NCBI RefSeq assembly: GCF_032854445.1
Contig: NC_088295.1
Location: 53,797,249-53,861,248, forward strand
DNA from: Liolophura sinensis
Lineage: Eukaryota; Mollusca; Polyplacophora; Chitonida; Chitonidae
DNA: 64,000 nucleotides
Direction of reading: 5' to 3'
Shown: piece by piece, positions 1-64,000 of the stretch
Numbering within the stretch: position 1 is the stretch's first letter
Layout: each line of letters begins with the position of its first letter
The notes under the pieces: generated by a model
Seen by the model: only the letters and a program-made list of their open reading frames with translations
Told to the model about the DNA's origin: nothing
Databases searched by the model: none
Made by a program: the position numbers and the translations under genes

Positions 1-108
1 TTTCTTAGTCAGGTCTATGGGCAAGTTGTGTGTGTCAGCTTTGTGGGAAGAGTCTTTCTTAGTCAGGCCTATGGGCAAGTTATGTGTATCAGTTTTGTGG
101 GAAAAGTC
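1..108. repeat. 54-bp tandem repeat, two copies, cut by the window edge
   Basis: The block from base 1 (TTTCTTAGTCAGG...) recurs from base 55 with a few substitutions. The array probably continues to the left of the window. No coding function is seen. Confidence 0.8.
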
Positions 109-239
109 TTGATCCTAATTACTCATCAACCTACAAGCCTATATAAATGCCAGATTATGATCGAATCCAGTCCCTTATTTGCTTCTGTGTTTATCAGTTG
201 TGGCCTCCTGCCATTTTATGACTATAAATAGTTGAATTT

Positions 240-1555
240 GTTCCGTGTGCTGTGGTTTCCTTATACAGTGGCACACAAGATTTGACTGTATTCTGCATGC
301 TGTGGTTTCTGTGTGTAATGCCACACATTACTTGGCTATATTCTGCATGCCGTGGTTTCAGTATGTATTACAACACACTATATGAGTCCGTTTTCTCATG
401 TCTGTATTTTGTGTTTTCCTTAAATAACCACAAAATGTTTTATATGTAGTGGGGTTTTTTTTTGTATGTACATGTATTACCACACAATACGTGAATTTCC
501 TCCTGCGTTATATCAGATTCGGCTACTTGGATGCATTCTTTATACTGTGGTTTCCTCATGTGTTATCACATAATACTTGGATGTGTTCCTGTGGACTGTG
601 GTTTCCTCGTGTGTTACATCAGGCTACTTGGATGCATTCTTTATACTGTGGTTTCCTCATGTGTTATCACATAATACTTGGATGTGTTCCTGTGGACTGT
701 GGTTTCCTCATGTGTTACATCAGGCTACTTGGATGCATTCTTTATACTGTGGTTTCCTCATGTGTTATCACATAATACTTGGATGTGTTCCTGTGGACTG
801 TGGTTTCCTCATGTGTTACATCAGGCTACTTGGATGCATTCTTTATATTACAACACACTATATGAGTCCGTTTTCTCATGTCTGTATTTTGTGTTTTCCT
901 TAAATAACCACAAAATGTTTTATATGTAGTGGGGGTTTTTTTTGTATGTACATGTATTACCACACAATACGTGAATTTCCTCCTGCGTTATATCAGATTC
1001 GGCTACTTGGATGCATTCTTTATACTGTGGTTTCCTCATGTGTTATCACATAATACTTGGATGTGTTCCTGTGGACTGTGGTTTCCTCGTGTGTTACATC
1101 AGGCTACTTGGATGCATTCTTTATACTGTGGTTTCCTCATGTGTTATCACATAATACTTGGATGTGTTCCTGTGGACTGTGGTTTCCTCATGTGTTACAT
1201 CAGGCTACTTGGATGCATTCTTTATACTGTGGTTTCCTCATGTGTTATCACATAATACTTGGATGTGTTCCTGTGGACTGTGGTTTCCTCATGTGTTACA
1301 GCAGATTACTTAGATGTTTTCAGTGTACTGTCTGTTTAGTATACTGTGGTTTGCTCCTGTATAATCGATTATCACATAATGCTGTGTTTAGATTTCTTCC
1401 GTATTATCACATACATGTAATACTTGAACGTGTTCCGTATACGGTGGATTGGTTTCCTTGTGTATTAGCATCCAGTTTTAGGATGTGTTCAGTATACTGT
1501 GGTTTCCTCATATGTAACCGTTTACTACACAATCGTGCGTTCAGAATACTGTAAT
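240..1555. repeat. 50/101-bp minisatellite with a 480-bp higher-order duplication
   Basis: Monomers of about 50 bp start with TGTGGTTTCCTCATGTGTTA. Two types alternate, one with ATCACATAATACTTGG and one with CATCAGGCTACTTGG, giving a 101-bp dimer. Bases about 368-820 recur almost perfectly at about 848-1300, offset exactly 480, including a non-repeat spacer. Diverged monomers flank both sides (240-360 and 1310-1550). Long open frames here come from the repeat period and share no sign of a protein family. Confidence 0.9.
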
Positions 1556-2838
1556 TAACTTGTGTACGACAGTTTGCTTCACACTATTTGGATCATCAAA
1601 TAAGAGATGCTCGTTAGCAAAATGATGTTCACTCTGAGACAGTACAATTCAGTCGGAAAGGTCGCGGCATGGATTGTGGGCTCTTGGTCACATGATTAGG
1701 CTTTTTGCTAACGTTCTAAAATATTAAATAGCCGTCGAAAATAAATAGACGTCATACAGACTTCGAGCGATTTTGTTCAAACTTACTGCGTCAGTCTTAT
1801 TTACTATACGAAGCCTTTATAATACCCTTTAAGCTCCCAAACTTCATTGATGATCGAAAATTTCGGAGAAACACGTTCTCAAACAGGTTTAATATGGAAA
1901 TTAAGAGACTGGTAATGAACAAAGAGACAAACTATTTTTGAAAGATTCATGTATATTAAATGTTTCCTAATTTTCAGATTGGTTCTAAACTGTAGAGTGA
2001 ATGAGAGTGTTGCCGTAATGCTTAGGAAATACTATCGAAATCATTCAACGCCTGATAAATGACAGAAACAAGTTGCTTCCTTGGTGACGGTAGGCTACAT
2101 GTAGCTCTGAGGTCGGTTGGCCATTCTCCCATCTTAGCTTCCACATTATTTCTGAACGCTAAGCTGGGAAGAATGAAACAGATGTCGGATCTAGCGGTAG
2201 GCCTACATGCATACGATTTTTGGAAATTGCTGTTGGAAGGTGAAACGAGAAAAATCTTAGATTGCAAGTTGGTTCTACTTTTCCCCTAATATCATTATAT
2301 CCCTAAAATGTGTCCAGCGTTCCAGTCCTGTTTCGCCACGATAAGGCTGAAAAATAGATAATGATGTGGTGTTAAGCCATAATCATTCATTCCGTCTATA
2401 TTATATGGTACATGTAACTTATTTAACCTAGCCCGCGTTATTCAAGAACTCATGAATTCCTTCCTCAGTTAATATAAGTTAAGGTTAGAGTGGCTTTTAT
2501 CATACAAATCCACTCGACCTCAGTTCGAAACCCTTTTATTAACAAGCGAAAGTAGTCAAAATTGGCCGAAAAATGGTTGACACTTCTATTTTCTATTTTT
2601 TCCCTCTGCCAATAAGGTTTTGGGTCATAATTCGCTATAGTCGAATCCTGTGTTTTAAAGTATATAGTCTTCGCGGATATGGTAGAGTAGGCCTAGTTAT
2701 AATGTTTCAATGTGACCTACGTTCGCCTCCAAAGTGTGTTGCTCGTCAAGCCTAGAAGATTATAAAATTATACCGATAATTAAGTCTGTCGCGACTGTGG
2801 GTCGAAACCGCTAGGCCTACTTATGCTCAAGGGAAATA
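1556..2838. other. Intergenic stretch, no gene recognised
   Basis: AT-rich unique DNA. Short open frames on both strands near 2022-2289 show no family motif or splice context. A segment at about 2325-2395 (CTGAAAAATAG..GGTGTTAAGCC) resembles the 3' part of the second SINE family described at 42655-42985, in the opposite orientation. The palindrome TAGGCCTA occurs three times (2198, 2688, 2812). Confidence 0.5.
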
Positions 2839-2839
2839 T

Positions 2840-2863
2840 ACTATCCAAAAAAAGAAACGCATA
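2840..2863 (+). repeat. Left terminal inverted repeat of the Tc1-like element
   Basis: ACTATCC followed by seven A, then GAAACGCATA. It is the exact reverse complement of 4347-4370. The flanking TA is the likely target duplication. Confidence 0.93.
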
Positions 2864-3166
2864 GGTGTTTTGTTTCATTTTAAAATGAAATAAATACATT
2901 TTGTCTTCATTTCATGAGCAAAATGTGTTTTAATATTGTTAATAGTCACAGTTAGCACACATTTTATTCCACAAAACATTTCTTGGTTGAAAATGTTGAG
3001 TTTGGAGGCCGTTTTTGGAAGAAGTAAAAAATACAGCACCACACTGCATCACGTGCAGTCTTACACGCCGAACTTACGCATGGAAAGCATGCAGTGTGTG
3101 ACTATAAAACCGCAACTTCGGGCCGGAAATCGGCGTCTTCAAGTGGTGTTTTCAAGCTGATTGAAC

Positions 3167-4175
3167 ATGCCACGTCTTGACACTGTCACAAGAAATATTG
3201 CCATTGGAAGACTTCAAGCTGGAGAGTCCCAATCATCCATTTCTAGGCGTCTACACGTCAGCCAGAGCACGATTTCACGGCTTGCTGCCCGCTACAACAA
3301 TACTGGGACAACAAATGACCGTCGGCGTTCAGGTCGACCACGTGTCACTACAGCAGCCCAAGATCGCTACATAAGGGTCCTCCATTTGCGTGACCGTTGT
3401 GCTACAGCTGAAAGCACAGCAGCCAGCATACCGGGACTGAGGAGGATATCAGGTCAGACAGTGCGGAACAGGCTGAGGGAACATGGGACTGAGAGCCAGG
3501 AGGCCCTATGTTGGGATCGTGCTGCGTCCTCACCATCGCGCCAATCGCCTCTGATGGTGTAACAACGTGACTGCATGGAATCTACGCAACTGGCGACGCA
3601 TTTGGTTCAGTGATGAGTCCAGATTCCTATTGCAGAGACGTGATGGTAGAAACCGGGTTTACAGACGTGCTCACGAACGTTATGCCCCTAACTGCGTACG
3701 CCAAGTGGACAGATTTGGTGGAGGGAGTGTGATGATGTGGGCAGCAATATCGTATACTGGTCGTACAAATCTTGTCCACGTTCAGGGAAATCTTACGGCC
3801 GTACGCTACCGAGACACCATCCTGCAGCCACACCTCTTACCTGTCATTGACGTTCAGCGGGAGTTGTTCCAGCAGGACAACGCCAGACCGCACACGGCAC
3901 GTGTCACAAGGGACTTCCTCGCCGAAAACAATGTAAATGTGCTACCCTGGCCGTCCCGTTCCCCGGATCCTAACCCAATTGAGCATCTGTGGGATGAACT
4001 TGATCGACGTCTACGCCAACGTCAACCTCAACCCCAAACGCTTCAAGAGCAAGTTGCATGTTTGCAGGAGGAGTGGCAGAACATTCCCCAGGCCTCTATC
4101 CAGCGTCTCATCCAGTCCATGACAAGGCGTGTCAGAACTGTTATTCGTGCCCGTGGTGGTCACAACAAATACTGA
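3167..4175 (+). pseudogene. Tc1-like transposase, disrupted
   Basis: The ATG at 3167 opens a frame with a helix-turn-helix region (GRLQAGESQSSISRRLHVSQ) and a GRPR hook motif (RRRSGRPRVTT), typical of the DNA-binding half of Tc1 transposases. Near 3490 the homologous frame shifts by one base. In the new frame a TGA at 3552-3554 interrupts it, where an Arg codon would need one base change. The catalytic half then reads on to 4175 and shows all three acidic residues: WFSDESRF, FQQDNARPH and PNPIEHLWDELDRR. Exactly 34 residues separate the second Asp from the Glu (DD34E). The protein is complete apart from these two lesions, so this is a young pseudogene. Confidence 0.92.
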
Positions 4176-4346
4176 CATTCCACTCAAGTGGGAGACTCAT
4201 TGTGAGTGTCTTACCTCAAGTTGATGGCCTTGTTGTCTAGATATGGACCCTTCCTGAATATGTGTAAAAAAATATTTGCAGAATAGCAATTCCTATTTAG
4301 TTATGCATAATTGAAAAGACTGCATCACCTCCGCAAAAAACCGGGT

Positions 4347-4370
4347 TATGCGTTTCTTTTTTTGGATAGT
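4347..4370 (-). repeat. Right terminal inverted repeat of the Tc1-like element
   Basis: TATGCGTTTC, seven T, GGATAGT: the exact inverse of 2840-2863. Confidence 0.93.
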
Positions 4371-4669
4371 ATATCTTTTCATAAAGATCGTAAAAATGAA
4401 GGTGGACAGACGAGGCTTCTTGTGGATCGCTATGACTAGAAGTCATGCCATCGCTTGTTGCAAGAGACAAAGCATTTTTGATAGGGAATTTATAGGTATT
4501 TCTTAGTGTGATGGATCAGGCATCTAAATCTGTAAGCAGAAATATCAGGCCATTAAATGCTGTATGAGAAGGGCGCTTCCTGGAAGTTCAGGAAAATGTC
4601 GTTAGTAAGTTATTTATCTGAGTGGTACTTTCTCAAGAATTTGTGACTTATATGAGGAATGCAGAAAAA

Positions 4670-4812
4670 GCAAAAACCACAACCATCCACAGGTTGTTGG
4701 CAGACCTTCCCTCGTAAACCACGAGAGAAGAAGCCTGTATGAGCTGAAATATAGGTAAGAGGCTCCTGATTGACTGTGCTGCGCTTAGCACTAGGTCACG
4801 AAGGTTTCTCTT
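4670..4812 (-). mobile_element. SINE fragment, family A, head part only
   Basis: Contains the family words CCATCCACAGGTTGTTGGCAG and AGGCTCCTG, ending near GGTCACGAAGG, the inverse of the tRNA-like head. The AT-rich tail is missing. Confidence 0.6.
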
Positions 4813-5049
4813 TAGTAAGTGTGTTTTATGGAAAAAATAAATACTTTTCAAAAGAATGTTAGATGGAATATGCGTACAGATCATTGGCAAAGAACGCTAT
4901 TACGCTGATTAATTTGGGAACTATATGACCACATGCCGTCTGTGTCTTTGCAATTTATTTATTTGATTTAACGCCACTGGTCTACTTTCTTTTTCCCATT
5001 TGTATGAAAGCCGATTGAGGCCATCGCGATACCTCAACATTTTTAATAC

Positions 5050-5220
5050 AGGGCAGGGCAGCGAGGTAACGAGGTAGCGAAGCGAGATAACGAAGTAGCG
5101 AGATAGCGACGCGAGGCAGTGAGGTAGCGACATCTCACCACCTCGCCGCCTCGCATCGCTACCTTGCTCTCGCTACCTCAACCCTTGCAAAGGGCGAGGC
5201 AGCGAAGTATCGAGGTTGGG
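5050..5220. repeat. Word array of GAGGTAGCGA type with internal strand flip
   Basis: Degenerate 8-12-bp words (GCGAGGTAGCGA, GCGAGATAACG) run on the plus strand to about 5130. They are then replaced by their reverse complement (CACCTCGCCGCCTCGC, TCGCTACCTTGC) and flip again after CCCTTGCAAAGGG. The block could fold back on itself. Sister blocks lie at 6625 and 7146. Confidence 0.8.
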
Positions 5221-6204
5221 AGCAGTTATTATAATGACATTAGTGTCAGGCTGAGACATACACCACGTGTAAGTTGGGTTCTTGAGACCTGGCCGGATGT
5301 GATTCCGGTTGAAATCAACACACTAATTGCCAGCATTTGATCTATCACATAATAGTCCCAGCTAGATCGTTACTTCTGTTTAGCTGAAATGTGAAGGGGG
5401 TGAGGTGGGGAAGGGTAGGTGATGTGGTGCCGGGACAGGATTTTTGTTGGGATATATATTGTGATTGCTTTTCCTTCCATCATGGTCCGTCCTATTAATT
5501 TGGCTACGCCATATTTCAGTATCGCTTGGTTCTGGCATGTGATTTATTCTTTGTTTAAATACAAGACCTGGTATGGCAAGGCGGGGATAGGTCCAAGGGC
5601 AGGAAACTGTGCACCTCAAGAAGCGAAACTGGCTATACCTGTGAGTGCCAACTGCAGACACACTCGTAAGGCCACTTCCTTTTCGAGTTCAGTTTTACTG
5701 TTCTGTTCCTATTATTTGGCAAACATGAGACTTATAAAGCTCCAAACATACACTGAAGAGATGTATATGTCATAAAATCGAAAAATTATACCCTACTCCA
5801 GTCACACTGAAGTATCTTTTTGTTTAATTAGACACTATGGAAATCACCCTACCACAAATGTAACTGTCAGCCTTATACTTCTGCTACCATTAACGTGTTA
5901 ATGTTAGTTAGACGACCACTTGTGCTCTCAACCAGGATTCAAGTTTGATTTCGTTACAAATTTAATTGCCACGCGTTACGTAATACCATCTTAACAATTA
6001 TCCAAGTGGCGTTTTTGATCAAGAGTGCTATTTAGCTGGGTTATTACAAAGCAACCATCTCTTTTACGGTCATATAACTTGTATGGGTACTTCAACCAGG
6101 CTGTATACTTCCGATTTGTACACAATTGTGCTGGGATTTTGAAATTTGCACTTTCTTATCGTACCTTTCTGAGTCCGATTCTTCCCCTAACCCTATCAGG
6201 TCCA
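5221..6204. other. Unique intergenic DNA
   Basis: No repeats or convincing coding sequence seen. The open frame across 5419-5775 lacks any recognised motif, and a frame of similar size runs on the other strand. Confidence 0.4.
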
Positions 6205-6206
6205 TT

Positions 6207-6262
<56 letters not shown>

Positions 6263-6520
6263 TCTATTTACTCAATTGTTGCTTTACGCCGTACTCAAGA
6301 ATATTTCACTTATACGACGGTAGCTAATATTATGGTGGAAGGAAAGAAGACAGAGCCCGCGGAAAACCTATACGACCACCGTGATGTTGCTGAAAAACCT
6401 TCCTGTGTACGACCGGAGTGGAAGCCGGTCAGAACTGGTCTTGAACTCACAGGGACAGCATTGGTGACAGGTTCTTGGGTCATTGCGCCTCATTAGCTCG
6501 CTAACCTCCTCGGTCACTGA
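6205..6520 (-). mobile_element. SINE family A, full length, diverged
   Basis: On the plus strand it begins with a (TTTA)n tract, then TTTACGCCGTACTCAAGAAT, a core with TATTATGGTGG, then TTGAACTCACAG. It ends in a region whose reverse complement resembles a tRNA head with an A box. The (TAAA)n tail marks the 3' end, so the element lies on the minus strand. Confidence 0.85.
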
Positions 6521-6624
6521 AATTTGAATGACGGTCCTGTTGAGTGATGCGATACATCGGGGTGCAAGACTCCGTCTTACGCACGGGTGTTCGCCTCAGC
6601 CTGACACTAAAGTGAGTATAATAA

Positions 6625-6770
6625 CTGCTCCCCGCCTCGCTACCCCACTGCCTCGCTTCCTCGCTTACTCGCTTCCTCGGCCTTGGTAAAGGTTGAGGTA
6701 GCAAGGCAGCGAGGTAGCGAAGATTACATCGCCACCTCATTACCTCGCTTCGCTGCCTCACCCTTTATTA
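6625..6770. repeat. Word array of GAGGTAGCGA type with strand flips
   Basis: CCTCGCTACCCCACTGCCTCGC words run to about 6682. They invert at GGCCTTGGTAAAGGTTGAGG, run as GCAGCGAGGTAGCGAAG, then invert again (CACCTCATTACCTCGC). It has the same vocabulary as 5050-5220. Confidence 0.78.
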
Positions 6771-7145
6771 GATACATTCCATACATTTAGGCTCCGGCGC
6801 ACGTGACTTTCCACCTTTGTGAAATAGTTTCCGCCCAAGGAAAAATATTTTATCACGTAAATGGGTGAAATCATTTCTCAGTGAGGTGAAAAAGGTTCTC
6901 ACCTGGAAGAAATTCATTTCACCCAAACGAAAATTGTTTCCACTTAGGTAGTAACGTTTTAACAAAGGTGAGAAATGCATGTAAATGCAAGAAAAATTCA
7001 CCAAATCTGTAGTGTCGCATGTGAGCCACCGTATGTCATGGTGAGCAAGTGGAATGGAATGGACCTTTGTTATTTGACAATCTGCATGGTGTTGACCGAG
7101 TCAACAGTATGGAATCTGATAGAGGACATCCCGCTACTTTCTAAT

Positions 7146-7275
7146 ACAAGGTGAGGTAACGAGGCAGCGAGGTAGCGAGACTGCGAGGTAGCGAAGTAAC
7201 GAAGCGGGACAGCGTTGTCTCGATGTCTCGCTTCGCTACATCGTGTTTTAGGAAGGCCGAGGTAGCCATTCAGCG
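7146..7275. repeat. Word array of GAGGTAGCGA type with strand flip
   Basis: AGGTGAGGTAACGAGGCAGC words in the plus sense give way near 7215 to TCTCGATGTCTCGCTTCGC, then to GGAAGGCCGAGGTAGCC. Third copy of this block type within 2.3 kb. Confidence 0.78.
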
Positions 7276-7395
7276 ACTGTCGGCTTCCTTACAGCAGCTA
7301 AATTCAGTAGCTTTTTTTTAGTCGACAAACAGCAGTATGGAAGCCGTTGGGGCCATGCGTGCCTTCGTCCTTTCTATTAATCATTTTTAAAAAAA

Positions 7396-7945
7396 ATTAA
7401 TGCCAATAGACGAAACCACAAAAGGACGAGACAAAAGTGCAAGGAAAAACCACGTGAGGAAGAAACAAAAGTACGAAAGTAACGAAAGAAAAGCAACGAG
7501 GTTTTGTCACCTCGTCCTTTTGTACTTTCGCCTCGCCCTGTCGTGCTTTCGTTCTTCATTCAAAGAGTTTTCATTCATATCAAACTTACCAAAGAGCGAA
7601 ACCACGTCAGTACAAGGTCCCAGTAAACTTGGCTCTTTCGTACTTTTGCCTTGCGCTTCATATCGCCGTGTGCATGCATGACAAACCGGAAGGCAAAAGC
7701 ACGAAAGTGACAGATTTGTTGTAATCTCGCCCTTTCGGTCTTTTGTCTTCCGGCTCATCATGTTCTCGACGATTTAAAAGCAGATGCCCTTTCGTAGGTT
7801 TGTTTCGTCCCCCCGTGCTTTTGCCTCGCCCTTTTGTAGTTTTGTCTCGCACGTTTGCCTTGTCCTTTTGTTGTTTCGTCCTTGTGTATAGTTTCGCGTT
7901 TTTTGTTTGGTCTAAATAATCATTAAAACGGACGAAAGGTCGCAT
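7396..7945. repeat. Word array of CGAAAGTACAAAAGGACGAG type with strand flips
   Basis: Degenerate words (GGACGAGACAAAAGTGC, AAGTACGAAAGTAACG) in the plus sense flip near 7505 to CTCGTCCTTTTGTACTTTCG. A second plus-to-minus pair spans 7680-7945. Open frames on both strands here are low-complexity artefacts. Confidence 0.78.
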
Positions 7946-9059
7946 GACCGCTATTGGCTTCCATACAACAGGACTTCACCACAAAAATCACCAGTGTATA
8001 CACACGTCAGCATCATCACCTGCATCTGTCTACAAAGCGTGTGGAACTTTGCGACAGGTGTAGCTGTCTTGGCATCTTAAAATGAGCGGCCATGGCAAGG
8101 CGTCACTTCAGTAGGCGTTACCATGGCAGGTACAAAGGCGTGAATTTGTGCACGCAGGCTGCGTAGAACAGGTCCCAGAGATCACGCGATAATCCTCTTC
8201 AGCCGACCATCTTTGTTCTCTATATCTTTATACATGTATACTCAAAAATACTCTAAGAAAGGTTTCTGTTACAAAAAAACTTCATAAAAGTTTCATAAAA
8301 TATGCATTATTGGGTTCAATATTGCAAATTCCCTGTTTCCATATAACCTACAGTATTGTGACTTTCTGCCCAAAATGTATACATGCATAGGAAATATTGT
8401 GTCTTGTAAAATTTTTATTAAAATCACAGTTTACTCCTATCTGACTCCTAAGCTAATATCTGACTCCTGGTGCTATCTGGCATATATACACGTACCACCA
8501 GTAATTAAATGAAAGAGGAATATTAAATAAAAGAGTAATATGGAAAAGTTGTATAACTAGTATAACTAAGTATAACCAACAAATGACGGACAATGGACGA
8601 AGCATCCGCACATAAACGCTTAGTATAGCCTACCGTCCGTAAGTTTACATTCAGACTGTAAGACAGTCAGACAGTCAGATAGTCAGACAGTCACACGGTC
8701 AAATTACATAAATGCCCGCAAACATTTGAGTGCTGACGTTTGAAAAAAAAGGTCCACGGAGTTTAAATATCGCTGGCTCTCCATCATTGTAATTATTGTA
8801 TACCCCCGTAAGCCGTTATTGCTTTGTTCACCTTCTACATAACGGTGGCCTCCTTTCATCATCTAGGGCAGAAGATTGGGGAGATGAGGTTATACAAATA
8901 CACCCCTGCACCTCTCCCTCTTATCGCCTTCGCGAAGGGTCGTGCGCATATCTATAGAAGCCGGTTGCGTTCAGGCTCACTCTCACGCATTTACCACCAA
9001 CTTAGAATCAGCGATATTTGAACAACATCACAAAATTAAGTCAAGATTCATTCGAGATT
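7946..9059. other. Intergenic stretch with a short (AGTCAGAC)n tract
   Basis: Mostly unique DNA. At about 8650-8700 the words CAGTCAGACAGTCAGATAGT form a small 8-bp repeat. No gene is recognised. Confidence 0.5.
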
Positions 9060-9785
9060 AGAAAGGCATCGCGACATTATGACGCTGCGAGATTCCAGTG
9101 ATATTCAGTTGAGAATCTCGTGTAAATCGCGGCTGTGTCTAAATCTGGTACTGTGGACTGATTTTCGCGGCTTAGCTCGTTGGGAAAACCAAATCACACT
9201 GGAGTTTTAACAACATCTCGACCAGATCTGGCACAGTGCGCCCGTATGTCGTCCGAATTTTGTTCCTTGACCTCATTATAGAATAGAGTAGTCTCCTCGA
9301 ACTAACTGGTCTCATTCTCCAAGGTTAAGCTCGGGAAGAGCGACATACGAGCGACATTCCAATTTATACAACAATGCGAGGTTTGGAGGAATGGCGCGTT
9401 CTGGCACTAAGTCTCACGTTGTACACCTAATCTTGACCGAATCTCGCGTTATCGTGCAATTTTCGATCGTCATAATGTTACCTTCCTTTCTGAACACTTT
9501 GCTTAAAAAAATCATAAGAGATGACATTCTGACGAGATTCGCATGAACAGCGCAAGGTTTGGACAAAATTCTGTAGAGATTTATAATGCACTATGCGCGG
9601 TTTGGCCGAAATTTCGACGAGATTTGGCCAGGAAATAAGACAGGAAGCGATATATTCCAACGACAATCAAATGTGGGCACAAGACTTGCACGAGATTCCT
9701 GACTGTCGTTGGAATCTCGTAATAATGTCGCATTGTGGTTCTAATCTCTACTGAACCTCGACTAAATCTCGCAGTGTCGTTTGCA
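9060..9785. repeat. Degenerate array around CGAGATT / AATCTCG
   Basis: Words such as GACGAGATT, AATCTCGCG and AGAGATTTATAATGCACTAT recur about every 40 bases in both orientations, with neighbours like GGTTTGG and GTCGCATTGT. It is more diverged than the other word arrays. No coding potential is seen. Confidence 0.55.
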
Positions 9786-10014
9786 TGTCACTGTTACTAG
9801 TCTGGGCCAAGTAAGTATGTGAGAGAGGGCATGGTCACACACGCCTTCCATATATAGCAGCAACTACAAACAGTATCGGTCTGGGACACATCGCCTGTAC
9901 ATATTTCTTGTACTCTGTCCTGTATCGTCACAACAAGCGTGACCACGCATATACTATCATCAGCACGGATTGGACCTAGATTTACATTCAACCTTAGATA
10001 TTAGTCAACACATT

Positions 10015-10552
10015 ATGTCGGACTTGTGTATTAACATGAACCAGTTAGAAGACGGAGAGCAAAGTCATTCTAAAGGACTAGTAGACAACATTTTTGTTGA
10101 CCATAAAAACAGCAATGGTGACCAGGAAGGAGTGGACAATGTTGCTTTTGAGTCAAACGAAAGATTCCAAACAGAAGAGAGTAGAACTGTCGACTCTCGG
10201 AAAGTTTCCACCGTTTCCAAGGTTATTGTCACGAGTCGCAGAGAAGTATCACCAGAGATTAGTCAGGGTGATATTGCGGATGAGATCAACATCAAATCTG
10301 AACCCGGTTCCAAGGTTATTGTCACGGGTCGCAGAGAAATATCACCAGAGATTAATCGGGGTGGTACTGCGGATGAGATTAACAGCAAATCTGAACCCGG
10401 TTCATCCAAAGTCGAAAAAGGTTTTGTGAACAGAGAAATAATCACACCGACCAAGACAACACCTGTTGCTTTACACAGACACACCGTGAACAAAGGGCAT
10501 AGCTATGTCTCCACCGACCCAACCACACAACTGGAACCGCCTCTGTCAAGCA
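10015..10552 (+). CDS. Candidate 5' coding exon: long hydrophilic N-terminus, possibly of the FLVCR-like gene
   Basis: An open frame from the ATG at 10015 (A at -3) gives 179 codons of charged, Ser/Glu-rich, probably disordered sequence. Inside are two tandem copies of about 31 residues: KVIVTSRREVSPEI...IKSEPG and KVIVTGRREISPEI...SKSEPG. IKSE fits a sumoylation-type motif, but that is only pattern matching. The exon ends at a perfect donor, GCA|GTAAGT, in phase 1. The acceptor at 21670 takes phase 1 and reads open through eleven further codons into the Met at 21705 of the FLVCR-like gene. Joined, the protein would be about 662 residues. FLVCR proteins do have variable cytoplasmic N-termini. 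The link across 11 kb is inference; this could instead belong to another transcript. Confidence 0.5.
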
Positions 10553-11721
10553 GTAAGTTTCTGACTAAACACTTGTTGGACCAAATTTTTGGCCATTCCC
10601 TTGCCTTTGTTGTTGTTGTCTCATAATCAAGTGAATATTTATATGCGGCCTTATGGTATACACGCTTTGTACCAGTAGAACAATATTTTGTAAACTGGGC
10701 AAATCTGTTTCAATTCCAGTCCTTATTAACAGCCAGTTTCCTATCATTTTCCGTCTATGATGGGTATCAATTCCGTTATCATTTTATTTTGGCCCCTGTA
10801 TCAAAACATGTCTTTCGTCAACAATCGTACGTCAGATAAATATTTAGACTATGTAGGGCATTGCGACAAGTTAAGTGGGCAAGTCTCTTTGCCTTCTAGT
10901 CCGTAATAACGTACAGACTGCTCCGTTTTCATATCCGCCTGTAATGCCTGACAGTTTTGTTTCCATTTATGTTTATGATGCCTGATAATTCCGTTTCCAA
11001 TCCCGTGTGTGATGCCTGACGGGATTTACATGTATGTTCCCCGATCATTTTGTCCGTTGTCTCAGATAATTTGGCTTTCATTCCCAGTAGTATTTAGTAC
11101 CATGCACGTAACGCTGCGTTCTACTGCGTCTGTATATTATAAGGGAATTTCGATTCCCTAATGGACTATATCATACATGTCTTTTTACATATAAGAAGGG
11201 CCTATTTCTATTTCTGTGTACAGTCATCAGGTTGTTATAAAAATGAAAATCCCATTCCAAACCAAAGACATGGATGTGAATGCGCACATAGGCATCAGTG
11301 TGAACGAAACAATAGGGAATAACCCGGATACTATAGGCATAGCTGAAAACTCAAGCTTGAAGCGTTGTTGAATGTAATTTTATCATAAGTTTAGGTTATA
11401 TCTTTTTAAAAAAAAGTATAACATCTGAATCTGTTGAATGTAATTGTTTATGACGCTTCCAGTAAACTTTGCACCAAAACCATGATAATGTAATGTCTTA
11501 AAACGACAAGGAAGGCTGAAAACGTCAAACTGAGGCCTGTAATTTTTCCTTTATAAATTACAGGATAACTATAGTATTAACATTTTCACATGACCAATTG
11601 GCGCATTCTAGAATGAATGTATTAGTCTGCATCGAATGTCATTTACGGAAAGCAATGCTGTCTTAGTTGATATTTTTTTGTGAATTCAAAACGAACATAA
11701 ATATGTAGAAGTCGGTAGAGC

Positions 11722-11793
11722 ACATCTCGTCGAGCGCGATTTGCACCGTTCTCGTGCCGCGGATCTCGACCCGCGAGGTGTGGGACGAGATGT
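11722..11793. repeat. CpG-rich inverted repeat
   Basis: ACATCTCGTC at 11722-11731 pairs with GACGAGATGT at 11784-11793. The 52-base loop is CpG dense (TCGAGCGCGAT, CCGCGGATCTCGACCCGCG) and stands out from AT-rich surroundings. No gene is tied to it. Confidence 0.55.
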
Positions 11794-12856
11794 CCTCATC
11801 CGGCTCCCATATAAATGAGACCCAGCATATTACACATTTCGTGACATGTTTAACCACTTCGTACCAGTGAACCTATACTACAGTTTAAGCTCGGACAGGG
11901 CTAAGTGTATAAGGTGACACATACAGTGGTGTCACTTGCTGCCTATTTTTTTGTCAAGTTATTGACATTTGTTTATTCAGTTTATTCGTGTCTTAATGGA
12001 AACAACAGCGGTTCATACATGTAATACTTGATAATTTCCCACACAGATTCCATCGTTTCTAATGCATATTTCCGACGCTGATCCAGTCGTCTAGTTAAAG
12101 ATCCAATATCACATGAATCTGTCCAGCAATTTCTTACTTTGGATTGTGTTGAACGTTGTTTTGGAAATTGGTATAGCGTTTAGATATGGAAGGTCCATCA
12201 TTGTTGACAATTGGTCTGATATTGCCTGTTTCAACGTCTATAAACTCAACAGATTTATTTACTGAATCTATATCCGTCAATTTCCAAAGCAACGTTAAAT
12301 ACAAACTACCGAAGGGTTGAGAAAGTGTATAAAGTAAGATATTCTGACTGATTTATTAAAAAAATTAAAAAGATTGTCATGTCTGATAATTGTGTTGGCA
12401 ATAAATGGCTTATCCGTAATTGTTTACAAACTTATATCGTACTGTGTTCTAAGATCATTTTGAAGAAATTGAACTTTCCCTAAAGGAGGCAAAACATGGT
12501 CCAGTATATCTATAGCCTCGCTCATACACAATGCTATTTGTAGTGGGTTAATAATTTTAATTCTCACACACAGCTAGATCGAAATGTGTGTGCAAACTAG
12601 TCATTGTAGTAGAATACTACACTGAATAATAGAATTGAATAGAGCGAACGTTTGCGCCAAATTGTAGTGTGAACATAGAGACATATTTACGGAGACATCT
12701 TTACAAGGCTGCCAAGGCTCTCCACGGCCTCTATAACGATTAGAGAAATCAGTTCAACGATGACATCATGAATTATCTCTCTGAGAGCAAGTCAAAGTAA
12801 TATGAAGAAGATTTCTTTGTCATTTACTATATTTCAGGTGAAATTTCGACAACACA

Positions 12857-13010
12857 ATGGCACGAAGCGAAGACACGGTGCTAGCATCATACTATCGTTT
12901 CGTGCCATCCTGTCATCGCTTCGATGCAAGCATCGTACCAACGCTCTGTCATTGTGCCATCGCTTCGTACCGTCGTGTCATCGCTTCGTGCCATCGCCCT
13001 CTCAAGAACA
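12857..13010. repeat. Fold-back word array of GCACGAAGCGATGG type, copy 1
   Basis: Plus words (ATGGCACGAAGCGA) run to a centre GGTGCTAGCATCAT, then change to reverse-complement words (CGTGCCATCCTGTCATCGCTTCG). The central GCTAGCATC is shared with copy 2 at 13800. Confidence 0.8.
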
Positions 13011-13799
13011 CTCACGTGACCAGAGCAGTGCATTGTGGTTATTTTCTGCTATATTGACACTTGTCCGAAAGTTTTTATACATATCCATATAAGTTCATTA
13101 GCGTCGAGTGTTTATCCTTAAGCATGTACACCCAGTTAAATGCATAAACTCAGTTTTGAAGTCAAGAATTAATTTCCATGGTTAAAATAATTTTAAAAGA
13201 AAAGGGTGACATGCTGGACATTGGGCGGAGTTCAATACGTTTTGACGGAGGATGACACCAGCTACCTAAACTGCTATCGACTTTAATATAAACCCTGTTT
13301 CTGACGCACGTTTTATTTTGTCTCTAGCAGTACATGATCTTAGGGCAGTGTGGCTTTAGAGCTGGTTGTTAGGAAATTTTGCTATAAAAAAACAACAATG
13401 TAATCTACTCCTTGAGACAGTAGTGTTACTGCGTGAAGTTTATTATAACCGCAAGTTTCTTGCACCTATCATGTTGCACAACAAATTACTCTCCTCATCC
13501 ATTGTCCAGCCTGCCACTTGTTTTCTAACAATCATGACGTTTCTCGGTGTTAAAACCAGGCTCACGGAGTTTAACATCATGGATTAGAAATAGTATTCTA
13601 GCTGTATATTCCTTGCAATAATATAAACGTACAACACATCCATGTGTACAGCTTATGGTGATTCGTGTCACTAACGAAAGGCAATTTTGAAAACAAGTAC
13701 AACTGATTTTACAGCTAAATATAGGAGACTTGCTAGAAGAAGGAGACGATAGTAATACAATGTATGTACCATAATGTACCACGTCACTTGTCTTAAGGC

Positions 13800-13960
13800 C
13801 GATGGACGATGGAACGAAGCGATGACAAGAAGCGATGGCACGGTGGCACGAAGCGATGGCACGATGGTACGAAGCGATGATACGATGCAAGCTAGCATCG
13901 CTTCGCATCATCGTGTCATCGCTTCGTTCCATCGTCGGGCAATTGGCGATGGTACGATGA
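13800..13960. repeat. Fold-back word array of GCACGAAGCGATGG type, copy 2
   Basis: Plus words (GATGGCACGATGGTACGAAG) run to the centre GCAAGCTAGCATCGC, then reverse-complement words (CATCGTGTCATCGCTTCG) follow. It is a near mirror of itself around about 13892. Confidence 0.82.
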
Positions 13961-16904
13961 TGGCCTTTTCCGGCATCCATACTCGGGGCATATGTTCCAT
14001 TAGATCATAGTCCAGGAAAAGAAATTTAAACATCATTATAGTGCTCACGTTTCAATGAGTACGCGACTGTGGCATATATGTTTATGTCTGACCTGGATAC
14101 TGTAACTATCACGTGTAAGTTTGAAATCTGAAGGCAAATTATTGTAGCTCATGCCTATTATGTCCTACTCTAATCACTGGAAAAAAGGAACTATTTCTCA
14201 CCAAACTAGCCATAACCTATATTTCTTTGTATTATAACGGTTCTGTAAGGAAAACATTTCTTCAGAGCATCTGTTTAGGACTGAAAGTCTATCACACGAA
14301 TGTATAAGTACACAAACGATTAAATAGGGGTGACATGTACATATTAACGGTCGATTGGTCAGGGCAACCGGTGTTTTATTCCGACAACCAGTCCTCCAAT
14401 CATCTGATGGCGTGTGCTGTGATCAGACCTGGCCACTGTGCCGGCAGCTGTTTGTTGTCGGCTGTATGAGCACGGCGAGGCTAGTCCCCGACAATCGATC
14501 GATTTCAATGAGCTGTGGTCGTCTGGCGTTATGTTGATAGGATCGCTTCCAGGCCTTCGCTTTTAACATCTAGGCAACATGGCCGACTCCACAACAAAAC
14601 AGACCCGTAACCAGAATGAGCTTGTGGAATAAGATCGAAGAGATGTGATGTGATAAACGTTCATTTCGTCTGATTAACCTGCCATTTGAGATTAACACCA
14701 ATGTAAGTCATTTCATCTTCGTAATTCTTTAGCCTTAAACCATTTGTCATTGTTAACTTGTGCTTTTCATCTGAATGAAGGAGTATTAAGCCCAATATGC
14801 CTGTACAGGGTATACTGTACGGTCCTCTTGTCACAGCCTACAGCGTTACACCACATGTGGTGGTCGATGTTTCAGTTTGGACTGAGAATTATGCGTTTTT
14901 GCAAGGGCGAATTAAGCAAGCGCATGTATTATATATGATAGTTTTGGTTTTTTTTCAGCTGGCGTACACCAAGAATTAGACTAATGTCAAGCAAATCTTT
15001 TTTGACCAGGCAACAGTGCCGTTTATTATTAACATGGAGTTATCTCCCTTCATGGCAGCTGTTAAACAAAGCGGCGTATCCTTCCCGAATCTGATTGTCA
15101 ATGTCAATTTGTGCACGGGCTCAGCGCATTAAACAATTTCCTTCCCTCACAAATGATTTCCTTTACGAATAGCCCAGGTAAATTAACGCATGGTGCATTA
15201 TCTACACTGATGTGTATTTGGGATACATATTCTAAGCCCTGGAAGGCCTTGCTTTGTAAAAGATATTGTTACTTGACTAGCTTTCTGCCCCCGTGGCAGC
15301 GTGGCCCGATATTATATATATACCCTTGGTCCTTGACGCAATGACCAGATATAAATAGAAACCTGTAAATATCTTGACAGAAGGCCTACAAACTAAGGAC
15401 GTATCATAAAGATTACAAATTGTAAGATATTCGGTCTTTCATCAAGCATAGGGGAGTGCATATATGCGTATTAATCTCTGTCGCCCACAGCTGTGACATT
15501 GGAACACATAACAGTTCTGTCATACATATGCATCCTGCATGCTAGCCTTGATATCCGCACATTTACCGATGTGTGCATTATAGGTTTCTCATTTTCATGT
15601 CAATTTATCTGCGGTTTTGGCGACATCGTGTTCTCGCTTTCACAGATCGTTATATGAGTGAATAACTGCAAAACGTAAATATATGTCAATCAAGGTCTCG
15701 TGTTTTGTATTTTTCCGTGTCTAGTGCTATGGAGGCAATAAAGAAAGAGAAAAACGAGTGGTTGCATCCTTTTTCCATAGAAATATGCAGTGTACACATA
15801 TGGAGATTACAGGGTTATATTATTTTAGATTATTTATTTATTTATTTTGTGTTTGAGTCGTACCGAAGAAGGTTGCTGGTTGACCTTCCCTAGTGCAAGT
15901 CGGCATCAGTAAGTTAATATGTGAGATGTGTGTATATATCAAAACCCAGTCAGGTTTCATGGAGGGATGAGTTGACGTGCTGGTATCGCATGTGGGCCCT
16001 GTTGCCGTGGGCATGTGTGGAGCATAACCGGCTGTGCGGCCCATTATTGACCGACAAAACCGACCTGTGTATGGTAAGACATAAGTGATAAAACTGTATT
16101 CTAACAGTTGACATATTCATATGACTTATGTACATCATTATAACAGACACAGAGCGATGGAGATCCATAAAAAGGCCTGTATACGTTACTATTGCTCAAA
16201 TACACGCACCGTCTCATTGCACGTGCATATAGGCCACTTCCCCAACACGTAGGCCATTTAATTGTATTATAATTCTACGTGCATAAAATACTGCTCATAC
16301 ATCCAGAGCAATGTTGGTATTATGTATGGCATCGTGCATGTCTTTGCATATAAGCTAAACTTCCATTCAAATTCCGGAATATACAGCATAGGTATAATTC
16401 AGATTTTACTTGACCACACTAGCAATATGACATGATCATCGCTGAAGAGAGCCGATCATCACCTATTCCTCAAACCTGTCGTATTTGTTATGATCGTTGT
16501 AACATGCATTGCACGGTAACATGATATTTGTCGCCGTATAGGTAGTTACAATCGACTTTGTCTAATACTTCTTTGTAAAACTTGATTAGAGCCCCGGAAG
16601 GAGCATGCGTGCTGTATGATATGTGTCTCTGTGAAGAGTAAATGGTTGTATGTATACCACGTAAAGATGTACAGCATATGGAGTAGTAAGCGAATGCCCG
16701 CTTAGTGGAAAGTCTATGCGCACATATCTATTAGTAGAAAACTGTTCTGTAGTACAATAATTTATCTTCTGTATATATTACCGACAGCTATTATTTTTGT
16801 ACCGGACGATATAGGTTAATGTAATCTGAAACACGCACTTGTTTGAACTTGTGTACGTATGCATTGTATGGATAAAATAAGCTATCCAGTGATACACAAT
16901 CCAG

Positions 16905-17010
16905 ACACCTGGTATATTTTGCCGCCGTTGTATAAGTGAAATATTCTTGGGTACGGCGAAAAACACCAATCAAACAAATAAATAAATAGATAAATAAATA
17001 AATAAATGCA
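16905..17010 (+). mobile_element. SINE family A, 3' fragment
   Basis: GCCGTTGTATAAGTGAAATA, a TTGGGTACGGCG variant of the conserved 3' end, ACACCAATCAAACAAATAAA and an (AAAT)n tail. The 5' tRNA-like head is absent. Confidence 0.85.
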
Positions 17011-20000
17011 TAGAATTTGGCATTTTAAGTGTTTAATTATACACAAATTGGGAGCTATCGCCTAAACACATTTCACTTGGCCGAGAATGTGCAGATTTGT
17101 ACACAGCTGTTTTACTGCTAGATATATACCAACGTAAATTACAAATCTGATTGCCTTTAATTCCTATAACTATCTTTCAGACCCCGAGATAAAGTTTGTA
17201 AAACATGGTATAACAACGATCCCGGGCCCAGAGATTTGTTCTTGTTTCTATATCTGGAGTTCACATTCATTATCTCGGGGTTTAAAACGTCTACATGGAA
17301 TGTACTCTGTGACAAAAATATTATGGATGCGACAAAGAAATGTTTTGCCTTTTGCTTCAAATATCCATTTTATACAGCGCTGTATAACGATATAGGTGTT
17401 AACTAAAGTGTATATCTATGCACAGAAGGATGGAATTACCTGTACCGAGTATCAATTACTCAAGCACTCAAGTCCAGGTGTATGTGGTACAGCTGTTATA
17501 GCATTACCTGGTTAATGAGCTGGCTAATGAGCTCGCGATAGAGCGTATCAACTTTCAGATGACGGTTTCAGATGACAGCTTATCCAATGGCACAAACTAT
17601 AGGATTGTTTTTATACGCCTTCGCACCTTTAACTCTGAAGTGTATGCTATGTTGTCAGCGATTCTTCCAGTCTGCCGCCCTGAAAATGAGTTTTCAAGAT
17701 TTTACTTGACCAATTGTAACGTAATGTGTCTAAATACAGTGACTTCACGATGTCAAGGTCCACTACAGTGCAGGATGCTCAACATAATCTGTAGGAGACG
17801 CCTGATAAAATCTTAATATTTTATTTCAGATAAGCATAAGCTCTTCTTAACACATCTCATTTTCAACGATCTATTTAACTAATAGCGGGACTATAGAGAT
17901 ATTGTATTATAGAACGAATGTGTTCATCGAAAATGTATTTTTTTATGAACAGTTGCGGTTACTCTGGTAAGCCAGGGTTAGATACATGGAACGCTTAAAC
18001 GCACGTCCATCAAAGCTGTAAATTTTGTTATTATCATGTTGAACAGAATTTTGAATTTATAAACTTTCCACTGACTTACACACGCTCTAAGATTTCTTAA
18101 ACTTCATTGCATAGATTTTTGAAAAAAAAGTGAGTTGGTACATGTAGATAATTTCATCAGTTCATCAGTTTCACAACGTGTAATCGAGTGGACCGTGTGC
18201 ATGTAACCGATTTGCTATGCTGCACTGGACTCAGTACCTGTCTGTATACGCTTTAGTAACATCTGTAACTCGTACTCTGCAGTTTCACTGTATATAGCAC
18301 ACTAGTTTACATTTTACCGGCGGAACATCAACAATGGACCATGAAACCTGATAAATCTCTAATACCCATCATAGCTGGAGGCTGGCTAGAATTTTAGCAG
18401 ACCAGAACTAATAAGAGTATGTAAACTATATAGAATTAAAGGATATTTATGGTAAATACGCTATTATAATTATTTAGACAGGAAAATAAATGTCCATTCT
18501 ACCTTCTGAACGTAACAGGCTGCTAGCCACAATGGAAATTAACGATAACGCCCTATATACAATAGGATAAGTTGTGCTGTTATAATGCAGTTTTGAAATC
18601 CATATAAATATAATTCGTCTCACGAAAAGTCAGTGTCGCTATGTTACACATTAGCCTCCAGTTCAGTATTCCGTACCCACTTTATTTCACAGTCAACATC
18701 CTTTATATTCAGTCTGGAGAACTTCTCTGCAACTGAGCCACCTGAAATAAGTCCCATGTGGTATGTAATACGAGAATTCTCGTAACTAAGACGGTATTAG
18801 TGTACATGGATATTCATTTCTAACGGGATAACAGAAATTTGGTTCTAAATTAAGTTACCATTTGTTGCTAAATCTTTCTTATGGAACTAATAATTACATC
18901 AAAAGATTTAATCGAGCTGTTGTTTCTTTACCTCACCGATTCGTTTTTTTTTAGACGCATAACGGGAATCACTCCCCCGTAGGGAGCCTCCTGTTAGAGA
19001 AAGTTGATATTCGGAAAGCAACACCTCTCACCCCCTTAATTTAAGGCGCATGATGCCATCTGTTTCACTGAAGTCAGAACAAATTGTTAAAGCAGACGTG
19101 CATGTAGCATGTAGATGGCTGGGACCGGTGCTGGAATGAGAAAATTTGCCCTTCTAGGAACCCCTTTACCTGAGGGCCATGACACGCCGAAGGGCAGCAC
19201 CACACCGAAGCGCAGTTGCCCACTGTTACCAGCTTCCACAGCAGGTCGGTACAAATCAGGCTCTATGCTCAAAATAAGCTTTGTTACCTGATATGTGGCA
19301 CATCCACTGCACGCTTCTTTTTCAGGTAAGTCCTCGAGCTTCATTATGTACATAAGCTTAAATGGAGGACTGTATTATAGTGATTGCGTGCATGTATGAT
19401 GTAATTAACACTTTAGAGTTGTTGTTTTATTATGAGCCGCTCAAAGCATTCATATCGTCTGTCGTGAGTAGAAGTGAAACTGGATACAGGTCTTGTGGCA
19501 TTAGTGGAGAGGCTCTAGAGTAGTATTGCGGACCTTAGCTGAAGCTGTATCTATTGGCCATTTCCACATTGGCATCGCTCTGGTTTAATTTAACGCTACG
19601 TCGGAACACACAACGCCACCCATAAGTGGCGTTTTGTCACATATGACCCAGAACGTTCCAACGCACAATTTCGTCTTTATTTACCTGACGTCAAATCTGT
19701 AAGGCTTATTATTTATGCCTAAAATGTTTTCATTTCACATTATGTAAATGTATAGAAACTAAATAACGTTTGATTATAATAACCTTCTTGAAGTTGTTAC
19801 AAATCAAATATTAGTAACCTCAAATATAAGCATAATGACGTCGCCGCCTACATCTGCAGTGCAGTTGTCATATGAAATGGGATTAGAAGAAAGCTGAGAA
19901 CAAAAGTTTGATATGACACTAAAGCCAGTTGCAACCTCTATTCCATTATGCAAACGGTGCGTGAGTTTTATCTCAGAAGCTTCACCTACAAACTCACTCT

Positions 20001-21669
20001 CTATATATCTCATATGTAACTCGCTAATCTCTCATTTATGGGTCACGGGCGAACATATATAAATGAACATATATATGAAAACAAAATTGTATGGTGTACA
20101 CACATGAAACCGGTACCGGCAAATTGAATTGCCCTTTACGGCAAAAAAGAAAGCACATACTCGCAAACTTGCCTGGGTAAACATATGTTTCTTCATGCAG
20201 GCGGGCGTTCTCATACACATTTTATTTCATAAATTGTACGTACTTGTACGTTGAGGATCATTTTAGTGTTTAATGACCCAACCTCCTGTACATTAAGCAG
20301 GGCGATGGCACGTCGACTGACTTGCCAGTTTTTCACTTAAGAATCATTCTCCATAAACGGGGAGATATTTTATTCTTGAGAATGTTATGACCAAATTCAG
20401 ATTTTTGTTTTTTTTTATCTCTAGCTGAACCAAACGGCACATTAACGTCATTCAATTTGACAGGTGCTGTGAATAGTTAAACCGTTTTTGTCCAGTTGTC
20501 ATAAGCCTGATCGCCATGGGGTGAGTGAAATTAGTGCAACAGAAAACATAGCCAAAAAGCAGAGAACAGCGTCACTGAATTCATAAATACACGGAATCTG
20601 TCCATTATAGGTGATACACACCTATAAGGTACTCTGCATATAAACCGATTTATTCTTCACATAGCTCGCTCATCATCAATATAATCAGTTTTCTTAGCAC
20701 AGATCGATAAGTTTGTAAGCGGGACTTGGGCTGTGGCACACTGACCTTATCGACTAACCCATCTCTTTGACCAAGTACAGCCTCATCCGATAGCAGCAAT
20801 TTATAGATGGCTGTCGTGCCACGCGGCCTTCTTACAGACACAAAGCATCCACGATGGAACTCAAGTGAATTGCCATATTTTGTCAACGTATTTGGAATAA
20901 GTGACCCTGTTTTTGCTGACCTGTGCACCTGTGCATTTATGAACGTACTGATTTACGGGATGTTCTGATGGTATAGACACTTGTCGATGCGGCGTTTCAC
21001 CTCATTCTCTCTTTTTCTCTTCCTGGGTTTAGGTAAGACAAATATGTCTATGTTTCTTTTTGTGAAAGGTGCATTGGAATTGTGCGAGCTATCGATGAAT
21101 TGATAGCCCTAATACCACAGCCGACATCATTTTGAATATAATTTTTGATTATTGTTGTTAAGGATATATTACAAAAATGCATATGTAGGTATGTAGTAAT
21201 GGGACAGATATGGTATTCTATATCTCTTTGATGGGTTACTTTAAGTTTTCAATATGGCGATTATCTTGATATCAATCATATAGCTATGTCAAACTGTAAT
21301 GTTAGATTGGTATCTAGTTGAATGAATTCTTTTTGCTTATTCTGGTGTCCATCAACATCTTAATTCAATCTAACGGTATGTGAATAATCACCCCTGTGAG
21401 AAAGGAAGCAGGAATCCGTATAAACTCAATGTTCCACAGATAAATTTGAGGCAAAACCACCAGGAAAACAAACTCCAAATATAGAGTTCTACTTTTCAAG
21501 AATCCATGCATATAACGCCCCAAAATACTCAGATTTTTCAGTAAGGTCATTTGTTCAATTATTTTTTAAAAAACGCGATATCTTGAACACTGTACCGTTT
21601 ACACACTAGATGATACTGACAAGACAAACCTGTTCTATCCTCACTTTATTTCATGGTTTTACATTGCAG

Positions 21670-22250
21670 ATACTCATCCGTCAGAGTCTCCAATCTGCGT
21701 CAAGATGGAGAATGGCGGTTCCGTTAACTTACTGCCGACGAACAAGACTGTTGGTGACAAGGACCTTGAATCTCCTACAGAGTACCGACCACGGGTTTAC
21801 AAGAGACGTTGGGTGATGTTGGCCATTTTCTGCGCTTACTCTTTCAGCAATGCTTACCAATGGATTCACCTGAATATCATCGCGGACATCATGCTACGAT
21901 ACTATAACCAAAGTCTCCCATCCACACAGTATGAAGCGGAAGTGGCGGTGGATTGGCTATCGATGATATACATGTTGGCCTATATCCCTTTGATTTTACC
22001 AGCTACCTGGCTGTTGGACAAAAAAGGATTACGGGTATCGTCAATCATTGCTACACTGCTTAACTGCTTAGGTGCATGGCTCAAATGTCTGAGCGTCACA
22101 CCAGATCGGTTTCCGGTGTTGATGCTCGCACAAACGATATGCGCAATCGCTCAGCTGTTTGTACTGGGAATTCCTCCACGATTGGCTGCGGTCTGGTTCG
22201 GGCTGGACGAAGTTTCAACAGCGACTTCCATCGGTGTCTTTGGAAACCAG
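21670..22250 (+). CDS. FLVCR: FLVCR-like exon with membrane segments 1-5 (start)
   Basis: The acceptor is TTTTACATTGCAG. The ATG at 21705 has a strong context (AAGATGG) and is the safest start, but the frame is open back to the acceptor. It encodes a short cytoplasmic lead, [20 protein letters not shown] (TM1), the [11 protein letters not shown] segment (TM2), then TM3 and TM4, and ends SIGVFGNQ in phase 0. Confidence 0.92.
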
Positions 22251-25200
22251 GTAAGATGCGATGGTAATGTTAATGGTCACCTGTTCTGGTGATTCAGAAG
22301 AACAGTTCTTTTAGTCTGCTTTACACCTGTGTCTAATTCCGCCTAATCAGGGGCAAGGGACGGTGTATCCATCGAGTTGGGCAAGATTGGTGTATTGAAA
22401 TAAATCGCCACGTTGGATATAGCTCCAGCTCCAATTGCATGGGAATACAATCTAATAATGTCGAGAGAGCCGAAACAGCTGTGGAACGGTGTCAAAACAT
22501 CTCCGGACGGCTCTGTTGGAAAAGCAGTTCTGGAACGGCTTATTGGTCGAAATACGTCCAGAACGGCTAAAAATTAAAAAAAAAAACAGCAACACGGTTT
22601 TGTTTATCAAAACAGTTCCAAAACTCTGCCGTTTGTCAGTACAGTTCCACAAGGACTATTTGTCAACTGAGACATTTCAAGAACGGTTCTCTTTGTCAAA
22701 AAAGTATCAGAATGGGTTTATTCCTCAACAAAAAGTTCCAGAACGGTACTGTTTGTGAAAACAGGACCAGAAAAATTCTGTTTCTCAAAGAAATCACAAC
22801 CTGATTGCCAGATATTCCTTAACTAACCTGCATCATGTTTTTGGTTTTCCATTTATTTATTGTTCATAAAATTGGTTGTCGTTGGCTGTTTGGTTTACCT
22901 TAGCCACATCTACAGCCATCACTTGGTCACCTATACCTTTCTTCCCAAGGTGGGCGTGGCTGTAGGGTTTCTTATCCCCCCAGAGATTGTCCCCAACAGT
23001 GAAGACTTGGGGAAGGTGGGGCGAGACCTGAGGATTATGATGTACAGTACTGCCGGGGTCACCACAGCACTCTTCATACTTGTCCTCTTATGTAAGTTTA
23101 CTTCGGTGAATTCATTTACTTCTACCATTCCTCTTCCTTAATATTGATATTTACTCAGACGTTTTCCAAACCTGCGACTTTTAAGAAGAAACTGTAGATA
23201 AGTTTTGCCGCTGGAAATCTTTTAGCTTCGTATGCAGCTATGTTTTATACGAATAGTGACAATAAATACACGGCTGACAGAGGTACTTTCTAATCATATC
23301 CAGTTGTTTTGTGAATGGAACAACTAATATGTTCATACAAAATTGAACAAATTTGAACTTTCACAAACACTAAAAATCTTGTTAAATGCAAACATATTAT
23401 TACTGATTCATATAACGGTAAATCCGTGCATGAATTACTACATTAGTGATATTCTTTCAGTATAATCAAGGCTTCGACGAAGCACAGCACGATGTATAGA
23501 GAAATTGGGGAATTTCAAATATGTAGAAAAAAATGTAAAATGGAGACACTTGTACGATATCCAGTTGAATGTTATGTTTATATACATACGATGCAATGAT
23601 TCACAGTTTGCTTGAGTTGATGGTTGGAACAAAAGTCCCGTGACAAGGTTTAAGGCCACGGCAAATAACAGCATGAATTTTAATTCATAGATATCTGCGT
23701 ATTTAAATTTAACTTATATTTTTCTTCAACAAACCTATGAAGAAGTTATTTCACCTTGAATGTATTCTTGTTATTCGAGTGTCCACAAATAACTCCCCAT
23801 GCCATCAATCCCCCAAAACCATACGGTACAACCTCCTGAACGCGGTTTCGACGGTATACACGCCGTCCTCCATCAGTTCTGAACAGACAGAAGCGGCTTT
23901 CATCTGTGAAGACGACCCGTTGCCAATCACGTCGCAGACAACATCGTACAGTTAGGGCCCACCTCAACCTCTGACGACGATGTTGGGCCGTCAATAACTG
24001 CCATCTGCATGGTCGATAAGCCCGGATTCCATGATCCCGGAGTCTCCTTGACACTGTCTGCCGACTGAGCGGATGACTTAACGCATTCACAGTCAGGAAG
24101 CGATTTCACAAATGCCAGGCACGCAAGTACCGGTCTTCCCTGGGCGTGGTCACCCTAGGTCTGCCTGGTCTTGACCTGTGTGCCTGTAATGCTGCGTCAG
24201 ATTTGTAACGGTTACACGAAAACAGCCGAAGTTCTTGCAGTGTCAGCATGAGTGGCTAACATAGCCACCATACACAGGGCCCTCTCGTGTTGTTCTTGGA
24301 GTTGGTCGTGGCATAACTACGGTGTTTTTTAAGCACTGTGCAAGTCTGACATACTGGCTTGAACGTTTTATACATTTTTTGCACTTGCGGTTTCCGCCGG
24401 TCCACGGGTCACGTGGTTTTAAAATTTTTCTCTTTCTGTTGCAATGGCTTGGTATGTAGCTTTCCCCATAATGGAATATGCTTGGACTCTGATTTTTACA
24501 AGGTTGAGCAGACCGAATTCGCCGAAAACGTTTGTTACTTTTCATTTTATGAGTGGTAAAGTCTCTTTGGCCGTCAGTTTATGTAGGAATGAGACTTTAA
24601 ATATTGATTTCATTTATTTGATTGGTGTTTTACGCCGTACTCAAGAATATTTCACTCATACAACGGCGGCCAGCATTATGGTGGGAGGAAACCTGACAGA
24701 GAGCGTGGGAAACCCATGACCATCCGTACTGGCAGACCTTTCCACGTACTGTCGGAGAGGAAACCAGCATGAGCTGTACTTGAACACACAGCGACCGCAT
24801 TGGTGGGAGACTCCTGGGTCATTGCGCCGTGCTGGCATGCTCACCACCTCGGCCACGGAGGCCTCTATTAAATATTGGTATTTCAAAGGTATTTATACTG
24901 GTAAAACATTGCGGACGTTGTAAATAACCATTCACCAATTTGGGTAATTGAACAAAAACGACGTCGAGGACAATGCTTTTAAATATCACTAGTCATGTGT
25001 TCATGAGGCGAATACATATGTGAATGGTTGGGAACCTTTATATTCTGGTAAAGACTCAGGACGTTCCTTGTATCAATAGAGGGTTTACAGTCTTGCATGC
25101 ATCCTTAAAATCGCAGCACGATCTTCCAGTATTAACACCTTTGAAAGCCCAGAAGACGTAAAGCACCTCCACACCCAAGATTGCACACCCACCACTTATT

Positions 25201-25550
25201 GCCTCGACATTATGATCCAAAACCTGATATTAGGACAGCTTAGGTATGTTCTAACCAGCTTACCGGTTTGGACTACAATAACAAGAGATCAGTTATATTT
25301 TTTTCTCTATTCCAGTTTTTAAGGAGCAGCCACCACGCCCTCCTAGTCGTGCACAGCAGTTAGCGGTACAATCTCTGGCCAACACCAATTATATTCAGTC
25401 ACTGAAGAATTTACTTCGACACAGAGGTTTCATTATATTGGTGTTTGCTTACGGTAGGTGCGTGCGGATGTAGTTTTTGAATAAAACTTGCTATGTCTAT
25501 AGGCTGCTATAGACTTGCTATAGGCTGTTCCCACGTGTATTTCTTACCAG

Positions 25551-25636
<86 letters not shown>

Positions 25637-28600
25637 ATGGTGGGAACTATGTGTGTAGGCCTACCTTCAAATACGCCTTTAAATACGTAAGTCGGTGCAT
25701 TTCCACTGTCAGTAAAGCGCAAATACATCCTTATAAAATATAATGCATGTATTTTATATTAGTATATAGTAAAAAAAAATGTTCTCTACGATATGGCTGT
25801 GAAATTGTCGATGTGACGAAAAGCCCATAATATTGGTTTCTCACAAAATGGGTCAGAAACTTTAGAATATTAAACCAGAATAGAAATTGATATGTCTCTC
25901 CTTTCCATCGAGTCCTTCTTCAAAATTCTTTTAATCCTCCTGATGGTATCAAGATACATTAACCTCAGTGTGGCTCGTGCTTTAGCAATGGGGTTTTAGT
26001 ATAATTTTGTTTGCAGACATAAATTTTCTGTTTGCACTAGTTTTACATTATCAGTACATATAAACCAACGCCGAAAACACAAGATCAGATTGGGCGTGCA
26101 CTATAGGGTAGCCTGATAAGCCCTCCATTCATTGTACTAAGACCATATGAAGAGATCATTGTTAATCAACACCCGTGTTTCCCACGAGGTACATATGTGT
26201 ATGCATGACCTCACCGTTTATGCGTTAATGGGTTCTCTCTTTTTAATGTATTCACGCCGACTTTCACAATATACTAACACCACTATAATATTATAGAGTA
26301 CTACAGAGTCAATAGCAATGCCCATTGGTGATCCAACAACAAAGAGTGACATAACTCGGCATCTTACCAGGGCACATTCCTCCTTTACGATCGAAACAAA
26401 GCTTGAGAACGCCAGATGTGTATAATCTTATGCAGTAGTGAGAGATTAACGCAAACCCTCCGTTAGGTACGACAAGTATCGTGCCTAGTACCAGTGCACA
26501 TACATGAACAGTCTGCTTGCATATTTTTCTCTCGTGGAATCACCTCTGCATATAAAGTACAGACCAAGCGTCGTGTGTTCAGAATTGTTTTGTATTGTTA
26601 AACTTCTGTTATTTTTGTTCGTACAGGATTTAATACCGGCTCCTTTTATGCTGTATCAACATTATTGAATACCTTAGTCCTGAATTATTTTCCCGTGAGT
26701 ACACAATAAAGACTAACTATACGCAGTGTATACCGGTACTGAAATGATTCAGCCTATTATCCCTGTAATACGGATGTAACATCAGAAGAGATCGGGAGAA
26801 CTCAGTGCTTCTACCACAAAATGAATATTTGAATACGTTAATTTGTAGCCTAACTATTCACTTCAAACAAACACTTTTCCGTTTATTGTACTTTCAACCG
26901 ATGTGATTATTTTAGCTTCCCCCGAAATGCTAATTACTTGATATATTTTGTTTGGTTTATTTGGTTTACGCCGTATTCAATAAGGTTTCGTTTTTATATG
27001 GCGGCGTTCAAGTTTCTGGGCCCGGTGAAAACCACCTTTTCCACCAAGTACATGACAAACCTCTTTACCAGATGCAGTCTACATAGACACACATGAATTG
27101 TATGTTTTGGAGTTGAATTTGTCCAAGCAACCAACGCGGCCGTCTTCTGGCTTTTAAAATGTTCAAAGAGCTGTTATTGTTTTGAAACCATCCTTTGCGC
27201 TGCTGACAGAACTATTGTGTTCTGTCAGCAACGTTCTGTTCTGTTTTAGCCCTCCATGCTTGTATGACAGGCGAGATTTTAAATTGTATTTAGTCTTTTC
27301 GATTGATGGCAGAAATGCCCTGCTAATGCCTTTTCTTTCTCTCTATATAGGCGCAAGGACAAGACGCGGGTCGTATTGGACTTACTATTGTCGTGGCGGG
27401 AGTTTTAGGCGCCATCGTCGCCGGTATATGGTTAGACAAAACTAGAACTTACAAGTTAGTACAACCTATATTGCATGTAGATTTAGCCGGTGCTAAAACT
27501 AATAATTGCTACATTACATTAATGAAAATGCATATATTTCAAATATGAACTGTAGTAAAGTCTGTAGGTGTTGAACCTGTAGGTACATGTATCATGCATC
27601 TCATTTGGGACATTTTTCTCTTCATCCAATGAAGTGTCCCCAAAAATTTATTTATATTAAATCTATTTTAGTCAGATTTGTTGTATTATGTTCCCTGTTG
27701 GAGACCTCCTTAAGCTTTTCACCTATGTAGTCCTGTCCATATGCCCACATAGCCTGGTTTGTTTTTTTCTTTTCACACAGAGCGACAACGTTGTCGATCT
27801 ACATAATGTCCTGTGCCGGAATGGCTGCTTTCACCTTTACAATGGATCTGGACAGGATATGGGTGGTTTACATCACTGCTGGAACGCTAGGGTATGATAA
27901 ATCTGGTACAAAACATATATACATACATGTAACCAGATGTACGCAGTCTCCCACAGAGTGATTCCAATACACTTTTACTTGAGCTGAAAGAGTGTCTGTA
28001 GATTGTGTGCGTAGAATTCTTACTGTGACTTCAAACTCTCTGCCACGACCCGTTAATATGCGTATAGTTAAACAGCTCCTTTTGCTGTCCGCATCAGAGC
28101 ATGTTGGATAAACTGTGCACCGACTTTGTGAATAGTTACAAAGGGCTTCTAATTTGTTTTACAGCTTTTTCATGACGGGTTATCTCCCGGTGGGTTTTGA
28201 ATTCGCCGCGGAGATAACCTACCCAGAACCAGAGGGAACGTCATCCGGGTTACTCAACGCATCCGCACAGGTATATATATTTGACATGCAGTGTCATAAT
28301 TGAACATGTGAAAAAAGTTCCTAAAAACCATAATTGGAATCTGCTTGAAATGGCCTTTCAAGACTATAACCGATATTGGAAGTTAAGTGAAGATCTATGC
28401 CAGTGGTCCAAGCAACAATCACTTAAAGCTATTGTGGAGTTTGTCTTCAAAAATTGACAAGGTTAAGAAGGTACATGATTGAACCGGGACTTTAATTTTA
28501 CGATCAAATTGTTTTTGTCAAAATTTGAACAAAAATGACTGATTACATTTGGGAATTGTCGCCACACACAAGTGGTGCTTACATGTATTCCCCAGTCAAT

Positions 28601-30267
28601 GGAATAATCGTCTTTGATTTAGGTCTTTGCTTTATGCTTTCTTGTGTATTGCAGTTTTGGGGTATCGTCCTGACACTTGGGATGAGAGCGATGATAACAA
28701 AAGTGGACGTACTCTACGCTAACATCGCCATGACAGCCGCTCTCTTCATCGGTGTCATTCTCACAGGTAAATCATGTTCTGTAATGGGGACAACACTTGT
28801 ATAGTGCACATAAACATTTTTGTACAGTCACAAGAATAGCACAAGGTGCTTGGCGATGAAATCGATTTGTCGGTTTGTTAAACATTTATTAACGATACTG
28901 CAGTCCAAACAACATCTGCAAAAAGGACTGGAATGAAATAAAGTCTACACAAAGACTTGTTATTATAAGACTACGAATCGAGCACTTCTGCATTGAGCTT
29001 GTGCATGCAAACCAAATTTTATAAACGTCAGAGACTGAACGAGGCAGAGATCTGCACATATACCTATACTCTAAGTTTTGAGCCTTCATGGCCGAGTAGT
29101 TAGCGTGCCCGCGCAGAACTGTTGTGCTGGCTTCCTCGCCGCTCGTACGCCAAAAGGTCTGCCAACAGCTTTTGGATGATAGTTGGTTTCCCTCGGGCGG
29201 AGCCCGATTTCCACAATGCTAATCACCGTAAAACACCAATAAAAAAAAAATAAATAAACGACAACAAAAAAATCACACTCCAAGCTTCATGAGAAGTCAT
29301 TATTTCTAAGCGACTCTTTTAACTACATGAACACTGGACCCTGTAAGGCAAATTGTAAATCCCAGATTTAATATTTATTTATTAGATTGTTGTTTTACGC
29401 CGTACTCAAGAATATTTCACATATACGACGGCGGCCAGCATTATGGTGGAGGGAAACCGGGCAGAGAAACCCGGGGAAAACCCACGACCATCCGCATGTT
29501 GTTGCCATATCTTCCAACGTACGGCCGGAGAGGAAGCCAGCATGAGCTGGACTTGAACTCACAGCGACCACATTGGTAAGAGGCTCCTGGGTCATTACGC
29601 TGCACTAGCGCGCTAACCAACGGAGGCCCCCAAATTTAATACAACGAAGTAAAATAATATTGTCGTTTGTTCATGTTACACTGTTTTTTGTTTTTTTTTA
29701 CCTCTCTGCCAACTTATGTTGGGGTGAAACATACTAGGAGTGTGTTCTGATCTCCATCGCTTGCGGTGCCCGTCACATGAAACTGTATCCAAGATATCTT
29801 CAAAACTTATATATAAGGAAAATTTTTAATTTGACTTCAGACTTGATCATGGAGGCCTTAAATGCCTGTCGGTTTGTCCATTTGTACCGTTGATTGTTTG
29901 AGCAATTCCAATTGGCTGCGGCTTGTTTACAAGATATCTCAAAATCTGCTTGATCGAATCTGATTCCAATCTTTCGTGTAAGGGCCTTAATAGCGGACTA
30001 GATTATTTTAAAATGTTGGTCTATCCTTCAATTTGTTTTATCATGTTTTAGCCATTTTGATTGACTATTACGAACTTGTTGCAAATCTTCATAATTACTA
30101 TCTGGTGGTCAGTGCAGTTTGACTTCAGCATGCGGTTGTTCTGTGATTTATGGATGTTCAAATGTTTTTTTCTTACAGCGTTAATACGGTCCAAGTATCG
30201 TCGACAGGAGGCGGAGAAAGAAGCCCAGAAAGTGGACATTGAGATTATTGACGAAGAGGACAGTTGA
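21670..30267 (+). CDS. FLVCR: FLVCR-family MFS transporter (choline/heme transporter type), nine exons
   Basis: Exons: 21670-22250, 22950-23091, 25316-25453, 26627-26694, 27351-27454, 27781-27891, 28165-28270, 28655-28766, 30179-30267. All introns are GT-AG and phases agree throughout. From the Met at 21705 the product has 471 residues; with the candidate exon at 10015 it would have about 662. I count 12 hydrophobic segments. Family signatures include [55 protein letters not shown] and [12 protein letters not shown], which place it with FLVCR1/FLVCR2 and not with other MFS families. Vertebrate FLVCRs move choline and ethanolamine and have been linked to heme export, at plasma and mitochondrial membranes; the substrate here is not shown by sequence. 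The C-terminus is short and acidic. I cannot say whether it is orthologous to FLVCR1, FLVCR2 or both. It is a host gene and is not viral. Confidence 0.94.
22480..22795. repeat. Degenerate array around GTTCCAGAACGG
   Basis: Words such as AGTTCTGGAACGG, CGTCCAGAACGG, AAGTTCCAGAACGGTACTG and TTTGTCAAAACAG recur roughly every 35 bases within the FLVCR intron 22251-22949. It is partly self-complementary (TTCCAGAA). Confidence 0.6.
22950..23091 (+). CDS. FLVCR: FLVCR-like exon with TM5-TM6
   Basis: The acceptor is CCTTTCTTCCCAAG. It encodes [17 protein letters not shown] and the [15 protein letters not shown] helix, and ends in phase 1 before GTAAGT. Confidence 0.92.
23775..24235 (-). pseudogene. 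Truncated Tc1-like transposase relic
   Basis: On the minus strand a [15 protein letters not shown] stretch is followed by an in-frame TGA (24106-24108), then [20 protein letters not shown] and the first catalytic motif [20 protein letters not shown]. Similarity ends after [10 protein letters not shown], so the second Asp and the Glu are missing. The sequence differs clearly from the element at 2839. It lies in a FLVCR intron, antisense to the gene. Confidence 0.88.
24611..24864 (-). mobile_element. SINE family A, full length
   Basis: It reads from TTTATTTGATTGGTGTTTTA at the tail side to GGCCACGGAGGCC at the head. It contains TTATGGTGGGAGGAAAC and TTGAACACACAGCGACCGC, the inverse of the B-box region. 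It sits in a FLVCR intron, antisense. Confidence 0.92.
25316..25453 (+). CDS. FLVCR: FLVCR-like exon: central loop and start of TM7
   Basis: The acceptor is TTTTCTCTATTCCAG. It encodes [14 protein letters not shown], a cytoplasmic loop, and [15 protein letters not shown], phase 1 to phase 1. Confidence 0.92.
25554..25634. repeat. (AT)n microsatellite, about 40 units
   Basis: Uninterrupted alternating AT of 81 bases, about 100 bases after a coding exon. Confidence 0.98.
26627..26694 (+). CDS. FLVCR: FLVCR-like exon: rest of TM7
   Basis: The acceptor is TTTTTGTTCGTACAG. It encodes [20 protein letters not shown] and ends in phase 0 at GTGAGT. Confidence 0.92.
26945..27075 (-). mobile_element. 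SINE family A, old fragment
   Basis: GGTTTACGCCGTATTCAATA, a TATATGGCGGCG block and a diverged CCGGTGAAAACCACC core. Heavily mutated. Confidence 0.6.
27351..27454 (+). CDS. FLVCR: FLVCR-like exon with TM8
   Basis: The acceptor is TTTCTCTCTATATAG. It encodes [20 protein letters not shown] then [10 protein letters not shown], and ends in phase 2. Confidence 0.93.
27781..27891 (+). CDS. FLVCR: FLVCR-like exon with TM9 and start of TM10
   Basis: The acceptor is TTTTCTTTTCACACAG. It encodes [18 protein letters not shown] and [12 protein letters not shown], phase 2 to phase 2. The donor is G|GTATGA. Confidence 0.9.
28165..28270 (+). CDS. FLVCR: FLVCR-like exon: signature [16 protein letters not shown]
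   Basis: It encodes the most diagnostic family stretch, [13 protein letters not shown]...[14 protein letters not shown], and ends in phase 0 before GTATAT. Confidence 0.94.
28655..28766 (+). CDS. FLVCR: FLVCR-like exon with TM11-TM12
   Basis: The acceptor is TTGTGTATTGCAG. It encodes [16 protein letters not shown] and [14 protein letters not shown], phase 1 at the donor GTAAAT. Confidence 0.92.
29081..29260 (+). mobile_element. SINE family A, plus orientation, shortened core
   Basis: The head CATGGCCGAGTAGTTAGCG is a clear A-box-like tRNA start. Then come CGTACGCCAAAAGGTCTGCC and GTTTCCCTCGGGCGGAGCCC, and the end AAAACACCAAT with an A-rich tail. The B-box region and part of the core are deleted. 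Confidence 0.82.
29373..29631 (-). mobile_element. SINE family A, full length
   Basis: (TTTA)n, TTTTACGCCGTACTCAAGAA, GGCGGCCAGCATTATGG, CACGACCATCCGCATG, GGACTTGAACTCACAGCG and CTAACCAACGGAGGCCCC: a near-consensus copy in the last FLVCR intron, antisense. Confidence 0.94.
30179..30267 (+). CDS. FLVCR: FLVCR-like terminal exon
   Basis: The acceptor is TTTTTTTCTTACAG. It encodes [18 protein letters not shown] and an acidic tail ending EEDS, stop TGA at 30265-30267. The basic then acidic end is a cytoplasmic C-terminus. Confidence 0.92.
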
Positions 30268-30412
30268 GAGGAATCTCGCAATTTTCTTGAAACTCACGAG
30301 ATCTGCAGGCAAAGATAGCATGTATCGCGAGACATAGGGATGCGTCGTTGAAGGGTGACAGAATTTCAAATTGGTGTTCGTACTAGTGTACGAAAATATA
30401 GAATGATTGTTA

Positions 30413-30418
30413 AATAAA
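30413..30418 (+). terminator. Polyadenylation signal of the FLVCR-like gene
   Basis: AATAAA lies 146 bases after the stop codon; the first canonical hexamer on this strand after the gene. Confidence 0.7.
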
Positions 30419-30849
30419 TCACCGGGAATTAAAGAATATTTTTATTGTAGATTTTATTTTCACAATGGAATTAAATTACTAACGCAAAAAACTCCGTGAA
30501 AATTTGTAGCATAAATTGGTACAGTTATTTAACGGAGTTAATTACATTCTGGTAAGCAAAAGGGACGGGTGTGTGTATATAGGTGTATGTGTGAATTATC
30601 GTCATTGTTTGGTATGCAATTGAACTGTGATAAATTCAAGTATGTGCTGGTATAAACATATAATAGAGTAGAGGCATACTTCAAAGTAGGCCTATATACT
30701 TGAATGTATATTAAGTCTGTATACGGTATATAATGTTGTATGTTAGTATATGTATACGTGTCTGTATTTACGCTTTGTTGTACATGTACATTTCATATGA
30801 CACGTAGGCCTAATGATGAAAAAAAAATAGCTATACACCAAAGTATCCA

Positions 30850-30914
<65 letters not shown>

Positions 30915-32270
30915 TAAATTTAGCCATTTTTATTGAAACAAAATGCACGAGAAACGAATAACCAATACTGCATTTATGCATATATATGTATATATACATG
31001 ACGTAAATATTTTTGTTTTATTAGCTATCAATTCAGTTCTTCTCTAGTTAGATGATGATAATTACGTTTAGGTAATTTTACATGGTTTAACAATTCGCCC
31101 AAAAAGTGCGCTTTATACACGTCATAAAATAATACTTTTGGTGCTGAAACTTACATTTTCGCGTATATATGAGATATCAAACTATACCTTCCAAATAAAC
31201 CTGATAACTCCTTTGTAAGATCATGCAATATGGCTTACGGGAAGTTTACGGTAAAAATGACTAGCTTAGTCATTGACGAAATTATAGATGGTTTCCAGTA
31301 TTTTATTCATCCGCATCGATTGCTCCTCGGACAATAAGCGATCGACAATAATAAGCAACAAGCGGTCGACGGCGCTCGTGTTGTCGTTTATGTGGTCTTA
31401 CATGCCTGCATGACATACATATTAAGCTAGCCCTGTAAGTGCATGAGCAACTGTGGCTATACGTCTCAAGTTTCGAGGGTTATTTCCAAACTTCAGTGGT
31501 TGACTAAACCCATGAAACTGACTGCTGTCTTACAGAGTGAAATATTCTCAGTTGAGTGTAGTGATAAACCCCTATCAAATAAATAAAATAAAGTTTATTG
31601 GGCTGTATATCATAAGTCATTAAATATGCCAATAGGGTGCGATTGCCATGCGTTGATCGTGTACTTGTAGTAGACATAGGAGCAAATAGGAAGTGCCTGT
31701 ATATGTCTAATCTGGGAGCAATATACTCTATTCCTCCCAGGTCTAACGCATGGAATATTTCTGGAGACCCCCCCCCCCCCCCCACCAACACTGCTTAGAA
31801 CTTGAATTGCTTAGTTCAGTGAAACACTTTGCTTAAACAAAATAACCTTTAAAGTTTCGTGAAATGAGGCCCAGTTCTAGTCGGATGAATTATGTCAGTA
31901 TATTTTATTTTTATTCGAGTGATTGTATAAGAAATCTAATCGTGTGAACGGGGGATTAACTGATTGCGCTTGAACATATGCTTGAAGATAGACTATCACC
32001 GCACATTGACTATCACTGTGAATCTCTAGGAATAATCCCTTCGTGGATTATAGACAAACGTTGTCTGCATAAAGTCATTCAGACCCAAGCTGTATGTTCA
32101 GTTTTGTTCATTTCTGTCCTATCAAGTAAATGCTTATGCTCGTGGATGACAGAGAAACATGTTACTTTTTTATATCGTTTTTCATCTTTGACCGCCTTGA
32201 AAAAAAATCTTTGATTAAATCTGTTCCCTGCGTGAGTGATGGCGGGTTGCATTCTCGTTGATCCTATAAT
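30419..32270. other. Intergenic stretch
   Basis: No gene recognised. It holds an (AT)n tract (30853-30912), a run of 16 C (31768-31783), and a worn 3' end of a family A SINE near 31530-31595 (AGTGAAATATTCTCAGTTGA then TCAAATAAATAAAATAAA). Confidence 0.5.
30853..30912. repeat. (AT)n microsatellite, 30 units
   Basis: Sixty bases of uninterrupted alternating AT. Confidence 0.98.
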
Positions 32271-32274
32271 TACG

Positions 32275-32690
32275 CATTAATTCCTTATGAGGAAAGGATT
32301 AATTCATTATCAGGAAGGAATTAACCTGTTACACATTACGGATTCATTTGTTATCAGGAAAGAATTAATCTGTTACACATTACGGATTCATTTGTTATCA
32401 GGATGGAATTAACCTGTTACACATTACGGATTCATTTGTTATCAGGAAAGAATTAATCTGTTACACATTACGGATTCATTTGTTATCAGGATGGAATTAA
32501 CCTGTTACACATTACGGATTCATTTGTTATCAGGAAAGAATTAATCTGTTACACATTACGGATTCATTTGTTATCAGGATGGAATTAACCTATTACACAT
32601 TACGGATTCATTTGTTATCAGGAAGGAATTAATCTGTTACACATTACGGATTCATTTGTTATCAGGAAAAGATGAAGAGGTTATCAGGTA
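32275..32690. repeat. 44-bp satellite with alternating unit types
   Basis: About nine units of GGATTCATTTGTTATCAGGA plus AAGAATTAATCTGTTACACA or TGGAATTAACCTGTTACACA, then TTAC. The two variants alternate strictly over most of the array, so the unit of amplification was the 88-bp dimer. Confidence 0.92.
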
Positions 32691-33535
32691 CGGCTGAATT
32701 CGCTAGATGAACGAAAATGCAATACGTCATCACCCAGGGAACGGATTTAACGGAATATTTTTTTGACTGTACAACAGATCATACCATATATGAGTAAAAG
32801 TAGACTAGCAACGAGTGTGATATATCTGGCAATGGTCACACATAACCGGTGACATCCGGTCTCTGTCACTTTGTTGACAAGCTGCAGTTAAACTATTTGA
32901 ACCTGCAAAGTCTGTAAGTTTAATGTTAATCTTGACACGATTTTTGCAACTTCTAGCAATGCCTTAAAGTGTTAGGACGAGAAATAGAATGTCTGCCGGT
33001 CACATCTGGTCCAATTCCAAGCTTGCATCGGAGTTCTTCGGATTGAATCACCGGGGTTTGGGGGCATTTTAAACGCGTAAACTAAAAGGCTGCGCCGACA
33101 TAAGCACATCATACACCTCTATAGGTAGACATCCATTTCTAGCTGAATCGCACAACGCTGAACAATTTTATCGTTACCAGTACATGAACAAAGTACCATT
33201 ATATGACCGACATGAAGTCGAAAACCAAAGGTCAATCACTTATAAGCTTAGAAAGAAACCCAAACTAACAATGCTGAATGGACTCAAGAGATGGATTACT
33301 CTGCTATTGGTTGACACGAGTTTAAGCTTCTGTCTATTTTGTCTAACTGAAAGGTTCTGTGGTCTTGTTCATAAACAGAACCATAGTGCACAAAGCGCAT
33401 TAAACAGTCGAAAACCGAACACCCAATTCATATCAACACGTCTATTGATCGCGCATGTAAAGCAAGTTGTTTGATTTAGTGAACAACGTAGAACCACATG
33501 TCTACTTCATTGGGTGTAAAATTTACAAGCCAATT

Positions 33536-34045
33536 GACATGCAAAGCCAATTGGCAACATTCGGGATGACTTCAAGTTAAAACCTCCACTGGAACAGGCA
33601 GAAAAACCCACGCACCTAGCGGAAACTGGACTGGGCTTGGCCAAAGCCACCACACCTAGTCAGATACCTGAAAAACCTCAAGACATAAACCTGGCAAAAG
33701 CCACTGCACCTAGTCAGATATCTGAAAAACCTCAAGACATAAACCTGGCAAAAGCCACTGCACCTAGTCAGATACCTGAAACACCTCAAGACATAAACCT
33801 GGCAAAAACCACCGCATTTTAGTTAGATACCCGAAAATCTCAAGACATTTTGATACGGGGCAAATCTCAAGACACTTTGGTACCTGGCAAATTTCAAGAA
33901 ATAAAGCACACGCGAGGCCTACATTATAACATCAAAAATTTAGTCAGTTTAGTTTTGTTCAGTTTGTTGTTCGCATTATCTTTATTATTTATATCATCAC
34001 CATACATCCTTTATTGCATCACAAGACTTTCACAATCAAAACAGT
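33536..34045 (+). repeat. 54-bp tandem repeat with an open 18-codon frame
   Basis: At 33640-33815 a 54-bp unit recurs three to four times and stays open in one frame, reading TPSQIPEKPQDINLAKA per unit. The frame is open from a TGA at about 33536 to 33822 and has no plausible ATG start. After its stop, related worn units (TRKSQDI, GKSQDTLVPG) continue in frame. It could be a repeat-bearing exon or a chance frame kept by the period of 54. Confidence 0.6.
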
Positions 34046-35574
34046 AACTATGTCAAAACCTTTTATTTCAGAAATACTATGTATCAAACATTTGTTAAAT
34101 CAACGAGTCATCTATATCCAATTTGAAAAAATGCATAATTTAATCTTTATAAAAGTCATTTGATTAACGCTGAACCAGAACGATGGCAGAGATCAATATG
34201 AACAGACTTGAACAAAATATTGCAGCCAACATTACTGCAGAGTTATTAGAACATTCAGAATAACACAACACCCCTCCCCCACCCCAAAGAGACAAACCCA
34301 CCACCATCACAACACACTGTCATTTGTCAACGCACATTATTTGAAAGATTATTTAAAATCAGACCGTGCCACCTTTACATACGTATATATCCTCTTAAAA
34401 ATCCAGAATCAGCCTAAGAAATATTTCTAGATGCAAATAAAAGTCATAACAGATTACTGTTTTTTTCACTAGGATGTCATCCTACTTTCCAAACAAACAT
34501 TCAAACATCCTTTTAAGATGAACAGAACTCTCATGGTCGGGTAACTGCAGTTCAAAGTTCAAAACAAATTTGGTTCAGATTAACCTGTAGTTTAGTAGAT
34601 AGCACTTTAGTAAGGCGACAGTCAAAATACTGAAGGCCATATACCTGTACAATGTGGATATATAGATGAACTGTCAAATGAGTGGATGAACAAGTCTGAA
34701 AAGTTGACCAGTCATTAAAATCTAATGTTCAAAAGGAAATAAATCATTAATAACAACTACGTCTGACTGTCTTCCATAAAATAAGGACGAAGTTCACACT
34801 TCCAACAAACGAATATCACACGTGAGGTAGATGCTATCAAACGTTATATCTTGGAAAGTTGGGGCGTCAAACATTATTCTGGTGGTTTATGGCGGATGGG
34901 CTTTAACTCTCAGAGAGTTTATCCTGTTCAAAACTGAAAACTGCATGATGATTGCATCCCTCTCTTTTGCATAGTATATTAGCCAAAGAAAAAACAAACA
35001 ACTGTGATCCCAATCCTGATGATATGGAGATCAGATTTCAATAAACAGCAAACCACGTGTTTTTTTTAAATAATAATACATATATGAATATCTTGAGTAG
35101 TCTTTTCCTTTAAATAGACTTTGTTAAGTTTGGTCCATTAGTTTTATATATAACAAATTTTGGCAAATCTTAATTAGTATAAATCCAACTTACTTTTTCC
35201 TTGTTATTTTAGATAAGCCCAAATAATTGCCTTTCACAAAACATCAGCTCTGTCTGTGCCTTGTGTTACCATTCAAAATCACTAAAAGGATTCACAATGT
35301 GGGTCGCACTGTAACTTTAGAATCATTTTAACACAATAATAGCCACAATAGTCCAGTTTGTCAGCTTTAATATATCTTTACAAAATTACAGCCGATACAA
35401 AACTGATAAGGCCATACTAACAGGTCAGCAAATGTGTGTAATGATCTGCCTCAAAAGTTCCTTTTCATGCATCTTTTTGAATGGAAGTTTCCCTTTCTTT
35501 TTGTTAAACATATTAAGAAACCTACCTTATCCTCAAAGAAAACATGGGCACTGAGATACATATACAAAGGTAGG
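34046..35574. other. Downstream flank and probable 3' UTR of NADSYN1
   Basis: AT-rich unique DNA immediately downstream of the NADSYN1 stop on the minus strand. Several reverse-strand AATAAA hexamers are possible ends; none can be chosen from sequence alone. Confidence 0.4.
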
Positions 35575-35871
35575 TCACTTTAGGAATTTCATATGAGTAT
35601 ACAATCTCTCTTCATTAACAATTCGAGCCACTTTTTCTTTAATAGTCATTTCAATGTCCCCCACTTCAGTGTCCATGAGCTGACCTTGTGACCTCCCCAA
35701 AGCCATGGGAACAAGGACTCCGCTGGCGTTGGGTCCATTAGAGTTGGAGAAGTTACTGTTGCTTTGGTCTCCAGATCTACTGCCTCCAAAGGCACCTTTC
35801 TGTGAGGCTGTGTGGCTGGTGGGAAGAGCTCGATTCTTTGCTGTTATAGACTGTTCTGACATTTTCTGTGC
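35575..35871 (-). CDS. NADSYN1: NADSYN1 exon 19, long C-terminal extension
   Basis: 98 residues plus stop (TGA at 35577-35575). The acceptor is TTATTTATGGACAG, phase 0. It is Ser/Asn/Gly-rich and probably disordered, then has a helical end ([20 protein letters not shown]). Vertebrate enzymes have only a short tail after this junction. Confidence 0.85.
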   Translation of the reverse strand, partial: AQKMSEQSITAKNRALPTSHTASQKGAFGGSRSGDQSNSNFSNSNGPNASGVLVPMALGRSQGQLMDTEVGDIEMTIKEKVARIVNEERLYTHMKFLK

Positions 35872-38800
35872 CTGTCCATAAATAACAATCAGATGACACG
35901 GTCTTCTTTCATTGCTGATAACAGCTAAAATTTATTAGCCTGTGACTTTAGCCATAGCCAATCTCCACCATTTAGACAATATACTGAAACAATGCACCGA
36001 AATGGTGTACATGTAGACTGCTTTTTCTGGAGGTCGAAGTTCTCTTACAAAACACGCTTTTTTTGGTAGACGGCTAGTCTTGCAAGATGATCAACACCCA
36101 AATTATGGGAAAAAACAATAGACTCCAAAGTTTGAGCCCTGAGTTTTTTATTTATTTCATTGATGTTTTACGTCACACTCAAGAAAATTTCACTTATAAG
36201 CGAAAGGCAGACATCATTATTGTGGGAGGAAACAGGGCAGAGCAAGGGGCTGACTTGTTTAGACATGAATGGTACACTTGGCACAAATCATACATTTACA
36301 TTTGCCATCAGTACTCTGAGTATGAACTCCATGAGTGTTATGAAAATAAAAAAGGCCAGGGATTGGTTTAAATATGGAAAACAGGAATTTAGCAAAGAAA
36401 CTACCTCCCCACATGTGAGACACAGATTTAAACCTGCAGACCATTCATGATGTTGGTTATATCGGAGAAGGGCAAGTGATCATTCTACAACACTTCAACC
36501 ACTGAAACTCCCCATGAGCCTTGTCCACTGCTTATTGCCTTAAAACCCTGAAGAACAGTGGAGATTGAAGGAGTATCAAAGTTTGCCTCCCTGAACCTAG
36601 AAACAACCACTACCAGTTGTGTCCTACTACCTGAAAGACAGGGATTTAAACCAATTAGCCATTTTCATACCTGACTGTCTATGGCTTTAAACTGCCAGGG
36701 CCATTTGGCGTTATAGAGGAACTGCCTGTGGTCATGTCTGTTGTCATCTGGGCCATACGTCTCCGCATGATAGGCTGGCGTCAGCACTGTCATTTTGTGG
36801 CGGTTAATGGAATACCATCTGAAGAAGTGCTTCACCTTATCTGCAACCTGTATTCAAGAAGAAACACCAAAATGTCCCAGCCTCACACATCCTCAAACAA
36901 CCTCAGTCAAATCATAACTGGGTCTAACTGTAGCAGAGTAGATATACTGTTATGTTTCAGTGTTGCCTATTCAAAATGCAGTAACATATGTTGCGCAACA
37001 AGTTTCAATTCAGAATAATCAAATGTTTTGGAAACAAACGTGAACATGTCATAATGAAGTTACATGCACGCATCAAATTTCAATGGAACACAGCAGCCCA
37101 TGTTTGAAAACTGGATAAAAACAACCAAAATTTTGTTGAAAATGAATGGAAAACGTGATTCGTGATAGACTGACGAGGTATATACCTTGAGTTCTCTAGG
37201 ATTTTATAATAAGCCTTTCATCTATGACTGACAAACTGACTGACTGACAGAATGATAATAATTACAGACTCACCTGATATGGAGTCATCCGATCTCTCCA
37301 AGCATGGACTAACTTACAGAACATACTGTACGGCCCACATCTGAAAGGCCGTCTCAGTTTACCATATTGGGAAAGTTCCTCATACGTCATGCCCATGTCT
37401 TCCTGAAGATAATGGGTTACAGACAGTGGGGTATAGGTTTATAATTTGAGGCATCATAACAAGGCATCATGACAATACAAAGCATCATGACAATACAAAG
37501 CATCATGACAATGACAATATAAAGCATCATGACAAGTTAAAGCATCATGACAATGACAATATAAAGCATCATGACAATGACGATATAAAGCATCATGACA
37601 AGTTAAAGCATCATGACAATGACAATATAAAGCATCATGACAATGACAATATAAAGCATCATGACAATGACAATATAAAGCATCATGACAAGTTAAAGCA
37701 TCATGACAATGACAATATAAAGCATCATGACAATGACAATATAAAGCATCATGACAATGACAATACAAAGCATCATGACAATGACAATATAAAGCATCAT
37801 GACAATGACAATATAAAGCATCATGACAATGACAACATAAAGCATAATGACAATACAAAGCATCATCACAATACAAGGCACCATGATATTAAAAGTCACC
37901 TGACAATACTTCCTCTCCAGCCGTATGTAGGTCTGTCAGCAACTTGCGGATGGTCAGGGGTTTTTGGCCTGGGCTATGCCCGGTTTTCTCCCACCATAAT
38001 ACTGGCCGCAGTTGTATAAGCAAAACACTCCTGAGTACAACGTAAAAACACCAATCAAACAAATAAATAAATCAATCAAAAGTGAAAAGATGTTATGCTT
38101 AGACAACTCAGCCTGTTAGGTCCACAAGCATTCTTCACTTTCACGTACTGTTATAGGGGTACGACGTTAAACCCCAAGTACTCACTCACTCACATACTGT
38201 TATAGTTTTACAGAATGTACAGCTCCATGAAACAGCCACCACCCGTGACCTGACTGTGATGGGGCAGAGCCTGCAGTTTACACCTACCTCATCTGTCTGT
38301 GCTATCTGCCCTTCCACTAGAGGTTCCAGCTCTGCTGTGGGCTGGGCAGCGTAAATCCTTCAGGAAAAAGACAAAAAATATGCAACACGAATGATGAGAG
38401 GTAGAGAAACATTGCAGCATCAAAAAAAAAATATATATTCTATTTTAGTCATCAACAGAAAGTGTAACTTGAATAGTACAAACAGTAGAGGACAGGATTA
38501 TAAAGTCTTCCATATGTATGTTAAGCTCAAGTCAGATCAAAGTCTTGACAGACGTGACAGACATACAGTCATCTATAGGGTACTTCTTGGGCTCCACAAT
38601 GGGAGGTAAATATTGTAACCCATGGAATAGCCCATAACAATAACAGCTATGGTTATTCAATTACAATTAGTTGCTACGACTTGTACATGTATACGAAGTC
38701 TTATTGAAATCACTGGGAATTACTATAATTGTAAATGTAGAGGGCACTAGTGTTCCATATGTTGAAAGAAGCGGGGGTGTACTTTGTAAAGACTAGGTTA

Positions 38801-41800
38801 AAAAATAGGATGCCTGCAGTGTACTTGAGGTATAGCAAGAGGTATAGCAGGAGGTATAGCAAGAGATATAGAAAGAGGTATAGCAAGAGGTATAGCAGGA
38901 GGTATAGCAGGAGGTATACCTAAGGTATATGATAACTAATGCAAACTGTTACTAACTACTAATACTTAAACCATGCACACAATAATATATTTACCCTTCT
39001 AAAGCTGTCAGTCCAAACTTCTTGGAACAAAACTTGATAAAGCTTCGCAGATCTGTTTTACTGATACCTCCTATGGGGTTGACATCTGCGCTAGAACAGT
39101 CGTACTTTGTCATGTACCCACGCAGGCTGCAAGGTATTAAAACATAAGTATTTTTATGTAATAAAACTGAAAAGTACGTCATCAAGAGAGGGATAATAAC
39201 AGCTATATATAAATATCACCAAATATCTTAATACGTACAAGCATGTCATTGTTGTAATATTCTTTGCCTTGTTTGACTGCATGTACTACACAGTTACCTT
39301 CATATATCTTCAAAAATTTTTTGTAATTCTTTTTATTTCCTTCACCTGTAAACAGCATGCAAATAAGTTGGTGTCAAGATTGTAGATCTATGATGGACAT
39401 ACACACTTCTAACTGACCTTTCATCAACATTAGCCGATCCCAGCACAAGAAGTCCCCCTGAGCGACCTCGTGCCCATAACACCAGCTGTGCAAACAGGTA
39501 GGCCAGTACCATCCTCAGACGGGCCTAAGTCAGGAACAGATTAGGATTTGTTTTCTTTTTACAAAGGTGAAATATCAAGTTATTCCTTTCCTCATAAAAT
39601 GATATTTGACATAATTAGACATAATTTTAGTTACATTATACATTTTCTGGTATTTCATATCACATGTTTCATGCTCTTCCATTCTGTGTTCAGTGTTATG
39701 ACAGGCAGACTAAAAGACATGGCCGTAAGTGGGAAGGTCCGCGAGCAAACCTACAGATGGTCGTGGGTTTCCCCCGTGCTGTGCCCGGTTTCCTCTCGCC
39801 ATAATGCTGGCTGCCGTCGTATAAGTGAAATATTCTTGAGTACGGCATAAAACACCAATCAAATAAATAAATAAGTAAAAGACATGGGTTTAACAAATAT
39901 CATTGGGCCAACATTGTCACAGAGGTACCAGTGTTATTCCAAACCGGTGACTTTAACATTAGCACCAGCCATATAGAAGAAGGTAAGAAACTTCATACAA
40001 TACCTGAACATTTTGCATTGCTAAATTTTCTCGTAGGGTTCCTCCCTTTGCTTTAAACTTTGGCATGCACTTCATGGCAGTGGTAAAAATACTGAGAGTG
40101 GCTGCGACAGCAACGTCTATGCAAATGTTGAGGTGATAACTGTGAACACAAAAATAGCGACAATTTTACATACACATACATACATACATACATACATACA
40201 TACATACATACATACATACATACACCAAGATAATACAACAAGATAATACACCACAAATAAATGTACACTTGTCTACAACAGCAGAACTGGTCTTTTCCTT
40301 TCACAAAGATGGTTGAAATACTTGGCAGGGCATCTGCACCTTTGAACCTAATGAATCAAATGCATCATCTCAGACTGAAATCAAGATTCCCTGACATTTA
40401 CATGTAGTCTTTGTAAGAGCTATTTACAATTAGGAAACCAGTAGTCTCTGATTGGTCATTTCTGTGGGTATACTGTCCCTTAATTATCATTTTGTGAACT
40501 CCCTCAAGGGAGTACATGGGTGAAAGAAATAGGACCCCAGGCACATAGGCACAAAAGACAACTAACCAAGAGCTCTCCTGTTTACCTGGGTCCAGAAAAT
40601 AGAATAGGCCCATATCACTTTAAATATACATGTAACTGTGTCCTAGCTGGTACATATGCCACTACCGTCATATGGTGGGAGGAAACTGGGCAGGCCCCAG
40701 GGGGGAAACCCCACCACCATATGTGGATATTGCATAAGAACTACATTTCATGTGCTTTTCAAATTTGAACTAACTTTATTTCAGCAGGTTTCTAAAGCTA
40801 GTCTGTCCTGATTGTAATGGCCAAAATATGTTGTCTTTATGTATGTACACGATCTGTATTGCTAGGATAAATCTCCAAAATCCATAGGCATAGCATTGTA
40901 ACTTGTGATTTAGTCTTTTATTTGTTCACTGTTTTTGGTGGCAAATTCACTGGAAAAAGAATGGGGACGCCCTTGCGTGTCTAACGAGTGTAGGGATATG
41001 AAGCCTATAAACAGTACAGTAGCATCTTCTTAGCTTGATTAATTGCAACTTTTGTTTTCACGACCATTGGGTGACAGAGTCGCCTCCCTTGGATTGTTAA
41101 TTTAAGTGATCTGTTAGATTTTTGTTTCGTGGTAATTGCTGTACGTTTGTGGCTAAATTGAACGTTTTAGATGTTGTGCTTTATATACTCAAAGCAGTAT
41201 TGTAAGTTTGTACAGTAAGTAGTATGAGCCTAAAGAATCGTTGTGTATTTGCAGATATTTTGTATAATTCATTCATATATACAATCATGTTCGGTACATA
41301 TTACTTATACAGCACCATTTTCTTTGTTTACAGTCAATCACATCACCACATCATCACATTAGCACATCAACTCATCCCAACCATCGCATCATTGATCACT
41401 GCATCTCATGTACAGTCAAGTGTCATATACTACTGCGTCAGCAGACTGTCATGATCTTGAGTAAAATGGACATGCCTGTGTGCTTTCATTTGATGTGAAT
41501 TGCGTTGTTTCATAACTCTAAGCGTTATACTGATTTTATATATTATAATTCTCATGTTGAAAGACAACGGTTATATATTCTTGTCCCCAGTTGGCTGAAA
41601 AACTGCCAATTCGGTGTTAAACCCTAATCCATTATTTACCCATACATTTTTTCTTCAGGTTGAAGGCAAGTATGTCGATGAGTCTGATGTATTTACCTGC
41701 CAATCTGCTGGGCCAGGTTTGTAGCCCTAGTCTTGGTTTCCTGAGAGCTGTTTTCTGAGCCCATGTAGCATGTTGTGAACAGACGGCCACACAGTTCCTG

Positions 41801-44800
41801 GGGGTCTGTAGGGGTGTACGTCTTGTCTCCTACCACACGACGTATATCCTCCAAAACACTTCTATCTACACAACAGGAGAAACGAACACAAATAATGAAA
41901 CAGCCAAGCACTTCTGATAACAACTGCAATTAAATCTGTGATGGCTTCAAACACAAAGCTTGTCCGTTACAAAAACTAATTCACATTTGCAACAGGAAAT
42001 TTCATTTAAAAGTAGAATTTTCACTGTAAATTCCCCAATTATTCACGCTTACTTGAAATCACATTTAAATGAGATTTCAGCACTGTAGTGTCACAGAGTG
42101 ATGCACCTGGCTGCCTGAAGCCACATGGCTGTTCTTGGTTCACAAATCTAATGCTGCTGTATGAGAGCTCCATAACAATCTTTAGATGAGTGCTGATATA
42201 CCATTTGTCAAATGCAATGAATATGACTAAAATAGTGTAATCTGGATGATGTCAGAACAGAAAAAGTCACCAAGCCACTATCTTGGGTTTAAATCAAGGT
42301 TTTACACAACCAATATCAAAATGGCTCCTGTATGTGTTAATTAAGCTGGTTTAAATATATATAGAAACTGGAAGATTTTTAGGAGTTCTAAGTGAACAAA
42401 GAAAGTGTACACTGTGTATCTTAGATTGTATTGAAGACCAGTACCATTCAGTAATTTCTACTGTCTGAAAACCTACTCCAGGAACATATACCATCCGACT
42501 GTATTTTAACGAGAACAGTACATCATTTTTATATTGTTGATAGTAAGCAAGTAACTCTCTGGATCTACTACTGGGCCTGGTTAAATTTTACCACTTATCA
42601 CTGAAACGAGCAACATAGCAAATGTTATTGTTACATAAGATCATTATAAAAGAGTGAGTGAGTGAGTGCTTGGGGTTTAACGTCGTACTCAACAATTTTT
42701 CAGTCATATGACGACGAAGGAATCCTTAGGGTGCATGTACATGTAATGTGCCTCCTTGTAGCAGGACGGATTTCCACCGCTCTTTTATCTAGTGCTGCTT
42801 CACTGAGACGACTTACCGAAGGCCAGTAAGCCGACCCGACCGAGCCATTATACTGATACGGGTCAACCAGTCGTTGCACTATCCCCTTCATGCTGAACGC
42901 CAAGTGAGGAAGTTACAACTTCCTCTTTTAAAGTCTTAGGTGTGACTCGATCAAGGATTGATCCTGGATCTACCGGTCTATTATAAAAGAGCTCATGTGT
43001 GTAATACTACATGTAGGTAGCTGTTATACTAATGAACAGAGGGTATACCTGTATATGAATACCCCCTTGAAAAGTTACTGTTAGTTTTACATATATAGTT
43101 AATATCAATTCAATAGAAATCTGTGTATAGTGAAACAACTGTCCAATCAAGCGCAGATTTAAGGATTAGCGGATAAAAGGAGTCATTAGTTAGGATGGCT
43201 CCCTGATGAGATGGATTTACATGGCTCCCTGATGACCTGTACATATCTTCGTTAATTATTGCTTTGTATTGTTGTCATTTATGACAACAATACTATGGTT
43301 ACCATTAGGTATACTCTATATAAATAAAACTGCCTCAAACCTTTGGGGAAGAATCATTGAAGGTTGGATTTAGAGTCAGGGCTGAAGAGTTGACCTGAAT
43401 AAAACATCGGTTATTAATGTTAGCAGATTGTTTAAGTGTTCTCGAGTTGTTTCACGATTCCACTACCAGATGAATGACAATCCTGACAACGACCATCAAG
43501 GTGAGCCACGAAGATGTCCCATCCACGGTCATATCTGGTTACCACTAACCCGTGACTCTGTTGATCAAGTATGAAGTTGTCTACGATGCACTACATTGTA
43601 TATGGTCTTTGATCATGTTATATCAGGTTCATCTAAATTTTATATATACTGTACAGACTTAGTAGATACCCTTTTGTGTGAATGAATGTGTGCATGAGGG
43701 ACTCAACTAACTAACTGATCTCCCTTAGAAAGGAAAGTGTTACTATTATTATTATTATGTGTATTTTAAATGTGTAGGCACCATGCGAGCCTAAAGCTTT
43801 AAGTACGGTCAATAAAAATTACAATTATTACAAAATAGGTAAAAGCCATTTCCACATTTAACCCAAGTTTCATGCTGGCCAGACCAGAACGGACTCGAAC
43901 ATAAGTTGCAGCTGTATGACTTACCCTCTTCTCGTACTGCCTGACAGACTAGGCGGCACATGGAGAACACAACACAGGCTGTGGACGAGCTGTCAATGCC
44001 CCCACTGAGGGGTAAGAAATACCCTCCCTGCCCACTCCTCCTCAGGTAGTCCCACAGCCAGCAGGCAGGACCTAAACTGTACAGAACCATCACACACCAG
44101 TGACAACGGGATGTTGACAAATACTAAGTTGTGAAGACATCGTTGCATGTTGACTGACTGTATGCCATACTCAAGATTTTTCCCCTTTAATGATGTCATG
44201 ATTTCAGGTGAGGAGGAAACAGGTGTGTCCGGGATAAACCTCCGGCAAGTGCTTGCCCACCTCTTCCCACCCCAAAATGCCCAAAAAGAACCTGTTAAAG
44301 GGCAAGGAAATTTTTATAAAATACTTTCTAATGAAGAATCTCATGTTTTTCCAACTGGGATACCACACTACCTCCAACAAACCCTAAAACACCTGTCTGG
44401 GATCAACAGAATCAAGCCAAATGTGTAACTTATTCACTGACAAAATTTAAAACCAAATACATCATTGACGAACTTCAACATCTACATGTATGACATACCG
44501 ATTTTTTGTGCAATCCTAGTGGAGGACAAGTCATCTCTGACAAATTTGAGGCTGCTCAAACAATCCTATGAGCTCCTCTGACCGCATACTGTCACCAAGG
44601 CCCATGCTAACACAGACATCACAGGAATCTGTATAAAATTTACAGTCCACGGCTCTATCCTGCACCTCTTGTGCCTCTAGGTTAGGGGTCATGCGACTTA
44701 CTCAATAAGCTATATCCTGTTCCCCCACTGTTGGAGATACGTGTATACTACAACTGCTAAGAAAAAATGTCCACAATACCTGATCTCTTCTTCAGCGGTG

Positions 44801-47800
44801 TGGTACTGCCATTGTATAGGGGAGTACACAGGCAGCCCCATGTCATCAGCTGGGCTGCACAAGGCTACATCACACTGAACTCTGGGATACGCTGGGGCCA
44901 TGGAACCCTGCAACAAGAAAGATGGCGGAAAAATGGGATAGGCTGGAACCATGCAATCCTGCAACATGAAAGATGGGATGAAATGGGGCAGTCTATAGCC
45001 AGAGGACCTTGAGAAATGGAAGATGAGGTGAAAACTTAGATAGGCTGTAGCCACAGAACCTTGCAACATGAAAGATCAGGCAAAACCTGAGATAGCCTGT
45101 AGCTACAGAACCCTGTAACATGAAAGATCGGGTGAACCCTGGGATAGGCTGTAGCCCTGCAACATGAAATATCAGAGGAAACCTGGGATAGGCTGTAGCA
45201 ATAGAACCCTGCAACATGAAACATCAGGTGAAACCTGGGATAGGCTGTAGCCTTGGAACTGCAACATGGAAGATCGGGTGAAACCTGGGATAGGCTGTAA
45301 CCTTCGAACCCTGCAACATGGAAGATCAGGTGAAACCTGGGATAGGCTGTGGCCATAGAACCCTGCAACATGGAAGATTGGGTGAGATCTGGGATAGGCT
45401 GTAGCCTTCGAACCCTGCAACATGGAAGATCAGGTGAAACCTGGGATAGGCTGTAGCCTTGGAACCCTGCAACATGGAAGATTGGGTGAAACCTGGGATA
45501 GGCTGTGGCCTTGGAACCCTGCAACATGGAAGATTGGGTGAAACCTGGGATAGGCTGTAGCCTTGGAACCCTGCAACATGGAAGATCGGGCGAAACCTGG
45601 GATAGGCTGGGGCCATGGAACCCTGCAACAAGAAAGATGGCGGAAAAATGGGATAGGCTGGAACCATGCAATCCTGCAACATGAAAGATGGGATGAAATG
45701 GGATAGTCTATAGCCAGAGGGCCTTGAGAAATGGAAGATGAGATGAAAACTTAGATAGGCTGTAGCCATAGAACCCTGCAACATGAAAGATCAGGCAAAA
45801 CCTGGGATAGCCTGTAGCTACAGAACCCTGTAATATGAAAAATCAGGTGAAACCTGGGATAGGCTGTAGCCATAGAACCCTGTAACATAGAATATCAGGT
45901 GAAACCTAGGATAGGCTGTAGCCTTGGAACTCTGCAACATGGAAGATCAGGTGAAACCTGGGACAGGCTGTGGCCTTGGAACCCTGCAACATGGAAGATT
46001 GCGTGAAACCTGGGATAGGCTGTAGCCTTCAAACCCTGCAACATGGAAGATCGGGTGAAACCTGGGATAGGCTGTAGCAATAGAACCCTGCAACATGAAA
46101 CATCAGGTGAAACCTGGGATAGGCTGTGGCCTTGGAACCCTGCAACATGGAAGATTGCGTGAAACCTGGGATAGGCTGTAGCCTTCGAACCCTGCAACAT
46201 GGAAGATCGGGTGAAACCTGGGATAGGCTGTAACCTTCAAACCCTGCAACATGGAAGATCGGGTGAAATCTGGGATAGGCTGTGGCCATAGAACCCTGCA
46301 ACAAGGAAAATTAGGTGAAACATGGGATAGGCTGTAGCCTTGGGGTTCTGCAACATGGAAGATCGGCTGAAACCTGAGATAGGCTGTAGTCTTGGAACCC
46401 TGCAACATAAAAGATCAGGTGAAACCTGGGATAGGCTGTATTTATAGAACCCTGCAACATGAAAGATGGGGTGAAACCTGGGATAGGCTGTTGCCATAGA
46501 ACAATGCAACATGGAAGATGAAAAGAAAACTCAGCTAGGCTGTAGCCAGAGAACCATGCAGCAAGGGAGATGTGATGAATGATCACAAAATTTGGCTATT
46601 CTCCCCTATAAAGGCTGATTCGGTCATAGCAAGGAGCCAAAACAGAATGGCTGAGAACCAGTGGTATCTACATGTAGCTATAGGCCTCCCAAATCACCAC
46701 TGCACTCAACGTCAAATGTCTTCCATGTTGTAGTAGAAATAGTTTTCTTATTCAGTCACAGAAGGATTGTCTGATGGAATGTCTGTACATTCACAAGTAG
46801 ACACTGACTCCTGATGGATTGTCAGTATACTTATATGTAGACAGCGACTTCTGATGGAATGTCTGTACATTCACATGCAGACACTGACTCTGATGGATTG
46901 TCAGTATACTTACACGTAGACAGCGACTTCTGATGGAATGTCTGTACATTCACATGCAGACACTGACTCCTGATGGATTGTCAGTATACTTACATGGAGA
47001 CAGCGATTTCTGATGGAATGTCTGTACATTCACATGTAGACACTGACTCCTGATGGATTGTCAGTATACTTACATGGAGACAGCGATTTCTGATGGAATG
47101 TCTGTACATTCACATGCAGACACTGACTCCTGATGGATTGTCAGTATACTTACATGTAGACAGTGACTTCTGATGGAATGTCTGTACATTCACATGTAGA
47201 CACTGACTCCTGATAGATTGTCAATATACTTACATGGAGACAGCGATTTCTGATGGAATGTCTGTACATTCACATGTAGACACTGACTCCTGATGGATTG
47301 TCAGTATACTTACATGTAGACAGCGACTTCTGATGGAATGTCTGTACATTCAGAAGTAGACACTGACTCCTGTTGGATTATCAGTATACTTACATGTAGA
47401 CAGCGATTTCTGATGGAATGTCTGTACATTCACATGTAGACACTGACTCCTGTTGGATTGTCAGTATACTTACATGGAGACAGGGATTTCTGATGGAATG
47501 TCTGTACATTCACATGTAGACACTGACTCCTGTTGGATTGTCAGTATACTTACATGGAGACAGGGATTTCTGATGGAATGTCTGTACATTCACATGTAGA
47601 CACTGACTCCTGTTGGATTGTCAGTATACTTACATGTAGACAGCGACTTCTGATGGAATGTCTGTATGCTCGCACATCCTCCAGGTCCAAGCACGCAGTC
47701 AGCACAACCTAAGTGCAGAAAGAAGCAAATAATGGAGTAAAGCAGATGGTATTTTTCTTTCACAAGTACTCTCATAAACATGTCCGATTATTTAAATGTA

Positions 47801-50800
47801 ACAAAACCATGCAGATTCAACTAACAGCTTAGAACCCTCAGGGAAAATCCATATAGAAAAGTTACTTACTAGGCAGAGATTGGAACACCTGACAAGACTA
47901 CTCCCAACAAACCTTCAAAGAACATGTACCTGTAAAGTCTTTTCAGAGCACATCCACAATTATCTGGACCTAAAACCTTTTTCAAGATGTCACCTCATCA
48001 TGAAACTGGGGTTATCCTGAACTAGTTCCTCCATTGTTAATGTTAATCTTACCACTTCTCTGAGAGAGAATTGTGGTCCTTGGACAACAATGTCCCCGTT
48101 GATTGCAATCATTGCACATCCGTCGTAGTACAGTCTGTCTCCATCACATCCAATCTGGTTAGCAAACAGGTAGATGCCACCAGACTGAATGAAAAAAAGA
48201 AAATAAACTGTTTTATAATATGGTAAACTCTGCAAAACTTTCATGGTTAAGGGGAGGTAAATCCAGTGATGAAACAGCCATGCGGGTATAGCTTTCAGTT
48301 GATTGCTGATACAGAACTAACGACTGGGCATTACAATTTAGTATTCCGAATCTGCTGAATTTTCCAAAGACAAAAAAGAGAAACACTCTTGACAATGACA
48401 CTAAGACACCAATCCAATACTTGTACGTCATGTAAATAAATAAATGAATAAATAAAGTTCATTCTGGTGCAACGAAGTGATTAATGTTGAAAGCCAGGTG
48501 AATGCCCACCTTTATGGTGACCGACTATGTGTACCAGGATTATTGGTGGAGGAAATCGGGCAGAATGCGTGGGAAACCCACGGCCATTTGCAGGTTACCG
48601 GTAGACCTTTCCATGTACGGGCAGGAGAGAAAGCCACTGAGAGCCAGACCTGACTCACAGCGACCACACTGGTGAGAGGCTCCTGGGTCGATGTGTCGGG
48701 CGGGTGTGCTAACCACCTCTGCCACGAAGGCTCCCAACATGTGGTGATGAATGATGAAGCCAGATAAATGCCTGCAGTAACGGTAGCTGATATGTATAAC
48801 ATGTATTAATACAATGTAGTGTAGTGTGAAGACGAATGATGAAGCCGGATGAATGACTGCCTTTATGGCAACTGAGCTGTGTAACATGTGAATACAACAT
48901 AGCACAATGTGATGATAAATGATGAAGCGAGATGGAATTGCCACCTTCATGGTGGCTGAGGTGATGAGATCTACACGAGTGTAAGCCTTCCTCAGCTCGT
49001 GGTGACTCCCGCTGCCGTTGGTTATAATCTCCACCCCATCTAGTCCCATGGCAACGTGGTTACTGTTCACACAACAAACAGAACATGGTTACTGTTCACA
49101 CAACAAACAGAACGTGGTTACTGTTCACACAACAAACAGATTTCCCTTCACAATCTGACAAACTCTGTTTTGCACAACACTCAGTATATCGCAAATATTT
49201 TGTTCATTACCATTCTAAGGACAGACATTAGCATACATTACTTCTGCAGTGATTAACCACTTTAAGTGACACTGCAAACTTTTATGAAACTTTCTTCGGT
49301 CCAATTTTCTTTTCTCTTGGTATAACTTTCCCATTTTAACACCAGTATCTGCAAGGTTTCCGAAATTGGCCCAAATAAGTCACACACGTATGTATTTTAA
49401 CTATATCTAAGTTTCCTTTGTTTTAAAAGAGTAGGCAAAAGTTTTGCATGCATCAAATCCTGCTCATACATATGTTGACTGATATGTTAACATCTACAGA
49501 TAACACATGGTATAACGGAATATAGACATAAACATGGGTTGAAAGGTCATGACCAAAGCCTGAATGTATCACACATTTGTACTTGAAATTGATCAAAAGT
49601 TAGTATGTTTTGTATGAACAACATCAAGGAGACACACTGTATGTTGAGTATTTATAAAACACACATGTCCCCCTTTTGTACCTGAGCACATAAAGCTCCC
49701 TGGGATGAGTGAATAACTTGGGGATAATAATGGCAATAAGCACACTGGAAGCCCTAACTATCTAAATAATACCTGAGAAATTGTGTCCACAAGACAACAC
49801 ATTTCCTGTATAATAAGAAAACGTCCAAAATCTGCAACACACAGACAGGGGCAAACAGACAGGTGCAAAATCAAGATGCCCACCTCCGCCCCCAAACCTC
49901 ACCCCCTCCACCTTTATTCACAGGTAGACATACACCCAAATATACCTGAGGTAGTTTTCAATGAAGTATATTACCTAGAAGCTGCCCACAGCTCCTCACA
50001 CATCTCACTGCCTATACATGTATCCAGAGTTGACACTACCCCGTCACCAAATGGCACCGACCTCTGTCAACAACAATACAGATTTAATTCATAACAGTAT
50101 CGTAACTAAACTGGTCCATTTACAATTAAATTGATTCAGTTCAAGGAAGCACCTGTAAGCATTTGTCGGTCAGGTTTATTTCCATTACTTTCAAATCTGT
50201 CCATGTAACCTTGAGCTTCCAGTACCTATACAGAGGGACATCAGAAATGACACCACTTGCCATCTCCATCTTGTCACAGCTAGTATACTTTCCTTTCAGG
50301 TTTAAATTCCTTTTTTCCATCCTGATGATTATTTTGACTTGCATGTTCAAAACAAAAATTAATTGTAAAGACTTTAGTCCTTTAAAACTCATAACAGAAA
50401 AATTGGGTGCAATGACAGAAAGACAGAATTGAAGTCTCAATTCACAACTGAAAGTTATGCATATAGTGACGAAAAATAAGACTGCCCTTAAAGAGCTGCT
50501 TCCCCTCCAAAAGAAACTAGGCAGAAATTTTAAAATGATCTGAAGGAATCCATACTGAAGTGAGCTAACACCATGGTTCAACAGGATCCATAAAAATTGT
50601 ACAGTCCTCAAAAACAGGGTACTCTGAATTTGCCCGTTTTGACGTGATAATATTCCTTCTGTGACGCTGAATCAGGCAGATATGAAGTCGAGTAAAGAAA
50701 ACATACTTGCGCTATTCTGACAGGCAAAAGTGGAAAAGACAGAAAACTTTTTTTGTGGTTTTTGTGCATGTATGCTCTTATTGTAATAATGGTGGAAATA

Positions 50801-53800
50801 CTCAGTAAATTTTTAACCAGTAAAATTTTATCATGTAACCCTACTTTAAATGCATAGTGGCTTTGATACTAGAGTACCTCATTACTACATTACATAAGCC
50901 TCGCAGAGACTTAGCCTCTAAGCTTACCTGACCAGTTATGTCTCTAATAATACCAGGTAAAAAATACTCCTCTGTCTGTTGTTTTTTGGCCCAGCATGAA
51001 AACCAGCGGGTTTCCCGATAATTTCCATCATCACATAGAGTAGTCTTTGGACGGATCAGCAGGATCTTTCTGTACAAATTAAAGACAAGCTTTAAGTATT
51101 TTAGAACTAGTCACAGGTAACAACAACGGCTATCATGCATGTTTCTCATTCATCTGAGATAAACAGATACAGCCATGACCCATACAGCCTCATGCAGAAT
51201 TTGAGGTGAGCATGAGGCTTTAAGTAGCCTGAGAGTGTAATTAGCATGACATTGTAACTAGCAAAGCCATATCACAATGCTTAATTTTCATATCTGGCAG
51301 AAACAGAGGAATTTATTTATTTATTTATTTGATTGGTGTTTTACGCCGTACTTAAGAATGTTTCACTGATAAGATGGCGGCCAGCATTACGGTGGGAGGA
51401 AACCGGCCAGAGCCCGCGGGAAACCCACAACCATCCGCAGGTTGTTGACAGACCTTCCCACGTACGGCCCGAGAGGAAGCCAGCATGAGCTAGATTTGAA
51501 CTCACAATGACCGCATTGGTGAGAGACTCCTGGGTCATTACACTGGGCTAGCACGCTTACCGACTTAGCCACGGAGGCCCCCTAAACATAGGAATTAAAC
51601 ATTTTAAAAATTCCTTAACATGGATTCTCATTAACACATAAAAGAAGCGTGAAAGCTAGTAATAAATTTTGTAAATTAAGTTCATTAACATTTGCATGGA
51701 ATCAATCAACATTGGGACAGCCACCATCATCTTACTGTGATTTACATGTATGTAAAACCTGAGCTCCAGACATGCACTATGTTTTGAGACATCAGCCATA
51801 ACAGTTAGCTTATCGTTCATTCTACTCCACAAGTGGTGAATTATGTAATTTATAATAATTAATTCAACACAGAGCATCAACAATGAAACATCCCACTCAT
51901 GTTACTGTGTTTCATACGCATGCACAAAATTAGTTCAATACATGCAGTAATTTTAAAGATATTTTCTCTAACATTTACCTTAACATTACTTTCATTGTTA
52001 CTGGATGCTGACACCAATGCTCGGGGAATGACACTACCAATGTCTATATTTTGTTTTCAAGTCAGAGTTCAAACTAAAACAGTGTTTATACATTTTGGAA
52101 AGAAAATTGGTGACTTCCTAGTTGCTTTACTTATGTTCTCTCGCTTTTGAATACTCTTTGCAGATGTGAAAAAAACTGACATCTATGACTATGACAGTTG
52201 CTGAAGGTGAGATATGACAACTGCTGAAGGTGAGCTATGACTATGACAACTGTTGAAGGTGAGCTATGACTATGATAACTGCTGAAGGTGAGCTACGACT
52301 ATGACAGATGCAGAAGGTGAGCTATGACTATGACAACTGCTGAATGATTGGACAATCTGCTCACTTGAACTTTCCAACAAAGCCACTATCATGACTTAAC
52401 AGGCGAAGAACAAAACAAAGGACAGAAATGATGCAATGCTGTTTTAGAATAAGTCTATTTATCCTAATTACTAGATTGATGTTTAATGCCATGCCTAAGA
52501 ATTTTTCATTTATATGACAGTATTCAGGTTTATGAGCAGGGAGAGCAGAGCGCTAAGAGTTACCTGTAAGCACAACCCTTTACCATGTACATGACATAAA
52601 TGTTGACAATGTCAAAGTGAAGCTTCTCAGGCTAGATTCCCACAGATGACTTCATCTGTCACAGGCTAGAAAGTCACACATAGCCTTGCAAAGCTTTAAC
52701 CATACGAATATGACACATGTATGTCGCCATTTTCTAAAGGAACACTTTTATGACTTATTGGTTTATATTCAAATAATTCCAAACCATATGAACATCTTGC
52801 CATAAATCGTAAAAATAAAACAGACTGCGCCTACATTTGATGTGTTTTACACACTGAGTTTTGCAAAATGGCACATGTACTCCTACATGGAAAATGTACA
52901 TACATTGTAAATGGAGTTCTGAACAGACATGACAGCTAATTACATGTACATGTAACAACATGTAATTGGTGCATACGTACTTGTTGTAGAAGTACACTCT
53001 GCAGTTATAAGCCACATTCTTGTGCATCACTGGCCTGTAAAGAGCAAAATGTCAACATATTTCATTTCTTTACTTTATCTTATTTTCAACTCTGGATCAA
53101 AACTGTAGTATGGAAAATTAAACGAATAAAACACGTTATAATTTAAGAAATAAAAAAGAAAAAACACAAAAGAAAGTATGACACAAAAGAATGTATTTTG
53201 TCAGTCATTTGCATAACAAACCCCTTGCGGAAACATCCAATTACATGATGGATGTTGTTTTAAGAATTGTCGATAGGGATAAATGCCAAACCTTACATGC
53301 CCACATCTGCAAGGATATCCTGACAAGAGTTGTGATTAAGCAGTTCTGCCAGGACTTGAAAAGAGTGTAGGAACGTGTCATTCTCCAAAAAATGGTCAGC
53401 ACAGCCATAGCCTCTGAAATGTCAACATGTTTGAAGTCAGTGAAATCTTTGAAATATTAACATGTTGCAAGTGAATGAAACCTTTGTCAACATATTGTAA
53501 GTGAGCGAAATGCCTGAATCGTCAACATGCTGTAAGCCAGTACATGTAACACTCTGAAATGTTTTACACCTGTAAACTCTGAAAGGTCAACACATTCTCT
53601 GAAAACCACTGTAGCCTCTGAAATGTCAACCCACTGTCTTACACTTATTGTGACCTCTGAAATGTCAAGTCCCTGTCCTACACCTATCGTGGCCTCTGAA
53701 ATGTCAACCCACTGTCTTACACTTTTTGTAGCCTCTGAAATGTCAGCCCACTGTCTTACACCTATTGTGACCTCTGAAATGTCAATCAACCAACTGTCTT

Positions 53801-55296
53801 ACACCTATTGTGGCCTCTGAAATGTCAACCCATTGTCTTACACTTGTTGTAGCTTGTAACATGTGAACCCACTGTCTTACACTTATTGTGGCCTCTGAAA
53901 TGTCAACCAACTATCTTACATTCGTTGTAACCTCTGAATTGTCAACCCAATGTCTGACACTATTGTAACCTCTGAAATGTCAACCCATTATCTGAAATGT
54001 CAACCCACTGTCTTACACTTTTTGTAGCCTCTGAAATGTCAGCCCACTGTCTTACACCTATTGTGGCCTCTGAAATGTCCACCAACTGTCTTACACCTAT
54101 TGTGGCCTCTGAAATGTCAACCCATTGTCTTACACTTGTTGTGGCTTGTAAAATGTCAACCCATTGTCTGACACTATTGTAACCTCTGAAATGTCAACCC
54201 ATTGTCTGACACTACTGTAGACTCTAAAATGTCAAAACACTGTCATACACTATTGTAGTTTCTGAAATGTCAACCTACTATCTTACACTATTGTAGCCTC
54301 TGAAATGTCAACTCACTGTCTTGCACTCGTATCCTCTGAAATGTCAACCAACTTTCACTATTGTAACCTCTGAGATGTCAACCCACTTTCACTATTGTAA
54401 CCTCTGAAATGTCAACCCACTTTCACTATTGTAACCTTTGAAGTTTTGTACAGTTTTCACGTTAACTCGCACCAAGAACATACACATGCAGCAGTTGATG
54501 TTGATGTCATGAAATCATGCGCCGTAGAATGTTGTCAAATGATGCTCAGATGGTCCAGGCACGATGGTTACCATGGTGGCGCCATGTTACGCGAATCCTG
54601 ATTGGATTGTAGGCCCATCATACATATACAAAGGAACATGATCTGACCATGGTGGGCACACCATACGCCGACCATGGAACAATGATGGGCATGTAGGATA
54701 TTCGGCCGGAATGCGGCTGTACTGTATATAGCTGCCTGAGGCAGCATGGGTCCTTTCCACAGTAGACTAAAAGGTATACTTAAACTATGGTACATCTCAG
54801 AGTTATGACACGTACTTTCAAAACTTAACAGTTTATCCAGTTAGGTATGAGGTAATAGCACCTTACGTAATCTCGAGTTCTGGGCCCAACCTGTAAGTAG
54901 CACCCTTCGCCTTCGCCTGGCGGAAACCTACAAATACAGAAATCTGATAAACTCACTAACATACATGTAAGCCTACATCATACACATCTGCTTAACATGC
55001 CTAACGCTGGAGAACTCTTCATTGCTATAACTGTGAATTAGCCACCTGGTACCGTGCTAGAAGGCTATCTAATCTCAGTTTTACAGTTGGTGCTTCATAC
55101 AATCGGGGAACCAACTGGGCGGTAGCTTATCTGCAGTGTACCGCCTAGGCCTACTACACTGGCCTTAGCCATTCCACGCGTTGATATACGATCAAAACAG
55201 TTTTTACATACTCTCTAAAATCCTTGTCATGTTCCCTTCAAAATCCATTGCCCACTGGTTCAGGGAACATGTTGCCAATGTTACTTTGCGCCCCAT
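35575..55296 (-). CDS. NADSYN1: Glutamine-dependent NAD+ synthetase, complete, 19 exons
   Basis: Coding exons in order: 55212-55296, 54867-54927, 53297-53413, 52981-53034, 50928-51069, 49975-50063, 48945-49062, 48053-48184, 47634-47708, 44780-44907, 43925-44076, 41697-41865, 40004-40139, 39418-39524, 38995-39126, 38288-38357, 37274-37402, 36671-36847, 35575-35871. Total 2370 nt, 789 residues, no in-frame stop. The enzyme converts nicotinic acid adenine dinucleotide to NAD+ using ATP and glutamine in the cytosol, the last step of the de novo and Preiss-Handler routes. The N-terminal nitrilase-type amidase triad is visible as E45 (RLGPELEI), K114 (LLIRPK) and C175 (GSEMCEELW). The synthetase half has the PP-loop SGGIDSS at 358-364, then LGSANVDE and [20 protein letters not shown]. 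Human NADSYN1 has 706 residues; the surplus is a C-terminal extension from the last exon. Four splice sites are overrun by minisatellites (see findings). The start ATG has A at -3 and G at +4. Confidence 0.97.
36145..36255 (-). mobile_element. SINE family A, 3' fragment
   Basis: TTTATTTATTTCATTGATGT, TTTTACGTCACACTCAAGAA and TTGTGGGAGGAAACAGGGCA. The head is missing. Lies in the last NADSYN1 intron. Confidence 0.8.
36671..36847 (-). CDS. NADSYN1: NADSYN1 exon 18
   Basis: 59 codons, phase 0 both ends. Contains [40 protein letters not shown] and WPWQFKAID, conserved in the eukaryotic synthetase C-terminus. Confidence 0.95.
37274..37402 (-). CDS. NADSYN1: NADSYN1 exon 17
   Basis: 43 codons: [20 protein letters not shown] then [25 protein letters not shown] is a synthetase-domain signature. 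Confidence 0.96.
37450..37880. repeat. 24-bp minisatellite in NADSYN1 intron 16
   Basis: Units AAAGCATCATGACAATGACA plus ATAT, about 18 copies mixed with 15- and 18-base short forms. Being multiples of three, the units keep a minus-strand frame (HCHDALYC repeated) open for 140 codons; it has no support as a gene. Confidence 0.93.
37917..38068 (+). mobile_element. SINE family A, 3' two-thirds, plus orientation
   Basis: GCAACTTGCGGATGGTCAGG, TTTCTCCCACCATAATACTG, a GCAGTTGTATAAGC block and ACACCAATCAAACAAATAAA. The tRNA head is missing. Confidence 0.85.
38145..38195 (+). mobile_element. SINE family B, 3' end fragment
   Basis: GGGGTACGACGTTAAACCCC, AAGTACTCACTCACTCAC: the inverse of the tail of the element at 42655. 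Confidence 0.6.
38288..38357 (-). CDS. NADSYN1: NADSYN1 exon 16
   Basis: Encodes [20 protein letters not shown] then TDE, enters phase 2, leaves phase 0 at GTAGGT. Confidence 0.94.
38825..38932. repeat. 12-bp minisatellite AGGTATAGCAAG
   Basis: About nine units of AGGTATAGCAAG / AGGTATAGCAGG within NADSYN1 intron 15, ending about 60 bases from the exon 15 donor. Confidence 0.9.
38995..39126 (-). CDS. NADSYN1: NADSYN1 exon 15
   Basis: Contains [20 protein letters not shown] and [16 protein letters not shown]. The Asp and Asn/Gly cluster belongs to the NaAD/ATP site of the family. Confidence 0.96.
39418..39524 (-). CDS. NADSYN1: NADSYN1 exon 14
   Basis: Contains [20 protein letters not shown] and [13 protein letters not shown], phase 2 at donor GTCAGT. 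Confidence 0.96.
39718..39876 (+). mobile_element. SINE family A, plus orientation, head truncated
   Basis: GTCGTGGGTTTCCCCCGTGC, GGTTTCCTCTCGCCATAATG, GTCGTATAAGTGAAATATTC, TTGAGTACGGCATAAAACAC and an (AAAT)n tail; close to consensus. Confidence 0.92.
40004..40139 (-). CDS. NADSYN1: NADSYN1 exon 13
   Basis: Contains [20 protein letters not shown], a Lys-rich loop and [14 protein letters not shown]. The last stretch is a strong family signature. Confidence 0.95.
40167..40224. repeat. (CATA)n microsatellite
   Basis: About fourteen TACA units, starting 27 bases upstream (transcript sense) of the exon 13 acceptor. This replaces the usual region of branch point and pyrimidine tract. Confidence 0.95.
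40655..40735 (-). mobile_element. SINE family A, core fragment
   Basis: TATGGTGGGAGGAAACTGGG and GGGGAAACCCCACCACCATA. No tail or head. Confidence 0.6.
41697..41865 (-). CDS. NADSYN1: NADSYN1 exon 12
   Basis: Contains [40 protein letters not shown] and [11 protein letters not shown], phase 1 in, phase 2 out. Confidence 0.96.
42655..42985 (-). mobile_element. SINE family B, nearly complete
   Basis: Plus-strand reading: GAGTGAGTGAGTGCTTGGGG, TTTAACGTCGTACTCAACAA, TTTTTCAGTCATATGACGAC, CTCCTTGTAGCAGGACGG and GTGACTCGATCAAGG. On the minus strand GGATCAATCC matches a B box, giving a tRNA-derived head. It is distinct from family A in every block except the idea of a TTTACGCCGTACTCA-like end. Lies in NADSYN1 intron 11. 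Confidence 0.8.
43925..44076 (-). CDS. NADSYN1: NADSYN1 exon 11 with PP-loop
   Basis: Contains [15 protein letters not shown] then [27 protein letters not shown] is the ATP pyrophosphatase P-loop that adenylates NaAD. Confidence 0.97.
44780..44907 (-). CDS. NADSYN1: NADSYN1 exon 10, acceptor replicated upstream
   Basis: Encodes [20 protein letters not shown] and [13 protein letters not shown], phase 0 in, phase 2 out. The acceptor CTTGTTGCAG|GGTTCCATGG is the first of about thirty similar copies running to 46590. This nearest copy gives the family-length junction [15 protein letters not shown]. Confidence 0.93.
44908..46590 (-). repeat. 52-bp minisatellite made of copies of the exon 10 acceptor
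   Basis: About thirty units. In minus sense each reads ATCTTCCATGTTGCAG|GGTTCNAAGG then CTACAGCCTATCCCAGGTTT. That is a splice acceptor plus the first 25-30 nt of exon 10. A 715-bp block is itself duplicated (44912 and 45627 carry the same AACAAGAAAGATGGCGG). Most units keep TTGCAG|GG intact. A unit of 52 shifts the frame by one each time, so every third acceptor is in frame with exon 10. Confidence 0.95.
46755..47666 (-). repeat. 80-bp minisatellite made of copies of the exon 9 donor
   Basis: About eleven 80-bp units, each a dimer of two related 40-bp halves (GACAGCGATTTCTGATGGAA... and GACACTGACTCCTGATGGAT...). The last unit runs 33 nt into exon 9. In minus sense each unit reads ACATTCCATCAGAAATCGC, TGTCTCCAT|GTAAGTATAC. 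Ten of eleven donor copies keep GTAAGTATA (the one near 46831 is mutated). Confidence 0.95.
47634..47708 (-). CDS. NADSYN1: NADSYN1 exon 9, 3' end part of a satellite unit
   Basis: 25 codons: [20 protein letters not shown] then SRCLH, phase 0 both ends. [10 protein letters not shown] is conserved. Its last 33 nt and donor (CAT|GTAAGT) match the repeat unit at 46755-47633. Confidence 0.94.
48053..48184 (-). CDS. NADSYN1: NADSYN1 exon 8
   Basis: 44 codons: [20 protein letters not shown] then [20 protein letters not shown]. This is the end of the amidase domain. Confidence 0.97.
48531..48735 (-). mobile_element. SINE family A, tail missing
   Basis: TTGGTGGAGGAAATCGGGCA, GGAAACCCACGGCCATTTGC, CACAGCGACCACACTGGTG and GCCACGAAGGCTCCC. 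Lies in NADSYN1 intron 7. Confidence 0.88.
48945..49062 (-). CDS. NADSYN1: NADSYN1 exon 7, acceptor triplicated
   Basis: Contains [20 protein letters not shown] and [15 protein letters not shown]. The donor is the weak AAG|GTGGCA. Its acceptor GTGTGAACAG|TAACCACG is the innermost of three 29-bp tandem copies. Confidence 0.95.
49056..49140 (-). repeat. 29-bp repeat, three copies, spanning the exon 7 acceptor
   Basis: Plus-sense unit GTGGTTACTGTTCACACAAC then AAACAGAAC, exactly 29 apart (first bases at about 49055, 49084, 49113). Each carries the full pyrimidine stretch and AG of the exon 7 acceptor. Confidence 0.95.
49975..50063 (-). CDS. NADSYN1: NADSYN1 exon 6 with catalytic Cys
   Basis: Contains [20 protein letters not shown] then EELWAAS. 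C175 is the amidase nucleophile that forms the glutamyl thioester. Confidence 0.97.
50928..51069 (-). CDS. NADSYN1: NADSYN1 exon 5 with catalytic Lys
   Basis: Contains [20 protein letters not shown] and RWFSCWAKK then [17 protein letters not shown]114 lies in LLIRPK. Confidence 0.97.
51311..51582 (-). mobile_element. SINE family A, full length, best copy
   Basis: Plus reading: (ATTT)n, GATTGGTGTTTTACGCCGTA, CCAGCATTACGGTGGGAGGA, CCACAACCATCCGCAGGTTG, GAACTCACAATGACCGCATT and CTTAGCCACGGAGGCCCC. In minus sense the head GGCCTCCGTGGCTAAGTCGG is an A-box-like tRNA start. Its reverse complement of TTTGAACTCACA matches a B-box position. Confidence 0.95.
52170..52345. repeat. 29-bp minisatellite in NADSYN1 intron 4
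   Basis: About six units of GCTATGACTATGACAACTGC then TGAAGGTGA. Not related to a nearby splice site. Confidence 0.9.
52981..53034 (-). CDS. NADSYN1: NADSYN1 exon 4
   Basis: [17 protein letters not shown], phase 2 in and out, donor GTACGT. Confidence 0.95.
53297..53413 (-). CDS. NADSYN1: NADSYN1 exon 3, acceptor replicated upstream
   Basis: Contains [20 protein letters not shown] and [11 protein letters not shown]. The acceptor TTGACATTTCAG|AGGCTATGG is the innermost copy of a 39-bp array. Confidence 0.96.
53405..54440 (-). repeat. About 39-bp minisatellite made of copies of the exon 3 acceptor
   Basis: Plus-sense unit GCCTCTGAAATGTCAACCCA then CTGTCTTACACTTATTGTG, roughly 25 units. In minus sense each holds GGGTTGACATTTCAG|AGGC, the same as the true exon 3 acceptor. 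Units next to the exon (53414-53600) are the most diverged; those in the middle are most alike. Confidence 0.93.
54867..54927 (-). CDS. NADSYN1: NADSYN1 exon 2 with catalytic Glu
   Basis: [19 protein letters not shown], phase 1 in, phase 2 out, donor GTAAGG. E45 in GPELEI is the amidase general base. Confidence 0.96.
55212..55296 (-). CDS. NADSYN1: NADSYN1 exon 1, start codon
   Basis: ATG at 55296 (sense GAAGATGGGG). Encodes [20 protein letters not shown] then GNMTRILE, matching the family N-terminus residue for residue in length. The donor is GAGA|GTATGT, phase 1. Confidence 0.95.
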
Positions 55297-56679
55297 CTTC
55301 CATATGAAGCCCTACGATACAGAGAAAATGAAAGCGTTTAGTCGGTACAAACCCACACCACACAAGCGCGTGTAGCAACAGTAGCTATCAGTGATATGCC
55401 GAACTGTGTCTGGCATGAGGGTACTGGAGCTCCACGCTAAGACTAGCTGTCCCTTACATCAACCCAAAATTACCCAAAACGTTCCATTTATTCACGGGTA
55501 CAAATTTGTGTAAGTCTATTGTTTTGTATTCAGTTTAACAATTGCTCCTCAGAGGCTGTTGTGAATTTCACATTTCACATAAATATTACAGAATCACCTC
55601 CACATGGGGACTGGTCAGTGGGCTCCACAAAAGGCATACCGATAGACAATAAGTATACCTTACAAACTTGCATGTGCATGTCAGAACATATAGAAGCCAA
55701 AAGAAAATACACACCAAAATGAACGGATGTATACATTGAAGAGTACATTAAATCCTTAATATCTGAAAGACATTTTAAAAACACATAATAATGTTAAATA
55801 ATTAAGAATAAAACCTCTTTTACCATCCTTTTTAAACCGTTTTCTTTTTAATTATACTATTATTTTAATGGACATACACTGCGTGAATGTGCCATACATA
55901 CATATACAGCGTGCTTGAGGTGTGTAGGCATGCAAACGTACTTTAAATTTTAACTTTAGTTTTTAAAATTTATCAGAAAACAGTTGTGGACTGTAGTTTA
56001 GTCAACTTGCTGCCTTTTCATGACACTGCATTTTGTGACGGTTATTTTCCACTAACAACATATTACAATTCATTTATGTATTCATAGTGCAGCGCTTGTG
56101 GCTATTTTTAGATTTCGCACGTCAACCAACAACAGGTCAACAGGTTGCACAATAAGTCTTAATAAGAATTACCATACACTCAGTATTGCCGTAATACAAC
56201 ACAAACACGTGTGGTGTTCAAAGCGTTTTATGTTTTTTTTCCCGCACAACTGACCAATCCACAGCAGAGGGTTACTTATGTTATGCCTGACAATGAATGC
56301 GCTACATTAGTAGGCTCAGGTAGACTGCAGGAACTGTCCGATAACATTTCTCCCTCGTTTTGCCCTGTATCCAAAACTCACGAAACACAGACGATGATGT
56401 TCTTGAAGGGCTCTTACTTTTAACACATTTAAGCATGAATGTGAATTTTTTGCTGATACCATAACAATTTTTTTATTTCATAAATTTCCCCCGTTTTAGT
56501 TCTGTTTTATTTTTGAGGGTGCCTGCTAGTTATTCCTGCCATTTGTTGAAGACCTTTTTCTATAGCTGACACAAAATCATCTGTGGGGATTTTGTTTTGG
56601 GTAGGAGTATTGTTCAAACCCTTAGCTAGTAATGACGCTTCATTTGGGCTGAGGGTACGACTGCTTAGATTGATGACTT
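55297..56679. other. Upstream flank of NADSYN1
   Basis: Should hold the NADSYN1 promoter on the minus strand. I see no clear TATA box or CpG island. No gene recognised. Confidence 0.4.
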
Positions 56680-56790
56680 TTGCACTCTCTGGTTTTCGAC
56701 CTTCGCTCTTTCGCATTTTCGACCTTTGCCTTTTCGTGTTTTCGCGTTTCACCCTATCGCGTTTTCGTGTTTTCGACCTTTTAATTATAA
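56680..56790. repeat. Word array of TTTTCGACCTTTCGC type
   Basis: Words TTTTCGACC, CTTTCGC and TTTTCGTG repeat about ten times, then a hairpin GACCTTTTAATTATAAGGTC leads to inverted words. Resembles the 7396-7945 array in style. Confidence 0.65.
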
Positions 56791-57213
56791 GGTCAAAAGT
56801 AGAAAAACCGACTTCTATACTTTCAGGTAAGAAATTCTTAAAATGATAGTTTCAGTGCCATATAGGTCTTTGAAATTTAGGAATCGGCAAAAACCGGCAT
56901 TTTGCCCGGCCATTTAGCTGAATTAATTGTAATTTCCCGCTCCTTGCAAGGAACCGGAGTGCCCCAAACTATGAATGTAGGGCAGCCCATGAATGCTTCC
57001 ACAGAATATGAGAGTGCAGGTTATTAAATGTTATATAGCCCATATGAATACTAGGTCTACTACAGAGTCACCTCTACGAAGGGACTGGTCATTCTTCAAG
57101 TTGACTCTACAAAGTCATTTGACCATGAACTGAGTATTTCTATGTGCCTGCTATAGAATCACCTTACGTCATGAGGCCATCTCGATCTTCTTTGAGTGCC
57201 CAGAATAAACCAC

Positions 57214-57437
57214 CCACCTTTGGCAAATTATTGACGAACGTGACGCACAGATGTAGGCCTATGCACACCATATTGGTGGAAGACAAATAGATTTCAGCGA
57301 ATGTTAGAGGCTAAGGCTCTCAAACAGTAAGAACTGTCATGGGAATCTACAAATTCCCCACGGGTGTTGAACTCGCACCTCAAGTGTCCCAGCGATGTAA
57401 AGACAAGCATCTTTCGCCCCTAGACCACGGCCCGCTC
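57214..57437 (-). mobile_element. tRNA-headed repeat, family D
   Basis: In minus sense it starts GGGCCGTGGTCTAGGGGCG (A-box-like). About 50 bases later comes GTGCGAGTTCAACACCC (B-box-like), so it has a tRNA-derived head. The body (CACCAATATGGTGTGC ... AATTTGCCAAAGG) is matched by 63815-63925, which identifies a repeat family. It is not a functional tRNA: the arms do not pair well and no CCA-side stem is seen. Confidence 0.65.
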
Positions 57438-57444
57438 CATAACA

Positions 57445-57712
57445 TATTTATTTATTTATTTCATTGGTGTTTTACGCCGCACTCAAGAATACTTCACTCA
57501 TAAAACGGCGGGCAGCATTATGGTGGGATTTATTTATTTATTTGATTGGTGTTTTTACGCCGTACTCAAGAATATTTCACTTATACGACGGCGGCCAGCA
57601 TTATGGTGGGAGCAAACCAGGCAGAGCCCGGGGGAAACCCACGACCATCCGCAGGTTGTTGTTAGACCTTCCAACTTACGGCCGGAGAGCATTATTATGG
57701 GAGGAAATTCAT
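57445..57712 (-). mobile_element. Two family A SINEs, one inserted in the other or in tandem
   Basis: A first tail TTTATTTATTTCATTGGTGT and TTTTACGCCGCACTCAAGAA run only to GCATTATGGTGGGA (57527). A second copy then begins with TTTATTTATTTATTTGATTG and runs to TTACGGCCGGAGAG at about 57688. Its head is missing, ending in a second short GGGAGGAAATTC. Confidence 0.88.
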
Positions 57713-57903
57713 ATAACATATTATATTGTTGCGAGAAAAAGTTGTGGTAATTTAGGTTTATTGATAAGAAACTAGGAGGAGGGGAGGGTTTTACTTACTT
57801 AATTAATTTATTTATTTATTTTTTACAAGAAGGCTTAATACTGAAACTAAGTCCAATGCAAACAATGTATGCTCCGGTATACACATGGTAATCTCGTACA
57901 TGT

Positions 57904-58026
57904 TCACCTCTGAATGCCATTTTCTCTCATATTTTCTTTTCGGTATCTCCAGGTTTTCACGAACTTCATCTTACTAAAGACGAAATCCGCCGATCTTTGA
58001 GTTTTATCTTCTCTCCAGTATTTCTC
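57904..58026 (-). CDS. Candidate terminal exon of an unidentified gene
   Basis: Acceptor TGTGTTTTCAG then a 40-codon open frame ending in TGA (57906-57904): EKYWREDKTQRSADFVFSKM and KFVKTWRYRKENMRENGIQR. It is basic and rich in Trp/Phe. AATAAA hexamers on the minus strand follow near 57808-57822. Good splice site, clean frame, stop and poly(A) signal fit a last exon. I do not recognise the protein and found no upstream exon, so this may be chance. Confidence 0.35.
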   Translation of the reverse strand, partial: EKYWREDKTQRSADFVFSKMKFVKTWRYRKENMRENGIQR

Positions 58027-58149
58027 CTGAAAACACAGGCATAATTCACAAATCTGAAAATCACAAATTCTTTACAATGAAGAAGGGTATATATAGTTGT
58101 CAAGAGTTATGCCCCCTGAATCCTCGTCCGCACTCACCACGTATACGAT

Positions 58150-58400
58150 GACAGATGGACAGATTCATTGACATGGGATTGAATGTCGCATGCAGCATTA
58201 TGTCGGTCATATTACAACAGTGTCTCCTTGTAGCAGGCCGGATACAATGCCGATATACTTGTATTTATTCTGCTGCCTCACTGGATCGTCATGAAGAAGA
58301 CACCAGACACGACGCCCCACCCAGCTGTTACGCTGACACGGGGCCGACTTGTACTCGGCCTAATCCACGTGTCAGATGGCGGATGTATCCTAAATTACTT
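58150..58400 (-). mobile_element. SINE family B, diverged
   Basis: GTCGGTCATATTACAACAGT, CTCCTTGTAGCAGGCCGG, GATCGTCATGAAGAAGACAC and GTTACGCTGACACGGGGCC match blocks of 42655-42985. Confidence 0.65.
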
Positions 58401-59444
58401 TGGTGTAAGTTTGCGCAAAATTTTGTTTTGGACCCATCTGTGGCTGAACAAAATTTTACAGCAGTCTCGAACTTGCAGACGATTAGAAGTAAGATTCTGA
58501 AGCATAATGATTTTGGCCTCCAGATGCATTTGTATCATCTGCACGGGCGTCTCTTTAAGTTCCGATGCCTAGTGAAATGATTCAGGCATTATCCTGATTG
58601 CTTTTTGTAACCTCTGGTGCATGAAGGTTCTGAAGGTTTCATTTTCATGTATTAATCTCCGGAAGTGACAGACAATGACATACCTTCGGGAGTTTTAAAG
58701 TTGAGACTGCATTTATTGTTTCTTGTTCACACTCTTCTTAGGTGTTCATTGTGAATAGCAGATTCTTCAACGATCTGACGTCAAAAATGTTCCAAATTTT
58801 CCTTCTGAAATGATTACTTTAGCACGGAAAGTAAATAAAAGTAAAGATCATTAACAGATTGAACACGTATCTGCTGTGAGAGATTAAAGGATTTGCAGAT
58901 TGCAATGACACGCACTGTACATTCTGTACAGGATTAATGTATTAACGATTGGTGAGTAAGCGTTAGTGAATTTATGTTAATCCCCATGAGTATACGTTAG
59001 CAGAATTAAGGAAGACACCTTCTGTATATAATAGGGTTTAGTTACAATCATGTATATGAATATATAACAAAAATATTTCACAGATCCTTCCATACTAGTA
59101 TATGTATATACAATATAAACATCTGAGTTGGAAATGATTCAAGATTCTTGCATAAGTGAAAGAAAAGAGCATGAATAGGCCTAATCCCGATTATCTGATC
59201 AAGCACCTAATTTGTTAAGCTTGCTTTGGCTTTTCGTTGTTGGCACGGTAGTGAACTCTTTGTTTTTGGTTTTAAGTTTACTTTTTAGCACATATTGTCT
59301 TGTTTTCTTGCCGCGCTCAACTAATCGATCGGCAGGATTTCCCTACAGTGCCCATTGTGCATGAAAGTTCTATTTTCTGTAGTACAACTTGTTGACTTCG
59401 ATAGTTTTTTGCTCATAAAAGACGGTATGTTATTCCCTTGATGC

Positions 59445-59665
59445 AATGTTGTGGAGTCCACGTCAATCAAGGGTTAATTTATACATATTACCGCCACTGA
59501 AGCATCATGCCGAAAACGCCAGACGTGACACCCCACCCAGTCACATTATAGTCACACCGTATCAACCAGTCCTGTTTCATTGCTCTCATCTGTTAGTGCT
59601 GAGCGCCAAGCAAGGCAGCAACAAATATCATTTTTAAAGTCTTTGGTATGACCCGACACAGGAAT
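59445..59665 (-). mobile_element. SINE family B, partial
   Basis: CTGAAGCATCATGCCGAAAA, CACCGTATCAACCAGTCCTG, CTGAGCGCCAAGCAAGG and AAAGTCTTTGGTATGACCCG. Confidence 0.7.
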
Positions 59666-60509
59666 TTGGCACTGACAGAAAGTACCATAAATATGAGGTG
59701 ATTTCGTTCAATCAGGTTAATTAGGTTAATTAGGACTAACAAGAAAATGATATAACTCATATAAATTATATGATATTTTGGCAATAAACAATACGTTTGC
59801 TTCTCAAAAACTTTCAATCATGCCAACATCTAACTTTAAAGGGAAGAATCTCTGTTTGTATGTCGTTCGATTTCCTCTACAACCGTTTATCCATAATCAT
59901 CTTCACTCTTGTATTGCCCAGGACTGAAAAATTAAAGTGTACTATCGAGGGTTTTAAAAAAAATTGCGTCACTGGATAAACAACATCTGCTAACATTGAA
60001 AACTTTTCTGTCTTTCTTTTATTTTGATCTTGAAGTCCTAGACTGAAAATGATATGTACTATTCCAAATGTACGGTATATTCTATGTAAACAACCCACAT
60101 GTATATTAGAATATTCAATATCCTTAATTGGATAAAGAGGTAATCAATAAGAATGAGACATCTGATAAAGGAAACGATAGTGTGAACTACTTTTAAGCGC
60201 GGATTAATCAGCCAAATGTATGGAAAAAGACAACACTATCTAGATTATCCCCTACTGTATTGAATAATACATAAACATGTCTATGTGATCCTGTGTCTGT
60301 TGTTTATACAATCATTTATTTCGTGCTGAATTGTTTGGAATTGACTGATTATATGTATCGAGTATAATCTGTATTTATTTTACGTGTCTAGATGGCTCTG
60401 CTGCTGAATGGCCCTGTATTTGGCTAAAAGGATATATGACTTGTGCATGCTTTTAAATGTGGGATATTTGTATTATCTGCACTAGAAACATATACGCGTC
60501 ATTGTTATT

Positions 60510-60720
60510 TGACAACCAGCGAATCGTCGATGAGTGGTTAAGGCGATTATCTTCCTATATCACCTGGACGCACGAAGTGGTGGACCAATCCAAGCCTCAG
60601 ACGGGATCTTCTGGACTCCGTCTGCCTCCACTGTTGTCGAGGCGTTGGTAACAATAAGCGACCGGCAGCGTTCATGAGTGGCCTTACACGCAGCTCACTT
60701 GCTTCCATCCTGCGTAGTTT
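60510..60720 (+). mobile_element. Repeat with a tRNA-Leu/Ser-like start, family C
   Basis: ATGAGTGGTTAAGGCGATTA resembles the 5' arm of a Leu/Ser tRNA with its A box. Downstream, GTTGGTAACAATAAGCGACC and AGTGGCCTTACACGCAG recur in inverse at 63945-63975 and in diverged form at 31325-31410. A body shared by three places suggests a dispersed repeat. Confidence 0.5.
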
Positions 60721-61837
60721 AAGCACAGTGAACACGTTCGTTTTTAACCCTAAGCCAATTTCGCCCAAGGGTATTTGTTGTCATCATGTACGTTTGTCAC
60801 TCTATGAATTGGATCTGATCAGAAAATAATTTAGGTGGCCATCTTTAATTTACAAGAAAAAAAAAAATCAAGAATTTATTTTTATACCCCATGTATTTGA
60901 TAAATTAAAAACGTGGTAGATATATGTATCATCAATGCATCGGAAGGCTCTACAGTAAAGGTTCAAAACTGAAGAAATGATGTTGACTCTCATTCATAAT
61001 TTACTGTTAAGAATTAACATTTTACTTGAAAGCGTTAAGAAATGTCTGGCAATCGAAAGTGTCTTTGCATGAGTTTTGTTGACATTTCATTGTACATGTC
61101 GTTTTATTGAATGCTTTTACTTACTGCAACATTCTTACGCTTTATTCAGACTTTTCTTTGTAAATCATGGCGTATATGATTTTAGTCATTACCAAGCCAG
61201 TTATTTATTTCTCTGTTGAATACTATACTTTTATTGGCAACACTTTGGAATGCCCTGTGTATGTTGGATGATTTCTCTCAGCCGATGGATCTTCAGATTT
61301 GTAGATTTGTGTTCTATATTCTATATTGTATAGTTGTACTTTTGTCCCAGTGTTGGTAAAGCTATCTGCTTTATCTTTATGCATCATTATAGAATAGCAG
61401 CAGAATAATAGTTTTAAATCCATTTTGCTCTGATCCTGCCTTCAAAGATATGTATATTTACTGATTATGTTTTCGACAGATGAAAAAAATGCTGACGGTT
61501 TCAGTAGCGATATATTTCAGAACATGATGTTAGCTATGCAGTAACACATTATAACCAATCCGCTACACTCTGCATCGACGGATCGAAAAACTTTGGTATC
61601 TTAAGTAGATCTCAGCAAAAACATGTAGCAGCCACCTCATTTTGGACTTCCACAAATTCTGAAGAATAAGTTTTCTCACTTATGGCTAAATGATTTTTAG
61701 CTTTCAGGACGATTTTCTTCATACACACACTTCAGTGTTTACCCACTCCCCTACATTTCAGATAAAGCTGAGCATCGGGCCTGCAAAGTTATCAAGGGCG
61801 TCTTAGTTTTAGAGTTTTAAAAAGTGACCCAACAGGG

Positions 61838-61890
61838 TAGGTATGTATGCATGTATGTATGCATGCATGTATGTGTGTATGTATGTAGGT
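61838..61890. repeat. (ATGT/ATGC)n microsatellite at the tail of a SINE
   Basis: GTATGTATGCATGTATGTAT and variants, directly preceding the family B element. Confidence 0.9.
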
Positions 61891-62220
61891 AGGCTTGGGT
61901 TTTACGTCATACTTAGCAATTTTTCAGTCATATATGACGACGAGTAGTCATTAGGAGTTTGTACATATATTGTGTTTTCTTGTTGCAGGGCGAATCCATG
62001 ACTCCAAAATGCTGTCGCCACTAAAGCATCATGCCGAAGACACCAAACATAACCCCACTCACAGCCACATTATAATGGCACTGGGCCTACATCTTTCTTT
62101 ACTCTTACCTCTCAGTGCTGAACGCCAATCTACGCAGCAAAAAAGTACCATTTTAAAGTCTTTGGTAAGACACGACCCGGGTTTGATCCAATATCTCCCG
62201 GCTTCGAAGATATTACAAGG
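61888..62220 (-). mobile_element. SINE family B, nearly complete
   Basis: CTTGGGTTTTACGTCATACT, TAGCAATTTTTCAGTCATAT, GACGACGAGTAGTCATTAGG, GCCACTAAAGCATCATGCCG, GTGCTGAACGCCAATCTACG and AAGTCTTTGGTAAGACACGA, then GGGTTTGATCC, whose inverse is a B box. Confidence 0.82.
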
Positions 62221-62872
62221 AGTTGAACTGGCAACCAATGTGGGTGAATGATAGATAATAATAAACGCACATATACGGATTAGCCTGGCACAGCGTCGTA
62301 CAACAGAAATTCCAGTGTAAATCCATGCATATGATATCGAAAGTTTTATTTTCATAACAATCCTTATAACACCAACTCCCAGCCATATCGATAAAAATGT
62401 TCTGAAGAAGGCAGTAATCGAGTAGAAGAGAAGATTTCCGCAAAACATCGTCAATCTCTAAGTACACTGGCACATTGGAGTATAAATACGCAATATGTTT
62501 AACAGAGAGTATAACAGTAGCACTCAAACAGGAAAGGAGCAAACAGGACAATTCGATCAATGTATGGTGACAGAAATAATGGCCCACAAATAAATTATCC
62601 CCATCTGCAAGATTGTTGTGCGAGAAAGTAAAGCGAAAAATAGTGCACCCTTCATGAAAAAACCGAGGTTGCAAAAATATACCATTGCAGGCCTACCGAC
62701 TTTTGCGCCAGTAGGCTTACTTCTAACTGTGGCAAACGCGAACTGGAATAAAAAGTGCTGGAAATGTCTAAAAACGGTAATGTACAAAGTTAATCTGGAC
62801 GGACACCGGTGTATTTGAAACTACAAATTGTTGTGAAGAAGTATAATTCCAAACTATTTACAAAACCAGCGG

Positions 62873-62878
62873 TTTATT
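62873..62878 (-). terminator. Polyadenylation signal of the globin gene
   Basis: AATAAA on the minus strand, 82 bases past the globin stop codon. Confidence 0.7.
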
Positions 62879-62959
62879 GACACTGCCATTAAGAGATATT
62901 TCCTTTATGTCAATGTTACTATTTCATGGTGCGTGCATTCTCTAGCCTTGACTGGGTGA

Positions 62960-63266
62960 TCACTCGCCATTCGTTCCATATTTGTTAAAATGTACCACAG
63001 ATTCATATCCATGTGTTAGGGCCAGGCGAATGTACTCGAATACAGCCTGCCAGGAATCGTGAATTTCCGGTGAATACTCTTCGCCTAAGGTAAATTCCCA
63101 GACACTGAGTAAAGCATTAGAGTAAATTGTGAAGTACTCTGTTCCGAAGTCTTTAAATGTGGCATGTTTGGCACCGAGTGAAAGCAAAGACATGTCCACG
63201 TCAGTCTCTAGACTTTCTACATTCCGCACTAGTAGATCCACGACCTCCATGAACTTCATCGCGTGG
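62960..63266 (-). CDS. Globin, 3' terminal exon (helices E to H), partial
   Basis: Acceptor CCTGTTTTCCGTAG then 101 residues to the TGA at 62962-62960. It begins HAMKFMEVVDLLVRNVESLE, with the leading His in the distal E7 position. SLLSLGAKHATF follows, with the His of AKH at proximal F8. Then come YFTIYSNALLSVWEFTLGEE (helix G) and SPEIHDSWQAVFEYIRLALT (helix H), with the invariant-style Trp. So it is a heme-binding globin of about 150 residues whose A-D helices lie in exons I cannot find in the last 730 bases; the gene probably runs off the window. The exon enters in phase 2 inside helix E and has no intron at the G7 position. It cannot be assigned to a named globin class from one exon. Confidence 0.85.
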
Positions 63267-63356
63267 CTACGGAAAACAGGATCGTTTCAGTAATTCTTTC
63301 CCGGTCAGATTTCTGAAACAGGCAAATATAAGTGGCTGTCAGAAGTAAAACACTCC

Positions 63357-63446
63357 CAAAAAAAAAAACACAAAAAAAAACACACACACACAAAAAATAA
63401 ACAAAAAAATAAAATAAACAAAAAACAAAACAAACAAAAAAAAAAC
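63357..63446. repeat. A-rich low-complexity tract
   Basis: About 90 bases of A broken by single C and T, in the intron 5' of the globin exon. On the minus strand it is a long pyrimidine-poor T run. Confidence 0.9.
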
Positions 63447-63814
63447 GGCGTTAAAGTCTTTAGAACAGTAAGCCTTATACCGTACACTTAAACCATAACC
63501 AGTGAACCGGTCTGTACTAATTAAGCTAAACGTTCCTACCGTAACGGCCATCTTCAGTCATATGCACTTCCACGCGGACAATTTCACTAAAGAAACCAGT
63601 TCGAACCCTACCTTATTTTTGGACGGTAGGAACGCCCAGATTAGCTTTGGGCTAGGTATATACCTGTGTAAATGGCAGCCTTATGAAAACTAATCTGCCC
63701 TGCCGTCCAGTGGTACTCTGACCACCTTGCATTAAATGTTCAAATGAAATACTCTTCATTTAATCGTAAAGCAATAAAACAATAAAGCGAATAAACATAT
63801 AAGAGCTACAAAAA

Positions 63815-63990
63815 ACAATCGACCTTTGGGAAGTCAATGACAAAGTTTTCCACATGTGACGTACAAATATGCATATCGTATACTGGTGGAGGACAAGCAG
63901 TTTTCAACAAACCTTAGACATGCGCAAACAGCCACACAAGGGTCGTCGACGGCTTATTGTTACCAAAGCCTCATGAATATGCAGTGATAC
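63815..63990 (-). mobile_element. Family D/C repeat fragment
   Basis: CGACCTTTGGGAAGTCAATG, ACTGGTGGAGGACAAGCAGT and TTCAACAAACCTTAGACATG parallel 57220-57330. The following GTCGACGGCTTATTGTTACC parallels 60645-60665 in inverse. Runs to the window edge. Confidence 0.55.
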
Positions 63991-64000
63991 AGTGCGTTAA

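Follow-up and report, generated by a model that had tools for sequence, protein, structure and literature searches.

Minisatellite-like tandem duplications of exon-intron boundaries have been described in amphioxus under the name of mirages, in Adh3 and in the globin genes BflGb6 and BflGb9 (PMC3087553), and PGBD5 and TnC have been added to the lancelet genes that carry them (PMC3902484). Both 5' and 3' boundaries are hit, the units measure from tens to about 160 bp, and many of the repeats bear splice signals (PMC3087553, PMC3902484). Regular splicing is reportedly undisturbed, according to Adh3 data and RT-PCR of the globins; the Adh3 mirage shows length and somatic instability, and copies at the boundaries of a cluster are excluded from homogenisation (PMC3087553). 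In the accessible text of these reports mirages are treated gene by gene, and in lancelets (PMC3087553, PMC3902484).

Several other systems bear some resemblance. Human segmental-duplication genes have internal tandem repeats that sit at exon-intron boundaries and change gene structure; coding exons hold half of the repeats, and the boundary ones are tied to novel introns and alternative transcripts (PMC2812944). Tandem genomic duplication carrying AG/GT signals is a described route of intron gain (PMC4974935), and the Rogers model of intron gain by tandem duplication is cited in PMC3087553. As to intronic minisatellites, the abalone TSSK1-like gene has in its intron 3 a 27-bp unit with 62 repeats in the example given, varying between individuals (PMC6905558), and an intronic VNTR of ABCA7 affects splicing (PMC5954066). 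The former is, like the arrays below, a long molluscan intronic minisatellite; unlike those arrays, neither has a splice junction described inside its unit in the accessible text of the respective report. Short simple repeats are mentioned for Conus introns (PMC3862624). Among the literature matches listed, which cover few subscription journals, none describes a minisatellite spanning a splice junction in a mollusc, and the letters of a dispersed repeat sought in the literature gave no match.

The window analysed here is a stretch of 64,000 nucleotides from the chiton Liolophura sinensis. That the genome is molluscan and not cephalochordate follows from a tandem run of eight PF14830 molluscan haemocyanin domains (C8:37880506-37891931, best E 3e-41), which we take to be the layout of the molluscan eight-unit haemocyanin. 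The span singled out by a first-pass annotation of the window coincides exactly with the coding sequence of NADSYN1, and the following features were placed in it.

35575..55296, minus strand: coding sequence of NADSYN1 (glutamine-dependent NAD+ synthetase), 19 exons with consistent phases, 1089 bits to 6OFB.
53411..54442 (core 53615-54442, about 21 copies), minus strand: 39-bp array extending up to the acceptor of exon 3 (53297-53413); TRF, own-junction score 34 (core).
53411-53486, minus strand: row of diverged 35-bp units that abuts the acceptor of exon 3; TRF, own-junction score 44.
49053..49140, minus strand: 29-bp x 3.0 array with the exon 7 acceptor (exon 7, 48945-49062); TRF, own-junction score 65.
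46765..47666, minus strand: 80-bp x 11.3 array with the exon 9 donor CAT/gtaagtat (exon 9, 47634-47708); TRF, own-junction score 90.
44882..46571, minus strand: 52-bp x 32.8 array with the exon 10 acceptor (exon 10, 44780-44907); TRF, own-junction score 52.
48739..48933, minus strand: 85-bp x 2.3 array in intron 7, adjoining the exon 7 donor; TRF, homology up to donor +2.
37487..37858, minus strand: 24-bp array inside intron 16, a counter-example; own-junction scores 8 and 12, equalled by 216/224 and 76/224 controls.
52183..52344, minus strand: 29-bp array inside intron 4, a counter-example; own-junction scores 8 and 10, equalled by 219/224 and 163/224 controls.

The exon borders were set from splice sites, phase and the match to human NAD synthetase (6OFB, residues 1-695, 1089 bits). 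The resulting gene has 18 introns, all GT-AG, and 790 codons counting the stop. The alignment to the human protein has a sole gap of one residue, within exon 10, and no exon ends are inserted or missing. Thus, unlike in intron gain, no new intron is seen in NADSYN1 against the human protein, and the alignment runs across the junctions; unlike in the human segmental-duplication genes, the exons match protein-family length. Intron gain by tandem genomic duplication is also said to have been described by Zhuo in 2007. Elsewhere in the window we noted a nested repeat at 366-1321 (480-bp unit x 2, with 101-bp and 51-bp arrays within), open frames at 3161-4175 (+) and 23746-24105 (-) that by eye resemble pieces of Tc1/mariner-type transposases, and a 93-bp x 2 tandem duplication (31 codons long) at 10211-10403 inside the open frame 9943-10626 (+), which is possible coding sequence.

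Four of the NADSYN1 arrays, one at a donor and three at acceptors, contain the junction that they adjoin, as the first-pass annotation had proposed. Their own-junction scores (34-90) were reached by none of 224 other junctions from the same genome. Each array reaches into coding sequence, by 3-4 bp at exon 3, 10 bp at exon 7, 33 bp at exon 9 and 26 bp at exon 10, and the earlier reading of the four arrays as mutually unrelated in sequence was upheld. By eye, the 80-bp exon 9 unit is a dimer of about 40. The earlier assignment of the arrays to the exon 3, 7, 9 and 10 junctions stood; the border of exon 10 had to be moved 26 bp further in, to 44907. There the acceptor reads ttgcag/GGTTCC and agrees with phase and human length, whereas a border near 44881, at the outer array edge, has the wrong phase and makes the exon too short against the human protein. 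Within the 52-bp array, a higher-order duplication is visible by eye: the diverged exon-proximal units at 44894-45000 reappear together some 720 bp away (about 45613-45745), and the dip in score is repeated. The 85-bp array of intron 7 was a candidate for a fifth member, sited at the donor of exon 7. It has a self-score of 40 over donor +2..+38, and it was dropped from the class on the ground that its exon part was equalled by 22 of 112 control exon ends.

A search of the 609-Mb genome with the 52-bp and 80-bp units found no second locus at the sensitivity of the search. Both units therefore seem to have originated in place, and spread of a unit by a mobile element was rejected on the same evidence for these two. 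With four of its seven array families at junctions (expected, 0.54), NADSYN1 by itself gives a P value of 8e-4, which is an unfair test, since the gene was chosen for showing the pattern.

A larger sample was drawn blind to repeats. We located exons in the 609-Mb genome for four protein families, the CCT chaperonins, myosin heads, kinesins and SNF transporters, disregarding repeats. Of 382 listed exon matches 373 were used; the other nine, mostly rows crossing several stops, were left out by hand. Stretches were picked by exon density, and a second batch came from pieces shorter than 4 kb, which biases the sample to short introns. Ab initio exon prediction made only three predictions on NADSYN1, one of them exact, against 19 exons, and was too poor to enlarge the sample. 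With borders called from splice score, phase and profile continuity, 95 introns were retained from 104 exon pairs (39 kinesin, 21 myosin, 18 CCT and 17 SNF; nine pairs with unclear borders were dropped), comprising 70,735 bp. The TRF filter demanded a period of 20 bp or more and a score of 50 or more; these limits were chosen once batch 1 had been looked at, and the P values below should be taken with this in view. The filter left 18 rows, which became 16 families once the two arrays of like unit in each of L019 and L035 had been merged. From the same stretches we also assembled a single-edge sample, in which 106 of 144 edges considered were kept, the 38 others having unclear borders, and arrays within 600 bp were counted. 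The TRF runs on the gene strand used for the sample missed the diverged 85-bp array of NADSYN1, and diverged arrays are accordingly under-counted. Because points inside one array descend from one seed and are not independent, each array was collapsed to one unit in the null model, and a seed of equal length was dropped anywhere on the introns, with partial overlap of exons permitted.

Of the 16 families in the 95 introns, nine have their own junction within the unit (expected, 2.17; P = 3.8e-5), a rate of nine junction arrays per 95 sampled introns. Under a within-intron null the expectation rises to 3.39 (P = 1.3e-3). Five families lie at donors (L005-5731, L022, L024+3022, L025, L037) and four at acceptors (L019, L027, L032, L035), while the internal families are L005-4609, L012, L024+6948, L030 (twice), L042 and L048. 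Eight of the nine junction matches were equalled by none of the 224 controls. The ninth, L027, first read as internal and then reclassified, rests on a weak match with two of 224 controls equally high, and the statistics are given both ways: counted as internal it leaves 8/16 (P = 3.4e-4 under the uniform null, 6.8e-3 within introns), and dropping L037 (1.8 copies) as well leaves 7/15 (P = 1.0e-3 and 1.6e-2, respectively). The units of these nine families include between 6 and at least 60 bp of exon. The 66-bp unit of L025, for instance, contains the last 44 bp of a CCT exon with its donor, and the 95-bp unit of L032 the first 48 bp of a myosin exon with its acceptor; L035 has a 32-bp acceptor unit repeated 43 times and L022 a 31-bp donor unit repeated 18 times. 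One of the internal arrays, 47 bp x 21.6 in the kinesin intron of L024 that starts at 6948 (+), has a GTAAGT donor motif in its unit and yet no match to its own junction, and could be an older array of the junction type that has lost its link.

The single-edge sample yielded 13 arrays, of which three contain the junction (expected, 0.64; P = 0.021). When both samples are pooled, 12 of 29 arrays lie at junctions (eight donors and four acceptors outside NADSYN1), against 2.81 expected under uniform seeding (P = 2.3e-6). The first-pass annotation had named coincidence of array edges with splice sites at chance level as the result that would count against its claim; as checked on this sample, the coincidence is about fourfold in excess and does not refute the claim. 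Internal arrays in the pair sample also lie close to exons more often than expected (four of seven within 60 bp; expected, 1.44; P = 0.037), while those in the edge sample do not (one of ten; expected, 1.05); both samples together give P = 0.09.

We then looked at the individual copies. In 16 junction arrays, 12 from other genes and four from NADSYN1, 192 junction copies were located, each with at least 20 of 30 bases matching, a requirement that favours copies keeping the dinucleotide. GT or AG is kept in 182 of the 192, and in 81 the splice score equals or exceeds that of the true site; in L035, from a myosin intron, 38 of 42 located acceptor copies match the real one in strength. For L022, L024, L012, the 60-bp L025 array and NADSYN1 exons 9 and 10, the median copy falls short of the true site, which could be mild selection against decoys. 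Conservation of the splice columns was assessed in 11 of the 16 arrays (L012, L027, L032, L037 and the NADSYN1 exon 7 array were left out), and their mean rank among all unit columns is 0.53. The copies therefore bear no sign of selection for splicing, as neutrality predicts. Unit length is not a multiple of 3 in 12 of the 16 arrays. The exon-proximal site agrees exactly with protein-family length in four of nine junction introns and deviates by at most 12 bases in the others; from this fit and from homology, splicing probably takes place at the exon-proximal site.

Like amphioxus mirages, the Liolophura units span an exon-intron boundary together with exon sequence, affect donors as well as acceptors and keep AG or GT in many copies. 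The first-pass annotation had known of no described class with this behaviour; in structure the arrays are mirages as reported from amphioxus (PMC3087553, PMC3902484). They differ from the amphioxus cases in their mollusc host, in coming from genes sampled blind to repeats, in having a rate (9/95 introns) and a measured excess, and in reaching 43-46 copies. The comparison is made from the sequence of one assembly, and the splicing and instability data belong to amphioxus.

We consider it probable (roughly 0.77) that the arrays are mirage-type minisatellites, that is, tolerated tandem duplications spanning a junction which are hidden because the exon-proximal site serves splicing. A segment of about 25-140 bp that happened to span an exon-intron border would have been duplicated in tandem, with slippage or unequal exchange presumably multiplying it afterwards. 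The exon-adjoining copy would be kept intact, as it holds coding sequence and a working splice site, while the remaining copies would be intronic and spliced out, making the event almost invisible to selection. Exon definition, the pairing of the sites nearest to an exon, may be what renders dozens of equally strong copies harmless. Once born, the intronic copies would evolve as a neutral minisatellite. Of the two ideas in the first-pass annotation, a preferred start point for duplication and tolerance of arrays in which the spliceosome still uses the terminal copy, the latter appears to fit best. We favour it because the splice columns show no special conservation, most units are not multiples of 3 and the exon-proximal site fits family length. 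These same observations speak against selection for spare splice sites, whether for redundancy or for regulated alternative splicing: the retained dinucleotides are what such selection would produce, yet the splice columns are no more conserved than the rest of the unit, and splicing at an inner copy would in many cases change the reading frame. We regard it as very improbable.

It is distinctly unlikely that uniform seeding and tolerance, in introns so short and repeat-rich that some arrays touch junctions, are all that is at work. Much of the NADSYN1 introns is indeed array sequence (3,818 of 17,352 bp above single units), of 1,019 control points in these introns one in four has a self-similarity of at least 60, and the within-intron null already accounts for 3.4 of the 16 families. 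Base composition adds to this, array units having a GC content of 0.43-0.44 and junction windows of 0.43, against 0.37 in intron interiors; the GC preference raises the odds, and GC-richer exon edges can account for about 1.7-fold of the roughly fourfold excess. Even so, the 12 junction arrays among 29 exceed the GC-weighted expectation of 4.45 (P = 3.1e-4, or 1.5e-3 with L027 internal). The 2-3-fold excess beyond base composition could be caused by a duplication hotspot or by sheltering from large deletions. A mutational hotspot, at which junctions, or transcription or R-loops across them, initiate duplication, would account for the persistence of the excess after GC weighting; the widely varying exon part of the units, however, gives it no fixed start point, and the exonward lean of internal arrays, present in the pair sample and absent from the edge sample, would suggest a broader effect of exon proximity. 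A hotspot is possible, if rather unlikely. That lean is expected if exon-adjacent arrays outlast others, as large deletions that erase an array would also take the exon edge. An old, anchored end is likewise suggested by the exon 3 and exon 10 arrays, in which the exon-proximal copies are among the most diverged. The edge sample without a lean, the exon 9 array without such divergence and the percent match, by eye alike in junction and internal arrays, all count against sheltering, and we hold it to be unlikely. With one assembly, a mutational hotspot and longer survival near exons are inseparable.

The junction arrays are thus a real and recurrent structure of a class known from lancelets; what is new is the phylum (as far as searched), the rate of 9/95 and an excess that is explained in part. 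At a little short of even odds, junctions genuinely give birth to minisatellites in animals as distant as lancelets and molluscs; with about one in ten sampled introns affected, this genome would then possibly hold thousands of tandem splice-site arrays with up to dozens of near-identical competing copies, and each array would be a ready-made test of how the spliceosome chooses the exon-proximal site. The L035 myosin intron is such a natural experiment on site choice: of its 42 acceptor copies, 38 have the strength of the real site, and the last is presumably the one spliced. In such introns, gene finders and the mapping of short reads will probably put exon borders in the wrong place, as the 26-bp misplacement at exon 10 illustrates. 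The occurrence of mirages above chance in a repeat-blind sample of a mollusc suggests a general route for intron growth and for spare splice sites.
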